Shown: positions 1-64,000 of the stretch, piece by piece | Position numbering within the stretch: the first letter of the stretch is position 1 | Layout of the letters: every line of letters begins with the position of its first letter | Assembly: GCA_026399435.1 (NCBI GenBank) | Contig: JAPLQX010000035.1 | Span: forward strand, 1-64,000 | Reading direction: 5' to 3' | From: Rhodocyclales bacterium | GTDB lineage: Bacteria; Pseudomonadota; Gammaproteobacteria; Burkholderiales; Rhodocyclaceae | Length of the DNA stretch: 64,000 nt | The notes under the pieces: model-generated | Told to the model about the DNA's origin: nothing | Database searches by the model: none | Seen by the model: only the letters and a program-made list of their open reading frames with translations | Made by a program: the position numbers and the translations under genes

Positions 1-1243
1 CCCATGTCTTCTTCCCCAGCCCTCCGGCCAGATGCGCGACAGACGTGCAGACGCTGATCACCAGATCGAGCTGGTCAATGATCGCCGCGGTATCTTCGTA
101 ATCATCCACACCGTCCATCGGATCAAGCCAGCCGCGCGTCGCGACAAATGTGTCCATCTCGTCAGGCCGTCGGTCCTTCTGCAACGAGACCCACTGAATT
201 CCCGGCACCGAAAATAGCGGCGCAAGAAGCTCGAAGCTGATCGAGCGCAGACTGTCATTTGCTTGAGTTGGCTGACCTGCCCAGACCACGCCGACCCGTA
301 GAGGACGCCGCGCGACGTCAACCTGGTCGGCAAACAGCGCGGACCAACGTTTGCGCGCTGCCATCGGCACCGATAGATATGGAACATCAGCCGGGATGCT
401 TTCCGGAGTCGTACCGAAGCGGTAAGGCAGCGACGCCGTATAACAGTATGCGTCATACTGGGTCGGCGTTCTGCACGTGACCTCGATCCCTGGGATATCC
501 TCGATGAGCCGCCTCAAGGGCTTCTGAACAACTACGATCACCCTAGCCGCCCGCGCTGCAGCAAGGCGAGCGTAACGGACAAACTGCAAGGTATCGCCGA
601 ATCCCTGCTCGTGGTGGATCAGCAAGGTCTTCCCTGTCAGGTCGCTACCGTCCCAGCTGGGTGCACGAAAATCCGCTTGGCGTCGACCGGTTTCGGGCTG
701 CCAACGTGCTTCGTGGCCGATCCAGCCTTCCGCATAGTTTCCCAGCAGGAGCTGAAGAAAGCCAAGGTTGCAGCGAGTTCTGACATGACCCGGTTGCAGT
801 TGTAGGGCCTTTCGGAAAGCGAGTTCCGCATCGACGTAACGACCCGTACAATGACAAATCCAGCCGAGGTCGCAATAAGCCTCCGCCAGCAAAGGGTCGA
901 GCGTCAGTGCATGCCTGACCATCCGTTCGCCGATGTCGAACAGGTGGCGCGCAGTGGCAATCCGGCCACGCGCACGAAAGGCATCGGCCGACTCCGGATG
1001 CAAAGACAAGGCGTGTACAAAGATTGCATCGGCCTCGGCATCACGCCCCATGATGTAAAGGATCTCGCCGAGCACCAGCCGCGGCGCCAACGCTGTTGGG
1101 TCAAGCGCGACTGCCCTACGCACCAGACGCTCGGCCTCCGGAAAACGCCCCTGTTCTCTCAACAGGCGCGCTTCGTCGCAAAGCGGGCCGAACTCGCTCA
1201 CACGGGCCTCTGCGTTAGCGGAGCGGCTACGTTCAATGGCCAC
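1..1243 (-). CDS. TPR protein with C-terminal glycosyltransferase-like (GT9-type) domain, partial
   Basis: The reading frame runs from a GTG at 1243 (a TAG stop lies two codons upstream) to the left edge without a stop, so the C-terminus is missing. The first ~170 residues are tetratricopeptide-like repeats, with alternating small residues and segments such as ALDPTALAPRLVLGEILY and LGWICHCTGRYVDAELAF. The rest is the domain commonly fused to TPRs in beta- and gammaproteobacteria: GKTLLIHHEQGFGDTLQFVR, then GVVWAGQPTQANDSLRSI, then a C-terminal LDLVISVCTSVAHLAGGLGK. The fold resembles ADP-heptose-type glycosyltransferases. The usual D of the V-D-T-x-V-A-H motif is C here. Substrate is unknown. 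A second GTG at 1201 is an alternative start. It follows the signalling operon on the same strand after a ~270-base gap in which no gene is seen. Confidence 0.8.
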   Translation of the reverse strand, partial: MAIERSRSANAEARVSEFGPLCDEARLLREQGRFPEAERLVRRAVALDPTALAPRLVLGEILYIMGRDAEADAIFVHALSLHPESADAFRARGRIATARHLFDIGERMVRHALTLDPLLAEAYCDLGWICHCTGRYVDAELAFRKALQLQPGHVRTRCNLGFLQLLLGNYAEGWIGHEARWQPETGRRQADFRAPSWDGSDLTGKTLLIHHEQGFGDTLQFVRYARLAAARAARVIVVVQKPLRRLIEDIPGIEVTCRTPTQYDAYCYTASLPYRFGTTPESIPADVPYLSVPMAARKRWSALFADQVDVARRPLRVGVVWAGQPTQANDSLRSISFELLAPLFSVPGIQWVSLQKDRRPDEMDTFVATRGWLDPMDGVDDYEDTAAIIDQLDLVISVCTSVAHLAGGLGKKTW

Positions 1244-1516
1244 CGCCTAAGGAAGGGAGTAATAGGAAACTCAAAGGTACAACCTTCAATCTTCTCGGCT
1301 GCTTCACCATGGTCAATACCGAACATCACCCCAGTGCGCCAAGACGTTTCTCGACGACGTCGTGCCGAATTATGCATGAAGTACGCCCGCAATGATGCCG
1401 CGAGCCAAGCTTTCGAAGTTGCTACGAGCTGTGTTCCTTATGGGTCCGGACTGCGCAAAAACTATGGCTGGCAATTGTCGGTTCAATATGCCGGCAGAGA
1501 ACGCTAACAAACCCTG

Positions 1517-3139
1517 CTATTGCAGGATCATCTTTTCGTCCACCTGATCAATCTGCCCCGGATCGAGAAACTGCTCTGCATACCGCCGATAGACACCCTG
1601 TCTCACGAAAACATCGAACAGGTCGGGATCGATATGGCCGCCCTTCTTGAAATTGGCCATGATGCCCATGGCCTGTGACAGCTTCATGCCATGTTTGTAG
1701 GGGCGGTCGCGGGCCGTCAGCGCCTCGAAGATGTCGGCGATGCCCATCATCCTTGCCTGCACGGACATCTGCTCGCGGGTGAGGCCCTTGGGATAGCCTT
1801 TGCCATCCATGCGTTCGTGATGACCGCCGGCGTACTCAGGTACCCGGGTCAGGTGTTTCGGCCACGGCAGTTGCTCCAGCATCTTGATGGTGGCAACGAT
1901 ATGGTGATTGATGATGTCGCGTTCCTTCAGCGTCAGGGTGCCGGCGCGAATGGTCAAATTTTCAACCTCGTCGGCGGTGAGGAATTCGGTTTCGACGGCA
2001 TCGACATTGCGCCACTTTCGCCCGCTGCCGATGTCGCGCACGCGCTGCAGATCTGAGTCTTTCATCGCCTCGCCGCCGACATTGGTCTTGCGCAGGAACT
2101 CGCGATCCTCGTCAAGTGCTCGGACTTCCTCGTGGTATTGCTGCCAGATCGCCTCATCCGCCGCGGCATCGCCGCTGCCGCGCAGCGCCAGCTGCTTGCG
2201 CAGAGCATGAATCTCGGCGTCGCGCTTGAGCACTTCAAACCGGGTATCGATCAGATGTATGCGATCGAAGAGGGTTTGCAGCTTGGTGGCCTTGTCGACC
2301 ACATGAACCGGCGTAGTGACCTTGCCGCAATCGTGCAGGAGGCCGGCGATCTTGAGTTCGTAGCGATCGCGCTCGTCCATCCTGAAAGAAGCCAACGGTC
2401 CTTCCTGCGTCGCATCTGCGGCCTCGGCCAGCATCATGGTCAGGGCCGGCACCCGTTGGCAGTGACCGCCGGTATAGGGCGACTTCTCGTCAATTGCCAG
2501 GTTGATCAGGCTGATGAAGGACTCGAAAAGCTCTTCGAGTTGTGTGATCAGCAAACGATTGGTCAGGGCGATGGCCGCCTGCGAGGCAAGCGATTCGGCA
2601 AGACTCTGGTCGGCCGATGAAAACGCTTTTACCTGATGGTCCAGCGGATCGATGGCGTTGATAAGTTGCAGCACGCCAATGATTTCTCCCTCATGGTTCT
2701 TCATCGGGACCGTGAGGAAAGACTGCGAGCGATAGCCGGTACGCTGATCGAAACTTCGGGTGCCGGAGAAGTCGAAGCCCGCCTCGGTATAGGCGTCGGC
2801 AATATTGACCGTCTTGTCATGAATGGCAGCATAGGCCGCCACCATCGAGTCATTGGCTTCGCCCCGGTCATTCTTCAACGGCAAATTCGGAAAGTTGATG
2901 GCGTTGCCGGTGGTGCCGCCCATCGCGATGTGCAACGAGTCGGTGCGCAGAATCTCGAAGCGCAGCGCCTGGCCATCCTCCGTCATGCGATACAGCGTTC
3001 CGCCGTCGGCATGCGTAATAGTCTTGGCCGCGACGAGGATGGACTCAAGCAGCCGATCGATGTCACGCTCCTTGGAGAGCGCAGCACCAATGGCATTCAG
3101 TTGTTCGAGACGGCGAAACAAATCGCTGGAACTATCCAT
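1517..3139 (-). CDS. GAF domain - HD-GYP cyclic-di-GMP phosphodiesterase
   Basis: 540 aa. A GAF domain covers about residues 10-185 (D-Q-R-T-G-Y-R motif, then LTVPMKNHEGEIIGVLQLI). An HD-GYP domain follows from about residue 215. The metal-binding HD is in GLLHDCGKVTTP, and the family signature HHERMDGKGYP is intact, so c-di-GMP hydrolysis is expected from family knowledge. An insertion rich in charged residues (about 270-370) separates the HD and GYP halves. It is the last gene of the signalling operon, 9 bases after the GAF-ATPase gene, and both share the GAF architecture. Inferred role: a c-di-GMP-lowering output controlled by a small ligand or partner bound at the GAF domain. Confidence 0.9.
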   Translation of the reverse strand: MDSSSDLFRRLEQLNAIGAALSKERDIDRLLESILVAAKTITHADGGTLYRMTEDGQALRFEILRTDSLHIAMGGTTGNAINFPNLPLKNDRGEANDSMVAAYAAIHDKTVNIADAYTEAGFDFSGTRSFDQRTGYRSQSFLTVPMKNHEGEIIGVLQLINAIDPLDHQVKAFSSADQSLAESLASQAAIALTNRLLITQLEELFESFISLINLAIDEKSPYTGGHCQRVPALTMMLAEAADATQEGPLASFRMDERDRYELKIAGLLHDCGKVTTPVHVVDKATKLQTLFDRIHLIDTRFEVLKRDAEIHALRKQLALRGSGDAAADEAIWQQYHEEVRALDEDREFLRKTNVGGEAMKDSDLQRVRDIGSGRKWRNVDAVETEFLTADEVENLTIRAGTLTLKERDIINHHIVATIKMLEQLPWPKHLTRVPEYAGGHHERMDGKGYPKGLTREQMSVQARMMGIADIFEALTARDRPYKHGMKLSQAMGIMANFKKGGHIDPDLFDVFVRQGVYRRYAEQFLDPGQIDQVDEKMILQ

Positions 3140-3148
3140 GCCCGTTCC

Positions 3149-5527
3149 CTACTTGATGCAGACAGCCCGCACCTGCTTGAGATCGGTCACCCCTTGCAAG
3201 GACTTTTCCAGACCATCCATCTTCAGGGTCAGCATGCCATCCTCCAGCGCCTGAGCGACCAGTTGCACGACGCGGGCGCGCTCCACGATCAACTTCTTCT
3301 GCGGCTCGGTGCCTATCATCAACTCATGCAAGCCGACACGTCCCTTGTAACCGCTGCCGCCACAGGCATCGCAACCCTTGGCGCGGGTGAACACGAACTT
3401 GCCATCCTTGCCATAGTCCTTGAGCAGGCGCGCTTCGGTCTCTGCGTAAGCGGCCTTCATATCCTTCTTGAACGCCGTGGTATTTTCGAGTTCGCTGCAA
3501 TACTCTTTCATGAACAGCCTGATTTCCTCGGCGTCCGGCGTATAGCTCTCCTTGCATTTGCAAAGCCGCTTGGCCAGGCGCTGCGCCAGAATGCCGAGCA
3601 GCGCATCGGAGAAGTTGAAGGGGTCCATGCCCATGTCGAGCAGGCGAATGATGGATTCTGGCGCGCTGTTGGTGTGCAGGGTGGCAAACACCAGGTGGCC
3701 GGTAAGCGATGCCTCGATGCCGATGCCGGTGGTTTCGGCATCGCGCATTTCGCCCACCATGATGATGTCCGGATCGGCGCGCAGGAAGGCCTTCATCACC
3801 ATTGGAAAGTCCATTACCTTCTTGTTGACCTGGACCTGGCGCAGGCCCTTCTGTGTGATTTCCACCGGATCTTCGGCTGTCCAGATCTTGGTATCCACGG
3901 TGTTCAGATAGCCCAGCACCGAGTGCAGCGTGGTGGTCTTGCCGGAACCGGTCGGGCCGCAGACGAAGAACAGTCCATAAGGCTTGGAGATGGTCGCCTT
4001 GAGCTTGGTCAGATTGGTCGGCAGCACACCCAGCTTGTCCAGCGGGATCGGTTCGCCGCCGGCAAGGATACGCATGACGACGTCTTCGACACCACCGGAA
4101 GTTGGAATCGTCGCCACCCGCAGTTCGATATCCAGCGGGCCGTATTTCTTGAACTTGATCTTGCCGTCCTGCGGCTTGCGGCGCTCCGCAATATCCAGGT
4201 CGCACATGATCTTGAGACGCGCCACCATCGCATTGCGGTAGCTGGCCGGCACCTCGATGTACTTCTGCAGCGAACCATCGCGGCGCAGGCGGACCAGCAC
4301 CTTGTCCTTGCCAAGGCCCGGCTCGATATGAATATCGGATGCACCCATCTGATAGGCATCGATAATGATCTTGTTGACCAGTTTCACCAGTTCGTTGTCG
4401 GCTGCCGCGGAGATGTCGTCGGTGGCACTGCCGTCACCCTCGCCTTCGTCCTGATCGAGAGTCGACAACAGGTCGCCAACCGAGCTGTCGTCAGTGAAGC
4501 CGGGAACTCCGGCAGCGCCGAACAACTGATCAATGGTCTGCACGAACTCGTGGTTGGTGGTGACCCGATAGGCGACCTTCGCCCGCGGGAAGACATTGTT
4601 GACTACACGCGATCCCTTGACTTGCTCAGGATCCATGCAGACCACCATCACGCCTTCAGGCCCCTCTTCCACGGGAGCCCATTTGGCCTGCTCAAGAAAA
4701 TCCCGCTTGAGGTTCTTCAGCAAGTCTGCGGGTTTGATTCGGTCGGGCCGGAACGGTTCGTAAGGCACATTGAAGAACTTGCCCAAGGCAACGCCCAGAG
4801 CCTGATGCTTGACCTGAAACTCGTTGACCAGAACTTCTTCGATGTCGAGATTCTTCCGGCGTGCGGTCCGCGTCGCCAGCTCCAGCTCCTGCGGCGAAAT
4901 GACGGCGTCCGACACCAGGAAGTCGTACTTGGTCTTGACGGCCTGCGCCGGTTTGCTGCGCTGGTTGAACGCAATCGCCAGCGTCTCTGACAGCCCCTTG
5001 ACGCCTTCCTGCGCAATGGCGGCAAAAGGAGCCCCCGCCTTGTTGTTGATGATCTGGACGACGCCGAGCAGCTCGCCGCTCTGCGCATCGACGATCGGCG
5101 CCACCAGCATCTGCTTGGTGCGATAACCGGTCCGCTTGTCGACCTCCTGCAGGAAGCGCAGTGATGGATTGATCGCCTTGAGCTCCGCCTCGTCATAGAC
5201 GTCGCGGATATTCACGGTCTTTTTGGCCAGCGCAACATGGCCGGCGATACTCTGGTCGGCGATCGGCAGGCGCAGATCCTTGAAGGAATTCAGACCCGTC
5301 TTGACCTTGGAAACAATGGAAGCCTTGTCCTCACCGATGGAGTAGATCGTCAGGCGATCGGCATTGAACAAGCTGCAGATATCGCCGGACAGTTCCAGCA
5401 TGATTTCGTCTATGTTGGACGTGGCATGAACCTTGTTGGTAACGACCTGAAGGTTCTTGAAAAAGGCCAGGCGGCTGTCCACATCGGACGCAGCGGCATC
5501 GGCCGGTGCAGCAGGAACGGCACTCAT
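3149..5527 (-). CDS. GAF domain fused to GspE/PilB-family secretion ATPase
   Basis: 792 aa. A GAF domain lies at about residues 25-190 (D-K-R-T-G-Y-R-T). A GspE N-terminal-type domain follows (about 200-340), then the ATPase core: Walker A GPTGSGKTTTLHS, Asp box around TAEDPVEI, Walker B region IIMVGEMRDAET, His box TGHLVFATLHTNSAP. The C-terminal zinc-type motif is C-x-C (LCKCKE) instead of the usual C-x-x-C, with an intact CDAC further on. Members of this family power type II secretion or type IV pilus assembly, but this gene has no pilus or secretion gene beside it. It sits between cyclic-nucleotide and c-di-GMP signalling genes and overlaps the upstream gene by 4 bases (ATGA). What it drives is unknown. 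Confidence 0.88.
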   Translation of the reverse strand: MSAVPAAPADAAASDVDSRLAFFKNLQVVTNKVHATSNIDEIMLELSGDICSLFNADRLTIYSIGEDKASIVSKVKTGLNSFKDLRLPIADQSIAGHVALAKKTVNIRDVYDEAELKAINPSLRFLQEVDKRTGYRTKQMLVAPIVDAQSGELLGVVQIINNKAGAPFAAIAQEGVKGLSETLAIAFNQRSKPAQAVKTKYDFLVSDAVISPQELELATRTARRKNLDIEEVLVNEFQVKHQALGVALGKFFNVPYEPFRPDRIKPADLLKNLKRDFLEQAKWAPVEEGPEGVMVVCMDPEQVKGSRVVNNVFPRAKVAYRVTTNHEFVQTIDQLFGAAGVPGFTDDSSVGDLLSTLDQDEGEGDGSATDDISAAADNELVKLVNKIIIDAYQMGASDIHIEPGLGKDKVLVRLRRDGSLQKYIEVPASYRNAMVARLKIMCDLDIAERRKPQDGKIKFKKYGPLDIELRVATIPTSGGVEDVVMRILAGGEPIPLDKLGVLPTNLTKLKATISKPYGLFFVCGPTGSGKTTTLHSVLGYLNTVDTKIWTAEDPVEITQKGLRQVQVNKKVMDFPMVMKAFLRADPDIIMVGEMRDAETTGIGIEASLTGHLVFATLHTNSAPESIIRLLDMGMDPFNFSDALLGILAQRLAKRLCKCKESYTPDAEEIRLFMKEYCSELENTTAFKKDMKAAYAETEARLLKDYGKDGKFVFTRAKGCDACGGSGYKGRVGLHELMIGTEPQKKLIVERARVVQLVAQALEDGMLTLKMDGLEKSLQGVTDLKQVRAVCIK

Positions 5528-6591
5528 TCGACTGACTCCATGGCACCAGCGCGCGCCCTCATGCCGCCGTCAAGCAGGGCTGCATGAAATCCACGCTGGG
5601 AAAGCAAAAATGCGGCAGCGGAACTGCGACGTCCCGTCTGACAATAAACAATGTATTCCTTTGCCGGATCGAGCGCCGCCGAGGCCTGACGAATATCGTT
5701 GAGCGGGATGTTGATAGCGCCCGGATAGCCGTCACTTTGATATTCGGCCGGGAAACGTACATCAATCCATGTCGCGCCATCAGCAACCCGCTGCTCGGCC
5801 TCGTCGCCGGTCACGCTCTGCAGCAGGGGTGCGCGCAGCAGCTGGTTGAAATCCTGCTTCGACAAGCGCAGCAGCACGCCATCCGTGTTCATCGTCACGG
5901 TCGCATTGCGCACCGTATCGGCCACCAGGGCCTCTTCGCCGAAAGCATCACCTTCCTTGAGTTCCGCCAGCTGCACGGGAGACCCGGCGACGAGCCGGGA
6001 AACCTTGCAGCGCCCGCGTTCGATCAGGTAGTAGTAATCGCCGGGGTCACCCTGCCTGATGATGGTCTGGCCACGCTTCGCCGGGACGCGGCTGAACTTG
6101 GCCAACAGCGATTGGATATGGGCCGGAGGCAGGGAAGCGAACACACCGACGGTAATGTTGTCCACGCCGAGCATTCCGGACATCATGCGCCAGTCGGTTT
6201 GATCATCGCTGCCCTGCTCACTGTCGCCGGGGACGGCCAACTGGTTCCAGGTCACGACGATATCCAGCAGGTCTTCCTCCAGGCTGAGCAGTTCGACATC
6301 GGTGATAGCCTTGCTCGACACCGGCGTCTTCCCCAGGCGCGACACCGGCTCTGTAGCAAGATCATGGCCGCCGACCAGAACGCGCGAAGTACCATCCGGC
6401 ATGCTCGCCAGAAGCTGTCCCCGGACCAGATAGACTACCTGGCCGCCCCAGTCGTTGACAGCAAACGGGTCGGTGCCGCGCGTGAAGGAGTGCATTCGGC
6501 AACGCGGCAACAACTCACGCAGGCCCCCGCTGACCAGCAACGTCAGAGGTTGCAGGCGGGCCAGCAGGTCGATGCTCACCGGTTCAGCCAT
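5524..6591 (-). CDS. Cyclic nucleotide-binding domain - rhodanese domain protein
   Basis: 355 aa. The N-terminal ~120 residues look like a degenerate cNMP-binding barrel (VYLVRGQLLASMPDGTSRVL). A second, better-preserved barrel covers about 150-260: RQGDPGDYYYLIERGRCKV, then KEGDAFGEEALVADTVRNAT, which is the phosphate-binding-cassette region. The C-terminal ~90 residues are a rhodanese domain with an active-site loop CQTGRRSS containing the catalytic cysteine, and WIDVRFPAEY before it. There is no helix-turn-helix, so it is not a Crp-like transcription factor. In context it is a candidate cAMP reader, sitting 3 bases after the phosphodiesterase-like gene and about 0.9 kb after the cyclase. 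What the rhodanese cysteine acts on cannot be told from sequence. Confidence 0.85.
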   Translation of the reverse strand: MAEPVSIDLLARLQPLTLLVSGGLRELLPRCRMHSFTRGTDPFAVNDWGGQVVYLVRGQLLASMPDGTSRVLVGGHDLATEPVSRLGKTPVSSKAITDVELLSLEEDLLDIVVTWNQLAVPGDSEQGSDDQTDWRMMSGMLGVDNITVGVFASLPPAHIQSLLAKFSRVPAKRGQTIIRQGDPGDYYYLIERGRCKVSRLVAGSPVQLAELKEGDAFGEEALVADTVRNATVTMNTDGVLLRLSKQDFNQLLRAPLLQSVTGDEAEQRVADGATWIDVRFPAEYQSDGYPGAINIPLNDIRQASAALDPAKEYIVYCQTGRRSSAAAFLLSQRGFHAALLDGGMRARAGAMESVE

Positions 6592-6593
6592 GA

Positions 6594-7361
6594 TCAGATC
6601 TCGAACAGCTGATTGTTCTGCAGCATGCCCGGACGGAATTCGCCAATGCAGTCTTCAATCTCCTGCATGGTCAATTCGATCTGTCCGGGTTTCAGGTGAG
6701 TGATGAAGACTTCGGCATCGCGCTGCAAATTTGTCAGTTCCTCCAGCAGCATGCTCGGGCACAAATGCAGGGATGCCACAGCCAGCTGCTTTTCCCGATC
6801 GGAGAATGCACACTCGATGATCAGGTAGCGCAGATTGCGAATACTGTTGATGGCCTGCCACAGATCGGGACATGGCCCGGTGTCACCGGTAAATACCAGA
6901 CTGGCCTGCCCGGAATCAAGCTGATAGCCGACCGCCGGCACCGTGTGATTCGCCGGCAGCGGAATCACCTTGCGGCCATCGAGGTCCACCGCTTCACCCA
7001 CGCGTATCGGAGAAAAACGGAGAAAAGGCTTCTCCGCCGTCGGTATTTGACTGAAGTCGGGCCAGATGGCCCAGTTGAAGATATGGGCGCGAATGATTTC
7101 AAGTGTCGCCTCGGTCGCATGGACTATCAGCGGGCGATTGCGCATGTCACCCACGGTATCGACCATGAAGGGCAGACAGGCGACGTGGTCCAGATGCGAG
7201 TGCGTAATGAAGACGTGATCAATCTGGACAAGTTCAGCGATCGCCAGATCCCCGACTCCTGTTCCGGCGTCGATCAGAATGTCGTTGTCGACCAACAACG
7301 ACGTGGTCCGCAGATGTCGTCCGCCGATTCCGCCACTACAACCGAGAATGCGTACCTTCAT
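6594..7361 (-). CDS. Metallo-beta-lactamase-fold cyclic-nucleotide phosphodiesterase-like protein
   Basis: 255 aa from the ATG at 7361 (MKVRILGCSGG, the start typical of this family); the frame stays open to another ATG at 7406 with no better ribosome-binding site. The metal motif THSHLDHVA matches the H-x-H-L-D-H core of class II cyclic-nucleotide phosphodiesterases. Later metal ligands are plausible at NHTVPA, FTGDTGPCPD and FITHLKPGQ. Predicted cytoplasmic hydrolase of cAMP or cGMP. It lies between a cyclase and a cNMP-binding protein, so it is the likely eraser of the cAMP signal made next door. Substrate is inferred from context; a general MBL hydrolase cannot be excluded. Confidence 0.75.
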   Translation of the reverse strand: MKVRILGCSGGIGGRHLRTTSLLVDNDILIDAGTGVGDLAIAELVQIDHVFITHSHLDHVACLPFMVDTVGDMRNRPLIVHATEATLEIIRAHIFNWAIWPDFSQIPTAEKPFLRFSPIRVGEAVDLDGRKVIPLPANHTVPAVGYQLDSGQASLVFTGDTGPCPDLWQAINSIRNLRYLIIECAFSDREKQLAVASLHLCPSMLLEELTNLQRDAEVFITHLKPGQIELTMQEIEDCIGEFRPGMLQNNQLFEI

Positions 7362-7482
7362 TTTGTGGTGGCCGCCTGTGCCGGGCCGCCCCAAGCCGGC
7401 GGCCATTCAACAACCGGAAACCACGCAAGCGGTTGAACCGGTTTCACCCTCTTGCTTGGAAAGAAGGATTGAAGGTATTTTC

Positions 7483-9708
7483 TCATTTTGTTTCAAAAAC
7501 GGTGACGCCGTCCCAATTTTCTCCGGGCGGCTCCTTGCGCAGGTGCTCAACGCGCTTGACGTAAAGATCATAGAGATAGCGCGGCTTGATGCGCTGAAGA
7601 TTCATCAGCGTCACTTCCGACTTGTCCCAGTCCTGCGCCCGGTAGGCTCGCAAGGCCTGGTTCCAGAGCTTGATCTCGTCCATTTCCTCTTGCGAGACCT
7701 TGCCCTCTTCGCCAACCGGTTCATAAATGCCGACCGGGTCTGCCTTGCCCTTGACGCGCACGCGATCCAGTTCGCGGAAGACGAATTCCTTCTTCACCAA
7801 CTCGCGGGTGCCTTCGCCAACGATCATGCCAACTCCGTACTGCTTGGTAATGCCCTCAAGACGCGAGCCGAGGTTGACCGCGTCGCCCATCACCGTGTAG
7901 GACTGGCGCACCGGCGATCCCATATCGCCGACGGTCATCGGACCCGTATTCACGCCGACACCGATCTTGAGTTCAGGCCAGCCGCGGGCCACCAGGTCCT
8001 TGTTCAGTTCGTGCAGCGCGACATGCATTTCAAGCCCCGTGAGGACGGCATTCTTCGCATGTTCGGGATCGTCGACCGGCGCACCCCAGAAGGCCATGAT
8101 GGCGTCGCCGATGTATTTGTCCAGCGTCCCCCTGTGCTTGCGCACGATCAGGGTCATGGCGCCGAGATACTGGTTCATCAGGGTGGCCAACTCGTTTGGT
8201 TCCAGCCCTTCGGAAATCGTGGTGAATCCGCGTATATCGGAAAACAGCACGGTGAGTTCGGCCTTGCGTCCCGCCATGCTGTAGTTCTCAGGGTCGCGGC
8301 TCATCTCCTCAACCAGTTCCGGCGGCACGTACTGGCCGAACAATCCGGTCAACTGGCGCTTGGTTCGCGACTCGACGAAGTAGCCCCATGACATGTTCAT
8401 CGCATACAGAAGCACGATCGCGATCATGCCGTTGGCCAGCGGCAGAACGACATTGGAGACGTGCCAGAAGCTGAAATTCACGCTGAGCAGCAGCAGCATC
8501 ACGATGACGCCGACGATCGTCGCGCGCAGCGGCGACAGCATCGGCAGCAGGAAAGCCATCACGGCACCCGCAAGCAGCACCAGCATCACATCGGCGCCGA
8601 GAATATAGGGTGGCTTGTGCTTCACCACGCCATCCAGCATGCCCGCAATCAGATTGGCGTGGATTTCCACCCCGGGATATGCAGCCCCCACCGGCGTCGC
8701 CCGCAAGTCCATGAGTCCCGGCGCCGTGGTGCCGACGACCATCACGCGCCCGGCGAGTTTTTCCTTGGGAACCCGATCGTTGAGGACGTCGGTGATCGAA
8801 ATGAAAGGAAAGCTTCCCTGATAGCCGCGATAGGGAATCAGCGTCGCCGCATTTTCGTCCACCGGAATGCGCATCACCCCGCCACCGGCCGCCTTCAGAT
8901 CCAGCCACTCCATTCCCGCATAAGAGCCCGGCGAGCTTTCCGGATAGCCCGGAGTAATCGGTGGATTGCCAAGCAGATTACGCACCATCGCCAGAGCGAG
9001 GGATTCGTAGTACTGTCCTTTGTATTCGACCAGCAGGGGCACTCGACGCGAGATGCCATCCGGGTCTACCAGCGGGTTGAAATGCCCTGCACCAGCCGCC
9101 GCCTTCTGGAATTCGGGCAGATTGCCGCCATGACTGACCCATTGTGTAAAGCCAATATTGCGGCCACTAAAGGTGCCGGCCGGGAATACCGGTTCCGGAG
9201 CGGCGCCTGAACTTACGCCGCCTTCCTTGCTGGAAAAGTAGTAGCCGAGAATGACCGGTCGGTTCTTCAACGCTGCGGCGAAGCGCGCATCGTGATCAAG
9301 CTGGGGCCGCAACTCCCGCAGCGTCGATTGGAAGCCCGTGACATCCTTCAATTCCTTCTTCGCCAGGGACTCCAGCGACTTGAGGCCGGAACTTTCGTCA
9401 GGCTCGGCAAAGACCACGTCGAAGCCGACCAATTTGACTCCGTACTGATCGAACAGCTTCGTCATCAAGGTCGCCAACTTGTCGCGACCCCACGGCCACC
9501 GCCCCTGCTCGGCAAGCGACTTTTCGTCGATGTCGAGAATCACCACGCGCTCGTCAAGGCCTTGCGGCATCGTCAGGCGCACTTTCACGTCATAGATGAG
9601 CGCGTCCAGTGTATTGATGAAAGGAATCTGGTAAATGCGCGCCGAATGGCCGAGCAGGACCAGAAGAATCAGAAATCCAAGTACGTAACGGGGAAGATAC
9701 TGTTTCAA
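7483..9708 (-). CDS. CHASE2-domain class III adenylate cyclase
   Basis: 741 aa. An N-terminal membrane helix (YVLGFLILLVLLGHSARIY) is followed by a periplasmic CHASE2 sensor to about residue 350 (ERVVILDIDEKSLAEQGRWPW, the typical CHASE2 opening). About three membrane helices come next, then a class III cyclase domain (about 470-650). Both metal aspartates are present (LFSDIRGFT and KYIGDAIMAFWG), as are the adenine-type lysine and aspartate (DKYIGD; YTVMGDAVN) and the N/R transition-state residues (NLGSRLE). It should therefore be active and make cAMP. The C-terminal ~70 residues look TPR-like. Third from the promoter-proximal kinase gene in the operon, with 30 bases after the FHA gene. A 121-base gap to the phosphodiesterase start shows no clear terminator. 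Confidence 0.93.
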   Translation of the reverse strand: MKQYLPRYVLGFLILLVLLGHSARIYQIPFINTLDALIYDVKVRLTMPQGLDERVVILDIDEKSLAEQGRWPWGRDKLATLMTKLFDQYGVKLVGFDVVFAEPDESSGLKSLESLAKKELKDVTGFQSTLRELRPQLDHDARFAAALKNRPVILGYYFSSKEGGVSSGAAPEPVFPAGTFSGRNIGFTQWVSHGGNLPEFQKAAAGAGHFNPLVDPDGISRRVPLLVEYKGQYYESLALAMVRNLLGNPPITPGYPESSPGSYAGMEWLDLKAAGGGVMRIPVDENAATLIPYRGYQGSFPFISITDVLNDRVPKEKLAGRVMVVGTTAPGLMDLRATPVGAAYPGVEIHANLIAGMLDGVVKHKPPYILGADVMLVLLAGAVMAFLLPMLSPLRATIVGVIVMLLLLSVNFSFWHVSNVVLPLANGMIAIVLLYAMNMSWGYFVESRTKRQLTGLFGQYVPPELVEEMSRDPENYSMAGRKAELTVLFSDIRGFTTISEGLEPNELATLMNQYLGAMTLIVRKHRGTLDKYIGDAIMAFWGAPVDDPEHAKNAVLTGLEMHVALHELNKDLVARGWPELKIGVGVNTGPMTVGDMGSPVRQSYTVMGDAVNLGSRLEGITKQYGVGMIVGEGTRELVKKEFVFRELDRVRVKGKADPVGIYEPVGEEGKVSQEEMDEIKLWNQALRAYRAQDWDKSEVTLMNLQRIKPRYLYDLYVKRVEHLRKEPPGENWDGVTVFETK

Positions 9709-9738
9709 GAGATCTCCGTGATTGCGTTTTCTTCTGCC

Positions 9739-10500
9739 TCAGCTCTTCAGGAAGAATTCCATCTTGGTGCCGGCCAATTCGATTACGTCGTGGTCCGCCA
9801 ACTGATGCGCCTGAGTCCCGATCGCCGAGCCATTGACCGCCGGAAAGTTGGCACCTTCCACATGGGTAATGAAGTAGCCATGCGGACGACGCGCGATGAC
9901 CGCCACCTGGACGCCGGGCTTTCCCAACGTGGTAAGCGTCTTGGTCAACTCCATCTCCTTGCCGGCATTGCCGCCGGAAAGTATCTGTATTGCCCCCAAG
10001 GGCAGCGCAGGCGCCGGCGCCGCCGCTGGCGGTTGTTGCGGGGCCATGCCCGGTGAGGTTGATAGGTGAGCCGGCGCGGCAGGACTCGGAGCCGCCGCAG
10101 GAGCAGCGGGCGCAGCGGAAGCGGAGGGGGCAGGTTGAGTCGCTGGCTTTTGCGCGGCACCCGGGCGCAGGATCATGGTTTTCTCGAAATCCGCACTTGA
10201 CGTCTGCTGTGGAACCTCGCTGACATACTTCAGCTTGTACTTGCCCAGTTCAACCGTGTCGCCATTCTGCAGGAAGTGCTTCTTGACCGACTGGCCGTTG
10301 ACGAAGGTGCCGTTGGTGCTGCCCAAATCTTCCAGAAAGGAATCATTGAGGATCGTGATCACCACCGCGTGTTCGCCGGAAATCGCCAGATTGTCGATCT
10401 GGATGTCATTGTGCGGCTTGCGACCGATCGTGGTGCGCTCCTTGGTCAAGGGAATCTCCTTGAGCATCGTGGTTTCCATGCTGAGTATGAGCTTAGCCAT
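9739..10500 (-). CDS. FHA-domain protein with Ala/Pro linker and second degenerate FHA-like domain
   Basis: 253 aa, no signal peptide or membrane helix. The N-terminal FHA domain (about 20-95) has all the phosphothreonine-binding landmarks: IGRKPHNDI, SGEHAVV, and LGSTNGTFVNG. A linker of about 50 residues is almost only Ala and Pro. The last ~85 residues (AIQILSGGNAGKEMEL, then VNGSAIG) keep an FHA-like beta outline but lack the R/S/H binding residues. Predicted reader of proteins phosphorylated by the operon's Ser/Thr kinase, possibly an adaptor that brings a phosphoprotein to a second partner. It follows the PP2C gene by 33 bases. Confidence 0.9.
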   Translation of the reverse strand: MAKLILSMETTMLKEIPLTKERTTIGRKPHNDIQIDNLAISGEHAVVITILNDSFLEDLGSTNGTFVNGQSVKKHFLQNGDTVELGKYKLKYVSEVPQQTSSADFEKTMILRPGAAQKPATQPAPSASAAPAAPAAAPSPAAPAHLSTSPGMAPQQPPAAAPAPALPLGAIQILSGGNAGKEMELTKTLTTLGKPGVQVAVIARRPHGYFITHVEGANFPAVNGSAIGTQAHQLADHDVIELAGTKMEFFLKS

Positions 10501-10533
10501 TGTTGTCGTCCTTCGAGGTCACTGAGCGCTGCA

Positions 10534-11355
10534 TTACTTGAACCAAGCCAGGAAACGAGCCCACCAGCCGCGCGCGGCCGGGTATTCGCCCTTCACCTTG
10601 ACCAGGATTACCGAAACATTGTCGCGGCCACCGTTGTCGTTGGCCATCTGCACCAACTGCATCGCACACAACTCCAGATTGGCCGACAGAGCGCCCAGAG
10701 TCATGGCTATTTCGTCGTCCTCAACCATGTCGTTGAGGCCGTCAGAACAGAACAAATAGACGTCACCGGGCAATACCTCATGGTCGTGTATCTCTGCCTC
10801 TACTTCAGGATCAATGCCGACGGCACGGGTGACCAGATTCTTGTTCTGCGAATGGCGTGCCTGCTCGAGCGTGATGATGCCGGCGTCGATCTGCTCCTGC
10901 AGCAGTGAATGATCGCGCGTGACCTGCTCAAACGTCTCGCCTCGCATACGGTAAAGCCGGGAATCACCGATGTGGCCGACAGTGACGCGGTTATCGTGAA
11001 AAATGCCGACCACCAGTGTCGTCCCCATTCCGGCGCACTGCGGCTCGTTCAGAGCCTTCTGATAAATCGCGGCATTGACGTGGGCCATTTCCTTCTGGAG
11101 CGAGACATGCGCCCAGGACTTGCCAGAAGGCTCCTTGCTGCTCGGTTCACGCTCGATAAAGGCCTTTTCCAGTTCAGTGCCAAGCAGCGACGTGGCTATG
11201 CCGCTGGCCACCTCGCCTGCGTTGTAGCCGCCCATGCCGTCGGCCAGCACGGCAAACCCGCGCAGCGGATTGGCCATGACCGAGTCTTCGTTGTTCGAGC
11301 GCACCATACCCGGATCGCTGCGGGTGACAATCTCCAGAACGGCAGTCATATCCAT
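10534..11355 (-). CDS. PP2C-family Ser/Thr protein phosphatase
   Basis: 273 aa from the ATG at 11355, chosen because a GAGGA ribosome-binding site precedes it by 8 bases; the frame also extends to 11370. Metal-binding motifs of the PPM family are present: RSNNEDSV near the start, VLADGMGGYNAGE, VGHIGDSRLY, CSDGLNDMVED and GGRDNVSVI. The size equals the stand-alone bacterial PP2C (Stp1/PrpC type). It begins 11 bases after the kinase gene, so the kinase and its likely cognate phosphatase are co-translated. Predicted to reverse kinase-dependent phosphorylation in the cytoplasm. Confidence 0.95.
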   Translation of the reverse strand: MDMTAVLEIVTRSDPGMVRSNNEDSVMANPLRGFAVLADGMGGYNAGEVASGIATSLLGTELEKAFIEREPSSKEPSGKSWAHVSLQKEMAHVNAAIYQKALNEPQCAGMGTTLVVGIFHDNRVTVGHIGDSRLYRMRGETFEQVTRDHSLLQEQIDAGIITLEQARHSQNKNLVTRAVGIDPEVEAEIHDHEVLPGDVYLFCSDGLNDMVEDDEIAMTLGALSANLELCAMQLVQMANDNGGRDNVSVILVKVKGEYPAARGWWARFLAWFK

Positions 11356-11366
11356 GGATCGGGTCC

Positions 11367-14036
11367 TCAAATGCTGATATCGACGCCGGAGTCATCGGCG
11401 GCGGCACCGGTGCCGGTGCTGTTCATCGCCATGCAGGTGCGAATATCCCGGGCGAATTCCGCACCGGTCTGATAGCGCGTGTCGGGATCCTTGGTCATCG
11501 CCTTGTCGATGATCGCCAGCAGGCAGTCCGGCAGATCGGGATTGATGCTGCGAATGTCCGGATGCGGCTCATTCGCGATGCGGAACATCAGTTGCGCCAT
11601 GGAATCGCCCTCGAAAGGCAGCTTGCCGCAGGACATCTGGTACAACATTACACCCAGCGAAAACAGGTCCGAACGGCCGTCGATCTTCTTGCCGGCCAGT
11701 TGCTCCGGCGACATGTAGCTCGGCGTGCCCAGCACCATACCTGTCTTGGTCTTTGACGAATCCGTAATCCGCGCGATGCCGAAGTCGGTCACCTTGACCT
11801 GGTCGGACTCCGGCTCGTACATGATGTTCGCCGGCTTGATATCGCGATGCACGACATTGTTTTCGTGCGCGTAGGACAGCGCATCGGCAACCCGTGCGAC
11901 GATGCTCATGACGCGCGGCAAAGGCATCAGATTTCCCGGCTTGGAATACGGCACCAGATCCTTGCCCTTGAGAAACTCCATCGCGATGTAGGCCAGATCG
12001 TGCTCCTCGCCGGCATCGAACATGGTGACGATGTTGGCGTGATTGAGGCGCCCGGCGGTTTCGGCCTCGCGGAAGAATCTTTCCTTGACCTCGACCAGTT
12101 CGTCGGCCTCGAACTCCTGCGACAGCGCCATGGTCTTGATCGCCACGATACGATTGATCTTCGGATCGCGGCCCAGATAGACCACACCCATCGCCCCCTT
12201 GCCCAGTTCCTTCTCGATTTCGTAGCGCCCCAGCATCGGCTTTTCCACATTGCCTGCCGTGTCAATCAGGCTGGCGTTGCTGCGCCCTCCGCTGCCGCCG
12301 CCGAGAATCACGGTTTCCGAAAGCTGCTTGGCGCGGTTCACGCGGGTTTCGATATCGCGAAACTTCGGGTTGAAATCGACGATGTAGCGGAACACCGCCT
12401 CGGCCTTGTTGAACTGGCGTTTGCGTTCGAAATCGAGCGCCAGGTTGTACATGTTCTCCATCAACTGCTCGTCCATCGGGCACTTGCGGAATTTGTCGAA
12501 GGCCATGTCGAGTTGGCCCTGGCCCTGGAAGGCGAGACCCAGCATGCGGTTGGATTCCGCCGAATCGGCATCGGACTTTTCCTTGCCGCGTTCGGAAACC
12601 AGAAAGCGCTTGGTGGTCAGCAGCAAATGGCCGACCAGCAGCAGCGTTGCCGGGACCATCAACTGAATCCACATCAGTTGTGTCGTCATCAGCACAAAAT
12701 GAATGGTGATCAATGCCACCAGCAGGCCCGCGGTAATCCCTGCGGCCATGCCGGCCTTGATCCGTGGCAGCAGGCCGATCAGGTAAGCCGCGATCAGCAG
12801 GAATACCAGCCTTTCGACCCAGATGCCCCACGTCGGCGCGACGAAGAAGTGCTCCGACAACAGGCTGGACACCGCATGCGCCTGCATCAGCACGGCAGGC
12901 ATGGCCGGGTTGATCGGGGTGACGAACACGCTGCCTACCGAAGAAGACGTCGGCCCGATCAGGACGATCTTGTCGCGGTACTTCTCGTAGGGAATCTTGC
13001 CGCTCTTGACGTCGAAGAACGAATCGATCTGGAAGGCCGGGCTGCCGTCACGGTCCTTGTAGTAGAAAGTCAGCATCCGTGTATCGACGTCGGTGCCGAT
13101 CTTGAGCTTGCCCAGCTTGACCGATTCGCCGGCCGTCACCTGTATGTCCGCCACGGTCAGGTTGTGGCTCTTCGCCGCCACCAGCAGGGACAGGGAAGGA
13201 TAGGCCTGATCGAAGTGTGCCAGCACCAGGGGCTCGGTGCGGATCGCGCCATCCACGTCCGCGATCACGTTCAAATGACCGATGGCAGTCGCCACCTTGC
13301 CCAGCGGCTCGATCACGCCCGCATCGACGCCGAGAGTCGGCCAGGGCGGCGCCTCTGCGGCGCCCGAAAGCTTCACCGCATTCTTCTTCACGTAATCGGG
13401 CAGTTCCTTGTCCGGACGTCCGCGCGGCTCGCCCAGCACGAACAGCATCGGCAACGCGACGTTGCCCGCCTTGGCGAAGGCGTCGGCCAGGCGGCGGTCG
13501 GTATTCAGCTTCTGGTCCGCCTCGAGCAGTATCGACTCGATCTGCGGGCAGGACGAAGGCGCAGGAGGCGCGGGCGGAGCAACTTCGGCGGGCGCCGGAG
13601 CGGGAACTGCTGCAGTTTGACCGGGCGCAGGCGCTACAGGCGCTGCGGATGTTGCGGCGACGGCCACCGTCGAAGGCAAGGTCACGCCGCAGGTTTCAAT
13701 CAACTTGTTGATGTACACCAAACCCTGATCGCGCTGCGGCTCGGAGTAGAAGACGGTGGTCGCGATCACCTTGGCTTTGGCGGTAGCCAGCTTGTCGACC
13801 ATGTCCGCCATGATCTCGCGCGACCAGGGCCAGCGACCGATGTTGTCAAGGCTGGGCTTGTCGATCGCAATGACTGCAACCTTGTCCGAGGGGGTGCGCG
13901 ACGCGGCTGCCACACCCATGTCATAGGCCTTGCGCTCCAGGCCCTGCAACAACTCGCCATTGCCCAGGATCAGCACGACAACGCTGACCGCAACACCGAA
14001 GAACCAGTCACTCTTCCAGAAGTCTGCCTTCTTCAT
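11367..14036 (-). CDS. CHASE2-domain Ser/Thr protein kinase with TPR-like segment
   Basis: 889 aa from the ATG at 14036 (MKKADFWKSDWFFGV); the longer frame to 14087 adds residues with no family look. A membrane helix precedes a CHASE2 sensor (DKVAVIAIDKPSLDNIGRWP) carrying an unusual Ala/Pro-rich insertion of about 45 residues near residue 125-170. About three membrane helices end near residue 490. A TPR-like stretch follows (MLGLAFQGQGQLDMAFDKF), then a C-terminal Hanks-type kinase: GKGAMGVVYLG, AIK, HRDIKPANIM, DFGIA, GTPSYMSPEQ. All catalytic residues are present. First gene of the operon, downstream of a good promoter. Its CHASE2 resembles that of the operon's cyclase in layout, suggesting the two respond to related periplasmic cues (inference). 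Confidence 0.94.
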   Translation of the reverse strand: MKKADFWKSDWFFGVAVSVVVLILGNGELLQGLERKAYDMGVAAASRTPSDKVAVIAIDKPSLDNIGRWPWSREIMADMVDKLATAKAKVIATTVFYSEPQRDQGLVYINKLIETCGVTLPSTVAVAATSAAPVAPAPGQTAAVPAPAPAEVAPPAPPAPSSCPQIESILLEADQKLNTDRRLADAFAKAGNVALPMLFVLGEPRGRPDKELPDYVKKNAVKLSGAAEAPPWPTLGVDAGVIEPLGKVATAIGHLNVIADVDGAIRTEPLVLAHFDQAYPSLSLLVAAKSHNLTVADIQVTAGESVKLGKLKIGTDVDTRMLTFYYKDRDGSPAFQIDSFFDVKSGKIPYEKYRDKIVLIGPTSSSVGSVFVTPINPAMPAVLMQAHAVSSLLSEHFFVAPTWGIWVERLVFLLIAAYLIGLLPRIKAGMAAGITAGLLVALITIHFVLMTTQLMWIQLMVPATLLLVGHLLLTTKRFLVSERGKEKSDADSAESNRMLGLAFQGQGQLDMAFDKFRKCPMDEQLMENMYNLALDFERKRQFNKAEAVFRYIVDFNPKFRDIETRVNRAKQLSETVILGGGSGGRSNASLIDTAGNVEKPMLGRYEIEKELGKGAMGVVYLGRDPKINRIVAIKTMALSQEFEADELVEVKERFFREAETAGRLNHANIVTMFDAGEEHDLAYIAMEFLKGKDLVPYSKPGNLMPLPRVMSIVARVADALSYAHENNVVHRDIKPANIMYEPESDQVKVTDFGIARITDSSKTKTGMVLGTPSYMSPEQLAGKKIDGRSDLFSLGVMLYQMSCGKLPFEGDSMAQLMFRIANEPHPDIRSINPDLPDCLLAIIDKAMTKDPDTRYQTGAEFARDIRTCMAMNSTGTGAAADDSGVDISI

Positions 14037-14087
14037 CGGTCGCAACCCTGTGTGAGAGCCCCCATTAAAACAGGACAATAAACGCAA

Positions 14088-14116
14088 TTCTTACAGTCCT
14101 GCATCAACTCCGTCAA
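14088..14116 (-). promoter_or_regulatory. Candidate sigma-70 promoter of the signalling operon
   Basis: Read on the minus strand: a -35 element TTGACG (14111-14116), a 17-base spacer, and a -10 element TAAGAA (14088-14093), which overlaps AAGAAT one base on. It lies about 50 bases upstream of the kinase start and downstream of the sucCD terminator, exactly where an operon promoter is needed. The -35 is near consensus; the -10 is moderate. Confidence 0.5.
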
Positions 14117-14171
14117 TCAATTTCATGACATTGGCCCTCGGTTGCCCGGCCATATTGGCATTCTATGCGCA

Positions 14172-14207
14172 AAAAAGCCGCCCCGGCTTGCACCGGCGCG
14201 GCTTTTT
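14172..14207 (-). terminator. Rho-independent terminator after sucCD
   Basis: A perfect 10-base-pair inverted repeat (AAAAAGCCGC ... GCGGCTTTTT) with a 16-base loop. On either strand it gives a GC stem ending in a T-run, so it can act in both directions. It lies 88 bases beyond the sucD stop and before the kinase-operon promoter, separating the two same-strand transcription units. Confidence 0.85.
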
Positions 14208-14294
14208 GGCGTGTCGCGAACGCCGACTTCATGCTACGGCCGCTGCGCTTAACGCCGATGACGCCGGCGTTAGCCTCCACTGAAACTTCGTTTG

Positions 14295-15191
14295 CTACTT
14301 CAGCAGCGCCTTGAGCAGCTTGGCCATTTCCGACGGATTGCGCGTCACCGTGAAGCCGCATTCCTCCATGATCGCGAGCTTCGCGTCGGCCGTATCGGCA
14401 CCGCCGGAAATCAGCGCGCCGGCATGTCCCATGCGCTTGCCGGCCGGCGCCGTAACCCCGGCGATAAAACCGACAATGGGCTTCTTCATGTTGGCCTTGC
14501 ACCACACCGCCGCTTCGGCTTCATCCGGGCCGCCGATTTCGCCGATCATGATCACCGCATCGGTGTCCGGATCGTCATTGAAGGCGCGCATGATGTCGAT
14601 ATGCTTGAGGCCGTTGATCGGATCGCCGCCGATGCCCACGGCGGTGGATTGGCCCAGCCCGATTTCGGTGAGCTGCGCCACGGCTTCGTAAGTCAGCGTG
14701 CCCGAGCGCGAAACCACGCCGATGCGCCCCTTGCGGTGAATGTGGCCGGGCATGATGCCGATCTTGATTTCGTCCGGCGTGATGAGGCCCGGGCAATTGG
14801 GGCCGAGCAGCAGCGTCTTCTTGCCGCCCTTGGCTTCCTTCGCCTTCATCTTGTTGCGCACGATCAGCATGTCCCGCACCGGGATGCCTTCGGTGATGCA
14901 GATCGCCAGGTCGAGGTCGGCTTCGCAGGCTTCCCAGATCGCGTCGGCGGCACCGGCGGGCGGCACGTAGATCACGGAAACCGTGGCGCCGGTCTGCGCC
15001 TTGGCTTCCTTGACCGAGGCGAAGATCGGGATGTCGAAAATCTTCTCGCCGGCCTTCTTCGGATTCACGCCGGCGACGAAGCAATTCTTGCCGTTGGCGT
15101 ATTCTTGGCACTTTTCGGTGTGAAACTGGCCCGTCTTCCCGGTGATGCCCTGGGTGATGACTTTGGTGTCTTTGTTGATCAAGATGGACAT
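14295..15191 (-). CDS. sucD: Succinate-CoA ligase (ADP-forming) subunit alpha
   Basis: 298 aa. Forms succinyl-CoA synthetase with SucC in the TCA cycle, making succinate and ATP from succinyl-CoA. The N-terminal CoA-binding Rossmann fold has the [13 protein letters not shown] loop. The phosphohistidine region is [13 protein letters not shown], with [14 protein letters not shown] and the conserved [10 protein letters not shown] at the C-terminal part (the H in this motif is the phosphorylated histidine). Starts 9 bases after sucC, so it is co-transcribed with it. Ordinary length for the family. Confidence 0.97.
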
Positions 15192-15200
15192 AGTGGTTCC

Positions 15201-16361
15201 TTACTTGACGGCGGCGACAATTTTCGTCGCAGCGTCGGCCATGGTGTCGGCGGAAATGATCGGCAGGCCGGACTCCTTGAGGATCTTCTTGCCGAGGTCT
15301 TCGTTGGTACCCTTCATGCGCACCACCAGCGGCACGCTGATGTGGGTTTCCTTGGCCGCGGCAACAACGCCCGCGGCAATCGTGTCGCATTTCATGATGC
15401 CGCCGAAAATATTGACCAGAATGCCCTTGACCTTGGGATTCTTCAGCATGATCTTGAAGGCTTCGGTGACCTTCTCGGTGGTCGCGCCACCACCGACGTC
15501 GAGGAAGTTGGCCGGCTCGGCGCCGAACAGCTTGATGGTATCCATGGTCGCCATCGCCAGACCCGCGCCATTCACCAGACAGCCGATGTTGCCATCGAGC
15601 GAGATGTAAGCCAGATCATGTTTCGACGCCTCGATTTCATCGGCGTCCTCTTCATCGAGGTCGCGGTAGGCAACGATCTCCGGGTGACGGAACAGCGAGT
15701 TGGAGTCGAAGTTGAACTTGGCGTCGAGCGCCTTGATGCCGCCATTACCCTCGAGGATCAGCGGATTGATTTCGGCCAGGGACGCATCGGTTTCCATGTA
15801 GCAGGTGTAGAGCTTCTTGAAGGTATCCACTGCCTGCGCCAGTGAGCCGGCCGGCACGCCGATGCCCCTGGCCAGTTCGGTCGCCTGCGCATCGGTAAGC
15901 CCGGCCAGCGGATCGACGAAGACCTTGATGATCTTCTCCGGAGTCTTGTGCGCGACTTCCTCGATGTCCATGCCGCCCTCCGAGGAGGCCATCATGGCGA
16001 CCTTCTGCGTGGCGCGGTCGGTCAACGCGGCAACGTAGTATTCCTTCTTGATGTCGGCGCCTTCCTCGATCAGCAGACGCCGCACTTTCTGGCCCTCGGG
16101 GCCGGTCTGGTGCGTCGTGAGCTGCATGCCAAGAATGGCTTTCGCATAAATTCTGAGTTCGTCGGGATTCTTGGCAACCTTTACGCCACCTCCCTTGCCG
16201 CGTCCGCCGGCATGGATCTGGGCCTTGACCACCCAAACTTTGCCACCGAGCGTCTCTGCCGCCTTCACCGCCTCGTCGACGGAGAAACAGGGGATGCCGC
16301 GCGGGGTAGTCACGCCGAATTTTTTCAGGATTTCCTTGCCCTGATATTCGTGGATCTTCAT
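15201..16361 (-). CDS. sucC: Succinate-CoA ligase (ADP-forming) subunit beta
   Basis: 386 aa, starting at the ATG at 16361 ([17 protein letters not shown], the invariant SucC start) with AAGGAAG as ribosome-binding site. The open frame extends upstream to 16550, but that extension has no family similarity. ATP-grasp domain with [17 protein letters not shown]-terminal ligase domain with [11 protein letters not shown] and [11 protein letters not shown]. It supplies the nucleotide-binding half of succinyl-CoA synthetase. In many Betaproteobacteria sucCD are paired as here. Confidence 0.97.
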
Positions 16362-16675
16362 GCGTCTTCCTTGTTGTATATGGTGCGTTGATTTGGAGCC
16401 GACATTTATCCATGCAGGGTTTGTCGGTCTTGTTGCAGCGAAAACGGCACCCACCCTCCCGCGGGGCCGTCTCCGAAGTGATTGTGCATCGCCGCAAGGA
16501 TAGAAGAAGCAGCCATGGGGCGCGGTTGTTGCGGCGCGAAATACTACCATAAGCTCACTTAATCGAAGCTTACAGACCTCCGCTTCGGCATTGTGAGTTC
16601 ACGGGCAGGCAGCCTGCATAATGAAGCCGTTGAAGTTCCCGATAACTCAGGACTCTTCACCTGCCGGAGATCCCG
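16362..16675. other. Intergenic region upstream of sucC and the glpK remnant
   Basis: This 314-base stretch separates the divergent sucC and glpK remnant. No gene is convincing in it. It should hold the sucCD promoter, but no strong -35/-10 pair was found. A six-base inverted repeat, TAAGCT ... AGCTTA, with an 11-base centre around 16552-16574 could be a regulator site; support is weak. Confidence 0.4.
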
Positions 16676-17417
16676 ATGAACCGCCCTCGCTTTCTGTTGG
16701 CTCTGGATCAGGGCACCTCCAGCTCGCGCAGCATCGTGTTCGACACTCAGGGCCGCATTGTGGCCATGGCCCGACGTGAATTGCGTCAGATATTCCCCCA
16801 GCCCGACTGGGTCGAACACGATGCTGCGCGAGATCTGGGCCGGACTCGTCATCGATGCCTATTTTTCGGGCACCAAGCTGAAGTGGATACTCGACAACGT
16901 CGCCGGCGCGCGCAACGCGGCGGGCGGCGGCGAACTGGCCTTCGGCACCGTGGACTCCCGGCTGACCTGGCAACTCACTGGCGACCAGCAAAGCGCGCCG
17001 TTCGGACAAGCCTGCTTCACCTCGGGCCTGGCGAAGAACACCTATGGCACCGGTTGCTTCATGCTCATGCATACCGGCGGGCAGTGCCATGCCAGCCGCA
17101 ACGGCCTGATCACCACCAGCGCCGCACAGATCAATGACACGCCTGAGTTCGCCCTCGAGGGCAGCGTATTCGTCGGCGGCGCCGTCGTGCAATGGCTACG
17201 CGACGGTCTGCAGGCCATCCACGGCAGCGAGGCCGTGCAGGGTCTGGCCGAAAGCGTGCCCGACAGCGGCGGCGTGATGTTCGTGCCGGCCTTCACCGGA
17301 CTCGGCGCCCCCTACTGGAAGCCCGACGCTCGCGGCGCCATCCTCGGCCTGAGCCGCGGCACCACCGTGGCGCAGACCACGCTCGAGAATCGGCGTGTCG
17401 CCAGCGCCGACTTCTGA
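16676..17417 (+). pseudogene. glpK: Glycerol kinase remnant with internal deletions and frameshift
   Basis: The start is a normal glycerol kinase N-terminus: [18 protein letters not shown], later [11 protein letters not shown]. Near 16830 the similarity jumps to another frame and directly to [18 protein letters not shown], skipping roughly 80 residues. It continues to [12 protein letters not shown], then jumps again to [10 protein letters not shown], skipping roughly another 80. [25 protein letters not shown] and [20 protein letters not shown] are well preserved. It ends early in a stop at 17417, missing the C-terminal third. Deletion sizes are judged against the E. coli GlpK sequence from memory. 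Without these segments the ATP- and glycerol-binding sites cannot form, so this is a non-functional remnant. A sequencing or assembly artefact is unlikely given several separate joins. Confidence 0.9.
17394..17412. repeat. 19-base sequence present at three places in the window
   Basis: CGTGTCGCCAGCGCCGACT occurs here, at 21144-21162 (inside msrA) and at 50341-50359 (inside murA, opposite coding sense). A copy with two mismatches is at 14210-14228 next to the sucCD terminator. Here it forms the tail of the broken glpK frame, right where similarity to glycerol kinase ends. Two copies lie in conserved coding sequence, so codon bias may explain part of this. Confidence 0.4.
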
Positions 17418-17429
17418 GCCGAGGGCGGA

Positions 17430-18032
17430 TCAGCCGCGCCGGGTTTCCTTCAAAGTCTTGAGCTCGGGCAGCTTGAGCCGCTTGCGATCCGGCTCGGCTG
17501 CGGTCAGCGCCTCGACCTCTTTCATCGTGCCATGGCAGCGCTGCACCAGATCCAGATAAACGTTGGTGCCTTCCACCTTCCACGCCATTTCCAGCTCGGT
17601 CAGTTCGCGCATGATCTTGGCGGGCACGCCACCGGCCAGCATGCGCGGCGGAATCTCCATGCCGGCCTTGACGAAGCTCTGCGCCGCGACGATGGCCGAT
17701 TCGCCGACCACTGCGTTGTCCATCACGACCGCGTTCATGCCGACCATGCCGTTCCTGCGAACGATGCAGCCGTGCAGGATGGCGCCATGACCGATGTGGC
17801 CACGCTCCTCGACGATGGTGTCGCTGCCGGGGAAGCCGTGCATCACGCAGCAATCCTGCACATTGGCGCCGGCACCGATGAACAGACGGCCGAAGTCGCC
17901 GCGCAGGCTGGCGCAGGGGCCGACGTAGGCTCCGGGACCGACATGGACATCACCGATCAGCACGGCCGAGGGATGGACAAAGGCCGATGGATCGACCACC
18001 GGCACGATGCCGTCAATTTCATAGACTTTCAT
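17430..18032 (-). CDS. paaY: Phenylacetic acid degradation protein PaaY (hexapeptide-repeat thioesterase/carbonic anhydrase-like)
   Basis: 200 aa. Left-handed beta-helix of hexapeptide repeats ([20 protein letters not shown] and onward) with gamma-carbonic-anhydrase-type metal histidines ([18 protein letters not shown]). The C-terminal tail [15 protein letters not shown] is typical of PaaY/CaiE rather than of general carbonic anhydrases. PaaY is reported as a thioesterase that removes dead-end CoA esters in the phenylacetate pathway. Divergent from paaG, with a 231-base shared promoter region that contains a small palindrome TTGTGTCACAA (18118-18128). Confidence 0.88.
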
Positions 18033-18263
18033 TGGAGCCTGCTCCGCTGTTGGCCACGACTACCGTCGCCGGGAAGGTTGAATATGATACATTTTGATTC
18101 TAAACTAACCCGTCGTTTTGTGTCACAATGAATTGATTCCTGTTCCAGCATTTCCGACTCGTGCTACGTTATCCGCTTGGCTGCTGCTGCGCAATGCCCG
18201 GATGGCTGAAGCCGGCTGCAAACAACCTGAAAGAATTCCACTGTATCCCCCGGAGCCCCGTCG

Positions 18264-19052
18264 ATGAACTACCAGCACATCATCTTTTCGCTCGAAGCCG
18301 GCATCGCCCGCATCACCCTCAACCGCCCGGACCGGCTCAACAGCTTCAACGTCGAAATGCATCTGGAGCTGCGCGATGCGCTGGCCCGCACGCGCGACGG
18401 AGGCGCCCGTGTGCTGCTGCTGACCGGAGCCGGACGCGGCTTCTGCGCCGGCCAGGACCTGTCCGACCGCAACGTCTCCGCAGGGGCCGAGCCCGTCGAT
18501 CTGGGTTACACCATCGAGACTTATTACCGGCCGCTGATACTCGGCCTGCGCGCACTCGAAATGCCGATCATCTGCGCCGTCAATGGAGTCGCCGCCGGCG
18601 CCGGCGCCAGCATCGCACTGGCCTGCGATCTGGTGCTTGCCGCGCGTTCAGCCTCCTTCATCCAGGCCTTCTGCAAGCTCGGCCTGGTGCCCGATGCCGG
18701 CGGCACTTGGGCGCTGCCGCGCCTGGTCGGCACCGCCCGCGCCATGGGCCTGGCGATGCTCGGCGACAAGCTTACCGCCGAGCAGGCCGTGGATTGGGGG
18801 CTGATCTGGAAATGCGTCGATGACGACAAACTGCTGGCCGAAGCCGAAAAGCTGGCCGTTCATTTCAGCACCGCGCCGACCAAGGGACTGGCCCGCACCA
18901 AACAGGCGATTTACGCCAGCAGCGGCAACAGCCTCGAACAGCAGCTCGAACTGGAACGCGCCAGCCAGCAGGAACTTGGCTTCGGCCACGACTACCGCGA
19001 GGGCGTCGCTGCCTTCATGGAAAAGCGCAGCCCCGACTTCACGGGCGAATGA
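18264..19052 (+). CDS. paaG: 2-(1,2-epoxy-1,2-dihydrophenyl)acetyl-CoA isomerase PaaG
   Basis: 262 aa, crotonase fold. The oxyanion-hole segments are GAGRGFCAGQDLSDRNV and NGVAAGAGASIALACDL, and LVPDAGGTWALPRLVG marks the PaaG branch. It isomerises ring-epoxidised phenylacetyl-CoA to the oxepin form and also acts in the later beta-oxidation-like steps. First gene of a paaG-paaI-paaJ operon; it overlaps paaI by 4 bases (ATGA). Length matches the family. Confidence 0.92.
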   Translation: MNYQHIIFSLEAGIARITLNRPDRLNSFNVEMHLELRDALARTRDGGARVLLLTGAGRGFCAGQDLSDRNVSAGAEPVDLGYTIETYYRPLILGLRALEMPIICAVNGVAAGAGASIALACDLVLAARSASFIQAFCKLGLVPDAGGTWALPRLVGTARAMGLAMLGDKLTAEQAVDWGLIWKCVDDDKLLAEAEKLAVHFSTAPTKGLARTKQAIYASSGNSLEQQLELERASQQELGFGHDYREGVAAFMEKRSPDFTGE

Positions 19053-19495
19053 TGGCCATGACACCACAACAAATTGCGGATCGCTGCACCGAAGTCATGT
19101 GGCCGGACGACCACGCCGCGCGCGGTCTCGGCATCGTCATCGCCAGCACCACCCCCGGTGGCGCGACGGTGAGCATGAAGGTGCGCCAGGACATGGTGAA
19201 CGGCCACGGCATCTGCCACGGCGGATTCATCTTCGCCCTGGCCGACACCAACTTCGCATACGCCTGCAACAGCTTCAACCACCGCGCGGTCGCCGCCGGC
19301 GTCGACATCAACTTCATCGCTCCTGCCCATCTTGGCGATACACTCACGGCCACGGGCGGTGCGAGGCATCAGGGCGGCCGCACCGGCATCTACGATATCG
19401 AGGTCACGAATCAGGACAGCAAGACCATTGCCCTGTTTCGCGGCCGCTCCACCCGGATCAAGGGACACTTCTTCGACGAAGGCGAAAATCCATGA
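19049..19495 (+). CDS. paaI: Hydroxyphenylacetyl-CoA thioesterase PaaI
   Basis: 148 aa hotdog-fold thioesterase. The catalytic segment NGHGICHGGFIFALADTNFAYACNS contains the G-x-C-H-G-G and acidic residue of the PaaI subgroup. It releases stalled ring-hydroxylated phenylacetyl-CoA esters, protecting the free CoA pool. Translationally coupled to paaG before it and paaJ after it (4-base overlaps). An ATG a few codons in (MTPQQIADR) is an alternative start. Confidence 0.93.
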   Translation: MMAMTPQQIADRCTEVMWPDDHAARGLGIVIASTTPGGATVSMKVRQDMVNGHGICHGGFIFALADTNFAYACNSFNHRAVAAGVDINFIAPAHLGDTLTATGGARHQGGRTGIYDIEVTNQDSKTIALFRGRSTRIKGHFFDEGENP

Positions 19496-20700
19496 GTCAG
19501 CAGGCTTTCATTTGCGACGCAGTACGCACCCCCATCGGCCGCTATGGCGGCACGCTGTCAGGCATCCGCACCGACGATCTGGCTGCGCTGCCGATCAAGG
19601 CCCTGATCGCGCGCAACGGCAAGGTCGACTGGCAACGGGTGGAGGACGTCATTTACGGCTGCGCCAATCAGGCGGGCGAGGACAACCGCAACGTGGCGCG
19701 CATGGCCGCCCTGCTGGCCGCCCTGCCGGTCGACGTGGCGGGAGCCACCATCAACCGGCTGTGCGGCTCAGGCATGGACGCCGTCGGCACCGCCGCGCGC
19801 GCGATCAAGGCCGGCGAAACGTCATTGATGATCGCGGGTGGCGTCGAAAGCATGAGTCGCGCACCCTTCGTCATGCCCAAGGCCGAGAACGCCTTTTCGC
19901 GCAGCAACGCCGTGTATGACACGACCATCGGCTGGCGCTTCGTCAACAAGCTGATGAAGCAGCAGTACGGCGTCGACTCGATGCCGGAAACCGCCGACAA
20001 CGTCGCCGCGGAATTCAAGATCGGGCGCGCCGACCAGGACGCCTTCGCCTTGCGCTCGCAGCAGCGCTGGGGCGCCGCTCAAGCCGCCGGCCGCTTCGGG
20101 GACGAGATCGTTCCGGTCGAGATCGCGCAGAAGAAAGGCGACCCGAAGATTTTCGATACCGACGAACATCCGCGCCCCGACACCACGCTGGAACAACTTG
20201 CCAAACTCAAGGGCATCAACGGCCCCGAACTCACGGTCACTGCAGGCAATGCCTCCGGCGTCAATGACGGCGCCTGCGCCCTGCTGATCGCCTCGGAAGC
20301 AGCTGCCAGGCAGCACGGCCTGACGCCGAAGGCGCGCATCGTGGCCATGGCCACGGCAGGTGTCGCGCCGCGCATCATGGGTTTCGGTCCCGCGCCGGCG
20401 GTGAAGAAACTGCTGGCGCAAACCGGGCTGCGGCTCGACCAGATGGATGTCATCGAACTCAACGAAGCCTTTGCCGCACAGGGTTTGGCGGTCACCCGCG
20501 ATCTCGGTCTGGCGGATGACGATGCGCGGGTCAACCCCAACGGCGGCGCGATTGCGATCGGCCATCCGCTGGGCATGAGCGGCGCACGCCTGGTGACCAC
20601 CGCCATGTATCAGTTGCATCGTACGGGTGGTCGCTACGCCCTATGCACCATGTGCATCGGCGTCGGCCAGGGCATCGCCATCATCATCGAGCGGGTCTGA
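19492..20700 (+). CDS. paaJ: 3-oxoadipyl-CoA / 3-oxo-5,6-dehydrosuberyl-CoA thiolase
   Basis: 402 aa from the ATG at 19492 (MSQQAFICDAVRTPIGRYGG); the frame continues upstream, but that part is a shadow of paaI and paaG. The thiolase nucleophile Cys is in NRLCGSGMDAVG. The catalytic His is in GGAIAIGHPLGMSGAR and the second Cys in LCTMCIGVGQG. The ETADNVAAEF segment is typical of the PcaF/PaaJ class. It performs the final thiolytic cleavages to acetyl-CoA and succinyl-CoA in the phenylacetate or beta-ketoadipate pathway. Which pathway it serves here is set by context (paaG, paaI), so paaJ is preferred over pcaF. Confidence 0.9.
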   Translation: MSQQAFICDAVRTPIGRYGGTLSGIRTDDLAALPIKALIARNGKVDWQRVEDVIYGCANQAGEDNRNVARMAALLAALPVDVAGATINRLCGSGMDAVGTAARAIKAGETSLMIAGGVESMSRAPFVMPKAENAFSRSNAVYDTTIGWRFVNKLMKQQYGVDSMPETADNVAAEFKIGRADQDAFALRSQQRWGAAQAAGRFGDEIVPVEIAQKKGDPKIFDTDEHPRPDTTLEQLAKLKGINGPELTVTAGNASGVNDGACALLIASEAAARQHGLTPKARIVAMATAGVAPRIMGFGPAPAVKKLLAQTGLRLDQMDVIELNEAFAAQGLAVTRDLGLADDDARVNPNGGAIAIGHPLGMSGARLVTTAMYQLHRTGGRYALCTMCIGVGQGIAIIIERV

Positions 20701-20730
20701 AGCTCGAGACCACCAGGCAATTCGGCGAGT

Positions 20731-21291
20731 ATGAATAGCGAACGCAGCACCGAAGTTGCCACCGAAGTTGCCACACTCGGCGGCGGTTGCTTCTGGTGCC
20801 TCGAAGCGGCTTTCGTGCAACTCGCCGGCGTCGAATCGGTGGTCTCCGGCTATGCCGGCGGACCGATGTCGAATCCGGATTACGGCAGCGTATGCAGCGG
20901 CGAAACCGGCCACGCCGAAGTGGTCGAAGTACGCTTCGATCCGGCCGTGATCGACTACCGTACGCTACTGCAAGCCTTCTTTGCCATCCACGACCCGACC
21001 ACGCCCAACCGCCAGGGCAGCGATGTCGGCAGCCAATACCGCTCGGTAATATTCACGCACGGTGCCGAACAGGAAAAGACAGCCAGGGCGCTGATCGCGG
21101 AACTCGCGGCGGCAAAAATATGGCCCTCTCCCATCGTCACCGCCGTGTCGCCAGCGCCGACTTTCTGGCCGGCGGAAAAGTATCACCAGAACTACTTCGC
21201 CAACAATCCGCTGCAGGGATATTGCCAAGCCGTCGTCGCGCCCAAGGCAGCCAAGCTGCGCAAGCTGTTTGCCGCGCGACTTAAACGCTGA
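20731..21291 (+). CDS. msrA: Peptide-methionine (S)-S-oxide reductase
   Basis: 186 aa. The catalytic motif GGGCFWCLEA contains the nucleophilic Cys; GYAGG, YGSVCSGETGHAEVV and QYRSVIF are all standard. Reduces the S-epimer of methionine sulfoxide in oxidised proteins using thioredoxin. Starts 30 bases after paaJ, so it may be read through from the paa operon. Its stop codon abuts the stop of maiA on the other strand with no base between. Confidence 0.95.
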   Translation: MNSERSTEVATEVATLGGGCFWCLEAAFVQLAGVESVVSGYAGGPMSNPDYGSVCSGETGHAEVVEVRFDPAVIDYRTLLQAFFAIHDPTTPNRQGSDVGSQYRSVIFTHGAEQEKTARALIAELAAAKIWPSPIVTAVSPAPTFWPAEKYHQNYFANNPLQGYCQAVVAPKAAKLRKLFAARLKR

Positions 21292-21936
21292 TTACTCGGC
21301 GTCGGGCTGCAGCGCCGGCACGGATTGCGCGAAGGCCGGCAGCGTCAGGCAGTGCTGGTGGATGCGCACCACCGTCGGCACGTGATCGAGCCTGGCCTTG
21401 AAGCGCTGCGCATTGAAAATCTGCGGCACCAGGCAGACGTCCGCCAAGGTGGGAGTGTCTCCGTGGCAGCAGCTTCCCGTACGCGGATCCTTGGCCAGCA
21501 TCGTCTCGAGCGTTGCCAGTCCGGTCTCCACCCAATGGCGGTACCAGGTGTTTCTCTGTTCCTCGGAAACCCCCAGCGTCTTGCTCAGGTAGCCCAGCAC
21601 ACGCAGGTTGTTGAGCGGATGGATCTCACAGGCAATTGCCAGCGCAAGCGCCCTCACCCGCGCACGGCCGACTGCATCGGCGGGAAGCAGTGGAGGCTGC
21701 GGTCGCGTCTCGTCCAGATACTCGATGATGGCCAGCGACTGCGTCAATACGATTCCATCGTCATCCAGTACAGGCACCAGGGCGGCGGGATTCATCGCCT
21801 TGAACTCGTCAGCAAACTGCTGGCCACCCTCTTTCACGAGATGCACTGGCACATACTCGTAGTCGAGGCCTTTCAGCGCCAACGCAATGCGCACGCGAAA
21901 ACTGGCGGAGCTGCGAAAGTAGTTGTAGAGCTTCAT
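21292..21936 (-). CDS. maiA: Maleylacetoacetate / maleylpyruvate isomerase (zeta-class GST)
   Basis: 214 aa glutathione-S-transferase fold. The zeta-class active-site motif RSSASFRVRIAL is present, and the thioredoxin-like half runs to about residue 80 (QSLAIIEYLDETRP). It uses glutathione to isomerise maleylacetoacetate (homogentisate route) or maleylpyruvate (gentisate route) to the fumaryl form. A fumarylacetoacetase-family hydrolase 1.6 kb away on the same strand fits as the next step. Convergent with msrA with zero gap. Confidence 0.92.
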   Translation of the reverse strand: MKLYNYFRSSASFRVRIALALKGLDYEYVPVHLVKEGGQQFADEFKAMNPAALVPVLDDDGIVLTQSLAIIEYLDETRPQPPLLPADAVGRARVRALALAIACEIHPLNNLRVLGYLSKTLGVSEEQRNTWYRHWVETGLATLETMLAKDPRTGSCCHGDTPTLADVCLVPQIFNAQRFKARLDHVPTVVRIHQHCLTLPAFAQSVPALQPDAE

Positions 21937-22149
21937 GCTTATCCTTCGCTACGAAGTTTCAATGGAGGCTGACGCCGGCATTATGTCCCCGCCGGAGACT
22001 GAAACCGGACTCCTTCGAATTTCAGCATCGCAGCAGGTGCGCCGTCCGCGACAAAAATGCAATTTAGGGGGTTTGCCCGTACCTGCTCAAGCAAAGCGGG
22101 CATCCACGACAGCGACTAGAATGGCAGCATCCTAGCGCTGTCCAATTCG

Positions 22150-23544
22150 ATGCCAAAAGCCGCGGCCACCACCGTTTCCAGTCGCCGAATGCCTATCGGC
22201 TGGTTCTGCGCCGCCTTGTCGGCACTGGCTTCGCTGCCTGCGGCCGGCACCACTGCTGCTGCCCCCGATCCGGCCCTGCGGCGCAGCGAGCAGCTGGATA
22301 CCCGCCGCATCGGCAAGGTTTCGGAGGACGAGCGCTCGGTGCTGCGCGTCGAATGGCGCGCGGGCATGAGCGGTGTTGAGGAAACCCAAAGCGTGCAGGA
22401 GATGCTCGACAGTCTGCAACGCATGGAAAGAACGGTAGCCGAGATCAGCCGTTTGGTACGCAGCATTCCTGCACAAACACCCGCCGCTGCACAGAAACCG
22501 GTTGTTGCGCCCGTCGCGACAGAACCACCCGAGTCAGACAGCAACGGCTCGCGCCTGTTGCTGGCCAACGTTGCCGCAGGGACCTTGGTGGCCCTCTGGT
22601 GGTTCCGGCGCCGGAAATCCGCCCAGTATCCCGAGGCGGCTCCCGGCACTGCCACGGAAGCAGGCTCCCCTGCCGCCGCACCGCTCGCGATGCCGCTGGC
22701 GACGGTGCCGCCAGTCGAAAGCGTGCCCGCCAGTGCGCCAATAGTTGCAGTGCCTGCCGCCGCTCCATCGATCGCAGTGCAGCAGCCGACCCATGTGGCA
22801 CCGGCCGCCAAGCCTCGCGGTGAACCAGCACGGCTCGAACCTCACATAAAGAGCAAAGCCATCGAGGCCGCGCCCGCTCCGGCACCGGTCACTGCGCCGG
22901 CGGTCGAACCGGCGGCCACGCCGAAACTGGAGGAAGTCAAGCCAGCAGCGCCGCCGCCGGCCGAAGCTCCGGTCATAGACTTTTCACTGGAAGAAGCCGA
23001 TCCGGAATCCGTGGCGCGTGCGGAGGCCAAAGCGCGACGACCACGGAAGAATGTCTACCCCGCCGTTCCAGAGAGCACACCGGAAACCAATGTCGAACCC
23101 ACGCTGCAACTGGCCGAGATCATGCTGTCAATGGGGCTTGACCAGGGGGCGGCACAAGCCCTGCTCGAATACACCGAAGCCAATCCGCGCCAAGCCGTCT
23201 ACCACTGGCTGAAACTACTCGGCATCTATCGCAAACGCGGCCAGCAAGCGGAGTTTGTGGAAACCGCCGAGAAACTGCGCAAGCATTTCAACGTTCAGGC
23301 GGAAGACTGGGTAAGGGCAGACAAGGGCGAGACGCCAACATTGGAGAAATTTCCTCGCGTGGCAGAGCAGGTACAGAAGACCTGGGGGCAGTCGGCGGAG
23401 TGCATGTCCTATCTGCGGCACCTGCTGGAAGACAACCGCGATGGTGCGCGGGCAGGATTCCCGCAAGCGGTAGCCGAAGAAATCCTGTTGCTGATAGAAG
23501 TCCTGAAAGAGATTTCAGGCGCGGGTCAAACGGTCGGGCTGTAG
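22150..23544 (+). CDS. FimV-like bitopic membrane protein with helical C-terminal domain
   Basis: 464 aa. N-terminal signal-like helix (GWFCAALSALASLPAAG), a short periplasmic part with a heptad-like segment (about 85-110), one membrane helix (LLLANVAAGTLVALWWF) and a long Ala/Pro-rich cytoplasmic linker. The C-terminal ~180 residues are helical: TLQLAEIMLSMGLDQGAAQALLEY is reminiscent of the TPR/FimV C-terminal domain. No LysM domain is visible, unlike true FimV. Function unknown; a role in polar or pilus assembly is only analogy. The first in-frame start is used; a second ATG 13 codons in is possible. Its 3' end overlaps the convergent FAH gene by 19 bases. Confidence 0.65.
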   Translation: MPKAAATTVSSRRMPIGWFCAALSALASLPAAGTTAAAPDPALRRSEQLDTRRIGKVSEDERSVLRVEWRAGMSGVEETQSVQEMLDSLQRMERTVAEISRLVRSIPAQTPAAAQKPVVAPVATEPPESDSNGSRLLLANVAAGTLVALWWFRRRKSAQYPEAAPGTATEAGSPAAAPLAMPLATVPPVESVPASAPIVAVPAAAPSIAVQQPTHVAPAAKPRGEPARLEPHIKSKAIEAAPAPAPVTAPAVEPAATPKLEEVKPAAPPPAEAPVIDFSLEEADPESVARAEAKARRPRKNVYPAVPESTPETNVEPTLQLAEIMLSMGLDQGAAQALLEYTEANPRQAVYHWLKLLGIYRKRGQQAEFVETAEKLRKHFNVQAEDWVRADKGETPTLEKFPRVAEQVQKTWGQSAECMSYLRHLLEDNRDGARAGFPQAVAEEILLLIEVLKEISGAGQTVGL

Positions 23545-24548
23545 CGCTCGACGACCTGATCGATGGCGCCGAAGATGCTGGCGCCGTGGTCATCCTGCAT
23601 CTCGATTCTGACGCGATCACCGAAGTGCATGAAGGGCGTCTTCGGCTTTCCCTCTTCAATGGTTTCGTACATCCTGACTTCGGCGATGCAGCAGTAGCCC
23701 ACGCCGCCATTGGCCACCGAGGAGCCGAACAGGCCCCCCTGCTTGTTCGACACCGTGCCCGAGCCGACGATCGAGCCGGCCTCGAGTTCGCGCGTTTTCG
23801 CCACATGCGCAATCAGCTGAGCGAAGCTGAAAGTCATATCCACGCCGGCGTCGGGCTTGCCGAAGGGCTTGCCGTTGAGCTCGACCTGCAGCGGCAGATG
23901 CAGCTTGGCGTCTTTCCAGGCCGGGCCCAGTTCATCCGGTGTGGCGGCCACCGGGGAAAATGCCGAGGCCGGCTTGGACTGCAGGAAGCCGAAACCCTTG
24001 GCCAGTTCCGCCGGGATCAGGTTGCGCAGGCTGACATCGTTCACCAGCATCAGCAGGCGGATCTGCTGCGCGCATTGTTCCGTAGTGGCGCCAATCGGCA
24101 CATCGCCGGTCACCACCGCCACCTCGGCTTCGAAGTCGATGCCCCAGGCTTCATCGCCGGCCAGCACCATGTCGCAGGGACCGATGAAGCTGTCGGAGCC
24201 CCCCTGATACATCAGCGGATCGACATGAAACTCGGGCGGCAGTTCGGCGCCGCGGGCCTTGCGCACCAGTTCGACGTGATTGATGTAGGCCGAACCGTCC
24301 GCCCACTGGTAAGCGCGCGGCAGCGGGCTGTGGCAATGTCGGGGCTCGAAGGCAATGGCATGACGCGCATGTCCGTTGTTGAGCATGTCGTATACCAGTT
24401 CAAGTTTGGCGATCACCTCATCCCAGTTGTCGAGCGCCTGCTGCAGCGTCTGCGCAATCTCGGGAACAGCCTGGCAGCGAGCCAGATCGCGACTGACGAC
24501 GACCAGCGTGCCGTCGCGACCGCCATGCTTGAGCGTGGCAAGTTTCAC
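23526..24548 (-). CDS. Fumarylacetoacetate hydrolase-family protein
   Basis: 340 aa. FAH fold with the acidic metal site: WGIDFEAEVAVVTGDVP, LRNLIPAELAKGFGFLQSKPA, and GSGTVSNKQGG near the C-terminus. The N-terminal cap resembles the bacterial two-domain FahA-like hydrolases. Likely cleaves a C-C bond in a diketo acid such as fumarylacetoacetate or fumarylpyruvate. It overlaps the VOC gene by 4 bases and is the last gene of the aromatic operon. Together with maiA it would complete a homogentisate- or gentisate-type route, but no gentisate or homogentisate dioxygenase is in this window. Confidence 0.88.
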   Translation of the reverse strand: MKLATLKHGGRDGTLVVVSRDLARCQAVPEIAQTLQQALDNWDEVIAKLELVYDMLNNGHARHAIAFEPRHCHSPLPRAYQWADGSAYINHVELVRKARGAELPPEFHVDPLMYQGGSDSFIGPCDMVLAGDEAWGIDFEAEVAVVTGDVPIGATTEQCAQQIRLLMLVNDVSLRNLIPAELAKGFGFLQSKPASAFSPVAATPDELGPAWKDAKLHLPLQVELNGKPFGKPDAGVDMTFSFAQLIAHVAKTRELEAGSIVGSGTVSNKQGGLFGSSVANGGVGYCCIAEVRMYETIEEGKPKTPFMHFGDRVRIEMQDDHGASIFGAIDQVVERYSPTV

Positions 24549-25105
24549 GACTTGGCTTCCGTTGCCGAATACGTGCCGTCATGCATCCAGCGCGCGTGCT
24601 GGGGAGCCTTGCGGGTCTTCGCCCACTCATTGAGCATGTCCCACTTCACGTCGTCGAGACGCCTCATCATTTCCGGTGTACCGGTATTGACGGCGAGTTC
24701 CAGGCGATGGCCGCTCGGGTCGAAGAAATAGATGGACTTGAAAATCGTGTGATCGGTGGGGCCGATGACTTCGATGCCGTCCGCCTCCAGTCGCGCCTTG
24801 GCGGCCAGCATTTCCTCCATGCTGCCCACTTCCAGCGCCAGATGCTGGGTCCAGCTGGGCGTATTCGGATCGCGCCCCATCTCCGGCTGGGTAGGCAGTT
24901 CGAAGAAGGCGAGGATGTTGCCGGCCCCGGCATCGATGAAGACGTGCATGTAGGGATCGGGGGCCTTGGTCGAGGGCACTTCGTCCTCGGCGATCGCCAG
25001 AATGAAACCCATGTTGAGGTACTTGCCGTACCACTCGACGGTTTCCTTGGCATCCTTGCAGCGATAGGCGACGTGGTGAACTTTCCTGACGAGGCTGGCG
25101 GTCAT
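24545..25105 (-). CDS. VOC-family (glyoxalase/extradiol dioxygenase-like) protein
   Basis: 186 aa. Two beta-alpha-beta-beta-beta units. The metal-ligand pattern is visible: His in VHHVAYRC, His in WTQHLALEV and Glu in GHRLELAV, the arrangement used by type I extradiol dioxygenases and glyoxalases. Being in an operon with a flavin hydroxylase and an FAH hydrolase, it could be a ring-cleavage enzyme or an isomerase; the sequence alone does not decide. Separated from the DUF2783 gene by 2 bases. Confidence 0.85.
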   Translation of the reverse strand: MTASLVRKVHHVAYRCKDAKETVEWYGKYLNMGFILAIAEDEVPSTKAPDPYMHVFIDAGAGNILAFFELPTQPEMGRDPNTPSWTQHLALEVGSMEEMLAAKARLEADGIEVIGPTDHTIFKSIYFFDPSGHRLELAVNTGTPEMMRRLDDVKWDMLNEWAKTRKAPQHARWMHDGTYSATEAKS

Positions 25106-25107
25106 GT

Positions 25108-25332
25108 TCAGACTCCTTCGCGGGCGACGTTGAGGGCTTCGCGCAGCGTGCCGATATCACCGATGTGATTGGCAAGCAGCAGGATCAGGCGCGCATTGAG
25201 CAACTCGGATTGCTCGTCGGACAAGTCGCGGTGCGTGTTGATGAGCATTTCGTAGAAGTCGTCGCCGGGCGAATAGGCGTTGAAATAGCGCTTGCCGGCT
25301 TCGGAGAAATTGGGGTTCAGATTGAGTGCCAT
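25108..25332 (-). CDS. DUF2783-type small protein
   Basis: 74 aa. The conserved core is DDFYEMLINTHRDLSDEQS followed by LNARLILLLANHIGD, which matches the DUF2783 family as I recall it. These small acidic helical proteins are often encoded beside flavin monooxygenases of aromatic catabolism; a function is not established. No signal peptide. It lies between the monooxygenase (97 bases upstream) and the VOC gene (2 bases downstream). Confidence 0.8.
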   Translation of the reverse strand: MALNLNPNFSEAGKRYFNAYSPGDDFYEMLINTHRDLSDEQSELLNARLILLLANHIGDIGTLREALNVAREGV

Positions 25333-25429
25333 GACGCCTCCCGCAGAGCCGTCTCAAGGAAGGTGTTAGCCGCCCCGGAGGGCAGCGAGGTGATTTTTCG
25401 AGCGTAGGGGTACATATTGCTGGCTCCTT

Positions 25430-27118
25430 TCAGGCGTTGCAGGTGGCGCGGGCGACCGCGGCCTTGACCTTTTTTGCATCGAGGTTGCGCCAGCGCGCGG
25501 CGACATGCTGGTCGGGACGCAGCAGATAAACCGTGCCGTGCTTCGCGTCATAACGCTGCGCGGCGATGCCGCGTGGATCTTCGAGACCCGGAATGCCGCC
25601 AACGACCGTTCCCGGCTTGCGCGAAATCACCAGGGGCTGCACCGCAATATTGTCGAAGGACAGAGCGGACAAGGTCGCGACGGTCGCGACATCCAGCGCA
25701 GCGGGATCATCGGCGAAGTAGAGCGCGAAGAAGCAGTTGCCGACCTTGTTCAGCAGCCAGCCCGGATCGCCATTCTCCAGCACCGGCGCGTCATCCATCG
25801 GCGCCCCCGGTACCATGCGTCCGGCAAACGTGTCCGGCGCAGAATCGGGCGTGTTGAGGCTCGACGTGATGAGGAAGGCCGGCACCGAAAGGCGCCCGGA
25901 ATTGACCAGAGCGCGGCCGAAGGCATGGTCCTTGGCGAGGCTCAGCACGGCATTGCGGAAGGTCCTGCTGACCTTGCTCTTGGGCGTGATGAAATCGGTC
26001 GAACGCGTCGAATTCACGAGGTTCTCGGCGGCGGCGAAGACACGCTCCTCGGAGTAGCTGTCGAGCAAAACCGCGGGCGCCTTGCCATCCATGACCAGCT
26101 TGAGCTTCCAGCCCAGATTGTCCGCGTCCTGCAGGCCCGAGTTGGCGCCGCGCGCGCCGAAAGGCGACACCTGATGCGCGGCATCGCCGACGAACAGCAC
26201 GCGGCCATGGTTGAAACTGCCCATGCGACGACACTGGAAGGTGTAGACGCTGACCCATTCCAGTTCGAATTCCCGCGCAGTTCCGTCAAATGCGCCGAGC
26301 ATCGCCTTGATCCGTGGCACTACGTTCTCCGGCTTCTTCGCCTCCTCGGGATCGGCGTCCCAGCCCAGTTGGAAGTCGATGCGAAACACGCTGTCAGTCT
26401 GCTTATGCAATAGCACCGACTGCCCCGGATGGAACGGCGGATCGAACCAGAACCAGCGTTCGGAGGGAAAATCGGCCTTCATCACCACGTCGGCGATGAG
26501 GAAACGATCCATGAAGACCTTGCCTTCAATGTCGAGGCCCAGCATGCGGCGGATCGGGCTGCGCGCACCATCGGCGGCGATCAGCCAATCGGTTTCGACG
26601 GTATAGCAACCGTCCTCGGTTTCCACCTTGAGCGTGACGGTCTTGCCGGTCTGCGCCACCGAGACTACCTTGTTCTTCCAGCGCAGATCGATGTTCGGCC
26701 GCGAGGCAGCGCGCGCCGCGAGGTACTCCTCGAGGTAGTACTGCTGAAGATTCACCATGCCCGGCCGGTGATGGTCGGGTTCCGGCACCAGATTGAAGTT
26801 GTACACCTCCTGCTCGCGGAAGAAGGTGCGCCCGACATTCCACGACACGCCCTTGCTGCAGACCGCCTCGCCGACACCGTAGCGATCGAGGATTTCCAGC
26901 GCGCGCTTGGCGTAGCACACGCCGCGCGAACCGATGGAGACCGTATCGTCTTCATCCAGCAACAACACCGGAATGTCATGCAGTTGCAGGTCGAGCGCGG
27001 CGCCGAGACCCACGGGCCCTGCGCCGACCACCACCACGGGCACTTTCAGCGTCTTGCCGCTGGCGATTTCCGGCGGCGTCCGGTATTCGAATTTCGGGTA
27101 GGTGTAAGTCGTCAGCAT
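25430..27118 (-). CDS. FAD-dependent aromatic-ring monooxygenase (phenol hydroxylase/MhpA-like)
   Basis: 562 aa, class A flavoprotein hydroxylase. FAD-binding GxGxxG in VVVGAGPVGLGAALDLQL; DG-type motif WLIAADGARSPIRRMLG; second FAD motif GRVLFVGDAAHQVSPFGARG. The C-terminal ~150 residues (LLNKVGNCFFALYFADD onward) form the thioredoxin-like domain of the PheA/TfdB/MhpA group. Expected to hydroxylate a phenolic ring with NAD(P)H and O2. Neighbours suggest the product goes to ring cleavage and an FAH hydrolase. The exact substrate cannot be assigned. Confidence 0.9.
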   Translation of the reverse strand: MLTTYTYPKFEYRTPPEIASGKTLKVPVVVVGAGPVGLGAALDLQLHDIPVLLLDEDDTVSIGSRGVCYAKRALEILDRYGVGEAVCSKGVSWNVGRTFFREQEVYNFNLVPEPDHHRPGMVNLQQYYLEEYLAARAASRPNIDLRWKNKVVSVAQTGKTVTLKVETEDGCYTVETDWLIAADGARSPIRRMLGLDIEGKVFMDRFLIADVVMKADFPSERWFWFDPPFHPGQSVLLHKQTDSVFRIDFQLGWDADPEEAKKPENVVPRIKAMLGAFDGTAREFELEWVSVYTFQCRRMGSFNHGRVLFVGDAAHQVSPFGARGANSGLQDADNLGWKLKLVMDGKAPAVLLDSYSEERVFAAAENLVNSTRSTDFITPKSKVSRTFRNAVLSLAKDHAFGRALVNSGRLSVPAFLITSSLNTPDSAPDTFAGRMVPGAPMDDAPVLENGDPGWLLNKVGNCFFALYFADDPAALDVATVATLSALSFDNIAVQPLVISRKPGTVVGGIPGLEDPRGIAAQRYDAKHGTVYLLRPDQHVAARWRNLDAKKVKAAVARATCNA

Positions 27119-27151
27119 CGATGTGCCTTCGCGTATGGATCGACGGCAGCG

Positions 27152-28117
27152 TCACACCGCCTGCAGCGCATGCCACATTTCCTGATCGCGCTGCGCGGTC
27201 CAGATGCGCGGATCGCGGATTCCGGAAGCCTCGTCGTGCGCCCTCGTCACATCGAAGGGCAGGCAATGCTCGTAGATGAACACACTGGCGAATTTCGGAT
27301 CCATGTTCTTGCGCGTGTGCGCCATGCAGGCGGCGAGATCCATACCCTGGGCCACGGCTTCCTGCGCGCTGCGGTAGAGCGTGGAGACGAAGTCGCGCGT
27401 GTAGGCCAGGCCTTGCTGCACACGCTCCGGGTTCATCAGGGCGGGCCCGCGGCCGGGAATCATCTTCTCGGGTTTCAGGGCGGCCAGTGCGTCGAGCGTC
27501 GCCGGCCAGTCGGCCAGATAGGCGTCGCCCGTGTAGCAGGCGGCGTCCGCCTCGACCAGATCGCCGGAGAACAGGATCTTCTGCTGCGGCAGCCAGACCA
27601 CCGTGTCGCCCTTGGTGTGGCCGCGACCGAGATGCATGATCCTGACTTCGAAATCGCCCATCCACAGCGTCAGCTCCTTGTCGAAAACCACGGTCGGCCA
27701 GGTCAGGCCGGGCACGCTTTCGACGGCGTTGAACAATCGCGGAAAACGCCCAATCTCGGAATCCATGTCCTGCTGACCGCGCTCGACAATCAGTTCGCGC
27801 GTCTGCTTCGAGGCGATGATGTCCTGCAAACCTTCCTTCTTGTAGCCCGAGGCGCCCAGCACGCGCACCGCGTGGTAATGGGTCAGCGTCACGTACTTGA
27901 TCGGTTTGTCGGTGACCTGGCGCACGTAGCGGATCACATCCTGCGCCATGACGGGGGTCGCGGTGGCATCGATGATCATCACCGCGTCCTTGCCGATGAT
28001 CACGCCCGTGTTGGGATCACCCTCCGCGGTATAGGCATAGGCGTTGTCCGACAGTTTGTTGAAGCTGACCTTCTTCTCTTCGAGGTCGGCGTGCGAGGCA
28101 AACTTTTTCTCACTCAT
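27152..28117 (-). CDS. MBL-fold hydrolase with variant metal motif
   Basis: 321 aa. The metallo-beta-lactamase fold is clear (GVIIGKDAVMIIDATATP, GRGHTKGDTVVWLP, ILFSGDLVE). The canonical H-x-H-x-D-H motif is changed to THYHAVRVLGA: the first two histidines remain, but the Asp and the third His are missing, so at most one full metal site is expected. The family recurs in aromatic-degradation operons as I remember it; the reaction is unknown. First gene of the operon, downstream of a good promoter; the monooxygenase start lies 33 bases after its stop. Confidence 0.82.
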   Translation of the reverse strand: MSEKKFASHADLEEKKVSFNKLSDNAYAYTAEGDPNTGVIIGKDAVMIIDATATPVMAQDVIRYVRQVTDKPIKYVTLTHYHAVRVLGASGYKKEGLQDIIASKQTRELIVERGQQDMDSEIGRFPRLFNAVESVPGLTWPTVVFDKELTLWMGDFEVRIMHLGRGHTKGDTVVWLPQQKILFSGDLVEADAACYTGDAYLADWPATLDALAALKPEKMIPGRGPALMNPERVQQGLAYTRDFVSTLYRSAQEAVAQGMDLAACMAHTRKNMDPKFASVFIYEHCLPFDVTRAHDEASGIRDPRIWTAQRDQEMWHALQAV

Positions 28118-28152
28118 GGGGACTCCTTGGCGGTGATCGACAATTTACTTTT

Positions 28153-28201
28153 TCGTAATGCGATTGCTCTTATCGTAATATAAAACACCTTTAGATGTCA
28201 A
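28153..28201 (-). promoter_or_regulatory. Promoter and candidate operator of the aromatic-catabolic operon
   Basis: On the minus strand a perfect -35 TTGACA (28196-28201), an 18-base spacer and -10 TACGAT (28172-28177). Two direct repeats of TCGTAAT (plus-strand reading, 28153-28159 and 28173-28179) are spaced exactly 20 bases, two helical turns. One overlaps the -10 and the other lies just past the expected transcription start. Between them is an inverted repeat CGAT-N7-ATCG (28161-28175). This looks like a repressor site for an IclR-, MarR- or GntR-type regulator not encoded here. Confidence 0.6.
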
Positions 28202-28231
28202 ATATAGCCGGCCGGCCAACCCTTGCAGCAC

Positions 28232-29395
28232 TCAGGGATCGATTGGCGAATAGACAGGGGCAGGCGCCTGGCTTGCACTGCGCAGGACACCCGCCGCCTG
28301 GCGATAGGCTTGCAGCGCCTCCTTGCGGCGGCCGGCCGCTTCAAGCTCGCGGGCGCGGCGCAACCAGTCGTCGACCATGTCCGGAGGTACGACGCCTGAA
28401 GCGTTCGCTGTCCCGCCAGCGCCAGCGCGGTGCGTCCCTTCGGGAACTTTTGAGGGATCGGCCCCGGCCGCCGGCGTGGCGTAATTCAGCGCGGCCGTCT
28501 GCGCGCCGGGCTTGCCGCGCCGCGCGGTAATCACCATCCCGGTTGCGGCGCGAGTCGCCGAACTCGCTTTGCTCGAGGCCGCGTCCGCCTGGCGAATCGC
28601 GGCGAGCGCCGCACGATAGACCTTGAGCGCCTCATCGCGACGCCCCGCCGCCTCCATCCTGCGTGCCTGTGCCAGCAGCAGGTCGGCGCGATCCGGCACC
28701 GGCTGCGAGCGCTGCGGTCGTCCCCAGGAGGCGACCGGCCGCGCAGCAGCTGCAGCAAAACTCTCATGACCGGCGATTTCCCGGGCGATTTGCAGGTTGT
28801 TGTAGCGCATCGCCCAGCGCAGCGCGTCGTCTCCCTGCTCATTGACGATATCGCGCCGGGCTCCCCCCGCCAGCAAGGCCTTGGCAATCGCTTCCTTGCC
28901 TTCGCGTGCCGCCATCATCAGCGGCGTGGAGCCGTTGGTGGACAGCGCATTGATGTCGGCGCCGCGCTCGAGCAGGTAGGCCAGCACCTCCGCGTGCCCG
29001 GCGAAGGCAGCGTAGTGCAAGGCCCCCCATTCCCTGCCTGCGCGATTCAAACGCGCGCCATGTTCCACCAGCCATCGCACCGCTTCCAGCCGGCCCTTCC
29101 ACGCCGCCTGCAGCAGTGCCTGTTCGCCATGCGAATTGGTCTTGTTGATGTCGGCGCCGCGCGAGACAAACAGTTCCATCATCGGAACGTTGCCTTCCCA
29201 GGCGCCGATCATGAGCCCTGTGCCGATCAGCCTGCCTTCGAAATCCGGGGCGAGGCCAGCGTCCAGCCACTCGCGAGCCTGGGCCAGATCGCCACGCTCG
29301 ATGGCAACCGAAAAACTCGTTGGATCGGGCAGGCTCGCTGCTCGTGCAGGCGTGAGCGCTGTCATCAACACCAGCAAGATGGAAAGAATCTTCAT
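28232..29395 (-). CDS. Secreted ankyrin-repeat protein
   Basis: 387 aa. Signal peptide (ILSILLVLMTALTPARA, cleavage after A-R-A). Five to six ankyrin repeats cover about 25-205, with typical N-x-x-G-x-T/A-x-L-x-x-A starts such as NSHGEQALLQAAWKGR and STNGSTPLMMAAREGK. The rest is Ala-rich with two similar helical pieces, LLLAQARRMEAAGRRDEALK and DDWLRRARELEAAGRRKEAL, which look like a duplicated TPR-like hairpin. Predicted periplasmic protein-binding scaffold; partner unknown. Divergent from the TonB gene with 52 bases between starts. Confidence 0.85.
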   Translation of the reverse strand: MKILSILLVLMTALTPARAASLPDPTSFSVAIERGDLAQAREWLDAGLAPDFEGRLIGTGLMIGAWEGNVPMMELFVSRGADINKTNSHGEQALLQAAWKGRLEAVRWLVEHGARLNRAGREWGALHYAAFAGHAEVLAYLLERGADINALSTNGSTPLMMAAREGKEAIAKALLAGGARRDIVNEQGDDALRWAMRYNNLQIAREIAGHESFAAAAARPVASWGRPQRSQPVPDRADLLLAQARRMEAAGRRDEALKVYRAALAAIRQADAASSKASSATRAATGMVITARRGKPGAQTAALNYATPAAGADPSKVPEGTHRAGAGGTANASGVVPPDMVDDWLRRARELEAAGRRKEALQAYRQAAGVLRSASQAPAPVYSPIDP

Positions 29396-29402
29396 GGCAA
29401 CC

Positions 29403-29440
29403 AGTATAGAGAATCGGAACGAGAATCAAACCCCTAGAAT
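29403..29440. promoter_or_regulatory. Back-to-back -10 elements, possible leaderless promoters
   Basis: For the ankyrin gene (minus), -10 TATACT (29403-29408) and -35 TTGATT (29424-29429, 15-base spacer); the -10 ends 7 bases before the ATG. For the TonB gene (plus), -10 TAGAAT (29435-29440) also ends 7 bases before its ATG. With transcription starting 6-7 bases after a -10, both mRNAs would begin at or near the start codon. Neither gene shows a Shine-Dalgarno sequence. Confidence 0.4.
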
Positions 29441-29447
29441 TGTTCCA

Positions 29448-29936
29448 ATGCCGCTATACCTTGCCCTGCTGCTGAGCTTCGCCCTGCACACCGCCCTGAT
29501 CGTCGCGCCGAACTGGCTGGCAGTACAGCAACGCCCCGCGCCCGCTGCAAGCATCGAAGCCCGGTTGACTCGGCCTGCCGCACCGACTTCAATGGCGGAG
29601 GCCGTCAGCACCGAAGCCGTCAGCGCCGGCACCGCCATTCCTGCACCCCTTGCCGCCCCGCCACGCACATTGCAGGGCCGCGCCCTTAGCCGCGCACAAG
29701 CTGCGCTCTCGGCACACCTGTTCTATCCCCCGGAAGCCATTGCGCTGGGCCTCGAAGGCGAAGTGGTCCTGCTGCTGATTCTCAGCGACAGCGGTCAGGT
29801 GGTTTCCGCGTCAGTCGCCCGCAGTTCGGGACACGCCCTGCTCGACCAGGCGGCGCTCGAGGCCGCGCAGCGCATCGGCACCCTGCCCGGCAACCCTCGT
29901 CAAACGCTGTTTCCCGTCAGTTTCCGCTTGCGCTGA
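29448..29936 (+). CDS. Short TonB-family energy transducer
   Basis: 162 aa from the ATG at 29448 (MPLYLALLLSFALHTALIVAP); the open frame extends upstream, but that part overlaps the divergent ankyrin gene. One N-terminal membrane helix with the S-x-x-x-H motif (SFALHTAL) is typical of TonB. An Ala/Pro linker follows, then a C-terminal TonB domain: YPPEAIALGLEGEVVLLLIL, SGHALLDQAALEAAQRIG. Couples inner-membrane proton-motive force to outer-membrane receptors. No exbB/exbD or receptor gene is nearby, so the partner is unknown. Confidence 0.88.
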   Translation: MPLYLALLLSFALHTALIVAPNWLAVQQRPAPAASIEARLTRPAAPTSMAEAVSTEAVSAGTAIPAPLAAPPRTLQGRALSRAQAALSAHLFYPPEAIALGLEGEVVLLLILSDSGQVVSASVARSSGHALLDQAALEAAQRIGTLPGNPRQTLFPVSFRLR

Positions 29937-29939
29937 CTG

Positions 29940-29987
29940 GAGCCTGTCTCGCGGAATCACGTGCGCGTGATTCCGCGAGACAGGCTC
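29940..29987. terminator. Perfect 22-bp inverted repeat between convergent genes
   Basis: Left arm 29940-29961 and right arm 29966-29987 are exact reverse complements around a 4-base loop (TGCG). The hairpin fills nearly the whole 51-base gap between the TonB stop and the Nif3 stop. It has no T-run, so it may stop polymerase by stem strength alone, block convergent transcripts, or be a remnant of a palindromic element. Confidence 0.7.
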
Positions 29988-30752
29988 TTATGCCGGATTA
30001 TCGATATCGACAAACTCGACATCGATGCCGAAACTCTCCGCCAGATGGACTCCCAGCGCCTCCACACCATAGCGCTCGGTGGCATGGTGGCCCGCAGCGA
30101 TGAAGGCCATCCCGGTTTCGCGCGCCAGATGCACGGTCTGCTCCGAAATCTCGCCCGAGATGAAGACGTCGGCACCGGTAGCCAGTGCGGCTTCGAAGTA
30201 GTCCTGCGCGCCACCGCTGCACCAGGCGATGCGCGCCACCTTGCGCGCCGGATCGCCAATCAGCATGGGCACGCGACCGAGAACCTGCCCCATCTGCTGC
30301 GCCAATTTACCGGCAAGAGTCGGCGCCGGGGGCAAGCCGACGAAGCCGATGTCCTGCTCGCCAAACCGGCCGCCGATTTCCCAGCCGAAACGCAGCGCGA
30401 GTTGCGCATTGTTTCCCAGGGTGGGATGCGCATCCAGCGGCAAATGGTAGGCAAACAGGTTGATGTCATGCGCCAGCAGGCGCGCCATGCGCTGCCTGCG
30501 AAAACCCGTAACGCGGCCATCCTCGGCTTTCCAGAACCAGCCGTGATGCACCAGCATGGCGTCCGCCTGACGCTCGATGGCCACCTCGATCAGCGCCTGG
30601 CTGGCGGTGACTCCGCAGACGATGCGCTGCACGTGCTCGCGGCCTTCCACTTGCAGTCCATTTGGGCAATAATCCCGGAAGCGCGCGGCTTCCAGCAGTG
30701 AGTCCAGATAGGCGCGAAGATTCTCCCGTAAAACTGCATCCCCCAGCATCAT
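29988..30752 (-). CDS. Nif3-like dinuclear metal centre protein
   Basis: 254 aa, YbgI/NIF3 family. N-terminal [26 protein letters not shown]; metal-binding histidines in LVHHGWFWK and, at the C-terminus, [18 protein letters not shown]; conserved [24 protein letters not shown]. The family forms hexameric toroids with a two-metal site; the biological role is debated (GTP cyclohydrolase-like annotation is by homology only). In Betaproteobacteria it is commonly next to degS and tatABC, as here. Starts 25 bases from the divergent protease gene. Confidence 0.92.
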
Positions 30753-30777
30753 TTACGCCCCGACAAAAAATCAAATT

Positions 30778-31941
30778 ATGCGCCGCCTTTGGCTTGTTTT
30801 TGCCCAGACCGTCACCGTTTGCGTTGCCGTCCTGTTCGTCGTCAAGACGCTGAAGCCCGAGTGGCTGACACAACTGCCCGTCACCGGCGGCGTTGTGTCC
30901 GAAGTGGCAACGGTGCTCGAAGCACCCGCCGGCAGCGAGATGCATCGCCCGGGCTCCTATGCTGACGCGGCGAAAAAGGCGGTCCCGGCGGTGGTGCACA
31001 TCTTCACCAGCCAGGAGGTGAAGGGGCCGCGCCATCCGTTCATCAACGATCCCATTTTCCGGCATTTCTTCGGTGACCGCTTCGGCGAGCAGTCGCAGCG
31101 CCGCTCGGGGCTGGGCAGCGGTGTGGTGGTCTCTCCCGAGGGCTACATCCTGACCAACTTCCATGTGATCGACGGCGCCGATGAAATCGAGGTCGCGCAG
31201 GACGACGGCCGCAAATACAAGGCACGCGTGGTCGGTTCGGACCCCGAATCCGATCTGGCGGTGCTGCGCATCCCTGCCGATCACAAGTTGCCGGTGATTG
31301 CCTTCGGCAGCAGCGACACCCTGCGCGTCGGCGATGTGGTGCTGGCCATCGGCAATCCCTTCGGCGTCGGCCAGACGGTCACATCGGGCATCGTCTCGGC
31401 GCTCGGCCGCTCGCATCTGGGCATCAACACCTTCGAGAACTTCATTCAGACCGACGCAGCGATCAACCCGGGCAATTCGGGCGGTGCGCTGGTCGATTCC
31501 AACGGCCATCTGGTGGGCATCAACACGGCAATCTATTCGCAGAGCGGCGGCTCGATGGGCATCGGCTTTGCGATTCCCGTCTCATTGGCTAAAAACGTGA
31601 TGGAGCAAATCGTCAAGACCGGCGGCGTAACGCGCGGCTGGGTCGGCATCGAAGTGCAGGAACTGACGCCGGAACTTGCCGAATCCTTCAAGCTGTCCGG
31701 TACCGAGGGCGCACTGATCGCCGGCGTGATGCGCGGCAGCCCGGCAGACAAGGCCGGCGTCAAGCCCGGGGACGTCCTCACCCAGGTGGCCGGCAAGCGG
31801 GTGAAGGACGCTCAGGTAATGCTGGAGCTGATCGCCGCGCTGGAGCCCGGCAAAACTGCGCGTTTCGACCTCAAGCGCGACGGCCGCGCGCTGCCCATCG
31901 AGGTCACGATCGGCAAACGCCCGATACCGCCGAAGGAATAG
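30778..31941 (+). CDS. DegS/HtrA-like periplasmic serine protease with one PDZ domain
   Basis: 387 aa. N-terminal membrane anchor (LWLVFAQTVTVCVAVLFVV). Trypsin-like domain with the complete triad H129 (LTNFHVID), D159 (ESDLAVL) and S234 (NPGNSGGAL). A single C-terminal PDZ domain (about 285-375) contains GVMRGSPADKAGVKPGDVL. A membrane anchor plus one PDZ is the DegS/AlgW architecture, so a role in regulated intramembrane stress signalling or envelope quality control is likely. Convergent with korB with 5 bases between stops. Confidence 0.92.
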   Translation: MRRLWLVFAQTVTVCVAVLFVVKTLKPEWLTQLPVTGGVVSEVATVLEAPAGSEMHRPGSYADAAKKAVPAVVHIFTSQEVKGPRHPFINDPIFRHFFGDRFGEQSQRRSGLGSGVVVSPEGYILTNFHVIDGADEIEVAQDDGRKYKARVVGSDPESDLAVLRIPADHKLPVIAFGSSDTLRVGDVVLAIGNPFGVGQTVTSGIVSALGRSHLGINTFENFIQTDAAINPGNSGGALVDSNGHLVGINTAIYSQSGGSMGIGFAIPVSLAKNVMEQIVKTGGVTRGWVGIEVQELTPELAESFKLSGTEGALIAGVMRGSPADKAGVKPGDVLTQVAGKRVKDAQVMLELIAALEPGKTARFDLKRDGRALPIEVTIGKRPIPPKE

Positions 31942-31946
31942 CGCGG

Positions 31947-33002
31947 CTACCGGAGCGAGGCGTTGAGCGCGTCGAGCGCCTTGCTGCCGGGACACAGATA
32001 TGCGTCACCAAGCTGGTTGAGCGGCTTCTCCACCGTGTTCAGATGGCGATGCAGGTCCTCTGCGCCGGTATCGACGTAGAGCAGGCCGGTGACGATCTCG
32101 CCCAGCGCATGCCGCTCCTGCAGATGGTTCATGGCGCCGACGCGATCCGACGGATCGTAGTCCTTGTCCAGCTTGCGCAGATGCAGCACCGAGCCGTCAT
32201 GCTGCACGATGCGGCGCAATTCGCCGGGCGCGTATGAGGCACTGATCTGATCGCGCGGCAGGATCACGTCAAGCCGGTTGACGGCATCGTTGTGCTCGCG
32301 CACATAGTCGTAGCTCTTGGTCGAGCCAGCATGGTTGTTGAACGTCACGCAGGGGCTGATGACGTCGATGAAGGCGGGACCGCGGTGACGCAGCGCCCCC
32401 TTGATCAGCGGTATCAGTTGTTCCTTGTCGCCCGAGAAACTGCGGGCGACATAGCTGGCGCCCAATTGCAGCGCAAGGGCGGCCAGATCGATCGGCGTGT
32501 CGCTATTCACCACGCCGCGCTTGCTCTTCGAACCCTTGTCGGCGGTGGCGGAAAACTGTCCCTTGGTCAGGCCATAGACACCGTTGTTTTCGACGATGTA
32601 GGTCATGTTCACGCCGCGCCGCATGGCGTGTGCAAACTGGCCGATGCCGATCGAGGCCGAATCGCCATCGCCCGAGATACCCATGTAGGTCAGGTCGCGG
32701 TTGGCCAGCGCAGCCCCGGTCAGCACCGACGGCATGCGCCCATGCGTGGTATTGAAGCCGTGGGAAGCGCCGAGGAAGTAGTCCGGCGTCTTTGACGAGC
32801 AGCCGATGCCGGAGAGCTTGGCCACCCGGTGCGGCTCGATGTCGAGATCGAAACAGGCCTGCACTATGGCGGCACTGATCGAATCGTGACCGCATCCGGC
32901 GCACAGCGTCGAAATGGCGCCTTCATAGTCGCGCCGGGTATAGCCGAGGGTATTCCGAGGGGCATCGGCCCGCAGCAGTTTGGGTTTGGCGAGATAGGTC
33001 AT
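31947..33002 (-). CDS. korB: 2-oxoglutarate oxidoreductase, thiamine-diphosphate (beta) subunit
   Basis: 351 aa. TPP-binding motif GDGDSASIGIGQFAHA...ENNGVYGLT. Four conserved cysteines fit the Fe-S site of this class: two in TLCAGCGHDS, one in SGIGCSS and one in SPCVTF. Catalyses CoA-dependent oxidative decarboxylation of a 2-oxoacid together with KorA. The gene overlaps korA by 4 bases. By gene order and size it matches the beta subunit of the NADP-linked 2-oxoglutarate oxidoreductase described from Azoarcus/Thauera. Confidence 0.9.
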   Translation of the reverse strand: MTYLAKPKLLRADAPRNTLGYTRRDYEGAISTLCAGCGHDSISAAIVQACFDLDIEPHRVAKLSGIGCSSKTPDYFLGASHGFNTTHGRMPSVLTGAALANRDLTYMGISGDGDSASIGIGQFAHAMRRGVNMTYIVENNGVYGLTKGQFSATADKGSKSKRGVVNSDTPIDLAALALQLGASYVARSFSGDKEQLIPLIKGALRHRGPAFIDVISPCVTFNNHAGSTKSYDYVREHNDAVNRLDVILPRDQISASYAPGELRRIVQHDGSVLHLRKLDKDYDPSDRVGAMNHLQERHALGEIVTGLLYVDTGAEDLHRHLNTVEKPLNQLGDAYLCPGSKALDALNASLR

Positions 33003-34849
33003 GAGGCCACCTGTTTGCGAATGGGAGTCACCTTGTGTTCCGAGAGCGCGCCGGCGATCTTGCCGGAAATGAAGCGGGCGGTGATCGGCGTGCCATCGTA
33101 GTGCAGCACGCGGACCAGACGCTTCGGATCGACCTGGCCTTCGGTCATCAGCAGCATGCGCAACTGTCCGCTTTCGTTCTGCTCGACGACGAAGACGTGG
33201 TCATGCTCGTCGATGAAATCGATCACTTCGTCGGCAAACGGGAAGCCGCGTACGCGTAGCGTATTGACATGGATGCCCTGTCCTTCGAGCAGCGCCGACG
33301 CCTCGGCCATGGCCGCACTGGTCGAGCCGTAGTAGATGGCACCGAAGCGGCTGGGCTGCGATGCACGGTTCAGTATAGGTGCCGGCACCAGTTTCTTCGC
33401 TGTTTCGAACTTGCGCCGCAGACGCTCCATGTTGTAGACGTAATCGGTTCCCGCCTCGCTGTACTTGGCGTAGGCGTTGCGCGTGGTGCCGCGGCTGAAG
33501 AAGGCGCCTTTGGTCGGGTGCGCGCCGGGAATCGTGCGCCAGGGAATGCCGTCACCGTCCACATCGAGATAGCGGCCGAAATTCTTGCCGGCTTCCAGTT
33601 CCGCCTCGCTCATCACCTTGCCGCGGTCGTAGCGGCGCTGATCGTCCCAGTCGAAAGGCTGGCACAGGCGATCGTTCATGCCGATGTCGAGGTCGAGCAG
33701 GACGAATACCGGAGTCTGCAAACGATCTGCCAAGTCAAAGGCCTGGGCGCCGAGCGTGAAGCACTCGTACGGATCTTCCGGAAACAGCAGCACATGCTTG
33801 GTGTCGCCGTGCGACGCGTAGGCGCAGGAAATCAGGTCAGATTGCTGGGTACGCGTCGGCATGCCGGTGGAAGGACCGCCACGCTGCACGTCGAAGATGA
33901 CAGCCGGCACTTCGGCAAAATAGGCGAGGCCGAAGAATTCCTGCATCAGCGAGATGCCCGGGCCGGAGGTGGCGGTGAAGGCGCGCGAACCATTCCATGC
34001 GGCGCCGATCACCATGCCGATCGAGGCCAGTTCATCTTCCGCCTGAACCACGGCATAACGGGCCATGCCGTTGTCGGGGTCGGTGCGGTACTTGCGGCAA
34101 TAGCTGCTGAAAGCCTCGATCACCGAGGTGGATGGCGTGATCGGGTACCAGGCAGCAACCGTGGCGCCGCCATAGACGGCGCCCAGTCCGCAGGCATCGT
34201 TGCCGTTGACGAAAATCTTGTCGCCGACTCCGTTGGAACGTTCCACCCGGAGACCGATCGGGCAGGAAAGATTCGCCTTGGCGTGGTCGTAGCCAAGTTT
34301 GAGGGCATTGACGTTGGCGCCGATCAGCTTGTCCTTGCCGCGATACTGATCCGCAATCAGCTTCTCGACGCTGGCGAAGTCCATGTCGAGCAGTGCCGTG
34401 AGGGCGCCGACGTACATGATGTTCTTGAACAACTGCCGCTGCCGCGGATCGGTGTATTCGCGATTGCAGATTTCGGTGAGCGGAATCCCAAGCACCGTGA
34501 TGTCCTCGCGAAACCTCGAGCGGGGCAGCGACTTGGTCGAATCGTACACAAGGTATCCGCCCGGCTCGATCTCGGCAATGTCGCGGTCCCAGGTCTGCGG
34601 ATTCATCGCGACCATCAGGTCGCAACCGCCGCGGCGGCCGAGCCAGCCAGCGGCCGAGACGCGCATTTCATACCAGGTCGGCATGCCCTGGATGTTCGAC
34701 GGAAAAATATTGCGCGGCGCCACGGGCACGCCCATGCGCATGATGGCGCGCGCAAACAGTTCGTTGGCGGAGGCCGAACCGGACCCGTTGACGTTGGCAA
34801 ACTTGATGACGAAATCGTTGCTGCTCTGGATGGCGTTCGTGGTACTCAT
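32999..34849 (-). CDS. korA: 2-oxoglutarate oxidoreductase, fused gamma-alpha subunit
   Basis: 616 aa from the ATG at 34849, which overlaps the stop of korC (ATGA). The open frame continues further upstream but only as a shadow of korC. The N-terminal ~190 residues are the gamma-type POR domain (GSGSASANELFARAIMRMG). Then comes the alpha pyrimidine-binding domain: GGATVAAWYPITPSTSVIEA, FTATSGPGISLMQEFFG and GGPSTGMPTRTQQSDL. This fused order is the usual KorA layout. Forms the catalytic core with KorB. Confidence 0.92.
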   Translation of the reverse strand: MSTTNAIQSSNDFVIKFANVNGSGSASANELFARAIMRMGVPVAPRNIFPSNIQGMPTWYEMRVSAAGWLGRRGGCDLMVAMNPQTWDRDIAEIEPGGYLVYDSTKSLPRSRFREDITVLGIPLTEICNREYTDPRQRQLFKNIMYVGALTALLDMDFASVEKLIADQYRGKDKLIGANVNALKLGYDHAKANLSCPIGLRVERSNGVGDKIFVNGNDACGLGAVYGGATVAAWYPITPSTSVIEAFSSYCRKYRTDPDNGMARYAVVQAEDELASIGMVIGAAWNGSRAFTATSGPGISLMQEFFGLAYFAEVPAVIFDVQRGGPSTGMPTRTQQSDLISCAYASHGDTKHVLLFPEDPYECFTLGAQAFDLADRLQTPVFVLLDLDIGMNDRLCQPFDWDDQRRYDRGKVMSEAELEAGKNFGRYLDVDGDGIPWRTIPGAHPTKGAFFSRGTTRNAYAKYSEAGTDYVYNMERLRRKFETAKKLVPAPILNRASQPSRFGAIYYGSTSAAMAEASALLEGQGIHVNTLRVRGFPFADEVIDFIDEHDHVFVVEQNESGQLRMLLMTEGQVDPKRLVRVLHYDGTPITARFISGKIAGALSEHKVTPIRKQVAS

Positions 34850-36633
34850 GTCTTTCTCACCTCGGTCCCGGCTTCGGCGCATTGCAGGAAGAATTTTTGC
34901 ATGTCCCAGGCGCCGGTCGGGCAACGCTCGGCGCACATGCCGCAATGCAGGCAAATGTTTTCGTCCTTGACCATGACGCGTCCGGTCTTCAATACGTCCG
35001 AGACATACAGCGCCTGATCGAGAACCTTCGCCGGCGCCTTGAGACGGCCGCGCAGGTCCTCCTCTTCGCCGTTGCCGGTGAAGGTGATGCACTCCGTCGG
35101 GCAGATATCCACGCAGGCGTCGCATTCGATGCAGGTCTTGACGGTGAATACCGTTTCGATGTCGCAGTTGAGGCAACGCTCGGCCTCGGCGCAAGCCATG
35201 AAAGGATCGAAACCCAGCTCGAGCTCAAGCTTGATGTCCTTGAGGGTCTTTTCCAGCGCCTTCACCGGCACCTTCTTGCGCTCCTCCTCTGACACCTGGT
35301 TGTCATAGCTCCACTCGTGAATGCCCATCTTCTGGCTGGCAAGGTTGACCATCGGCGGCGGACGCTGCTCCAGGCTCTTGCCCCGACAGAACAGATCGAT
35401 GGAGATCGCTGCCGCATGACCCTGTGCCGCGGCGGTAATGATGTTCTTCGGACCCAGCGCGGCGTCGCCGCCGAAAAATACCTTCGGCAGCGACGATTGC
35501 AGCGTCTCCTGGTTCAGTACCGGCATGCCCCACTTGTCGAACTCGAGGCCGATGTCCTTCTCGATCCAGGGGAAGGCATTCTCCTGCCCGATGGCCACCA
35601 GGACTTCGTCGCATTCCATGAGGACATCCGGCTCGCCGGTGGCAATCAGGCTGCGCCTGCCCTTGGCGTCGTATTCGGCGCGCACCTTTTCGAACAGGAC
35701 GCCCGTCAGCCGGCCGTTGTCATGAACGAACTCCTTCGGCACCAGCATGTTGAGAATCGGGATGCCCTCATGAATCGCCTCCTCCTTCTCCCAGGGCGAG
35801 GCCTTCATTTCCTCGAAGCCGCTGCGCACCACCACTTTGACATCTTCGCCGCCCAGCCGGCGTGCCGAGCGGCAGCAGTCCATGGCCGTATTGCCGCCGC
35901 CGAGGACGATCACGCGCTTGGCTATTTTCGTCGTGTGGCCGAAGGCGACATTGGCCAGCCAGTCGATGCCGATCTGGATATGCGCCGCCGCTTCCTTGCG
36001 CCCGGGAATGTCGGCATCGCGTCCGCGTGGCGCGCCGGTACCGACAAAAACCGCATCCCAGTCGCCATCGACCAGTTCGCGCAGGCTATTGACCCAGTGG
36101 TTGTAGCGGGTTTCCACCCCAAGATTGATGATGTAGCCGCACTCTTCGTCGATCACGTCATCGGGGAGGCGGAATTTGGGGATTTGGCTGCGCATCATGC
36201 CGCCTGGGGATGCGCCGCTGTCGAACACCATGATCTGGTAGCCGAGGACGGCCAAATCGCGCGCCACGGTCAGCGACGCGGGACCGGCGCCGACGCAAGC
36301 AATGCGCTTGCCGTTCTTCTTCTCCGGCGCCCGCGGCAGGCGGTCCTGAATGTCGTCCTTGAGGTCGGCGCAAACGCGCTTCAAGCGGCAGATGGCCACC
36401 GGCTCCTTGTCCACTCGGCCGCGACGGCACGCGGGCTCGCAGGGACGATCACAGACACGCCCCAGAATTCCCGGAAAGACATTGGAGCGCCAGTTGATCA
36501 TGTAGGCGTCCGAATAGCGACCGGCAGCGATCAGCCGGATGTATTCGGGAACGGGGGTGTGGGCCGGACAGGCCCACTGACAATCCACGACTTTGTGAAA
36601 ATAATCGGGGGCGCCGATATTCGTCGGTTTCAC
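34846..36633 (-). CDS. korC: FAD/NAD(P) oxidoreductase with 4Fe-4S domains (electron-transfer subunit)
   Basis: 595 aa from a GTG at 36633 (VKPTNIGAPDYFHKVVDCQW), preceded by GGAGA; a longer frame to 36753 lacks similarity. The N-terminus has a GltD-type Fe-S region (CQWACPAHTP, VCDRPCEPACRRG). An FAD site GAGPASLTVARDLAVLG and an NAD(P) site GGGNTAMDCCRSARRLG follow. The C-terminus holds two ferredoxin motifs, CIECDACVDICPTEC and CLHCGMCAERCP. It moves electrons between the KorAB Fe-S centre, NADP and ferredoxin. First gene of korC-A-B. The set matches the system linked in Azoarcus to supply of low-potential electrons for benzoyl-CoA reduction. Confidence 0.88.
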   Translation of the reverse strand: MKPTNIGAPDYFHKVVDCQWACPAHTPVPEYIRLIAAGRYSDAYMINWRSNVFPGILGRVCDRPCEPACRRGRVDKEPVAICRLKRVCADLKDDIQDRLPRAPEKKNGKRIACVGAGPASLTVARDLAVLGYQIMVFDSGASPGGMMRSQIPKFRLPDDVIDEECGYIINLGVETRYNHWVNSLRELVDGDWDAVFVGTGAPRGRDADIPGRKEAAAHIQIGIDWLANVAFGHTTKIAKRVIVLGGGNTAMDCCRSARRLGGEDVKVVVRSGFEEMKASPWEKEEAIHEGIPILNMLVPKEFVHDNGRLTGVLFEKVRAEYDAKGRRSLIATGEPDVLMECDEVLVAIGQENAFPWIEKDIGLEFDKWGMPVLNQETLQSSLPKVFFGGDAALGPKNIITAAAQGHAAAISIDLFCRGKSLEQRPPPMVNLASQKMGIHEWSYDNQVSEEERKKVPVKALEKTLKDIKLELELGFDPFMACAEAERCLNCDIETVFTVKTCIECDACVDICPTECITFTGNGEEEDLRGRLKAPAKVLDQALYVSDVLKTGRVMVKDENICLHCGMCAERCPTGAWDMQKFFLQCAEAGTEVRKT

Positions 36634-36767
36634 GTGCGCTCGGTCTCCACTCACAGTGTGTTGCGCCAAGGCCGTCAGCGGGACGCCGACGCCCAATTGG
36701 TGCACTGTAGCACCGTCTCGCTCCCAGCAAAACCCGTGTGCTGCGTCTTCCAAAAAAACGCCGACGA

Positions 36768-36789
36768 ATTTTCCCTCAAGAGGGAAAAT
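36768..36789. promoter_or_regulatory. 22-base palindrome between korC and the HAD gene
   Basis: ATTTTCCCTC-AA-GAGGGAAAAT is a perfect inverted repeat with 10-base arms and a 2-base centre. It lies in the 199-base divergent region, about 45 bases before the HAD start and 135 before korC. A/T-rich TAGTCT and TAGTAT hexamers follow at 36794-36806 and could be -10 elements. Centre spacing and length fit a dimeric repressor or activator site; no known consensus is matched with confidence. Confidence 0.55.
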
Positions 36790-36832
36790 CGGCTAGTCTT
36801 TAGTATCTACTTTTGTTTTGTGGTGACTCATC

Positions 36833-37552
36833 ATGGCCCTGCGCGCGCTCATTTTTGATGTGGACGGTACCCTTGCCAACACCGAGCGCGACGGCCATCG
36901 CCCTGCGTTCAATGCGGCGTTTGCCGAGGTTGGACTGTCTTGGCACTGGGACGAGGCCTTCTATGGCACCTTGCTGGATGTGACCGGGGGCCTCGAACGG
37001 ATTCGCTACTACGCCGAGCATTTCGACCCGGCCACTTGTGCGCGGCCCGATTTCGACGAATTGCTGCATCGCGTGCACGACATCAAGACGCGAAATTACC
37101 AGCGCCTGCTGGCCGCCGGAGCAATCCCCCTGCGTGCCGACATCGGCCAGCTGATCTGCGACGCCCGTACCGACGGCGTGCGGCTGGCGATAGCATCGAG
37201 TTCGAAGCTGGAGAACGTGGTGGGGCTGCTGCGGGCCAATCTGGGTCCGAACGCCGATACCTGGTTCGATGCCATCGCCTCCGGAAGCGTCGCCGCAGCC
37301 AAGAAGCCTTCGCCGGAACTCTACCTTTGGACGCTGAAGCAACTCAATCTTCCGCCGCGGGATTGCCTGGCCGTGGAGGATTCCTCGCACGGACTCGCGG
37401 CTGCGCTGGCGGCTGGGATTCCGACCGTGGTCACGGTCAGCGATTACACCATCAACGAAAACTTCGATGGCGCACGCATGGTCCTGCCCGAGGCTGACCT
37501 GGTTTCCCTCGACAAGCTGCGCCTGTGGCATGCAACGGCGAGCACATCCTGA
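36833..37552 (+). CDS. CbbY-like HAD-family phosphatase
   Basis: 239 aa. Catalytic motif I FDVDGTLANTE, motif II IASSSK, motif III KKPSPELY and motif IV VEDSSHGLAAA are all present. The alpha-helical cap region includes FYGTLLDVTGGLERIRYY, typical of CbbY-type enzymes that dephosphorylate xylulose-1,5-bisphosphate or related sugar phosphates. No RuBisCO genes are seen, so the substrate is open. Divergent from the kor operon. Confidence 0.88.
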   Translation: MALRALIFDVDGTLANTERDGHRPAFNAAFAEVGLSWHWDEAFYGTLLDVTGGLERIRYYAEHFDPATCARPDFDELLHRVHDIKTRNYQRLLAAGAIPLRADIGQLICDARTDGVRLAIASSSKLENVVGLLRANLGPNADTWFDAIASGSVAAAKKPSPELYLWTLKQLNLPPRDCLAVEDSSHGLAAALAAGIPTVVTVSDYTINENFDGARMVLPEADLVSLDKLRLWHATASTS

Positions 37553-37613
37553 GACCTGGCTTGCAGCCATAAGCCGCGACCGCGCGAGGTCTTGACGACC
37601 GGGGCGCCGCAGT

Positions 37614-38432
37614 TCAGGTCTTCTGATCGCTCGAATGCTGTTCGGCGCGATCAAGTTCCCGGTTCATTTCCTCGTCCGACGGCGGCTGGTAGTCGGACTC
37701 CCCCGTGGGCTCCGCAGCCGGACGCACGATGAAACTCGCCAGGACAATTCCCAGCTCATAGAGCAGCCAAAGCGGCACCGCCATCATGAACTGCGAAATC
37801 ACGTCCGGTGGCGTAAATACGGCGCCAACCACGAAGGCGCCGACGATGACATAGGGTCGCCACTCGCGCAGCTTGGCCACGTCGACCACGCCGATCTTGA
37901 CCAGCACGATGACGATTACCGGCACCTCGAAGGTGACGCCGAAGGCGAGGAACATGGTGAGAACGAAGGAAAAATACTTCTCGATATCGGTCATCCAGGC
38001 CACGCCCTCGGGCGCGAACTTCGACATGAAGCCGAAGACCATCGGGAAAAAAGCGAAGTAGGCAAAGGCCATGCCGACGAAAAACAATATCACCGAGGCG
38101 AACAGAAGCGGTATCGCGAGCTTCTTCTCATGAGAATACAACCCGGGCGCAACAAAGGCCCAGACCTGATAGAGCACATAAGGCAAGACGACCAGGAAAG
38201 CGACCGTCAGCGCCACTTTCATCGGCACCAGGAAAATGCCGACCACGTCAGTGGCGATCATCTGGCCACCCGCTGGCAAGGTCGCCAGCAAAGGGGCGGC
38301 AAGCAGGGAATACAACTCGCGGGCGTAGAAGGCCAGCGGCACGAAAACAATGCCGACCGCGATGAGGATGCGAATCAGGCGATCCCGCAGTTCAACCAGG
38401 TGGGAGAGAAATGTTTCCTGTTCGTCAGCCAT
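37614..38432 (-). CDS. tatC: Sec-independent protein translocase TatC
   Basis: 272 aa, six membrane helices. Conserved ELRDRLIRILIAVG at the N-terminus and FVAPGLYSHEKK in the first periplasmic/cytoplasmic loop region. Recognises twin-arginine signal peptides with TatB. The charged C-terminal tail (PPSDEEMNRELDRAEQ) is normal in Betaproteobacteria. Its start shares one base with the tatB stop. End of the his-hinT-tat gene string. Confidence 0.97.
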   Translation of the reverse strand: MADEQETFLSHLVELRDRLIRILIAVGIVFVPLAFYARELYSLLAAPLLATLPAGGQMIATDVVGIFLVPMKVALTVAFLVVLPYVLYQVWAFVAPGLYSHEKKLAIPLLFASVILFFVGMAFAYFAFFPMVFGFMSKFAPEGVAWMTDIEKYFSFVLTMFLAFGVTFEVPVIVIVLVKIGVVDVAKLREWRPYVIVGAFVVGAVFTPPDVISQFMMAVPLWLLYELGIVLASFIVRPAAEPTGESDYQPPSDEEMNRELDRAEQHSSDQKT

Positions 38433-38842
38433 CAGGACTTCAGTGTTTCGGCGGCCGCTGTGGCGGGCGCGAGCGTTTCCACCGGCTGCGCAGCGGCGAC
38501 CGGAGTGGCCTCAAGAGTCGGCGCCGGTGATACGGCGACATCGGCGACATCGGCGGCCAATGGTGCGATCGCGTTGTTCATCGAAGATTCGACCTCGCGC
38601 ATTTCGTGGGTGACCGAAGTCTCCAGGCTCGTCACCTGATCGGTCATCTGCTGCTGGAGTTTCTTCAACTCATCGAGTTGCATCTCGCGATTGATGTCAG
38701 CCTTGACGTCGCTGACATAGCGTTGCAGACGGCCGAGAAGGAGCCCGGCCGTACGCGCCACCTTGGGCAGGCGCTCAGGGCCGATGACGACCAGCGCCAC
38801 CACGGCGATGACCATCAACTCGGAAAAGCCGACGTCGAACAT
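38432..38842 (-). CDS. tatB: Sec-independent protein translocase subunit TatB
   Basis: 136 aa. N-terminal membrane helix [20 protein letters not shown] followed by the [11 protein letters not shown] hinge and an amphipathic helix, then an Ala/Pro-rich tail. Part of the TatBC receptor complex. Lies 84 bases after tatA. Confidence 0.96.
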
Positions 38843-38926
38843 GGTTTCGTTGGGGACTGGGAAATGGTATGGCAGGCTGGAAGAACCGGGGCAGCCAACG
38901 CCCGGACACCACTCACCCGCCCAGGA

Positions 38927-39160
38927 TCAGGACTTGGTCTGTTCCCGACGCGCCTCGACGTCGATGGTGTGACCGCTCACCTGCTGCGGCTCCGCCGGCT
39001 TGTCGGCAGGTTTGTCCGCAGAGGCCTCCTTCATGCCGTCCTTGAATCCCTTGACCGCGCCACCGAGGTCGGACCCCATGTTGCGCAGTTTCTTGGTGCC
39101 GAACACCAGCATGACAATCACCAGCACGATCAGCCAGTGCCAGATGCTCAAAGATCCCAT
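38927..39160 (-). CDS. tatA: Sec-independent protein translocase subunit TatA
   Basis: 77 aa. Membrane helix [20 protein letters not shown] with the [20 protein letters not shown] amphipathic helix, the standard TatA signature. Forms the pore for folded protein export. A GGAG ribosome-binding site precedes the ATG. Between hinT and tatB. Confidence 0.97.
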
Positions 39161-39189
39161 TGTATTTTCTCCTCGCGCTCAGTGAATTT

Positions 39190-39546
39190 TCAAGGCGCCT
39201 TGCGCTTAAGCATTGACCCCAGGGGCTCGGGGCCACCCAGAATATGGACGTGGAGATGATACACCTCCTGATGCCCGATCCGCCCGGTGTTGATGATGGT
39301 GCGGAAGCCTTCGTTGAGGCCCTGGCTCCGGGCCAGGTCGTTCGCCTTGGCAAGCATGCGCCCAAGCAGCATCTGGTGACTCATGTCGGCCTCCATCAGC
39401 GAAGCAATGTGCAGCTTGGGCACAATCATGAAATGCACCGGCGCAATCGGGTTGATGTCATTAAAGGCAAAGATCTCCTCGTCTTCATAGATCTTCTTCG
39501 ACGGGATTTCGCCGCGCGCAATCCTGCAGAAAATGCAATCGCTCAT
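39190..39546 (-). CDS. hinT: HIT-family purine nucleoside phosphoramidase
   Basis: 118 aa. Histidine triad YHLHVHILGG near the C-terminus, with CIFCRIARGEIPSKKIYEDE at the start. Hydrolyses adenosine phosphoramidates. Overlaps hisE by 4 bases, so it is translated as part of the his transcript. Confidence 0.96.
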   Translation of the reverse strand: MSDCIFCRIARGEIPSKKIYEDEEIFAFNDINPIAPVHFMIVPKLHIASLMEADMSHQMLLGRMLAKANDLARSQGLNEGFRTIINTGRIGHQEVYHLHVHILGGPEPLGSMLKRKAP

Positions 39547-39872
39547 GCTTCAGGGTTCCGACTGTTCTTCTCGTCGATACCGGAGATGCCTTCCCTGCGC
39601 CGGAATTCGACCATAACGTCATCGACGCCGATGCCGAACTGGGTCAGCAGGATCATGCTGTGAAACCAGAGATCCGTCACTTCGCGCACCAAATGCAGGC
39701 GATCGCCGTCCTTGGCCGCCATGATGGTCTCGGCGGCTTCCTCCGCCACCTTCTTGCAAATTGCATCGGTGCCCTTGGCATACAGGCTGGCGACGTAGGA
39801 TGAATCGGGCGCCGCGCCCTTGCGTTCAAGCAGCGTCGCCTGAACGCGGTGCATAATTTCAAGATCAATCAT
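39543..39872 (-). CDS. hisE: Phosphoribosyl-ATP pyrophosphatase
   Basis: 109 aa, all-alpha NTP-pyrophosphohydrolase fold. Conserved [20 protein letters not shown] and [23 protein letters not shown] residues carry the E-x-x-E and D metal ligands. Second step of histidine synthesis. Coupled to hisI and hinT by 4-base overlaps. Confidence 0.96.
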
Positions 39873-40267
39873 TTGTATATCTCCTTCGGGTCCTTGAGGA
39901 CGGGCTCGACATCCCGCCAGCCCGAGGTTTCAAGCCGGTTGAAAAAACAGCTGCGTCTACCTGTGTGGCACGCGATCCCGCCACTCTGCTCGATCTTCAA
40001 CAGCACCACATCCTTGTCGCAATCGACCCGCAGTTCCAGCACCTTCTGCGTATGTCCGGATTCTTCGCCCTTGTGCCACAGGCGCCCACGGGAACGGGAC
40101 CAATACACGGCGTGACCGGATTCGGCCGTCAGCGCGAGCGCCTCGCGATTCATCCAGGCGAACATCAGCACCTCGCCCGTCGCTGCGTCCTGGGCGATCG
40201 CGGGAACCAGGCCCTGCGCGTCCCAGAGCACCTCGTCCAGCCATTGGCTGTTTTGCGGCGCGCTCAC
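39869..40267 (-). CDS. hisI: Phosphoribosyl-AMP cyclohydrolase
   Basis: 132 aa. Zinc- and substrate-binding motif [11 protein letters not shown] and the [11 protein letters not shown] metal segment. Opens the adenine ring of phosphoribosyl-AMP, the third histidine step. A stand-alone HisI with separate HisE is the betaproteobacterial form. Overlaps hisF and hisE by 4 bases each. Confidence 0.96.
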
Positions 40268-41022
40268 AGTCTTACCTCGATGCCGCGGCTGCGCATGTAT
40301 TCCTTCGCCTGGCGCACGGTGTATTCGCCATAGTGAAAAATGCTCGCTGCCAGGACGGCGTCAGCCCGGCCTTCGGTCACGCCGTCGGCCAGATGCTGAA
40401 GGTTGCCGACGCCGCCGCTCGCAATCACCGGGATACCGACGGCGTCGGCAACCGCACGCGTCAGCGCAAGATCGAAACCGGACTTGGTGCCATCCCTATC
40501 CATGCTGGTGAGAAGAATTTCCCCGGCACCAAGGCTTTCAACCTTGCGTGCCCAGTCTATGGCGTCGAGCCCCACATTCTTGCGCCCGCCATGGGTGAAC
40601 ACCTCCCAACGGCCGGGTGCGGTCTGCTTGGCGTCGATGGCGACCACAATGCATTGTGAACCGACCCTGCCCGCGGCATCGGCCACCAGTTGCGGATTAT
40701 TTACCGCCGCCGTATTCATGCTGACCTTGTCGGCGCCGGCGTTCAGCAGCCGGCGCACGTCCTCGACCTGGCGCACGCCGCCACCCACCGTCAGCGGAAT
40801 GAACACTTGCGAGGCGACCGCCTCGACAATGTGCAGAATGATGTCCCGATCATCGGAACTGGCCGTGATGTCGAGAAAAGTCAATTCGTCGGCACCCTGC
40901 TCGTCATAGCGACGAGCGATCTCGACCGGATCGCCGGCATCGCGCAGTTCGACGAAGTTAACGCCCTTGACCACGCGGCCGGCGTTGACATCAAGGCAGG
41001 GAATAATGCGTTTGGCGAGCAT
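40264..41022 (-). CDS. hisF: Imidazole glycerol phosphate synthase cyclase subunit
   Basis: 252 aa beta-alpha barrel. First catalytic Asp in [15 protein letters not shown] (D11); phosphate-binding [11 protein letters not shown] and [12 protein letters not shown]. Receives ammonia from HisH and forms imidazole glycerol phosphate plus AICAR. Follows hisA by 13 bases. Confidence 0.97.
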
Positions 41023-41035
41023 GGGTCAAAGCCTT

Positions 41036-41779
41036 TCAGCGGCCGGAGAGCTTGTCCGCCTCCGCTTGGGCTTTCCTGAAATCAAGGGTGCCTTCGTAGA
41101 TCGCGCGACCGGTGATGGCGCCGGTAATGCCCTCACCCTGCACCGCACAGAGCGCCTTGACATCCTTCATGCTGGCAATGCCGCCGCTGGCAATCACCGG
41201 GATGCGCAGCGCCTGCGCCAGCTTCACCGTCGCCTCGATGTTCACGCCGGAAAGCATGCCGTCGCGCCCGATATCGGTATAGATGACGGCTTCGACGCCG
41301 TAGTCCTCGAACTTCTTTGCCAGATCGACCACATCGTGGCCAGTCATCTTCGACCAGCCGTCGACCGCGACCTTGCCATCGCGGGCATCGAGCCCGACGA
41401 TGATGTGTCCGGGAAACGCACCGCAGGCATCGTGCAGAAAGCCGGGGTTCTTCACCGCCGCCGTGCCGATGATGACGTAGGTCAGACCATCGTCGAGGCA
41501 ACGCTCGATGGTTTCCAGGTCGCGAATGCCGCCGCCCAGTTGTACCGGAATCTCGGCGCCGACTTCCTTGAGGATTGCCTTGATCGCGGCTTCATTCTTC
41601 GGCTTGCCGGCAAAGGCGCCGTTGAGGTCGACCAGATGCAGGCGGCGCGCGCCCTGGTCTATCCAGTGTCGGGCCATGGCCGCCGGGTCTTCGGAAAATA
41701 CCGTGGCATCGTCCATTGCGCCCTGTTTCAAGCGGACACAGTGACCATCCTTGAGATCAATCGCAGGTATCAGCAGCAT
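41036..41779 (-). CDS. hisA: ProFAR isomerase
   Basis: 247 aa beta-alpha barrel, paralogous to HisF. General base Asp in [15 protein letters not shown] (D8); [12 protein letters not shown] and [12 protein letters not shown] phosphate loops; VDGWSK segment typical of HisA. Performs the Amadori rearrangement of ProFAR. Co-directional with hisH, 39 bases apart. Confidence 0.97.
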
Positions 41780-41818
41780 AGGAAAATGTGAAGATATGGA
41801 AAAACCGGAGGCCTTGGA

Positions 41819-42457
<639 letters not shown>

Positions 42458-42464
42458 GGAAGGA

Positions 42465-43052
42465 TCAGAGCGAGCCCTTCGTCGAAGGAACGGCGCCCGC
42501 CGCACGCGAATCGGCTTCCACTGCCATGCGCAACGCGCGCGCAAAGGCCTTGAACACGGTCTCCGCCTGATGGTGTGAGTTGTCGCCGCGCAAGGCGTCG
42601 ATGTGCGCCGTGATCCCGGCGTGATTCACCAGACCCTGGAAGAACTCGCGCACCAGGTCGACATCGAACTCGCCGATGGTGGCCCGGGTGAAAGGCACGT
42701 TGAAGACCAGGCCCGGCCGACCGGAAAGATCGACCACCACGCGCGACAGAGCCTCGTCGAGCGGCACGTAGGCGTGCCCATACCGGCGCAAGCCCTTCTT
42801 GTCGCCCAGTGCCTTGGCCAGCGCCTGACCGATGGTGATGCCGACGTCTTCGATGGTGTGATGGGCGTCGATGTGCAGATCGCCCTTGGCCTCGATCGTC
42901 AGATCGATCAGGCCGTGGCGCGCGATCTGATCCAGCATATGGTCGAAGAAACCGATGCCGGTGGCGAGATTGGAGGCTCCCGTGCCGTCGAGATCGAGGG
43001 CGACGCGGATCTTTGTTTCCAGGGTGCTGCGTGTGATTTCGGCTTGCCGCAT
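42465..43052 (-). CDS. hisB: Imidazole glycerol-phosphate dehydratase
   Basis: 195 aa from the ATG at 43052 ([15 protein letters not shown]), the normal length for monofunctional HisB; an upstream in-frame ATG at 43088 would add 12 residues. Two manganese motifs: [10 protein letters not shown] and [12 protein letters not shown]. In related Betaproteobacteria hisB normally follows hisC on the same strand; here hisC is divergent, so this gene now heads the downstream half of the his operon. Confidence 0.95.
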
Positions 43053-43089
43053 GGCAGTCTTGATCGAGCGAAGGGTCGAGGCCTGCATG

Positions 43090-43119
43090 ATACCATCGGC
43101 ACAATAGGCTGTACGTCAA
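43090..43119 (-). promoter_or_regulatory. Candidate promoter for hisB and the downstream his-tat genes
   Basis: On the minus strand -35 TTGACG (43114-43119), 18-base spacer, -10 TGGTAT (43090-43095). A start point near 43083 would exclude the ATG at 43088 and favour the hisB start at 43052. Needed because the divergent hisC breaks the operon here. The -10 is poor. Confidence 0.3.
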
Positions 43120-43178
43120 GCCTGCACGCCAAACCCGAGCCTCAATCACCACTGCCCTAACTACCATTCCGCCTGACC

Positions 43179-44237
43179 ATGAGCCGTTTCTGGAGCGATG
43201 TCGTCAAGGGGCTCAAGCCCTACGTGCCGGGCGAGCAGCCCAAGCTCGCCAACCTGGTGAAACTCAACACCAACGAGAATCCCTACGGACCTTCGCCGCA
43301 GGCGCTGGAAGCGATCCGCGCGGCCACGGACGAATCGCTGAAGCTCTACCCCGACCCGAATGCCGAGCAGCTCAAGCTCGCGATAGCCAAATATCACGGC
43401 ATCGAGTCGAAAAATGTCTTCGTCGGCAACGGCTCGGATGAGGTTCTGGCCCACATCTTTCTCGGCTTGCTGAAGCAGTCGCGGCCCATCCTGTTCCCCG
43501 ATATCACCTACAGCTTTTATCCGGTGTATTGCGGGCTCTACCAGGTGAGCTTCGAAACCATTGCACTGGCCGACGACTTTTCGATCCGGGTCGGCGACTA
43601 TGCAAAGCCGAACGGCGGCATCATTTTCCCCAACCCGAATGCACCGACGGGCTGCCTGCTGCCCCTGGCTGACATCGAGCGCCTGTTGCAGTCGAATCCC
43701 GACTCGGTCGTCGTGATCGACGAGGCCTACGTCGATTTCGGCGGCGAAAGTGCGATTCCGCTGATCGCGAAGTACCCGAACCTGCTGGTAGTGCAGACCT
43801 TGTCCAAGTCGCGCTCGCTGGCCGGTCTGCGGGTCGGCTTCGCCGCCGGCCACGCCGATCTGATCGAGGCGCTGGAGCGGGTCAAAAACAGCTTCAATTC
43901 CTACCCGCTGGACCGGCTGGCGATCGCCGGCGCGGTGGCCGCCTATGAAGACCGGGAGTATTTTGAGAAGACCTGCCGGGCGGTCATCGCGTCACGCGAG
44001 ACGCTGGTCGGCGAATTGAAAGTGCTCGGCTTCGAAGTGCTGCCCTCGGCGGCCAACTTCATCTTCGTTCGTCATCCGCAGCACGATGCCGAAAAGTCGG
44101 CGCTGGCGCTACGGCGACGCAGCATCATCGTGCGCCATTTCAAGCTGCCGCGCATCGAGCAGTTCCTGCGAATCACGGTCGGCACAGACGAGCAGTGCGC
44201 GGCGCTGATCGCTGCACTGACTGAAATATTGGGGTAG
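43179..44237 (+). CDS. hisC: Histidinol-phosphate aminotransferase
   Basis: 352 aa, fold-type I PLP enzyme. Schiff-base lysine K210 in [44 protein letters not shown] and the phosphate-binding segment all present, so it looks functional. It transaminates imidazole-acetol phosphate. It is the only his gene on the plus strand: hisD and hisG are on its right and hisB-hisE on its left, all on the minus strand. It is 90 bases from the divergent hisB frame and 134 bases before the methyltransferase gene it points to. Confidence 0.95.
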
Positions 44238-44318
44238 TCGCACTTGAGTTAGTCGCTACTTAGCGAACCAAGCAACGCACTCCAACAAAATTCACGTTAT
44301 TGCATTCTCGGGGATTGC

Positions 44319-44350
44319 TTACACAGGCGTGTCGTGACACACTTGTGTAA
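44319..44350. promoter_or_regulatory. Quasi-palindrome upstream of the methyltransferase gene
   Basis: Two 15-base arms around a GT centre match at 13 of 15 positions: TTACACAGGCGTGTC and GACACACTTGTGTAA. It ends 21 bases before the GTG start. Position and size fit an operator, for example for autoregulation of the methyltransferase or a chromosomal regulator. Confidence 0.5.
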
Positions 44351-44371
44351 CTTTCCAGTGAAAGGCGCACC

Positions 44372-46405
44372 GTGACATATGCTCAAGCGTTGTTGCAACT
44401 CGATAATACCGATTTCTGTTCGGCAATTTCCGAGTTCGAACAAATACTGGCGTCGAATTCGGGAGAAGATCCCTTCGATTCTGCAATCAAGCTGCTCGCC
44501 GCCAAACTGTTTGACGAAACAGAGTGCGATGCCGGCAAGGCGGAAAAATTTCTGATTCACAAGACGCCTGAAGCGACTCACAAAGCGACACAAGAACTCT
44601 ATCGTCGGGCGATTCGGCGCTGGCCTTACCTCAACGGTTCAGGTGACGACTTGGGCATTTCGCCACAGCACCTGGTAAGTGCGATGCGCCCGTTGGTTGG
44701 TTGGCGACTCATGGGGTCCGACCTCTCCATGCTTGATGCCGCACTGGAAAGACTTGTAGCAAGGGATGCCAAGGGCGTGCTCGGCCAGTATTTCACCCCT
44801 AGAGAAGTTGTTCGCCTCTGTGTAGATGTGCTAGCACCACACCCGGACGATCAAATCATTGATCCGGCATGTGGCTCTGGAGGATTTATTTTCGAGGCCG
44901 CTCAGTATGCGCTCAAGCAATACGGGGCTGCACCAAACTGCCTGGGGATCGACTATGGCGCAAGAGCAATCAAAGTGGCAGCCTTGCTCTCGGCCGCCAG
45001 TCCCAAGCTAAGAATGGTCGTATCCAAAGCAAACAGCATAGACGGCAGAGAGTCTCCTTCCGCCATTCCCAAAGAGTGGGAAGGCTTTCTCTCGAAAAAT
45101 GGAGGCGCCAAGAATAAGCGCGCCCAACTTTGGGGAAGCTGGAATCAACTCGCGTGTTCGGTACTGCTTACCAACCCCCCGTTTGCGGGAACCATTGACG
45201 ATCCCGAGGTACTTGAAGCGTACGAAGCCCAGCAAGATCCATCGTCCAGGAAGGCTGTTAGCAGAGAACATTTGTTCTTGGAACGCGCTGTGAATCTCTT
45301 GCAGCCTGGCGGTAGACTGGCAATTGTCCTGCCGCAAGGTCTGCTGGCAAACGCATCCGCCGCTTACCTTCGAAAATGGCTATTTGGGAAATGCCGTGTC
45401 CTGGGAGTCGTGGGGCTGCATCCGTTTGCCTTCCTGCCATATACATCCGTCAAGACATCCCTATTGTTCTTGGCAAAACCTGGACCGAACGAGTCGCTCC
45501 TCAAGAGCTACCCAATATTTTTCGCGACCAGCACAAATCCTGGCAAGGACAGCAGTGCCAAGACAACGGGTACCACCGACTATCAGGCAATAGCGCAAAC
45601 GTTCTCTCGCTTTCTGAGTTCGCAGCAATTCTCTTGGGCCAAAACTCAACCTATCGCCGAGTACGTTTCAATTCAATGCGAAACAGTATCGTCGTCGGAA
45701 GTCATCCATGCCGACAGACTGGATGCCGAATACTATGACCCGCACGCCAGAGCAATCCTGCGACGGCTCGATGCGGTATCCGAGACACGACTCGCTAATC
45801 TTGTCGATACCCGCATCGACCGTTTCAAGAAGACCGCTATTGGCAAAATTACCTATCTGGATATTTCCTCCGTCGAGAGCAAAACCGGACTCACTTTCCC
45901 GAACGAAATGCAATCTGCAGACGCGCCAAGCCGTGCCTCCTATATGGTCCGCCCGGGAGATGTCCTGGTAAGCACCGTTCGCCCAGAGCGGAATGTCGTA
46001 GCCTTGGTGACTAAGTCTGTCGGAAACCAAGCTGTAGCATCCAACGGATTCTGCGTGCTACGTGCGAAAGAAATTCAGCCTGAAGTACTCTTTGCATATT
46101 GCAAGACCGAAGCTTTCAAGACAATGCTGTCTAGACACGCGACGGCTTCGATGTATCCCACCGTGACCGACAAAGATGTTCTGGGAGTTCCATTCCTGCC
46201 GCCGCCCCAGGATGTTTCAGACAAAGTTGTCAATCTTGTTCGATCGGGCCTAGATATGATCGAGAAAGCGCACCAGCAAATCACCGAGGCGGTCGCCCTA
46301 ATGAACGCACATGTTCACGGCGAGAAATCGACAGAAGTAGCGTCCGGTGTCTATGAGGTCAGGCAGGAACGAAAGCCTTACAGGCGAACCCGCCCCAACG
46401 GGTAA
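44372..46405 (+). CDS. N6-adenine DNA methyltransferase with fused target-recognition domain
   Basis: 677 aa from a GTG with AAAGG 8 bases upstream. An N-terminal helical region (about 1-130) precedes a gamma-class methyltransferase: AdoMet motif DPACGSGGF (164-172) and catalytic NPPF (268-271). Residues ~445-610 resemble one HsdS-type target-recognition half (DRLDAEYYDPHARAILRRL, GDVLVSTVRPERN, then a coiled helix). No helicase or nuclease domain is present. Layout is like type I M and half-S fused, as in BcgI-like or type II gamma systems, with the nuclease as a separate gene. The DNA is visibly more AT-rich than its neighbours, suggesting horizontal gain. Confidence 0.88.
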   Translation: MTYAQALLQLDNTDFCSAISEFEQILASNSGEDPFDSAIKLLAAKLFDETECDAGKAEKFLIHKTPEATHKATQELYRRAIRRWPYLNGSGDDLGISPQHLVSAMRPLVGWRLMGSDLSMLDAALERLVARDAKGVLGQYFTPREVVRLCVDVLAPHPDDQIIDPACGSGGFIFEAAQYALKQYGAAPNCLGIDYGARAIKVAALLSAASPKLRMVVSKANSIDGRESPSAIPKEWEGFLSKNGGAKNKRAQLWGSWNQLACSVLLTNPPFAGTIDDPEVLEAYEAQQDPSSRKAVSREHLFLERAVNLLQPGGRLAIVLPQGLLANASAAYLRKWLFGKCRVLGVVGLHPFAFLPYTSVKTSLLFLAKPGPNESLLKSYPIFFATSTNPGKDSSAKTTGTTDYQAIAQTFSRFLSSQQFSWAKTQPIAEYVSIQCETVSSSEVIHADRLDAEYYDPHARAILRRLDAVSETRLANLVDTRIDRFKKTAIGKITYLDISSVESKTGLTFPNEMQSADAPSRASYMVRPGDVLVSTVRPERNVVALVTKSVGNQAVASNGFCVLRAKEIQPEVLFAYCKTEAFKTMLSRHATASMYPTVTDKDVLGVPFLPPPQDVSDKVVNLVRSGLDMIEKAHQQITEAVALMNAHVHGEKSTEVASGVYEVRQERKPYRRTRPNG

Positions 46406-46409
46406 TCGA

Positions 46410-47339
46410 CTATCTTCGTATCGGCTTTGTCTTCACGTTCCACATATCCACGCGCCGACACGCTTCGAGTAGATCAGCGGTCCAAGGTCCGGACGGTAGA
46501 GAAGAAATCGGGGGGTTCTGCGTAACATGCACAGGATGCGCAGGCACCTTCGGCAATCCCCACTCTTTGCATTCATCGTCGGAAACCGACAGAGAGTATG
46601 CGAAATCGGTAATTCGCCCTGTCCGCAGCCACATAGAGACAGCAAATATGTCTTGATCCTTGAAGCGACAGGAACTCGTAGCCCAAACCTGTCTGTCTTC
46701 ACGAGCACTGTTCTTACCGCCCCCCTCTCGCGAAACCGTATGGATCAGTCGTGCTTTGGTCGTGTCTGTGCCCCAAAGCGACTTGAGTTCTACCCGATAG
46801 ACGGCTGAACCTTTCTCCAGCCTGAAATCGAAATAGTTCTGAGTACCGACATGCTTGGCCACATTCTCCGGCATGCGCGTAACCCGAAACCCCAGTTCTT
46901 TCGCCTGAAGAAAGAATGCTGCTTCGCACAGAGCAGACTCGACCTTGGACGTAACTCCGAATGGATCGACCTCCAAATAGTCACCGACCTTCACTTCGGA
47001 CAATGCCGAGGCGAGTCGCGCGCTATCGAAGTACAACTCCCCCTCCACATGATCCGGTAAGGATCGGAGAATTCTGCCCTTGATAACTTCCCTCCAAGGG
47101 GCGCTACCCTCCACATGATCGCGGGGAACGACTTTCCCCGTTGTTCCTTCTTCAAAAGTAGTCCAAACGCCTTGGGGCACTTCGGCACGAAACTCTGCCC
47201 GCGTCTTTTTCGGCGAAGGGGTTTCCTTCCGAATATCTACGACACGAAGTCGGTACGGCGTAAGAACACGATTGAGCATTTCCGGCGTCGCACCGCCGAA
47301 CCGCTGTAACAGTAACTCGATTGTCTTCTTTGTTGGCAT
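46410..47339 (-). CDS. Putative restriction endonuclease (PD-(D/E)XK-like)
   Basis: 309 aa from the ATG at 47339 (MPTKKTIELLLQRFGG); the frame extends to 47435 inside hisD but without support. A nuclease core is suggested by E134, D171 (NYFDFRLE) and E184-x-K186 (YRVELKSLWG), the D ... E-x-K order of restriction enzymes. Convergent with the methyltransferase, 4 bases between stops, as in many R-M pairs. It starts only 22 bases after the hisD stop on the same strand, so it may be transcribed from the his promoter. No database family recognised; function is by motif and context. Confidence 0.72.
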   Translation of the reverse strand: MPTKKTIELLLQRFGGATPEMLNRVLTPYRLRVVDIRKETPSPKKTRAEFRAEVPQGVWTTFEEGTTGKVVPRDHVEGSAPWREVIKGRILRSLPDHVEGELYFDSARLASALSEVKVGDYLEVDPFGVTSKVESALCEAAFFLQAKELGFRVTRMPENVAKHVGTQNYFDFRLEKGSAVYRVELKSLWGTDTTKARLIHTVSREGGGKNSAREDRQVWATSSCRFKDQDIFAVSMWLRTGRITDFAYSLSVSDDECKEWGLPKVPAHPVHVTQNPPISSLPSGPWTADLLEACRRVDMWNVKTKPIRR

Positions 47340-47361
47340 GGCAAGGAGATGTGGAAATGGC

Positions 47362-48657
47362 TCAGTGCTTGATGCGCAGCTCCGCTGCGCGGGCATGGGC
47401 GGTGAGCCCTTCGCCGTGCGCCAGTGTCGCGGCAATCGGCCCCAGGGTTTGCGCTCCGGCCTTGGATACCTCGATCAGGCTGGTGCGTTTCTGAAAGTCA
47501 TAGACGCCGAGCGGCGACGAAAACCGCGCGCTGCGGGAGGTCGGCAGCACATGGTTGGGACCGGCGCAGTAGTCGCCGAGCGACTCCGAGCTGTAGTGCC
47601 CGAGGAAGATCGCGCCGGCGTGGCGGATCTTGTCCACCAGCGACGCCGGATCGGCCACCGCCAGTTCGAGGTGTTCCGGCGCAATACGGTTGGCGACGGT
47701 GCAGGCCTCGTCGAGATCGGCAACCTGTATCAGGGCGCCCCTTCCCTTGAGCGAGGCGGCGATTACCTCGCGACGCGGCATGGTCGGCAACAGCTTTTCG
47801 ATGCTCGCGGCGACCCGCGCAATGAAATCGGCATCCGGACTCAGCAGGATCGACTGCGCCAGTTCGTCATGCTCGGCCTGTGCGAACAGGTCGATCGCCA
47901 CCCAGTCGGGATTGGCCGACATATCGGCGATAACGACAACCTCCGAGGGCCCGGCCACCATGTCGATGCCGACTGTGCCGAAGACGCGGCGCTTGGCCGC
48001 CGCCACATAGGCGTTGCCGGGGCCGACGATCTTGTCCACTTGCGGAATGGTCTGCGTGCCGTAGGCCAGTGCCGCCACCGCCTGCGCACCGCCCAGCGTG
48101 AACACGCGATCGACGCCGACCAGGCAGGCGGCGGCCAGCACCAGCGCATTCTTCTCGCCGCGCGGGGTGGGCACCACCATGATCAGTTCGCCGACTCCCG
48201 CCACCTTTGCCGGCAGCGCATTCATCAACACCGAGCTCGGGTAGGCCGCCTTGCCGCCAGGCACGTAGAGGCCGACGCGGTCCAGGGGCGTGATCTTCTG
48301 CCCGAGCCGCGTCCCGTCGGCTTCGGTGAAACTCCACGACTCGAGCTTCTGCCGCTCGTGATATGAGCTTACCCGCTGTGCCGCCGCTTCGAGCGCCGCA
48401 CGCTGGGCAACCGGGAGGCTGTCCAGCGCTCGCCGCAGCTCGCTCCGGGGCAGTTCCAGCTCGGCCATGGTGCCGACATCGAGCTGGTCGAAACGGCGTG
48501 TGTATTCGAGCACCGCCGCATCACCTTCGGCGCGGACTCGTTTCAGGATTTCGGCAACGGTCTGCTCGATGGCATCGTCCGTCGAATGGTCGAACTGCAG
48601 CAGCGCGTCGAGCGTGGCGAGGAAGCCGGGGGCCCGGCTCGACAACCGGCGAATCAT
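47362..48657 (-). CDS. hisD: Histidinol dehydrogenase
   Basis: 431 aa. Zinc-enzyme motif region [24 protein letters not shown] and the NAD region [12 protein letters not shown]; catalytic Glu-His pair in IAPEHLEL. Catalyses the last two oxidations to histidine. Overlaps hisG by 4 bases. Its normal downstream partner hisC has been replaced by the restriction gene. Confidence 0.97.
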
Positions 48658-49295
48658 CGGATTGCGGCCTCAATGGCAGCGATGACCGGTTGCAGCAGGC
48701 CGCGCTTCATCTTGAGCGCCGCCTGATTCACCACCAGCCGCGAGGAGATGCTCATGATCTCCTCGACCTCCACCAGATTGTTGGCTTTCAGCGTGCTGCC
48801 GCTGGAAACCAGATCGACGATGGCCTCGGCCAGACCTGCCAGCGGCGCCAATTCCATCGAACCATAGAGCTTGATGAGGTCGACATGGACCCCCTTGGCC
48901 GCGAAGTGCTCGCGCGCAACGGCAATATACTTCGTGGCAATCCGCAAGCGCGCTCCGCGCCGGACCGCAGCCGCATAGTCGAAGCCGGCCGGCGCCGCAA
49001 CGCACATGCGGCATTTGGCGATGTTGAGATCGAGCGGCTGGTACAGCCCCGCGCCGCCGTGTTCCAGCAATACGTCCTTGCCGGCGATGCCGAGATCGGC
49101 CGCGCCGTATTGAACATAGGTCGGGACATCCGAGGCGCGCACGATCACCACGCGGACGTCAGCACGGTTGGTGCCGATGATCAACTTGCGAGACTTTTCC
49201 GGATCTTCGGCCGGCACGATGCCTGCCGCCGCCAACAGGGGCAGGGTTTCTTCGAAGATGCGGCCCTTGGAAAGGGCGATGGTGATTCCGCTCAT
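48654..49295 (-). CDS. hisG: ATP phosphoribosyltransferase, short form
   Basis: 213 aa, the short HisG that lacks the C-terminal regulatory domain and needs HisZ for activity and feedback control. [22 protein letters not shown] start; PRPP loop [15 protein letters not shown]. First dedicated histidine step. hisZ is not in this window. 4 bases after murA. Confidence 0.96.
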
Positions 49296-49299
49296 GCGG

Positions 49300-50803
<1,504 letters not shown>

Positions 50804-50813
50804 ATGAAACTCC

Positions 50814-51572
50814 TCAGGCGCGCAGCTTGTAGCCGCGTTTCAGCAGGTTCAGGGAAAATGTGGTCAGCAGTGCGAGGCACGTGCCGACCACGGCAAGGCT
50901 CAGCCAGGGCGACGCATCGGAGACGCCGAAGAAGCCATGGCGAAAGCCGTCAATCATGTAGAACACCGGGTTCCAGTGCGATACCTGCTGCCAGAAAGGC
51001 GGCAGCGAATTGACCGAGTAGAAGACGCCGGACAGAAAGGTGAGCGGCATGATCAGAAAGTTCTGGAAGGCGGCGAGCTGATCGAATTTGTCGGCCCAGA
51101 TGCCGGCAATCACGCCGAGACTGCCGAGAATCGCACCGCCCAGCAAGGCGAAAACGAGAATCCACACCGGTTCGGCAAACGTCAGCGGGGCAAACCAGAA
51201 CGTGGCCAGCAGGACGCCCGCTCCCACCACGAGGCCGCGCACCACCGACGCCAGGACATAGGCCAGGAAGAACTCAAGATAGGAAATCGGCGGCAGCAGA
51301 ACGAAGACGATGTTGCCCGTTACCTTGGACTGGATCAGCGAGGACGAGGAATTGGCAAAGGCGTTCTGCAACACCGACATCATCACCAGCCCCGGGATCA
51401 GGAATGCCGTGTAGATGACGCCGTGCACCTTCACATGGCCTTCCAGTACATGGGAAAAGATCAGCAGGTAGAGCAACGCGGTAAGCACGGGCGCCGCGAC
51501 CGTCTGCGAGGCCACTTTCCAGAAACGCAGCACTTCCTTGTAGAAAAGGGTGGAAAAGCCGCCGTGGCACAT
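50814..51572 (-). CDS. ABC-2 type transporter permease (YadH-like)
   Basis: 252 aa with six membrane helices. Conserved VMMSVLQNAFANSSSSLIQSKVTGN and FLSGVFYSVNSLP with WNPVFYMIDGFRHGFFG near the C-terminus, the YadH pattern. Pairs with the ATPase gene one base upstream. Substrate unknown; the neighbouring Mla genes suggest envelope material. Confidence 0.93.
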   Translation of the reverse strand: MCHGGFSTLFYKEVLRFWKVASQTVAAPVLTALLYLLIFSHVLEGHVKVHGVIYTAFLIPGLVMMSVLQNAFANSSSSLIQSKVTGNIVFVLLPPISYLEFFLAYVLASVVRGLVVGAGVLLATFWFAPLTFAEPVWILVFALLGGAILGSLGVIAGIWADKFDQLAAFQNFLIMPLTFLSGVFYSVNSLPPFWQQVSHWNPVFYMIDGFRHGFFGVSDASPWLSLAVVGTCLALLTTFSLNLLKRGYKLRA

Positions 51573-51573
51573 C

Positions 51574-52488
51574 TCAGTTCACCTGTCCCTGTGGCGGCCC
51601 TTGCATGACGCGGACGAATACCTCTTCGAGATCGGGCTTGCCGATTTCAAGATCGTCTATGCGGCAGCCGGCCGCGCGTAGCCTTGCCAGCAGCGGCTCG
51701 ACCTGATCAAAGCCATCGAAGGGAAAAGACCACCAGCCGCCATTTTCTGCGCCGTCACGGGCTAGCTCCAGCGGCATCGCGCCGGCGGTGCGCAAGCGCA
51801 AGGCGTGGACGGAGAAGCGGCGCAGCAGGTTTGCCGTAGTGTCCAGGGCGACCACCCGACCGGCCTTCAGCATGGCGATGCGAGTGCAGAGATTCTCGGC
51901 CTCCTCCAGATAATGCGTGGTCAGGACGATGGTATGTCCCGCTTCGTTCAGGCGCCGGATGAAAGCCCACAGGGTCTGGCGCAATTCGACATCGACCCCG
52001 GCCGTCGGCTCGTCGAGCACGATCACCGGCGGACGATGCACCAGGGCCTGTGCGACGAGCACGCGGCGTTTCATGCCGCCGGAAAGCATGCGCATGTTGG
52101 CATTGGCCTTGGACGTCAAGCCCAGGTTCTCCAGAATCTCATCGATCCAGTCGTCGTTGTCACCAATGCCGAAGTAGCCGGACTGGATCTTCAGCGATTC
52201 GCGAACCGTGAAAAAGGGATCGAAAACCAGCTCCTGGGGCACCACTCCAAGGTGGCGGCGCGCGGCGCGATAGTCGCCTTGAACATCGTGGCCCATCACA
52301 CAGAGGCTGCCGGCATCGGGGCGAACCAGTCCGGCAAGCGCCGAAATCAGGGTTGTCTTGCCGGCGCCATTGGGACCCAGCAGCCCGAAGAACTCTCCCT
52401 GCTGAACCTCGAGGTCGACACGGTCCAGCGCCTGGGTGCTGCCAAAGCATTTGGAGACCTGCTTAATGCGGATCGCAGCCGACATCAT
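51574..52488 (-). CDS. ABC transporter ATP-binding protein (YadG-like)
   Basis: 304 aa. Walker A GPNGAGKTTLISALAG, signature LSGGMKRRVLVAQAL, Walker B VIVLDEPTAGVD, H-loop TTHYLEEAE. C-terminal ~70 residues form the YadG-type extension. Energises the ABC-2 permease encoded next. Starts 22 bases after mlaB. Confidence 0.94.
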   Translation of the reverse strand: MMSAAIRIKQVSKCFGSTQALDRVDLEVQQGEFFGLLGPNGAGKTTLISALAGLVRPDAGSLCVMGHDVQGDYRAARRHLGVVPQELVFDPFFTVRESLKIQSGYFGIGDNDDWIDEILENLGLTSKANANMRMLSGGMKRRVLVAQALVHRPPVIVLDEPTAGVDVELRQTLWAFIRRLNEAGHTIVLTTHYLEEAENLCTRIAMLKAGRVVALDTTANLLRRFSVHALRLRTAGAMPLELARDGAENGGWWSFPFDGFDQVEPLLARLRAAGCRIDDLEIGKPDLEEVFVRVMQGPPQGQVN

Positions 52489-52510
52489 GCCAACCCGAGG
52501 GCTGCTGCGG

Positions 52511-52798
52511 TCAGAGCTTGTGCTGCGGAAGAAGATCGGCGACGTCGTAGACCGCAGCGAGACTCAGCAGATTCTGTGGCGGGTTCAGAAGACGCAAGGA
52601 TTTCCCTCCGGCCTGCGCCGCCCGCATCCAGCCAAAAACCACGGCCAGGCACGAGGAATCCAGATCCGTCACTGCAGCCAGATCGAAGTTTGCCGAACTG
52701 GACGCTATGGCGGCTTCTCCTTCGGCGAGCAGCGCGGCCGCGTCCGACATGGTCATCGGGCCCGACACCTCGACGCTGTCACCGGTGATACGGATCAT
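52511..52798 (-). CDS. mlaB: STAS-domain protein MlaB
   Basis: 95 aa STAS fold; DLDSSCLAVVFGWMRAAQA is the phosphorylatable-serine region of anti-sigma-antagonist-like STAS domains, here the cytoplasmic MlaB that stabilises the MlaFE complex. Overlaps mlaC by 4 bases. Confidence 0.88.
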   Translation of the reverse strand: MIRITGDSVEVSGPMTMSDAAALLAEGEAAIASSSANFDLAAVTDLDSSCLAVVFGWMRAAQAGGKSLRLLNPPQNLLSLAAVYDVADLLPQHKL

Positions 52799-53415
52799 TT
52801 CTTTACCGAGGTGGCCTCGCCGGACTTGTTCTTGGCTTGCAGGGACTTGATCAAGCCTTCGATACCGTTGTTGCGCACTTCGGACGCAAAGGATTCGCGG
52901 TAGTTGGTCACCAAGCTGATGCCGCCGACTTCGATATCGTAGACTTTCCAGCCGCTGGGAGCCTTTTCAAGCCAATAGTCCAGCTCGACGTTCTTGCCCG
53001 CACCCGCCTGCTGGATTTCGGTGCGGACCCGGACATCGGTCTCGCCAGCCTTGAGCGTGAAGGGTTTGAAAGCGACGGTCTGGTTCTTGTACTCGGTCAA
53101 GGCCTTGGAATAGGTCCGCACCAGAAGAGTATGAAATTCGTCGGTCAGGATCTTCTGCTGCGCCGGGCTGGCCTGTCGCCAATCGCGGGCCATTGCCAGT
53201 TGCGTCATGCGCGTGAAGTTGAAGTTCGGCAGCACCTTGGCCTCGACCAGATCGATGGCCTTCTTTGTATTGCCGGACTGGATATCCTTGTCCTTGCGGA
53301 CAATCTCCAGCACTTCGTTGGTAACCGTCTTGACCAGGACGTCGGGGGCGACTTCCTGGGCCATCGCCGTGGCGGCAAAAAGCAGGCCGCCGATTAGTGC
53401 AAACAGGGATTTCAT
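52795..53415 (-). CDS. mlaC: Periplasmic phospholipid-binding protein MlaC
   Basis: 206 aa from the ATG at 53415, with AGGA eight bases upstream; the frame to 53469 is not needed. Signal peptide FALIGGLLFAATAMAQ. Ttg2/MlaC fold (ARDWRQASPAQQKILTDEF, VEGTNV-like region YRESFASEVRNNGIEGLI). Ferries phospholipids between MlaA at the outer membrane and MlaFEDB. Confidence 0.94.
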   Translation of the reverse strand: MKSLFALIGGLLFAATAMAQEVAPDVLVKTVTNEVLEIVRKDKDIQSGNTKKAIDLVEAKVLPNFNFTRMTQLAMARDWRQASPAQQKILTDEFHTLLVRTYSKALTEYKNQTVAFKPFTLKAGETDVRVRTEIQQAGAGKNVELDYWLEKAPSGWKVYDIEVGGISLVTNYRESFASEVRNNGIEGLIKSLQAKNKSGEATSVKK

Positions 53416-53468
53416 TCTGGATTTCCTGAGAATACTGGGGCTGGGGGAACACGCCCCGGAGTGGGACA

Positions 53469-54311
53469 CTATTTGGCTTCTGACGACGCTTGCGTGCGGG
53501 CCACCAGCAAGGCAGGCACCGGCGCAACAGGGGCTAGCTCGGCACGCGGATCGGGAACTCCCGCTTCCGCCGTCTGCGGACCATCGGCTGGCCCAGCATC
53601 CGCCTCAATCTCCCGTGGCGGGTTGCCATCGTGAATCAGGTTGCGGCGGCGCTGGAGATAGGCGTCGCGCATGTACGAATACTTGTCCAGCGCCGCTTCC
53701 TCGATGACCTTGTCAGCCGGCAGCAGATTGGCCCGATCATTCACGAAACGCAAAGCCAACGCCAAGTCGCGGGTCCGCGTCGGCCTGTGATTCGCCACCG
53801 GATCGGCCGCGACATCGAGCACCAGACCCACCGTGTCACGCGCGGTGCGCGACCCGAATACGGGAATCACCACATACGCGCCATTGCCGACGCCCCACCG
53901 GCCAAACGTCTGGCCAAAGTCTTCGTCGTGCTTTTCCAGCCCGGCATCCGATGCGAAGTCTATGACGCCGAGCAGGCCGACGGTGGTGTTGATCATGACC
54001 CGGCCCAGGTCACTGAATGCCTCCGGAACCTTGCCCTGCAGCAGGTTATTCACGCCAATGAAGAGATCGTCGATATTGCTGAAGAAATTGGTGACGCCGG
54101 TCTTGATGGGCGAGGGCAAAACAGCGTCGTAGCCCTTGGCAACCGGCTTCACGATGGCGGCATCGAGCCCTTCGTTGAAGGCGAACATGGCGCGATTGAA
54201 GCCCTCGATCGGATCCTTGGGATTTCCCGAGGTTGCACATCCGGCCAGCAGACCGGTGGCCGCAACGGCCACAGCGACGGTTTTGATACGGGCAGGCAAC
54301 GTGGTCTTCAT
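53469..54311 (-). CDS. mlaA: Outer-membrane lipoprotein MlaA (VacJ)
   Basis: 280 aa. Lipobox LLAGC at about residue 25. Core motifs DPIEGFNRAMFAFNEGLD and QTFGRWGVGNGAYVVIPVFG. Extracts misplaced phospholipids from the outer leaflet. Placing mlaA inside the mlaFED-mlaC-mlaB run is the betaproteobacterial order. Confidence 0.96.
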   Translation of the reverse strand: MKTTLPARIKTVAVAVAATGLLAGCATSGNPKDPIEGFNRAMFAFNEGLDAAIVKPVAKGYDAVLPSPIKTGVTNFFSNIDDLFIGVNNLLQGKVPEAFSDLGRVMINTTVGLLGVIDFASDAGLEKHDEDFGQTFGRWGVGNGAYVVIPVFGSRTARDTVGLVLDVAADPVANHRPTRTRDLALALRFVNDRANLLPADKVIEEAALDKYSYMRDAYLQRRRNLIHDGNPPREIEADAGPADGPQTAEAGVPDPRAELAPVAPVPALLVARTQASSEAK

Positions 54312-54331
54312 TCTTTTTAGGTACCTGTCGA

Positions 54332-54808
54332 CTACTTTTTGTCTTTGTCGCCATTCTCGGCGGCCTTGTTGAACATGAACTGGCTGATCAGTTTTTCCAG
54401 AACCACTGCCGATTGCGTCTTCTTGATCGTGTCACCTGGATTCAGCATCGCCGTATCGCCGCCAACCTCAAACCCAATGTACTGCTCGCCCAGCAAACCC
54501 GACGTGTTGATCGTCGCGAAAGTGTCGCGCGGAAACTTGTAACGGGCATCCACCTTGATGGTCACCACGGCCAGATAAGCCTCGGGATCAAAGCGAATCT
54601 CCGCCACGCGCCCCACCACTACGCCGGCACTCTTCACCGCGCCGCGCACCTTCAGGCCCCCGATGTTATCAAATTTGGCCTGAATTGCATAAGTATCCCC
54701 GCTGCTGGACGATGCCATGTTGCCCACCTTGAGGGCGAGAAACAACAGTGCGCCCAATCCGACGGCGACGAAAAATCCGACCCAGAGGTCAAGTGTAGTA
54801 CGGCTCAT
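54332..54808 (-). CDS. mlaD: MCE-domain lipid transporter subunit MlaD
   Basis: 158 aa. One N-terminal membrane helix (LWVGFFVAVGLGALLFLALKV) and a single MCE domain (YAIQAKFDNIGGLKVRGAVK, GLLGEQYIGFEVGG). Forms the periplasmic hexameric ring of MlaFEDB. One base between mlaE and mlaD. Confidence 0.96.
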   Translation of the reverse strand: MSRTTLDLWVGFFVAVGLGALLFLALKVGNMASSSSGDTYAIQAKFDNIGGLKVRGAVKSAGVVVGRVAEIRFDPEAYLAVVTIKVDARYKFPRDTFATINTSGLLGEQYIGFEVGGDTAMLNPGDTIKKTQSAVVLEKLISQFMFNKAAENGDKDKK

Positions 54809-54809
54809 G

Positions 54810-55604
54810 TCATGTCCCTGTAAACATGAAGGCGGTCAAAATGAAGTCGGCGGCCAGAATGGCCAGCGACGATGTTACAACGGTACGCGTGGTCGCCCCG
54901 GAAACGCCTTCGGCGGTTGGCTCGGCATCGTAGCCCTCGAACACGGCGACCCAGCTGACGATGATGCCGAACACGAAACTCTTGATCACGCCGTTGAGGA
55001 TGTCCTCGCGAAAATCCACCGAGGCCTGCATCTGCGACCAGAACGAGCCCTCATCGACGCCGATCAGTTGCACGCCGACCAGGTAGCCGCCAAAGATCCC
55101 CATCGCGGAAAACAGCGCCGCCAGCAAGGGCATCGACATCACACCACCCCAGAAACGCGGCGCGACGACGCGGGCAATCGGATCGACCGCCATCATCTCC
55201 ATGGCGGAAAGCTGCTCGGTGGCCTTCATCATGCCGATTTCGGCGGTAATTGCCGAGCCGGCGCGACTGGCGAAAAGCAGCGCGGCGACCACCGGACCCA
55301 ACTCGCGCACCAAGGACAAGGACACCAGAACGCCCAGCGCCTCCGTGGAACCGTAGCGAGCAAGCGTGTCATAACCCTGCAAGGCCAGCACCATGCCGAC
55401 AAACATGCCCGAAACCAGAATGATGATCAGGCTCAATACGCCGGTAAAGTAGATTTCCCGGATCGTCAGATGCAGGCGCCGCAGGGCAGTACCGGAGTGC
55501 AGCAACATCGCGAGAAAGAAGCGACTGGCGTAGCCGAGCCGCCAGATAGCCGCGGTGACCCGCTGCCCCAGTCCGCGCAGCGCACGCACCATGGCGCTAT
55601 CCAC
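54810..55604 (-). CDS. mlaE: Phospholipid ABC transporter permease MlaE
   Basis: 264 aa, five to six membrane helices. Conserved ELGPVVAALLFASRAGSAITAEIG and MKATEQLSAMEMMAVDPIARVV. Overlaps mlaF by 8 bases. Inner-membrane core of MlaFEDB. Confidence 0.96.
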   Translation of the reverse strand: MDSAMVRALRGLGQRVTAAIWRLGYASRFFLAMLLHSGTALRRLHLTIREIYFTGVLSLIIILVSGMFVGMVLALQGYDTLARYGSTEALGVLVSLSLVRELGPVVAALLFASRAGSAITAEIGMMKATEQLSAMEMMAVDPIARVVAPRFWGGVMSMPLLAALFSAMGIFGGYLVGVQLIGVDEGSFWSQMQASVDFREDILNGVIKSFVFGIIVSWVAVFEGYDAEPTAEGVSGATTRTVVTSSLAILAADFILTAFMFTGT

Positions 55605-56412
55605 GACGCACCGCGCTTTCCATCAACTGTTCATCGTAGGGGCGAGAGGGGTACTGGAAAGGCACCGGGCCGTCGGCCTCGCCCCAGATAAACTGGTGCA
55701 CATAGGGAACCGTGGAGTTCTTCATGTCTTCGGCGGTGCCTTCGGCAACAATCTTTCCCTCGGAAACAAAATAAACGTAATCGACAATCTTCAGCGACTC
55801 CTGCACATCGTGGGTGACCACGATGGAACTGGCGCCCAGCGCATCGTTCAGCTTGCGAATCAGTTCGCCGATGATGGCCAGCGAAATCGGATCGAGACCG
55901 GCGAAGGGCTCGTCGTACATCATCAGCATCGGATCGAGCGCTATCGCGCGCGCCAGGGCGACACGTCGCGCCATGCCACCGGACAACTCCGCCGGCATCA
56001 GACGGTGAGCGCCGCGCAGTCCCACCGCATGCAGCTTCAGCATTACCAGATCATGGATCAGGGCTTCCGGCAGGTTGGTGTGCTCGCGCATCTGAAAGGC
56101 AATATTGTCGTACACGGACATGTCGGTAAACAAGGCGCCGAACTGAAACAGCATGCCCATGCGCCGACGCAGGTTGTACAGACCGTCCGAATCGAGCTCG
56201 TGCACAACCTGACCGCCGACCCTGACCGCGCCAGAGGTCGGCTTCAGCTGGCCGCCGATCAGGCGCAATGTAGTGGTCTTGCCGCAACCAGAAATTCCCA
56301 TGACCGCAACAACCTTGCCCCGCGGAATCGTCATGTTGATTCCGGTAAGGACCGGCCGGCTGTCGTAAGTGAAGTTCAGATCACGGATTTCGACAAGCGA
56401 TTCCTGGGACAT
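55597..56412 (-). CDS. mlaF: Phospholipid ABC transporter ATPase MlaF
   Basis: 271 aa from the ATG at 56412 (MSQESLVEIRDLNFTYD); the frame to 56451 would start inside the promoter. Walker A GISGCGKTTTLRLIGG, signature LSGGMARRVALARAI, Walker B MMYDEPFAGLDP. First gene of the mla operon. Confidence 0.95.
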   Translation of the reverse strand: MSQESLVEIRDLNFTYDSRPVLTGINMTIPRGKVVAVMGISGCGKTTTLRLIGGQLKPTSGAVRVGGQVVHELDSDGLYNLRRRMGMLFQFGALFTDMSVYDNIAFQMREHTNLPEALIHDLVMLKLHAVGLRGAHRLMPAELSGGMARRVALARAIALDPMLMMYDEPFAGLDPISLAIIGELIRKLNDALGASSIVVTHDVQESLKIVDYVYFVSEGKIVAEGTAEDMKNSTVPYVHQFIWGEADGPVPFQYPSRPYDEQLMESAVRRG

Positions 56413-56450
56413 ATTCACACCGGGAACCCCGGTCAAATTCACAGCGCGCA

Positions 56451-56459
56451 ATTCTAGCA
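56451..56459 (-). promoter_or_regulatory. Extended -10 promoter of the mla operon
   Basis: TGC-TAGAAT on the minus strand: a TG extended motif and a 5-of-6 -10 hexamer (56451-56456), 38 bases before the mlaF ATG. No good -35 is seen, which is normal for extended -10 promoters. Confidence 0.5.
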
Positions 56460-56583
56460 GAATCGATCCTTCCGGCGATTGGGGTCAACCCGCGAAGAGC
56501 GGGGTAAACGCCATCCACAACCGGAATTGACCACCCCTGGTTTCCGCTAAGATGCCCCACATTAACTTACCCTCGCGCCGTCC

Positions 56584-58023
56584 TTGACTGCTCCCATTGG
56601 CAAAATCGAGTTGCTGATTGTCGACGATGATCCCCTGATCGCCGATGCGCTGGGCTATTTTCTCGGCCGAGATTATGCGGTTACGACTGCCTCGACGCGG
56701 GCCGAGGCGGTTGGCTTGTTGCGCGACAAGAAAAGTGCCCCCGCTCTCGCCCTGATCGATCTCGGCCTGCCGCCAACGCCGCATCGCCCGGATGAAGGCT
56801 TCGCCCTGATTGCGGACATCCTGGCTCATGCGCCGGGAACCCGCATCGTGGTCCTTTCCGGCCAGAGCGACGAACTCAATGCGCGCCATGCGCGGGCCCT
56901 CGGGGCGACGGAGTTCGTCGCCAAGCCGGCTGATCCGGAATACCTGCGCAGCCTCATTCGTCGAGTGTTGTCTTTTAGAGACACAGCGACAGAGATCGAT
57001 GATGGCCTGATCGGCCAGAGCGCTCCCCTGCAAAAGCTCCGCGCGCAGCTCAGACAGTTCGCGGACTCGCCCTTCCCCGTGCTGATCGAAGGCGAGTCGG
57101 GCAGCGGCAAGGAACTTGCCGCTGTCGCCTTGCACCGGCTGTCCGAGCGCGCCGCGAAACCCTACCTGGCACTCAACTGCGCCGCGATCTCGCCCAACCT
57201 GGTGGAAGCCACGCTGTTCGGTCACAGCAAGGGGGCATTCACCGGCGCCAGCGGCCCACGCGCCGGCTATTTCGAGGACGCTTCGAACGGTACGCTGTTT
57301 CTCGACGAGATCGGCGAGCTTCCCCTCGATCTGCAACCGAAACTCCTGCGCGTGCTGGAAAACGGCGAGTTCCAGCGCATCGGCGAGACTCTGGCGCGGC
57401 GGTCGTCAGCGCGCATCGTGGCCGCGACCAACCGCGACCTGAAGAAGGAGGTTCGCGAAGGACGTTTCCGCGCCGACCTCTACCACCGGCTATCGGTATT
57501 CACCGTCGCCATACCGCCGCTGCGCGACCTCGGCGACGACCGCATCCGTCTGCTGGAACATTTCCGCGCTGTCTACACGGCGCAGGCTGACCTGCCACCC
57601 TTCCGGCTCACCGCGGAAGCGACCGAGCGTCTGCTCGCCTACCGATTCCCCGGCAATGTCCGCGAATTGCGCAATATCGCGATCCGCCTGACGACCAAGT
57701 TCGCCGGCAAGGAGGTCGGCGTTCATGATCTCGAAGCCGAACTGGACCTCGGCGATGAATCGCTTGCGGTCGGCGTCCTGCCGGCGCCGACTCCGGCCGG
57801 CAGGGCCGAGCTGGTTGCAATTGCCCTGAACGACATCCAGAGCCGCCATGACTTTGACCTCGACGCCACGCTGCGCCGCTGGGAAGAGGCCTACGTCGAA
57901 GCCGCGCAGCAACTCGCCCATGGCAACATGAGCCAGGCCGCCCGACTGCTCGGTGTCAACCGCACCACACTCTACAATCGCATCGACACGCTGGCGCGCG
58001 AGAAGCGCGCCACCCCGCAATGA
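56584..58023 (+). CDS. Sigma-54-dependent response regulator (NtrC family)
   Basis: 479 aa from a TTG start. Receiver domain with phospho-acceptor D59 (ALIDLGLP) and acidic pocket VDDD; K in [11 protein letters not shown]+ domain with Walker A GESGSGKE, the sigma-54-contact motif GAFTGA, Walker [13 protein letters not shown] and arginine finger region [14 protein letters not shown]-terminal Fis-type helix-turn-helix ([18 protein letters not shown]). No histidine kinase is adjacent. It precedes the MSHA genes by 18 bases on the same strand, so pilus genes are candidate targets, but no -24/-12 site was found before mshL. A possible promoter is TTGACC/TAAGAT (56527-56553, spacer 15). Confidence 0.92.
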
Positions 58024-58041
58024 GCGACCGGATTGCCTGAC

Positions 58042-59595
58042 ATGTATCTGGAACACTTCGGACTCAACGAACCGCCCTTCCGCATCACGCCCCATACCGA
58101 CTTCTTCTTCGACGGGGCCAATCGCGGTGCAACGCTCGATGCGCTGATCTACGCCATCACCCACGACGAAGGCATCGTCAAGGTCAGCGGCGAAGTGGGC
58201 AGCGGCAAGACCATGCTCTGTCGCGTGCTGATGGAACGCCTGCCGGAAAATGTCACCATCATCTACCTGGCGAACCCCTCGCTGTCGCGCGAAGATATCC
58301 TATACGCCATCGCCGACGAACTGCGTCTCGATGTTCCCGAAAACGCCCGCTCCTCATTGGTATTGCGTACCTTGCAGGATCACCTGATCAAGTCCTTCGG
58401 TGAAGGCCGGCAGGTGGTCGTGCTGATCGACGAAGCCCACGCCATGCCGGTGGAAACGCTCGAGGAAATCCGCCTGCTGTCGAATCTCGAAGCCAACCGC
58501 AACAAGCTGCTGCAACTGGTGCTCTTCGGCCAACCCGAGCTGAACGATGTCCTCGCCCGCCCCGACATGCGGCAGTTGAAGGAGCGCATCACCCACAACT
58601 TCGGCCTGGAACCGCTGGTGCGCGACGACATTACTCATTATCTCGATTTCCGCATGCGCGCCGCGGGCTATCGCGGCCCCAGCGTATTCTCCGTGCCGGC
58701 CCTGAAAATGATCGCGCGGAGTTCACTCGGGCTGACCCGTCGCATCAACATCCTCGCCGACAAGAGCCTGCTCGCGGCCTTTTCCTCGGGCAGCCACCAG
58801 ATAGGTCCGAAAGAGATACGGGCAGCCATTCGCGACTGTGAATTCAGCGAAGCAACCTATGGCGGCAAGGCCGCACGAAAGCCGCAAGCCGTCTGGATCG
58901 CGTCGGCGCTCACCCTCGCGGCCCTGGCAGCCTTCGTCTGGATGTCGACTGCGCTGCGCACCGATGGCGGCGTCCCGGCAACGGCGATTGCCGCACCCCC
59001 GGCACCTGCGAGCGCCACCAGCGCCGCATCTGCGGTGCCCGCCGCGGTCGGTGCCGAGCAGACCGTGCCGCCTGCCACGGCCAGCGCCTCACCGCCGTCT
59101 GCGGACCCGCCGCCTGCGCCGGGCAGTGCTCCACCCCAATCTCCGGCAGTGCCGCCTGCCGCGCTGGTCGCTGCATCGCCCTCGACGCCGACCACGACTT
59201 CTCCGTCCTTGCCGGCTGCAAAGCCGAACCCCGCCGCGACGGCACTGCCGCCGAACGCGACCAAACCAAGTATCGGACCGTTGACCCTCGAACGCCTCCA
59301 GGCCGGACATGCCTGGCTGGAAAAACTGCCGAACGATCGCTGGTTCATTCAAGTATTCGCCACGGACGCCGGACGGCATGGTGAAATCGAGACCTTGCTG
59401 CGCAGGTTGTCTTCGGGCAAGACAGACATGAGCAATGTCCGCGTCTATTATTCAGAACTCAGCGGTACGCCGCGCTACGGCGTCACTTATGGAGATTTTG
59501 GAACAAGGGAAGCCGCCTCTGCCGCGATACGGGGTTTGCCGCCGGCCTTGCGGGCGAACAAGCCCTATCCTCGTCAGGTTGTGCGTCTTCGCTAG
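58042..59595 (+). CDS. mshM: ExeA/MshM-like AAA ATPase with C-terminal SPOR-like domain
   Basis: 517 aa from the ATG at 58042 (MYLEHFGLNEPPFRITP, the family start). AAA domain with Walker A GEVGSGKTML and Walker B VVVLIDEAHAM. A membrane helix at about 275-295 (VWIASALTLAALAAFVW), a long Ala/Pro linker, and a C-terminal ~90-residue domain with SPOR-like layout (WFIQVFATDAG, YGVTYGDFGTREAASAAI), probably periplasmic and peptidoglycan-binding. ExeA-type proteins help secretins cross the wall. Directly upstream of the secretin gene. Confidence 0.85.
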   Translation: MYLEHFGLNEPPFRITPHTDFFFDGANRGATLDALIYAITHDEGIVKVSGEVGSGKTMLCRVLMERLPENVTIIYLANPSLSREDILYAIADELRLDVPENARSSLVLRTLQDHLIKSFGEGRQVVVLIDEAHAMPVETLEEIRLLSNLEANRNKLLQLVLFGQPELNDVLARPDMRQLKERITHNFGLEPLVRDDITHYLDFRMRAAGYRGPSVFSVPALKMIARSSLGLTRRINILADKSLLAAFSSGSHQIGPKEIRAAIRDCEFSEATYGGKAARKPQAVWIASALTLAALAAFVWMSTALRTDGGVPATAIAAPPAPASATSAASAVPAAVGAEQTVPPATASASPPSADPPPAPGSAPPQSPAVPPAALVAASPSTPTTTSPSLPAAKPNPAATALPPNATKPSIGPLTLERLQAGHAWLEKLPNDRWFIQVFATDAGRHGEIETLLRRLSSGKTDMSNVRVYYSELSGTPRYGVTYGDFGTREAASAAIRGLPPALRANKPYPRQVVRLR

Positions 59596-59647
59596 CACCA
59601 TGGCACAAGGCGAAATTTGAAGTACCTGAATCAATAAAATCATTGAC

Positions 59648-59675
59648 TTGCATCGTAAACATAATGTGTTATGCT
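59648..59675 (+). promoter_or_regulatory. Candidate promoter before the secretin gene
   Basis: -35 TTGCAT (59648-59653), 16-base spacer, -10 TATGCT (59670-59675) with a TG extension (TGT before it). It sits in a short AT-rich patch of the 116-base gap between mshM and mshL, about 36 bases before the TTG start. Confidence 0.45.
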
Positions 59676-59711
59676 AATTCTTATAGCTAAAGTTCTAATC
59701 GGGGGATTGGT

Positions 59712-61574
59712 TTGCGCCCACTTGTGATTCCACCGTTCCCGGTTGCACTGGCTGTCAGCCTTGTTCTGTCGGCCTGCAGCAGCATCCAGCTCCAGCCTCC
59801 GTCTGCCGCACACATACGTGCCGAAGCCCAGGTCGCGACGAGCCCCGACATTCCGCCGCCGGTGGCCGCAACCATAATGCTTGCACGTCCCAAGGCAGCC
59901 GCGAAGACCGAGTCGTATTCGGTTTCGGTGCGCAACATCCCGGTGCAGGATCTGCTTTTCGCCCTTTCTCGAGACGCAAAGCTCAACGTCGATGTCCATC
60001 CCGGAATCAACGGTGTCGTCACCATCAACGCCATCGACCAAACGCTCCAGCAAATCCTGACGCGCATCTCCAAGCAGGTCGACATGCGCTGGGAGCTGGA
60101 AGGCCCCAATCTTGTCGTGATGCCCGACTCGCCATTCCTGCGCAACTACAAGGTTGATTACGTCAACATGTCGCGCGACGTGAGCGGCACGGTTTCGATC
60201 AACACGCAGATTGCTTCGACCAGCACCAGCGCCGGGGGTGGCGCCTCGGGGGGTGGCGGCGGCAATAACTCCAGTACCTCGGTCAAGAGTACAACCCAGA
60301 ATAATTTCTGGCAGTCGCTGGAAAAGAATCTGAAGGACATTCTGCGCGAGAGCGACAAGATCCTGCCGGAAGGATCGAGTGAAACCGTCATCGAACGCTC
60401 CGATCAGCAAGCCACCACCGGCACCGGTGCTCAGAGCGCACAGTCCTCGTCAAGCCGGTCAGGCAATGCGGCGACCAGTCTCGCCGGCAGCCCAAATCCC
60501 GCCAGCCTGCAACAGCAGGGCACCACCGTGGTCAAACGCACCACGTTCCGCGAAGCCGCGTCGATTATCGTGAACGCGGAAGCCGGTGTCGTGGTCGTTC
60601 GCGCCACATCCAGGCAGCATGAAAAAGTTCAGGAGTATCTCGACCTCGTACTCACGAGCGCCCGACGGCAAGTCATCATCGAAGCCACCATCGCCGAAGT
60701 CAGACTGAGCGACAATTACCAGCAAGGCATCAACTGGCAAAGCTTGCGCTCCCTGCGTCCCGGCACGCCTCAAGCCGGGTTTTCGGCGGCCCAGAATCAG
60801 ACCGGCGTGCCCGTTCCAGACCCATTCGCAGCGGCAGCGGGTTCATTCACGACGCCGCCCGGAACCTTCGCTTTCCTGCTCAACTACATCGCACCGGGGC
60901 TGGGGCTTTCCTCGACGCTAAGCCTGCTGGAGACCTTCGGCAAGGTCAAAGTCCTGTCCAGCCCGAAAATCAGCGTACTCAACAACCAGACGGCAATGCT
61001 CAAGGTCGTGGATAACGTGGTCTATTTTGAGATTAAGAATGACTCGACGACCACCACTACCGGAACGACAAACAACTTCACGTCCACCGCCAAATCCGTT
61101 TCTGTTGGACTGGTCATGAGTGTCACGCCGCAGATCAGCGAGCAGGGCAGCATTCTGCTCAACGTACGCCCGACAATTTCCAGCCTCAAGGGCGCAGGCA
61201 AAACAGACCCAACTCCGGGTCTCGCTGTCGCCAATATCGTTCCGGAAATTCAGACACGCGAAATGGAGTCCATGCTGCGCCTGTCGGATGGCGAAGTGGC
61301 CGTGATGGGCGGCCTCATGGAAGACAAATTTGACTTCAACACCAATGAGGTGCCCGGCCTCGGCGGCATTCCTGTCGTCGGCAATTTCTTCCGCAACCGC
61401 AACGACACCAGCACCAAGACCGAACTGGTCATCTTCCTCAAGCCGACCATCATCCGCGATCCGAGCATCAACGGTGACTATCGCAGCTACCGCGACCAGC
61501 TACCCGACCGGGAGTTCTTCTCCGGCAAGCCTGGCTCGCAGCGCTGGGAACGTCAGGGAGCAGGCCCTCAATGA
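59712..61574 (+). CDS. mshL: MSHA/type II-family secretin lipoprotein MshL
   Basis: 620 aa from a TTG start preceded by a GGGGG tract. Lipobox LVLSAC at about residue 22. An STN-type domain (SVSVRNIPVQDLLFALSRDA), a Ser/Gly-rich stretch, N-domains (VNAEAGVVVVRATSRQHEKV), then the secretin core ending VPGLGGIPVVGNFFRNR and TELVIFLKPTII. Forms the outer-membrane pore for the pilus. Overlaps the next gene by 4 bases. Confidence 0.92.
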   Translation: MRPLVIPPFPVALAVSLVLSACSSIQLQPPSAAHIRAEAQVATSPDIPPPVAATIMLARPKAAAKTESYSVSVRNIPVQDLLFALSRDAKLNVDVHPGINGVVTINAIDQTLQQILTRISKQVDMRWELEGPNLVVMPDSPFLRNYKVDYVNMSRDVSGTVSINTQIASTSTSAGGGASGGGGGNNSSTSVKSTTQNNFWQSLEKNLKDILRESDKILPEGSSETVIERSDQQATTGTGAQSAQSSSSRSGNAATSLAGSPNPASLQQQGTTVVKRTTFREAASIIVNAEAGVVVVRATSRQHEKVQEYLDLVLTSARRQVIIEATIAEVRLSDNYQQGINWQSLRSLRPGTPQAGFSAAQNQTGVPVPDPFAAAAGSFTTPPGTFAFLLNYIAPGLGLSSTLSLLETFGKVKVLSSPKISVLNNQTAMLKVVDNVVYFEIKNDSTTTTTGTTNNFTSTAKSVSVGLVMSVTPQISEQGSILLNVRPTISSLKGAGKTDPTPGLAVANIVPEIQTREMESMLRLSDGEVAVMGGLMEDKFDFNTNEVPGLGGIPVVGNFFRNRNDTSTKTELVIFLKPTIIRDPSINGDYRSYRDQLPDREFFSGKPGSQRWERQGAGPQ

Positions 61575-62956
61575 GCCTGCTGATGGACGCACTCAAGAAG
61601 GCCGAATTGGCGAAGCGTCAGGGGCAAAGCGAGGGCGCCGGCGAATCATCGGGGACGGAAGCCGGGGACGGACTTGCGCTGGAACCGCATCCCACCTTGA
61701 GTGCCGCCGAGCCTGCGGCGACCGAATCGGCGGCGAGCGCCCCTGCCGCCGCGAATGCTCCCACCGGAGCGACCCTGCCTCACCTGCCCTCGCATCTCGA
61801 AGAACTCGACGCGGAGTTCCTTGCCGAGGCGAAGAAGGCCGCGTCCTCGCGGCTGAGAGCGCCACCGCCGTCGGTTCCCCTGCGGGAACCCCATGCCGAC
61901 CAAGCTGCCGCTGCAGAAATACCGCCGCATACGGCGGTGCCTGCAGAACCGCGGCGCGGTCAGCCTGAACAAGGCGCCCCGCAGAGCAGGTCGGCGGCGC
62001 AGAACCTGTTTGCTGCCAAACAGGTCGACAAGCCGCCAGCGCGAAAAGCCTTTGCGATTGCGGTTGGCGTGGTCACCTTCCTGACCGTATGCGGCATCGG
62101 CGGATATTTCTGGTGGCAGTTGCAACCGAAGTCCGTTCCGATGGCCACGCGGGTTCCGCTGCCGCCACCGCCAGCCGCCGTAGCGCCTGCGCCGACTGTT
62201 GCGACGCTGCCGGCAGCTCCGGCCGCCGCAACAGCGAGTGCTCCCCGTCCGGCAGCTCCGGCCGCGGCCGACGACGAGGATTCCGCACCCGTCGCGGCCA
62301 AGGCGCCGGCCCAGGCCCGTCGCGCAAGCAAGGCCATTGCTGCGTCGCCCGAGTCGGAGGGCCCGGTGCGCGTCACCAAGGCGCCGCTGCAGGTCAATCC
62401 CGCCCTGATGCGAGGCTTTGACGCATTCAATCGGGGCGATCTCGCCCTGGCGCAGGTCGAGTACGAGCGCGCACAGAAGTCGGACCCGCGCAACACCGAT
62501 GTCCTCCATGGCCTGGCGGCCATCGCGGTACGTCAGGGTCGCAGCGACCAGGCCGAGTTGCTGTATCGACGCATCACGGAAGCCGACCCGCAGGATGCGG
62601 TAGCCATGGCTGCCCTGATCAACAGCCGCGGACAGATCGACCCAGGCGCCGCCGAAAGCCGGCTGAAGTCTCTCTCGGCGGCTCAGCCCGAACTCGCGGC
62701 ACCTCATTTTTCCCTGGGTAATCTCTATGCCCGCCACGGCCGCTGGCCAGAGGCCCAGCAGGCCTACTTTCGCGCCCACAACGCCGAACCGGACAATCCC
62801 GACATCCTCTACAACCTCGCGATCAGTCTCGAGCATCTCCGCCAGAACAAACTTGCCGCGCAGTACTACAGTCAGGCCATCGCCGCCGCGCAGAGCCGAC
62901 CGGCCGGATTCGACAAGGCGCAGGCCACCGCGAGACTGCAGACCCTGCAACCCTGA
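61571..62956 (+). CDS. mshN: MshN-like TPR membrane protein
   Basis: 461 aa. N-terminus SLLMDALKKAELAKRQ is characteristic of pilus/secretion TPR proteins in such operons. One membrane helix (AFAIAVGVVTFLTVCGIGGYF) near residue 165, an Ala/Pro-rich region, then at least four TPRs from ~285 (MRGFDAFNRGDLALAQVEYE and onward). Cytoplasmic N-terminus, periplasmic TPRs. Probably scaffolds pilus assembly with the secretin. Confidence 0.8.
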   Translation: MSLLMDALKKAELAKRQGQSEGAGESSGTEAGDGLALEPHPTLSAAEPAATESAASAPAAANAPTGATLPHLPSHLEELDAEFLAEAKKAASSRLRAPPPSVPLREPHADQAAAAEIPPHTAVPAEPRRGQPEQGAPQSRSAAQNLFAAKQVDKPPARKAFAIAVGVVTFLTVCGIGGYFWWQLQPKSVPMATRVPLPPPPAAVAPAPTVATLPAAPAAATASAPRPAAPAAADDEDSAPVAAKAPAQARRASKAIAASPESEGPVRVTKAPLQVNPALMRGFDAFNRGDLALAQVEYERAQKSDPRNTDVLHGLAAIAVRQGRSDQAELLYRRITEADPQDAVAMAALINSRGQIDPGAAESRLKSLSAAQPELAAPHFSLGNLYARHGRWPEAQQAYFRAHNAEPDNPDILYNLAISLEHLRQNKLAAQYYSQAIAAAQSRPAGFDKAQATARLQTLQP

Positions 62957-63043
62957 CACGGGCCGACGTCCCGGCGCACGAAGCGTGTTTATGCGCGCCG
63001 GAGGGCTTGCCCTCGCAGGCAGATGCGCGATAATGATGCTCGT

Positions 63044-64000
63044 ATGAATTCACCAACCACCCGCCGCCCGATTGGTCAGATACTCATCACGCAAGGCGTG
63101 ATCAGCGAGGACCAACTTCGCATTGCACTGCTGGAGCAGATGAAATCCAACCAGCCAGTCGGCAAGCTGCTGGTTGCTCTGGGTTTTGTTTCCGAAGCCA
63201 CGCTGCGGGACGCGCTCGGCGAGTCGCTCGGCCACAAGGCCGTCGATCTGGCCAATTCGATCATCGATGCGGATGCCCTGCGCATGGTGCCGCGCGAGTT
63301 GGCCAAGCGCCACATGCTGCTGGCGCTCAGCTATTCGCAGCCGGAGCAGCGACTCAAGATCGCCATTGCCGATCCCAACGACATCGTCGCCCTCGACAAG
63401 CTGCGCACGCTGATTCATCCGGAACTGGTGATCGAAACGCTCCTCGCCGGCGAATCCGAAATCGCCCGCGCCATCGATCAGTATTACGGTCACGAGCTCT
63501 CGATCGACGGCATTCTGCACGAAATCGAAACCGGCGAGATCGACTATCGCAGCCTGTCCGCGTCACTCGACGAATACAGTCAGCCGGTGGTGCGTCTGGT
63601 CGATGCTCTGCTCACCGATGCGGTCAAGCATGATGCGTCCGACGTCCACTTCGAGCCGGAAGCCAGCTTCCTGCGCATCCGCTATCGGATCGACGGCATC
63701 CTGCGTCAGATCCGCGCCCTGCACAAGACCTACTGGCCGGCCATGGCGGTGCGCATCAAGGTAATCAGCGGCATGAACATCGCCGAGACCCGCGCGCCGC
63801 AGGACGGCCGGATCTCGCTCAACATCAGCGGCCGCGCCGTCGATTTCCGGGTTGCCGCGCAGCCGACCATCCACGGCGAAAACATCGTCCTGCGCATCCT
63901 CGACCGGCAGAAAGGCATTGTGCCACTCGACCGGCTGGGACTCGACGACCACCAGATGAGCCTGATGAAGCTGATGGTGGCGCGTCCGGAGGGAATCATC
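63044..64000 (+). CDS. mshE: MshE-type pilus assembly ATPase, partial
   Basis: 319 codons to the window edge; the ATPase core continues beyond. The N-terminal MshEN domain has a tandem R-x-I-G-x-x-L ... G-x-V-S-x-x-x-L ... Q pattern (RPIGQILITQGVISEDQL, then VGKLLVALGFVSEATL), the motif known to bind c-di-GMP in MshE. The start of the GspE core is visible (VKHDASDVHFEP, RYRIDGILR, RAPQDGRI). A second GspE-family ATPase, with GAF instead of MshEN, is 58 kb away in this same window. Confidence 0.9.
   Translation, partial: MNSPTTRRPIGQILITQGVISEDQLRIALLEQMKSNQPVGKLLVALGFVSEATLRDALGESLGHKAVDLANSIIDADALRMVPRELAKRHMLLALSYSQPEQRLKIAIADPNDIVALDKLRTLIHPELVIETLLAGESEIARAIDQYYGHELSIDGILHEIETGEIDYRSLSASLDEYSQPVVRLVDALLTDAVKHDASDVHFEPEASFLRIRYRIDGILRQIRALHKTYWPAMAVRIKVISGMNIAETRAPQDGRISLNISGRAVDFRVAAQPTIHGENIVLRILDRQKGIVPLDRLGLDDHQMSLMKLMVARPEGII

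Follow-up and report, generated by a model that had tools for sequence, protein, structure and literature searches.

Signaling through Ser/Thr kinases, through cAMP and through c-di-GMP has mostly been studied as separate systems. The actinobacterial proteins GarA and OdhI act as FHA phospho-switches whose phosphorylated site lies N-terminal in an ETTSVF-like context, the PpkA-PppA-Fha1 pathway is linked to the type VI secretion system (T6SS), and DgcB, an FHA-GGDEF protein, has a role in c-di-GMP signaling. PpkA, PppA and Fha1 are a kinase, a PP2C-type phosphatase and an FHA protein, respectively, according to an excerpt of PMC6213207. On the cAMP side, CyaD1, CyaD2 and CyaK of Sinorhizobium meliloti are CHASE2 adenylate/guanylate cyclases that answer an outside signal (excerpt of PMC13001267), and in CyaB2 the GAFb domain contacts cAMP through R291, T293, I308, D356 and N359 (excerpt of PMC4411481).

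The locus described here lies in a 64,000-nt stretch of DNA (the window, in whose coordinates all positions are given). Its eight ORFs occupy 1517-14036, all on the minus strand, and the ORF list together with Pfam searches bore out the initial annotation, which had described co-directional genes with these domains; domains were called at Pfam gathering cut-offs, which all eight ORFs exceed for their assigned domains, and family scores were taken from NCBIfam equivalog models relative to their cut-offs. The first gene encodes a CHASE2-transmembrane-Ser/Thr kinase of 889 aa (P0001, 11367..14036; CHASE2 E 9.2e-52, Pkinase E 2e-55) and overlaps by 4 b the gene for a PP2C-type phosphatase (P0002, 10534..11370; Pfam PP2C; Stp1/IreP family 242.1 bits, cut-off 230). 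After 33 b comes a 253-aa FHA protein (P0003, 9739..10500) composed of a GarA/OdhI-like FHA domain (residues 1-97), a Pro/Ala linker and a C-terminal beta domain (168-252), and after a further 30 b a CHASE2 class III adenylate cyclase of 741 aa (P0004, 7483..9708; Pfam CHASE2 and Guanylate_cyc). An MBL-fold class II phosphodiesterase-like enzyme follows (P0005, 6594..7406; Lactamase_B_2/PDEase_II, the latter at 47.1 bits with a cut-off of 23.7), the gap being 76 b when measured to the ORF-list start and longer if a conserved MKVRILG start is used. Two bases further on is the gene for a protein with a cyclic-nucleotide-binding domain and a rhodanese domain (P0006, the cNMP protein, 5524..6591; Pfam cNMP_binding and Rhodanese), which overlaps by 4 b that of a 792-aa GspE/PilB-type ATPase with GAF and MshEN domains (P0007, 3149..5527; Pfam GAF, MshEN and T2SSE); 9 b beyond it lies the gene for a 540-aa GAF-HD-GYP protein, a predicted c-di-GMP phosphodiesterase (P0008, 1517..3139; Pfam GAF and HD).

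The initial annotation left unmentioned the MshEN domain, the FHA protein's conserved C-terminal domain, and sucCD just upstream. The latter two genes (sucD and sucC, 14295..16550, minus strand) lie outside the module, and one or both were matched at 59/140 loci, many of which are cut by contig ends. A terminator-like hairpin behind sucD was seen by eye and was not listed by the terminator scan, which found no excess of terminator-like sites (8 vs 11.0 in shuffles); the promoter scan likewise found no excess (4 vs 4.5 in shuffles), and one of its four sites, 14116-14087, falls a short way before the kinase gene, where at this rate it may be due to chance. Rfam and tRNA searches gave no hits.

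Orthologs were aligned from matches above a set coverage and score and free of internal stops, the window itself included. The catalytic residues, reported earlier as intact in the kinase, phosphatase, cyclase and HD-GYP protein, are so in the window and, with few exceptions, in the orthologs: kinase K634, HRD and DFG are kept in 110/111, PP2C D136 in 140/140, and cyclase D491, K531, D535, N612 and R616 each in 115/116, while H269 and D270 of the HD-GYP protein are kept in 174/174 and its D445, G448, Y449 and P450 in 169, 174, 173 and 170 of 174, respectively. The cyclase carries the two metal Asp residues, the Lys/Thr base pair and the Asn/Arg transition-state residues of a class III adenylate cyclase, and the HD-GYP protein carries the HD and HHExxDGxGYP motifs from which its c-di-GMP phosphodiesterase role is predicted. 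The gene identities, the intact enzymes and a set for writing, erasing and reading phosphorylation beside such a set for cAMP, all put forward in the initial annotation, are supported.

In the FHA protein, the phosphothreonine pocket (G26, R27, S41, H44 and N63) is invariant in 144/144 sequences, including the Arg, Ser and Asn of a GarA/OdhI-type switch, and the FHA domain is nearest in fold to GarA/OdhI in a structure comparison whose rows span residues 1-110. The C-terminal domain is confidently modeled as a beta domain, with pLDDT values of 84-98 for successive ten-residue blocks starting at residue 161. The OdhI equivalog score of 56.4 bits lies below the cut-off of 200, and the protein is predicted to work like GarA/OdhI without being a member of that family. 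Such switches also conserve a Thr that can be phosphorylated and lies beyond the FHA fold, and here T108 in the linker (codon 10177..10179, minus strand, motif F-E-K-T-M-I-L-R-P), the predicted phospho-switch, is Thr in 142/144 aligned sequences. A matching motif, S-E-T-V-I-L-G-G, is present in the juxtamembrane linker of the kinase, where T575 (codon 12312..12314, minus strand), the predicted site of autophosphorylation and FHA docking, is Thr in 107/111; in both proteins the surrounding linker is variable. The only two losses of T108, one of them to Ser, coincide with losses of T575 and come from different families (Fisher p 0.001, n=110, kinship ignored), and T575 is lost alone at two loci, L105 and L187. 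The kinase motif [ST]-h-h-[LF], judged by eye as Ser or Thr, two hydrophobic residues and then L or F, is kept in other lineages at 10/10 loci with an FHA gene adjacent to the kinase vs 1/8 loci with none adjacent (Fisher p 0.00025, kinship ignored, five of the eight FHA-less loci belonging to one genus). L247 and L259, whose contigs end close to the kinase gene, are not among these 18 loci. Ser stands in place of Thr in four of the ten kept motifs; the motif is kept at L260 with no FHA gene adjacent, and at L263 the Thr is present without the rest of the motif. Since T575 and T108 stand out of variable linkers and are lost together, phosphothreonine docking of the GarA/OdhI-like FHA protein is predicted, and the pattern suggests that the kinase docks its FHA partner via one conserved threonine.

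Conservation of the gene order had been named as the check on the whole proposal, with rare linkage as the contrary outcome, and the linkage proved to be kept. The genes present keep one order and one strand in 80/80 related loci, which are the best 80 of 376 and hence biased to close relatives. Azospira oryzae DSM 21223 (locus L057) is one strain with the complete operon. Within the window's GTDB order (Burkholderiales; hereafter the order, and the class Gammaproteobacteria the class), the sample comprised 87 positive genomes including the window's own; 60 of the other 86, selected by hand on quality and contig size, were fetched and 26 were dropped. Among these 60 loci, 48 show four or more of the genes in order and 28 have the full set or all but the cNMP gene, which is missing from 21 otherwise complete operons. 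The eight-gene linkage exceeds chance, and many betaproteobacteria carry a phosphorylation switch joined to a cAMP switch in a fixed gene order. In the rest of the class (57 regions from 56 genomes, 15 of the regions being shorter than 15 kb at contig ends), kinase-PP2C-FHA genes lie near an HD-GYP gene in 14/57 regions with their parts rearranged, and a CHASE2 cyclase is also present in all 14. In 16/20 genomes whose kinase is at least 50% identical, the cyclase lay on the same contig as the kinase and no more than about 10 kb away. That kinase and cyclase are linked again, differently arranged, in the class's other orders speaks for real coupling, and the differing orientations argue against passive inheritance of one operon. 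A BarA/GacS-like hybrid kinase was seen between the FHA and cyclase genes at four loci in other orders of the class (four of five scanned proteins of about 900 aa, with ORFs of that size at L083 and L121 left out).

Of the idea of two parallel circuits, the linkage of both sets stood, and their being equal or obligate did not. The 20 kinase regions fetched from other lineages contained PP2C in 17 and FHA in 10, with no full-length cyclase, MBL, GspE or HD-GYP ortholog in these fetched regions, and the cNMP gene is, as noted, often absent. The places examined in other lineages, and those examined for kinases and cyclases outside the operons, were hand-picked, 20 regions each. Nor is membership obligate, the kinase or the cyclase lying outside some operons with an ortholog elsewhere in the genome. 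For the kinase this was found in 2/12 genomes whose operon is partial or lacks the kinase (G389 and G517, both full-length), with no full-length ortholog in the places fetched for the other ten, and for the full-length cyclase in 6/13 genomes checked at selected places; G435 has a CHASE2-less kinase relative elsewhere, and these three genomes rule out loss of the kinase as the reading of every kinase-less operon. Pkinase matches were present in 20/20 genomes examined, some with and some without the operon kinase, and a class III cyclase in 18/19, G433 having none. Six loci of the form pp2c-fha-mbl-gspE-hdgyp among the 60 keep MBL and GspE without the cyclase, so the MBL gene is not strictly tied to a linked cyclase, and a strict one-to-one pairing of the two is ruled out; a cyclase-MBL-GspE-HD-GYP subset also occurs. 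It might be that two or three separate modules (kinase-PP2C-FHA; CHASE2 cyclase-MBL-cNMP; GAF-ATPase/GAF-HD-GYP) share the operon for joint expression only, with no biochemical cross-talk, as the triad standing by itself in other lineages and the existence of these subsets would allow. We judge this unlikely, given that kinase, cyclase and HD-GYP genes are linked in different orientations in the class's other orders and that the gene order is strict within the window's order.

The MBL protein has the fold, an invariant HxHxDH motif (117/117) and the PDEase_II score of a class II cAMP phosphodiesterase, an activity that is predicted for it. That it is instead an RNA or phosphonate-type phosphodiesterase with no role in cAMP appears quite unlikely: yeast PDE1, YhfI and RNase Z tie in the fold comparison, but PDEase_II is above its Pfam cut-off, yeast PDE1 is the top PDB match by sequence (1.4e-6), and cAMP/cGMP are the preferred substrates of YhfI, whose fold is just as close (excerpt of PMC9117128). 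In the cNMP protein, phosphate-cassette residues E219 (80/82) and R228 (82/82) and rhodanese C317 (81/82) are kept.

The GAF domain of the ATPase (4943..5527, minus strand), the predicted cAMP receptor, finds its best PDB match in the CyaB2 tandem GAF 1ykd (E 1.4e-27), and the cAMP contacts of CyaB2 GAFb all have equivalents in it: R58 in 111/111, T60 in 109/111 (Ser in 2), V/I75 in 107/111, D130 in 111/111 and T133, a Thr at the position of CyaB2 N359, in 110/111. The GAF of the HD-GYP protein lacks the complete set, with G/A in place of the Arg in 173/174 and T48 in 165/174, D131 in 172/174 and T134 in 141/174; as this paralogue in the same operon has lost one contact, conservation of the contacts in the ATPase GAF is not automatic. 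The MshEN domain of the ATPase is a Pfam match at 4511..4774 (minus strand). Its c-di-GMP motif, two copies of RLGxx..G..LxxxLxxQ, was found in residues 190-300 of 0/111 orthologs even with the relaxed pattern of PMC5013675, against two matches in the window's other ATPase, and its absence makes c-di-GMP sensing by the ATPase unlikely. With near-invariant CyaB2-like contacts and no MshEN motif, a cAMP-gated GspE/PilB-type motor is predicted, and the sequences suggest direct control of a pilus-type motor ATPase by cAMP. Alternatively, the GAF may bind another small molecule or only dimerize, the ATPase being a constitutive accessory pilus or secretion motor and cAMP acting only via the cNMP-rhodanese protein and CRP-type regulators elsewhere. 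Several ligands are known for GAF domains (excerpt of PMC4411481), and the NKFDE motif, in which single changes abolish or greatly reduce binding by PDE GAFs (excerpt of PMC11977230), is incomplete here, N161 (111/111) and F168 (110/111) being kept and the K and D positions changed. Against this, the equivalents of the five contacts are near-invariant while the HD-GYP GAF lost one, and we find the alternative rather doubtful; in the narrower reading that we prefer, the ATPase GAF would bind cAMP.

The ATPase itself has the T2SSE domain, Walker A and B motifs, His box and CxC/CxxC of PilB/GspE proteins (Walker A K530 in 109/111, E593 in 108/111, H611 in 107/111, C719 in 105/111), with equivalog scores below the cut-offs for both PilB (453 vs 675.65) and GspE (405.4 vs 630.25), and Pfam found no gspF/pilC-like or pilin gene among the eight. 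At E<=1e-160 it was present in 11/74 genomes, 5/17 in the order and 6/57 in the rest of the class (41-51% identity), and in 0/14 of the rearranged kinase-cyclase-HD-GYP regions. Being found in few genomes and in no rearranged region, it does not serve as a constant output of the module.

Our explanation as a whole, which we regard as evenly balanced between right and wrong, is that the eight genes together make up a single conserved module for envelope sensing, with a phosphorylation and a cAMP arm. In the first arm, a periplasmic signal received by CHASE2 would activate the kinase, which would autophosphorylate at Thr575 beside the membrane; phospho-Thr575 would dock the FHA protein, the kinase would phosphorylate the docked protein at Thr108, and the FHA domain would then bind its own or another subunit's phosphothreonine and be released in a closed or oligomeric form, by analogy with GarA/OdhI, with PP2C resetting both threonine sites. 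In the second, another CHASE2 sensor would drive the adenylate cyclase and the MBL enzyme would hydrolyze cAMP, which would be read by the ATPase GAF, the cNMP-rhodanese protein and possibly the HD-GYP GAF; the HD-GYP protein would lower c-di-GMP. As its putative output, the module would control a machine of the type IV pilus/type II secretion family and thus surface behavior. More tentatively still, in betaproteobacteria the motor may have exchanged the c-di-GMP input of MshEN for a cAMP input through a CyaB2-type GAF, accompanied by enzymes that make, destroy and read cAMP and by a kinase-PP2C-FHA switch with matching docking motifs, such that envelope signals would reach one machine through phosphorylation, cAMP and c-di-GMP breakdown together. 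Points against the explanation are the incomplete NKFDE motif, the Arg loss in the HD-GYP GAF, the frequent absence of the cNMP gene, the MBL and ATPase genes in cyclase-less operons, the RNase Z tie, the solitary T575 losses at L105 and L187, the exceptions L260 and L263, the ten genomes that gave no full-length kinase ortholog in the places fetched, the lack of a gspF/pilC-like or pilin gene in the operon and the narrow spread of the ATPase. A widespread fixed-order operon joining all three kinds of signaling, together with the rearranged kinase-cyclase linkage elsewhere, offers a tractable natural case of integration and two sharp predictions, namely that cAMP binds directly to a GspE/PilB-type motor and that the FHA protein docks on the kinase by phosphothreonine via one residue. 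To our knowledge either would, if true, be unprecedented in this part of the bacterial tree, and no description of either was present among the matches listed from openly licensed PMC papers.

The operon shares with PknB/PknG-GarA and OdhI of Actinobacteria a Hanks kinase, a PP2C phosphatase and a small FHA protein in which a Thr beyond the FHA fold is conserved. It differs in having a CHASE2 rather than a PASTA sensor, the Thr C-terminal to the FHA domain, an extra C-terminal beta domain, a matching juxtamembrane Thr motif in the kinase, and cAMP genes alongside. PpkA, PppA and Fha1 likewise comprise kinase, PP2C and FHA protein, whereas 0/8 genes here are T6SS structural by Pfam; the T6SS FHA model (TagH/Fha1) gave 47.5 bits vs a cut-off of 120.25, and this score and the gene content rule out a T6SS-type pathway. 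Bdellovibrio DgcB has an FHA domain with its own phosphorylated N-terminal peptide (from PDB titles), but there the FHA is fused to a cyclase and here it is a separate protein. The S. meliloti CyaD1/CyaD2/CyaK-Clr pathway also has a CHASE2 cyclase; its output is a CRP-family regulator, whereas the linked candidate receivers of the operon are the ATPase GAF, the cNMP-rhodanese protein and possibly the HD-GYP GAF. By sequence, the closest solved GAFs are those of Anabaena CyaB2 and mammalian PDE2/5/10 (CyaB2, PDE10A and PDE2A for the ATPase GAF; PDE5A and CyaB2 for the HD-GYP GAF), which regulate a cyclase or a phosphodiesterase, whereas the operon's GAF would regulate a GspE/PilB-class motor. 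The last gene has the architecture of the Persephonella GAF-HD-GYP protein PmGH (4mcw; GAF match 3.9e-8), and differs in its operon context and in the about 170 residues between its HD and GYP motifs, longer than usual. With c-di-GMP-binding ATPases of the MshE/PilB type the operon ATPase shares the MshEN-ATPase architecture, and it differs from them in lacking the 24-residue c-di-GMP motif (0/111) and in carrying a GAF domain in front.

The eight genes described in the initial annotation as one operon do lie together at 1517-14036 on the minus strand, neighbours being separated by short gaps or overlapping by 4 bases, and in a Pfam scan of the eight proteins all domains exceeded their own cut-offs. 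They encode, in order, a CHASE2 Ser/Thr kinase, a PP2C phosphatase, an FHA protein, a CHASE2 cyclase, an MBL protein, a cNMP-binding protein, a GspE-type ATPase with a GAF domain and a GAF-HD-GYP protein. The annotated ATG at 14036 is the sensible choice for the kinase start; the ORF list also holds a TTG 51 bases earlier. The sucC and sucD genes are located directly upstream on the same strand, and 59 of 140 related loci gave matches to them, with contig ends cutting many of these loci short. Downstream, an open frame on the minus strand (2-1246) runs off the window edge and by eye resembles a run of TPR repeats with a glycosyltransferase-41-like domain behind it. The gene order, whose conservation the annotation had proposed to check, proved stable: in a scan with the FHA protein, the operon genes present kept one relative order on one strand in all of the best 80 of 376 relatives, the closest named ones being Sulfuritalea and other Rhodocyclales, which makes this group the most probable source of the window. 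Enough flank was available for 46 of these best 80 loci; 37 had all eight genes, three lacked only the cNMP gene and six held other subsets. An even draw of 200 genomes at the order level gave 87 with the HD-GYP protein at E<=1e-100, the own genome included, and loci were fetched from 60 of the other 86. All eight genes were present in 7/60, seven genes (cNMP gene missing) in 21/60 and a PP2C-FHA-MBL-GspE-HD-GYP subset in 6/60; overall, 48 loci had at least four operon genes in order and 12 had fewer, three of those 12 being cut by contig ends.

At the class level, where an even draw of 369 genomes contained 57 with the HD-GYP protein (including the own genome) and 57 regions were fetched from the other 56, the operon parts were rearranged. 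Kinase-PP2C-FHA was found inside the region in 14/57, together with the cyclase in all 14 and the cNMP gene in nine, and a linked MBL or GspE gene in none of these 14. Outside them, one locus (L103, genome G121) held GspE, MBL and HD-GYP together with a partial cyclase. Four loci from further orders of this class have a BarA/GacS-like hybrid histidine kinase (HAMP-HisKA-HATPase-REC-Hpt) positioned between their FHA and cyclase genes (L087:6443-9100, L089:8395-11067, L104:12494-15247, L125:8751-11735), accompanied in L087 by an RlmD-like methyltransferase. Co-occurrence was determined in 74 selected genomes, of which 44 contain the HD-GYP protein and 30 do not. At E<=1e-100, 31 of them had the kinase, 20 with at least 50% identity over at least 580 residues; in those 20 genomes, FHA was always within 2 kb of the kinase, and the cyclase was no more than about 10 kb away in 16, at another place in two and without a hit at the threshold in two. 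At set thresholds, MBL was present in 42/74, the cNMP protein in 43/74 and the GAF-ATPase in 11/74 (5/17 genomes of the order and, at 41-51% identity, 6/57 in the rest of the class). We favour a reading in which the operon would form an integrated envelope module passing two inputs to a surface-machine output; its weakest links are how the two arms would be coupled and what the output would be. The main rival is that the arms share expression without cross-talk. The kinase-cyclase-HD-GYP linkage recurs in a second arrangement, which favours coupling without proving it. The kinase was further found at E<=1e-150 in 66 of 398 phylum genomes, 55 of them in a single family. Among 20 regions picked from this search across several families, PP2C adjoined the kinase in 17, FHA was present in 10, and none of the 20 contained a full-length cyclase, MBL, GspE or HD-GYP ortholog; therefore, the kinase-PP2C-FHA triad also exists without linked cAMP genes, which speaks against the annotated picture of two equal parallel circuits for Ser/Thr phosphorylation and cAMP.

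The kinase membrane-to-catalytic linker carries a motif, S-E-T-V-I-L-G-G, conspicuous amid a variable stretch, with Thr575 kept as T in 107/111, and the FHA linker likewise carries F-E-K-T-M-[VI]-[LI]-R-P, with Thr108 kept in 142/144. At +3, which FHA domains read, each motif carries a hydrophobic residue, and the phosphothreonine pocket of FHA is invariant (144/144); the nearest folds to this domain are those of OdhI, GarA and further FHA domains. Thr108 is lost in only two loci, from different families (L146, to Ser; L161, to Ala), both also without the kinase Thr, and the kinase Thr is lost alone in L105 and L187 (co-loss, Fisher p 0.001 over 110 loci with both proteins). In other lineages, the kinase motif (T or S) was kept in 10/10 loci where an FHA gene is adjacent and in 1/8 where none is (p 0.00025, counts entered by hand), a comparison with few independent events since 5/8 FHA-less loci belong to one genus; in L263, one of the seven FHA-less loci without the motif, the Thr is present. 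From sequence, phosphorylated Thr575 would dock FHA, and Thr108 would act as the switch. Docking has a precedent in a mycobacterial kinase-FHA pair (PMC4238996), but that pair binds through activation-loop sites and sets none for a site next to the membrane. Thr108 was also kept in the thirteen kinase-less FHA loci looked up, so another kinase may serve FHA there; nine of these loci come from genomes that were scanned, and each such genome has other Pkinase genes. The C-terminal beta domain of the FHA protein (residues 168-252, window 9745-9999) is highly conserved, with GKPG replacing the FHA GR motif, and is possibly a degenerate second FHA domain.

Selected kinase places were inspected in 12 genomes with kinase-less or partial operons, and three had the kinase or a relative outside the operon: G389 and G517 carry a full-length ortholog (59-60% identity), and G435 (L206) carries a CHASE2-less relative (347-aa frame, 60% identity over the catalytic part), which seems to have dropped the sensor. 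The latter keeps the motif as PETIML. Full-length cyclase orthologs (44-51%) were located outside the operon in 6/13 inspected genomes (G389, G517, G435, G489, G480 and G420). Some operon gaps are thus moves and not losses; others may be true losses.

In the cAMP arm, the cyclase has a complete set of class III residues, and MBL keeps HxHxDH in 117/117, with yeast PDE1, YhfI and RNase Z tied as its nearest folds. The phosphate cassette of the cNMP protein retains Glu in 80/82 and Arg in 82/82. The ATPase GAF is closest to the CyaB2 tandem GAF (E 1.4e-27) and also resembles PDE10A and PDE2A GAFs. The cAMP contacts of CyaB2 listed in PMC4411481 (R291, T293, I308, D356, N359) align with R58 (111/111), T60 (109/111, S in two), V75 (V or I, 107/111), D130 (111/111) and T133 (110/111). 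The NKFDE motif of the ATPase GAF is incomplete, which counts against cAMP binding, and mutations in this motif impair binding in PDEs (PMC11977230). The HD-GYP-protein GAF, closest to PDE5A, has lost the Arg contact; of the two, the ATPase is thus the better candidate for a cAMP receptor. The c-di-GMP motif of PMC5013675 is missing from the ATPase MshEN region in 111/111 sequences. On the same contig, the window at 56584-64000 (+) holds a sigma-54 response regulator, an ExeA-like AAA_22 ATPase, a secretin, a TPR protein and an MshEN-T2SSE ATPase, together an MSHA/type IV pilus-like cluster; its T2SSE ATPase has two matches to a relaxed c-di-GMP motif, 29 residues apart. The own genome has eight T2SSE-family matches; two are neighbours on contig C26, an arrangement typical of PilT/PilU.

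Among the matches listed for combinations of these parts in openly licensed PMC papers, judged by title and start of abstract, no paper describing the operon was found; PMC4324302 concerns an unrelated CHASE2/PAS sensor in Burkholderia. Further background came from PMC13001267, PMC6213207, PMC9293780 and PMC9117128. Every part of the operon is of a known kind; what looks new is that they are combined in a fixed way, that kinase and FHA protein carry paired threonine motifs and that a motor bears a GAF of the CyaB2 type.
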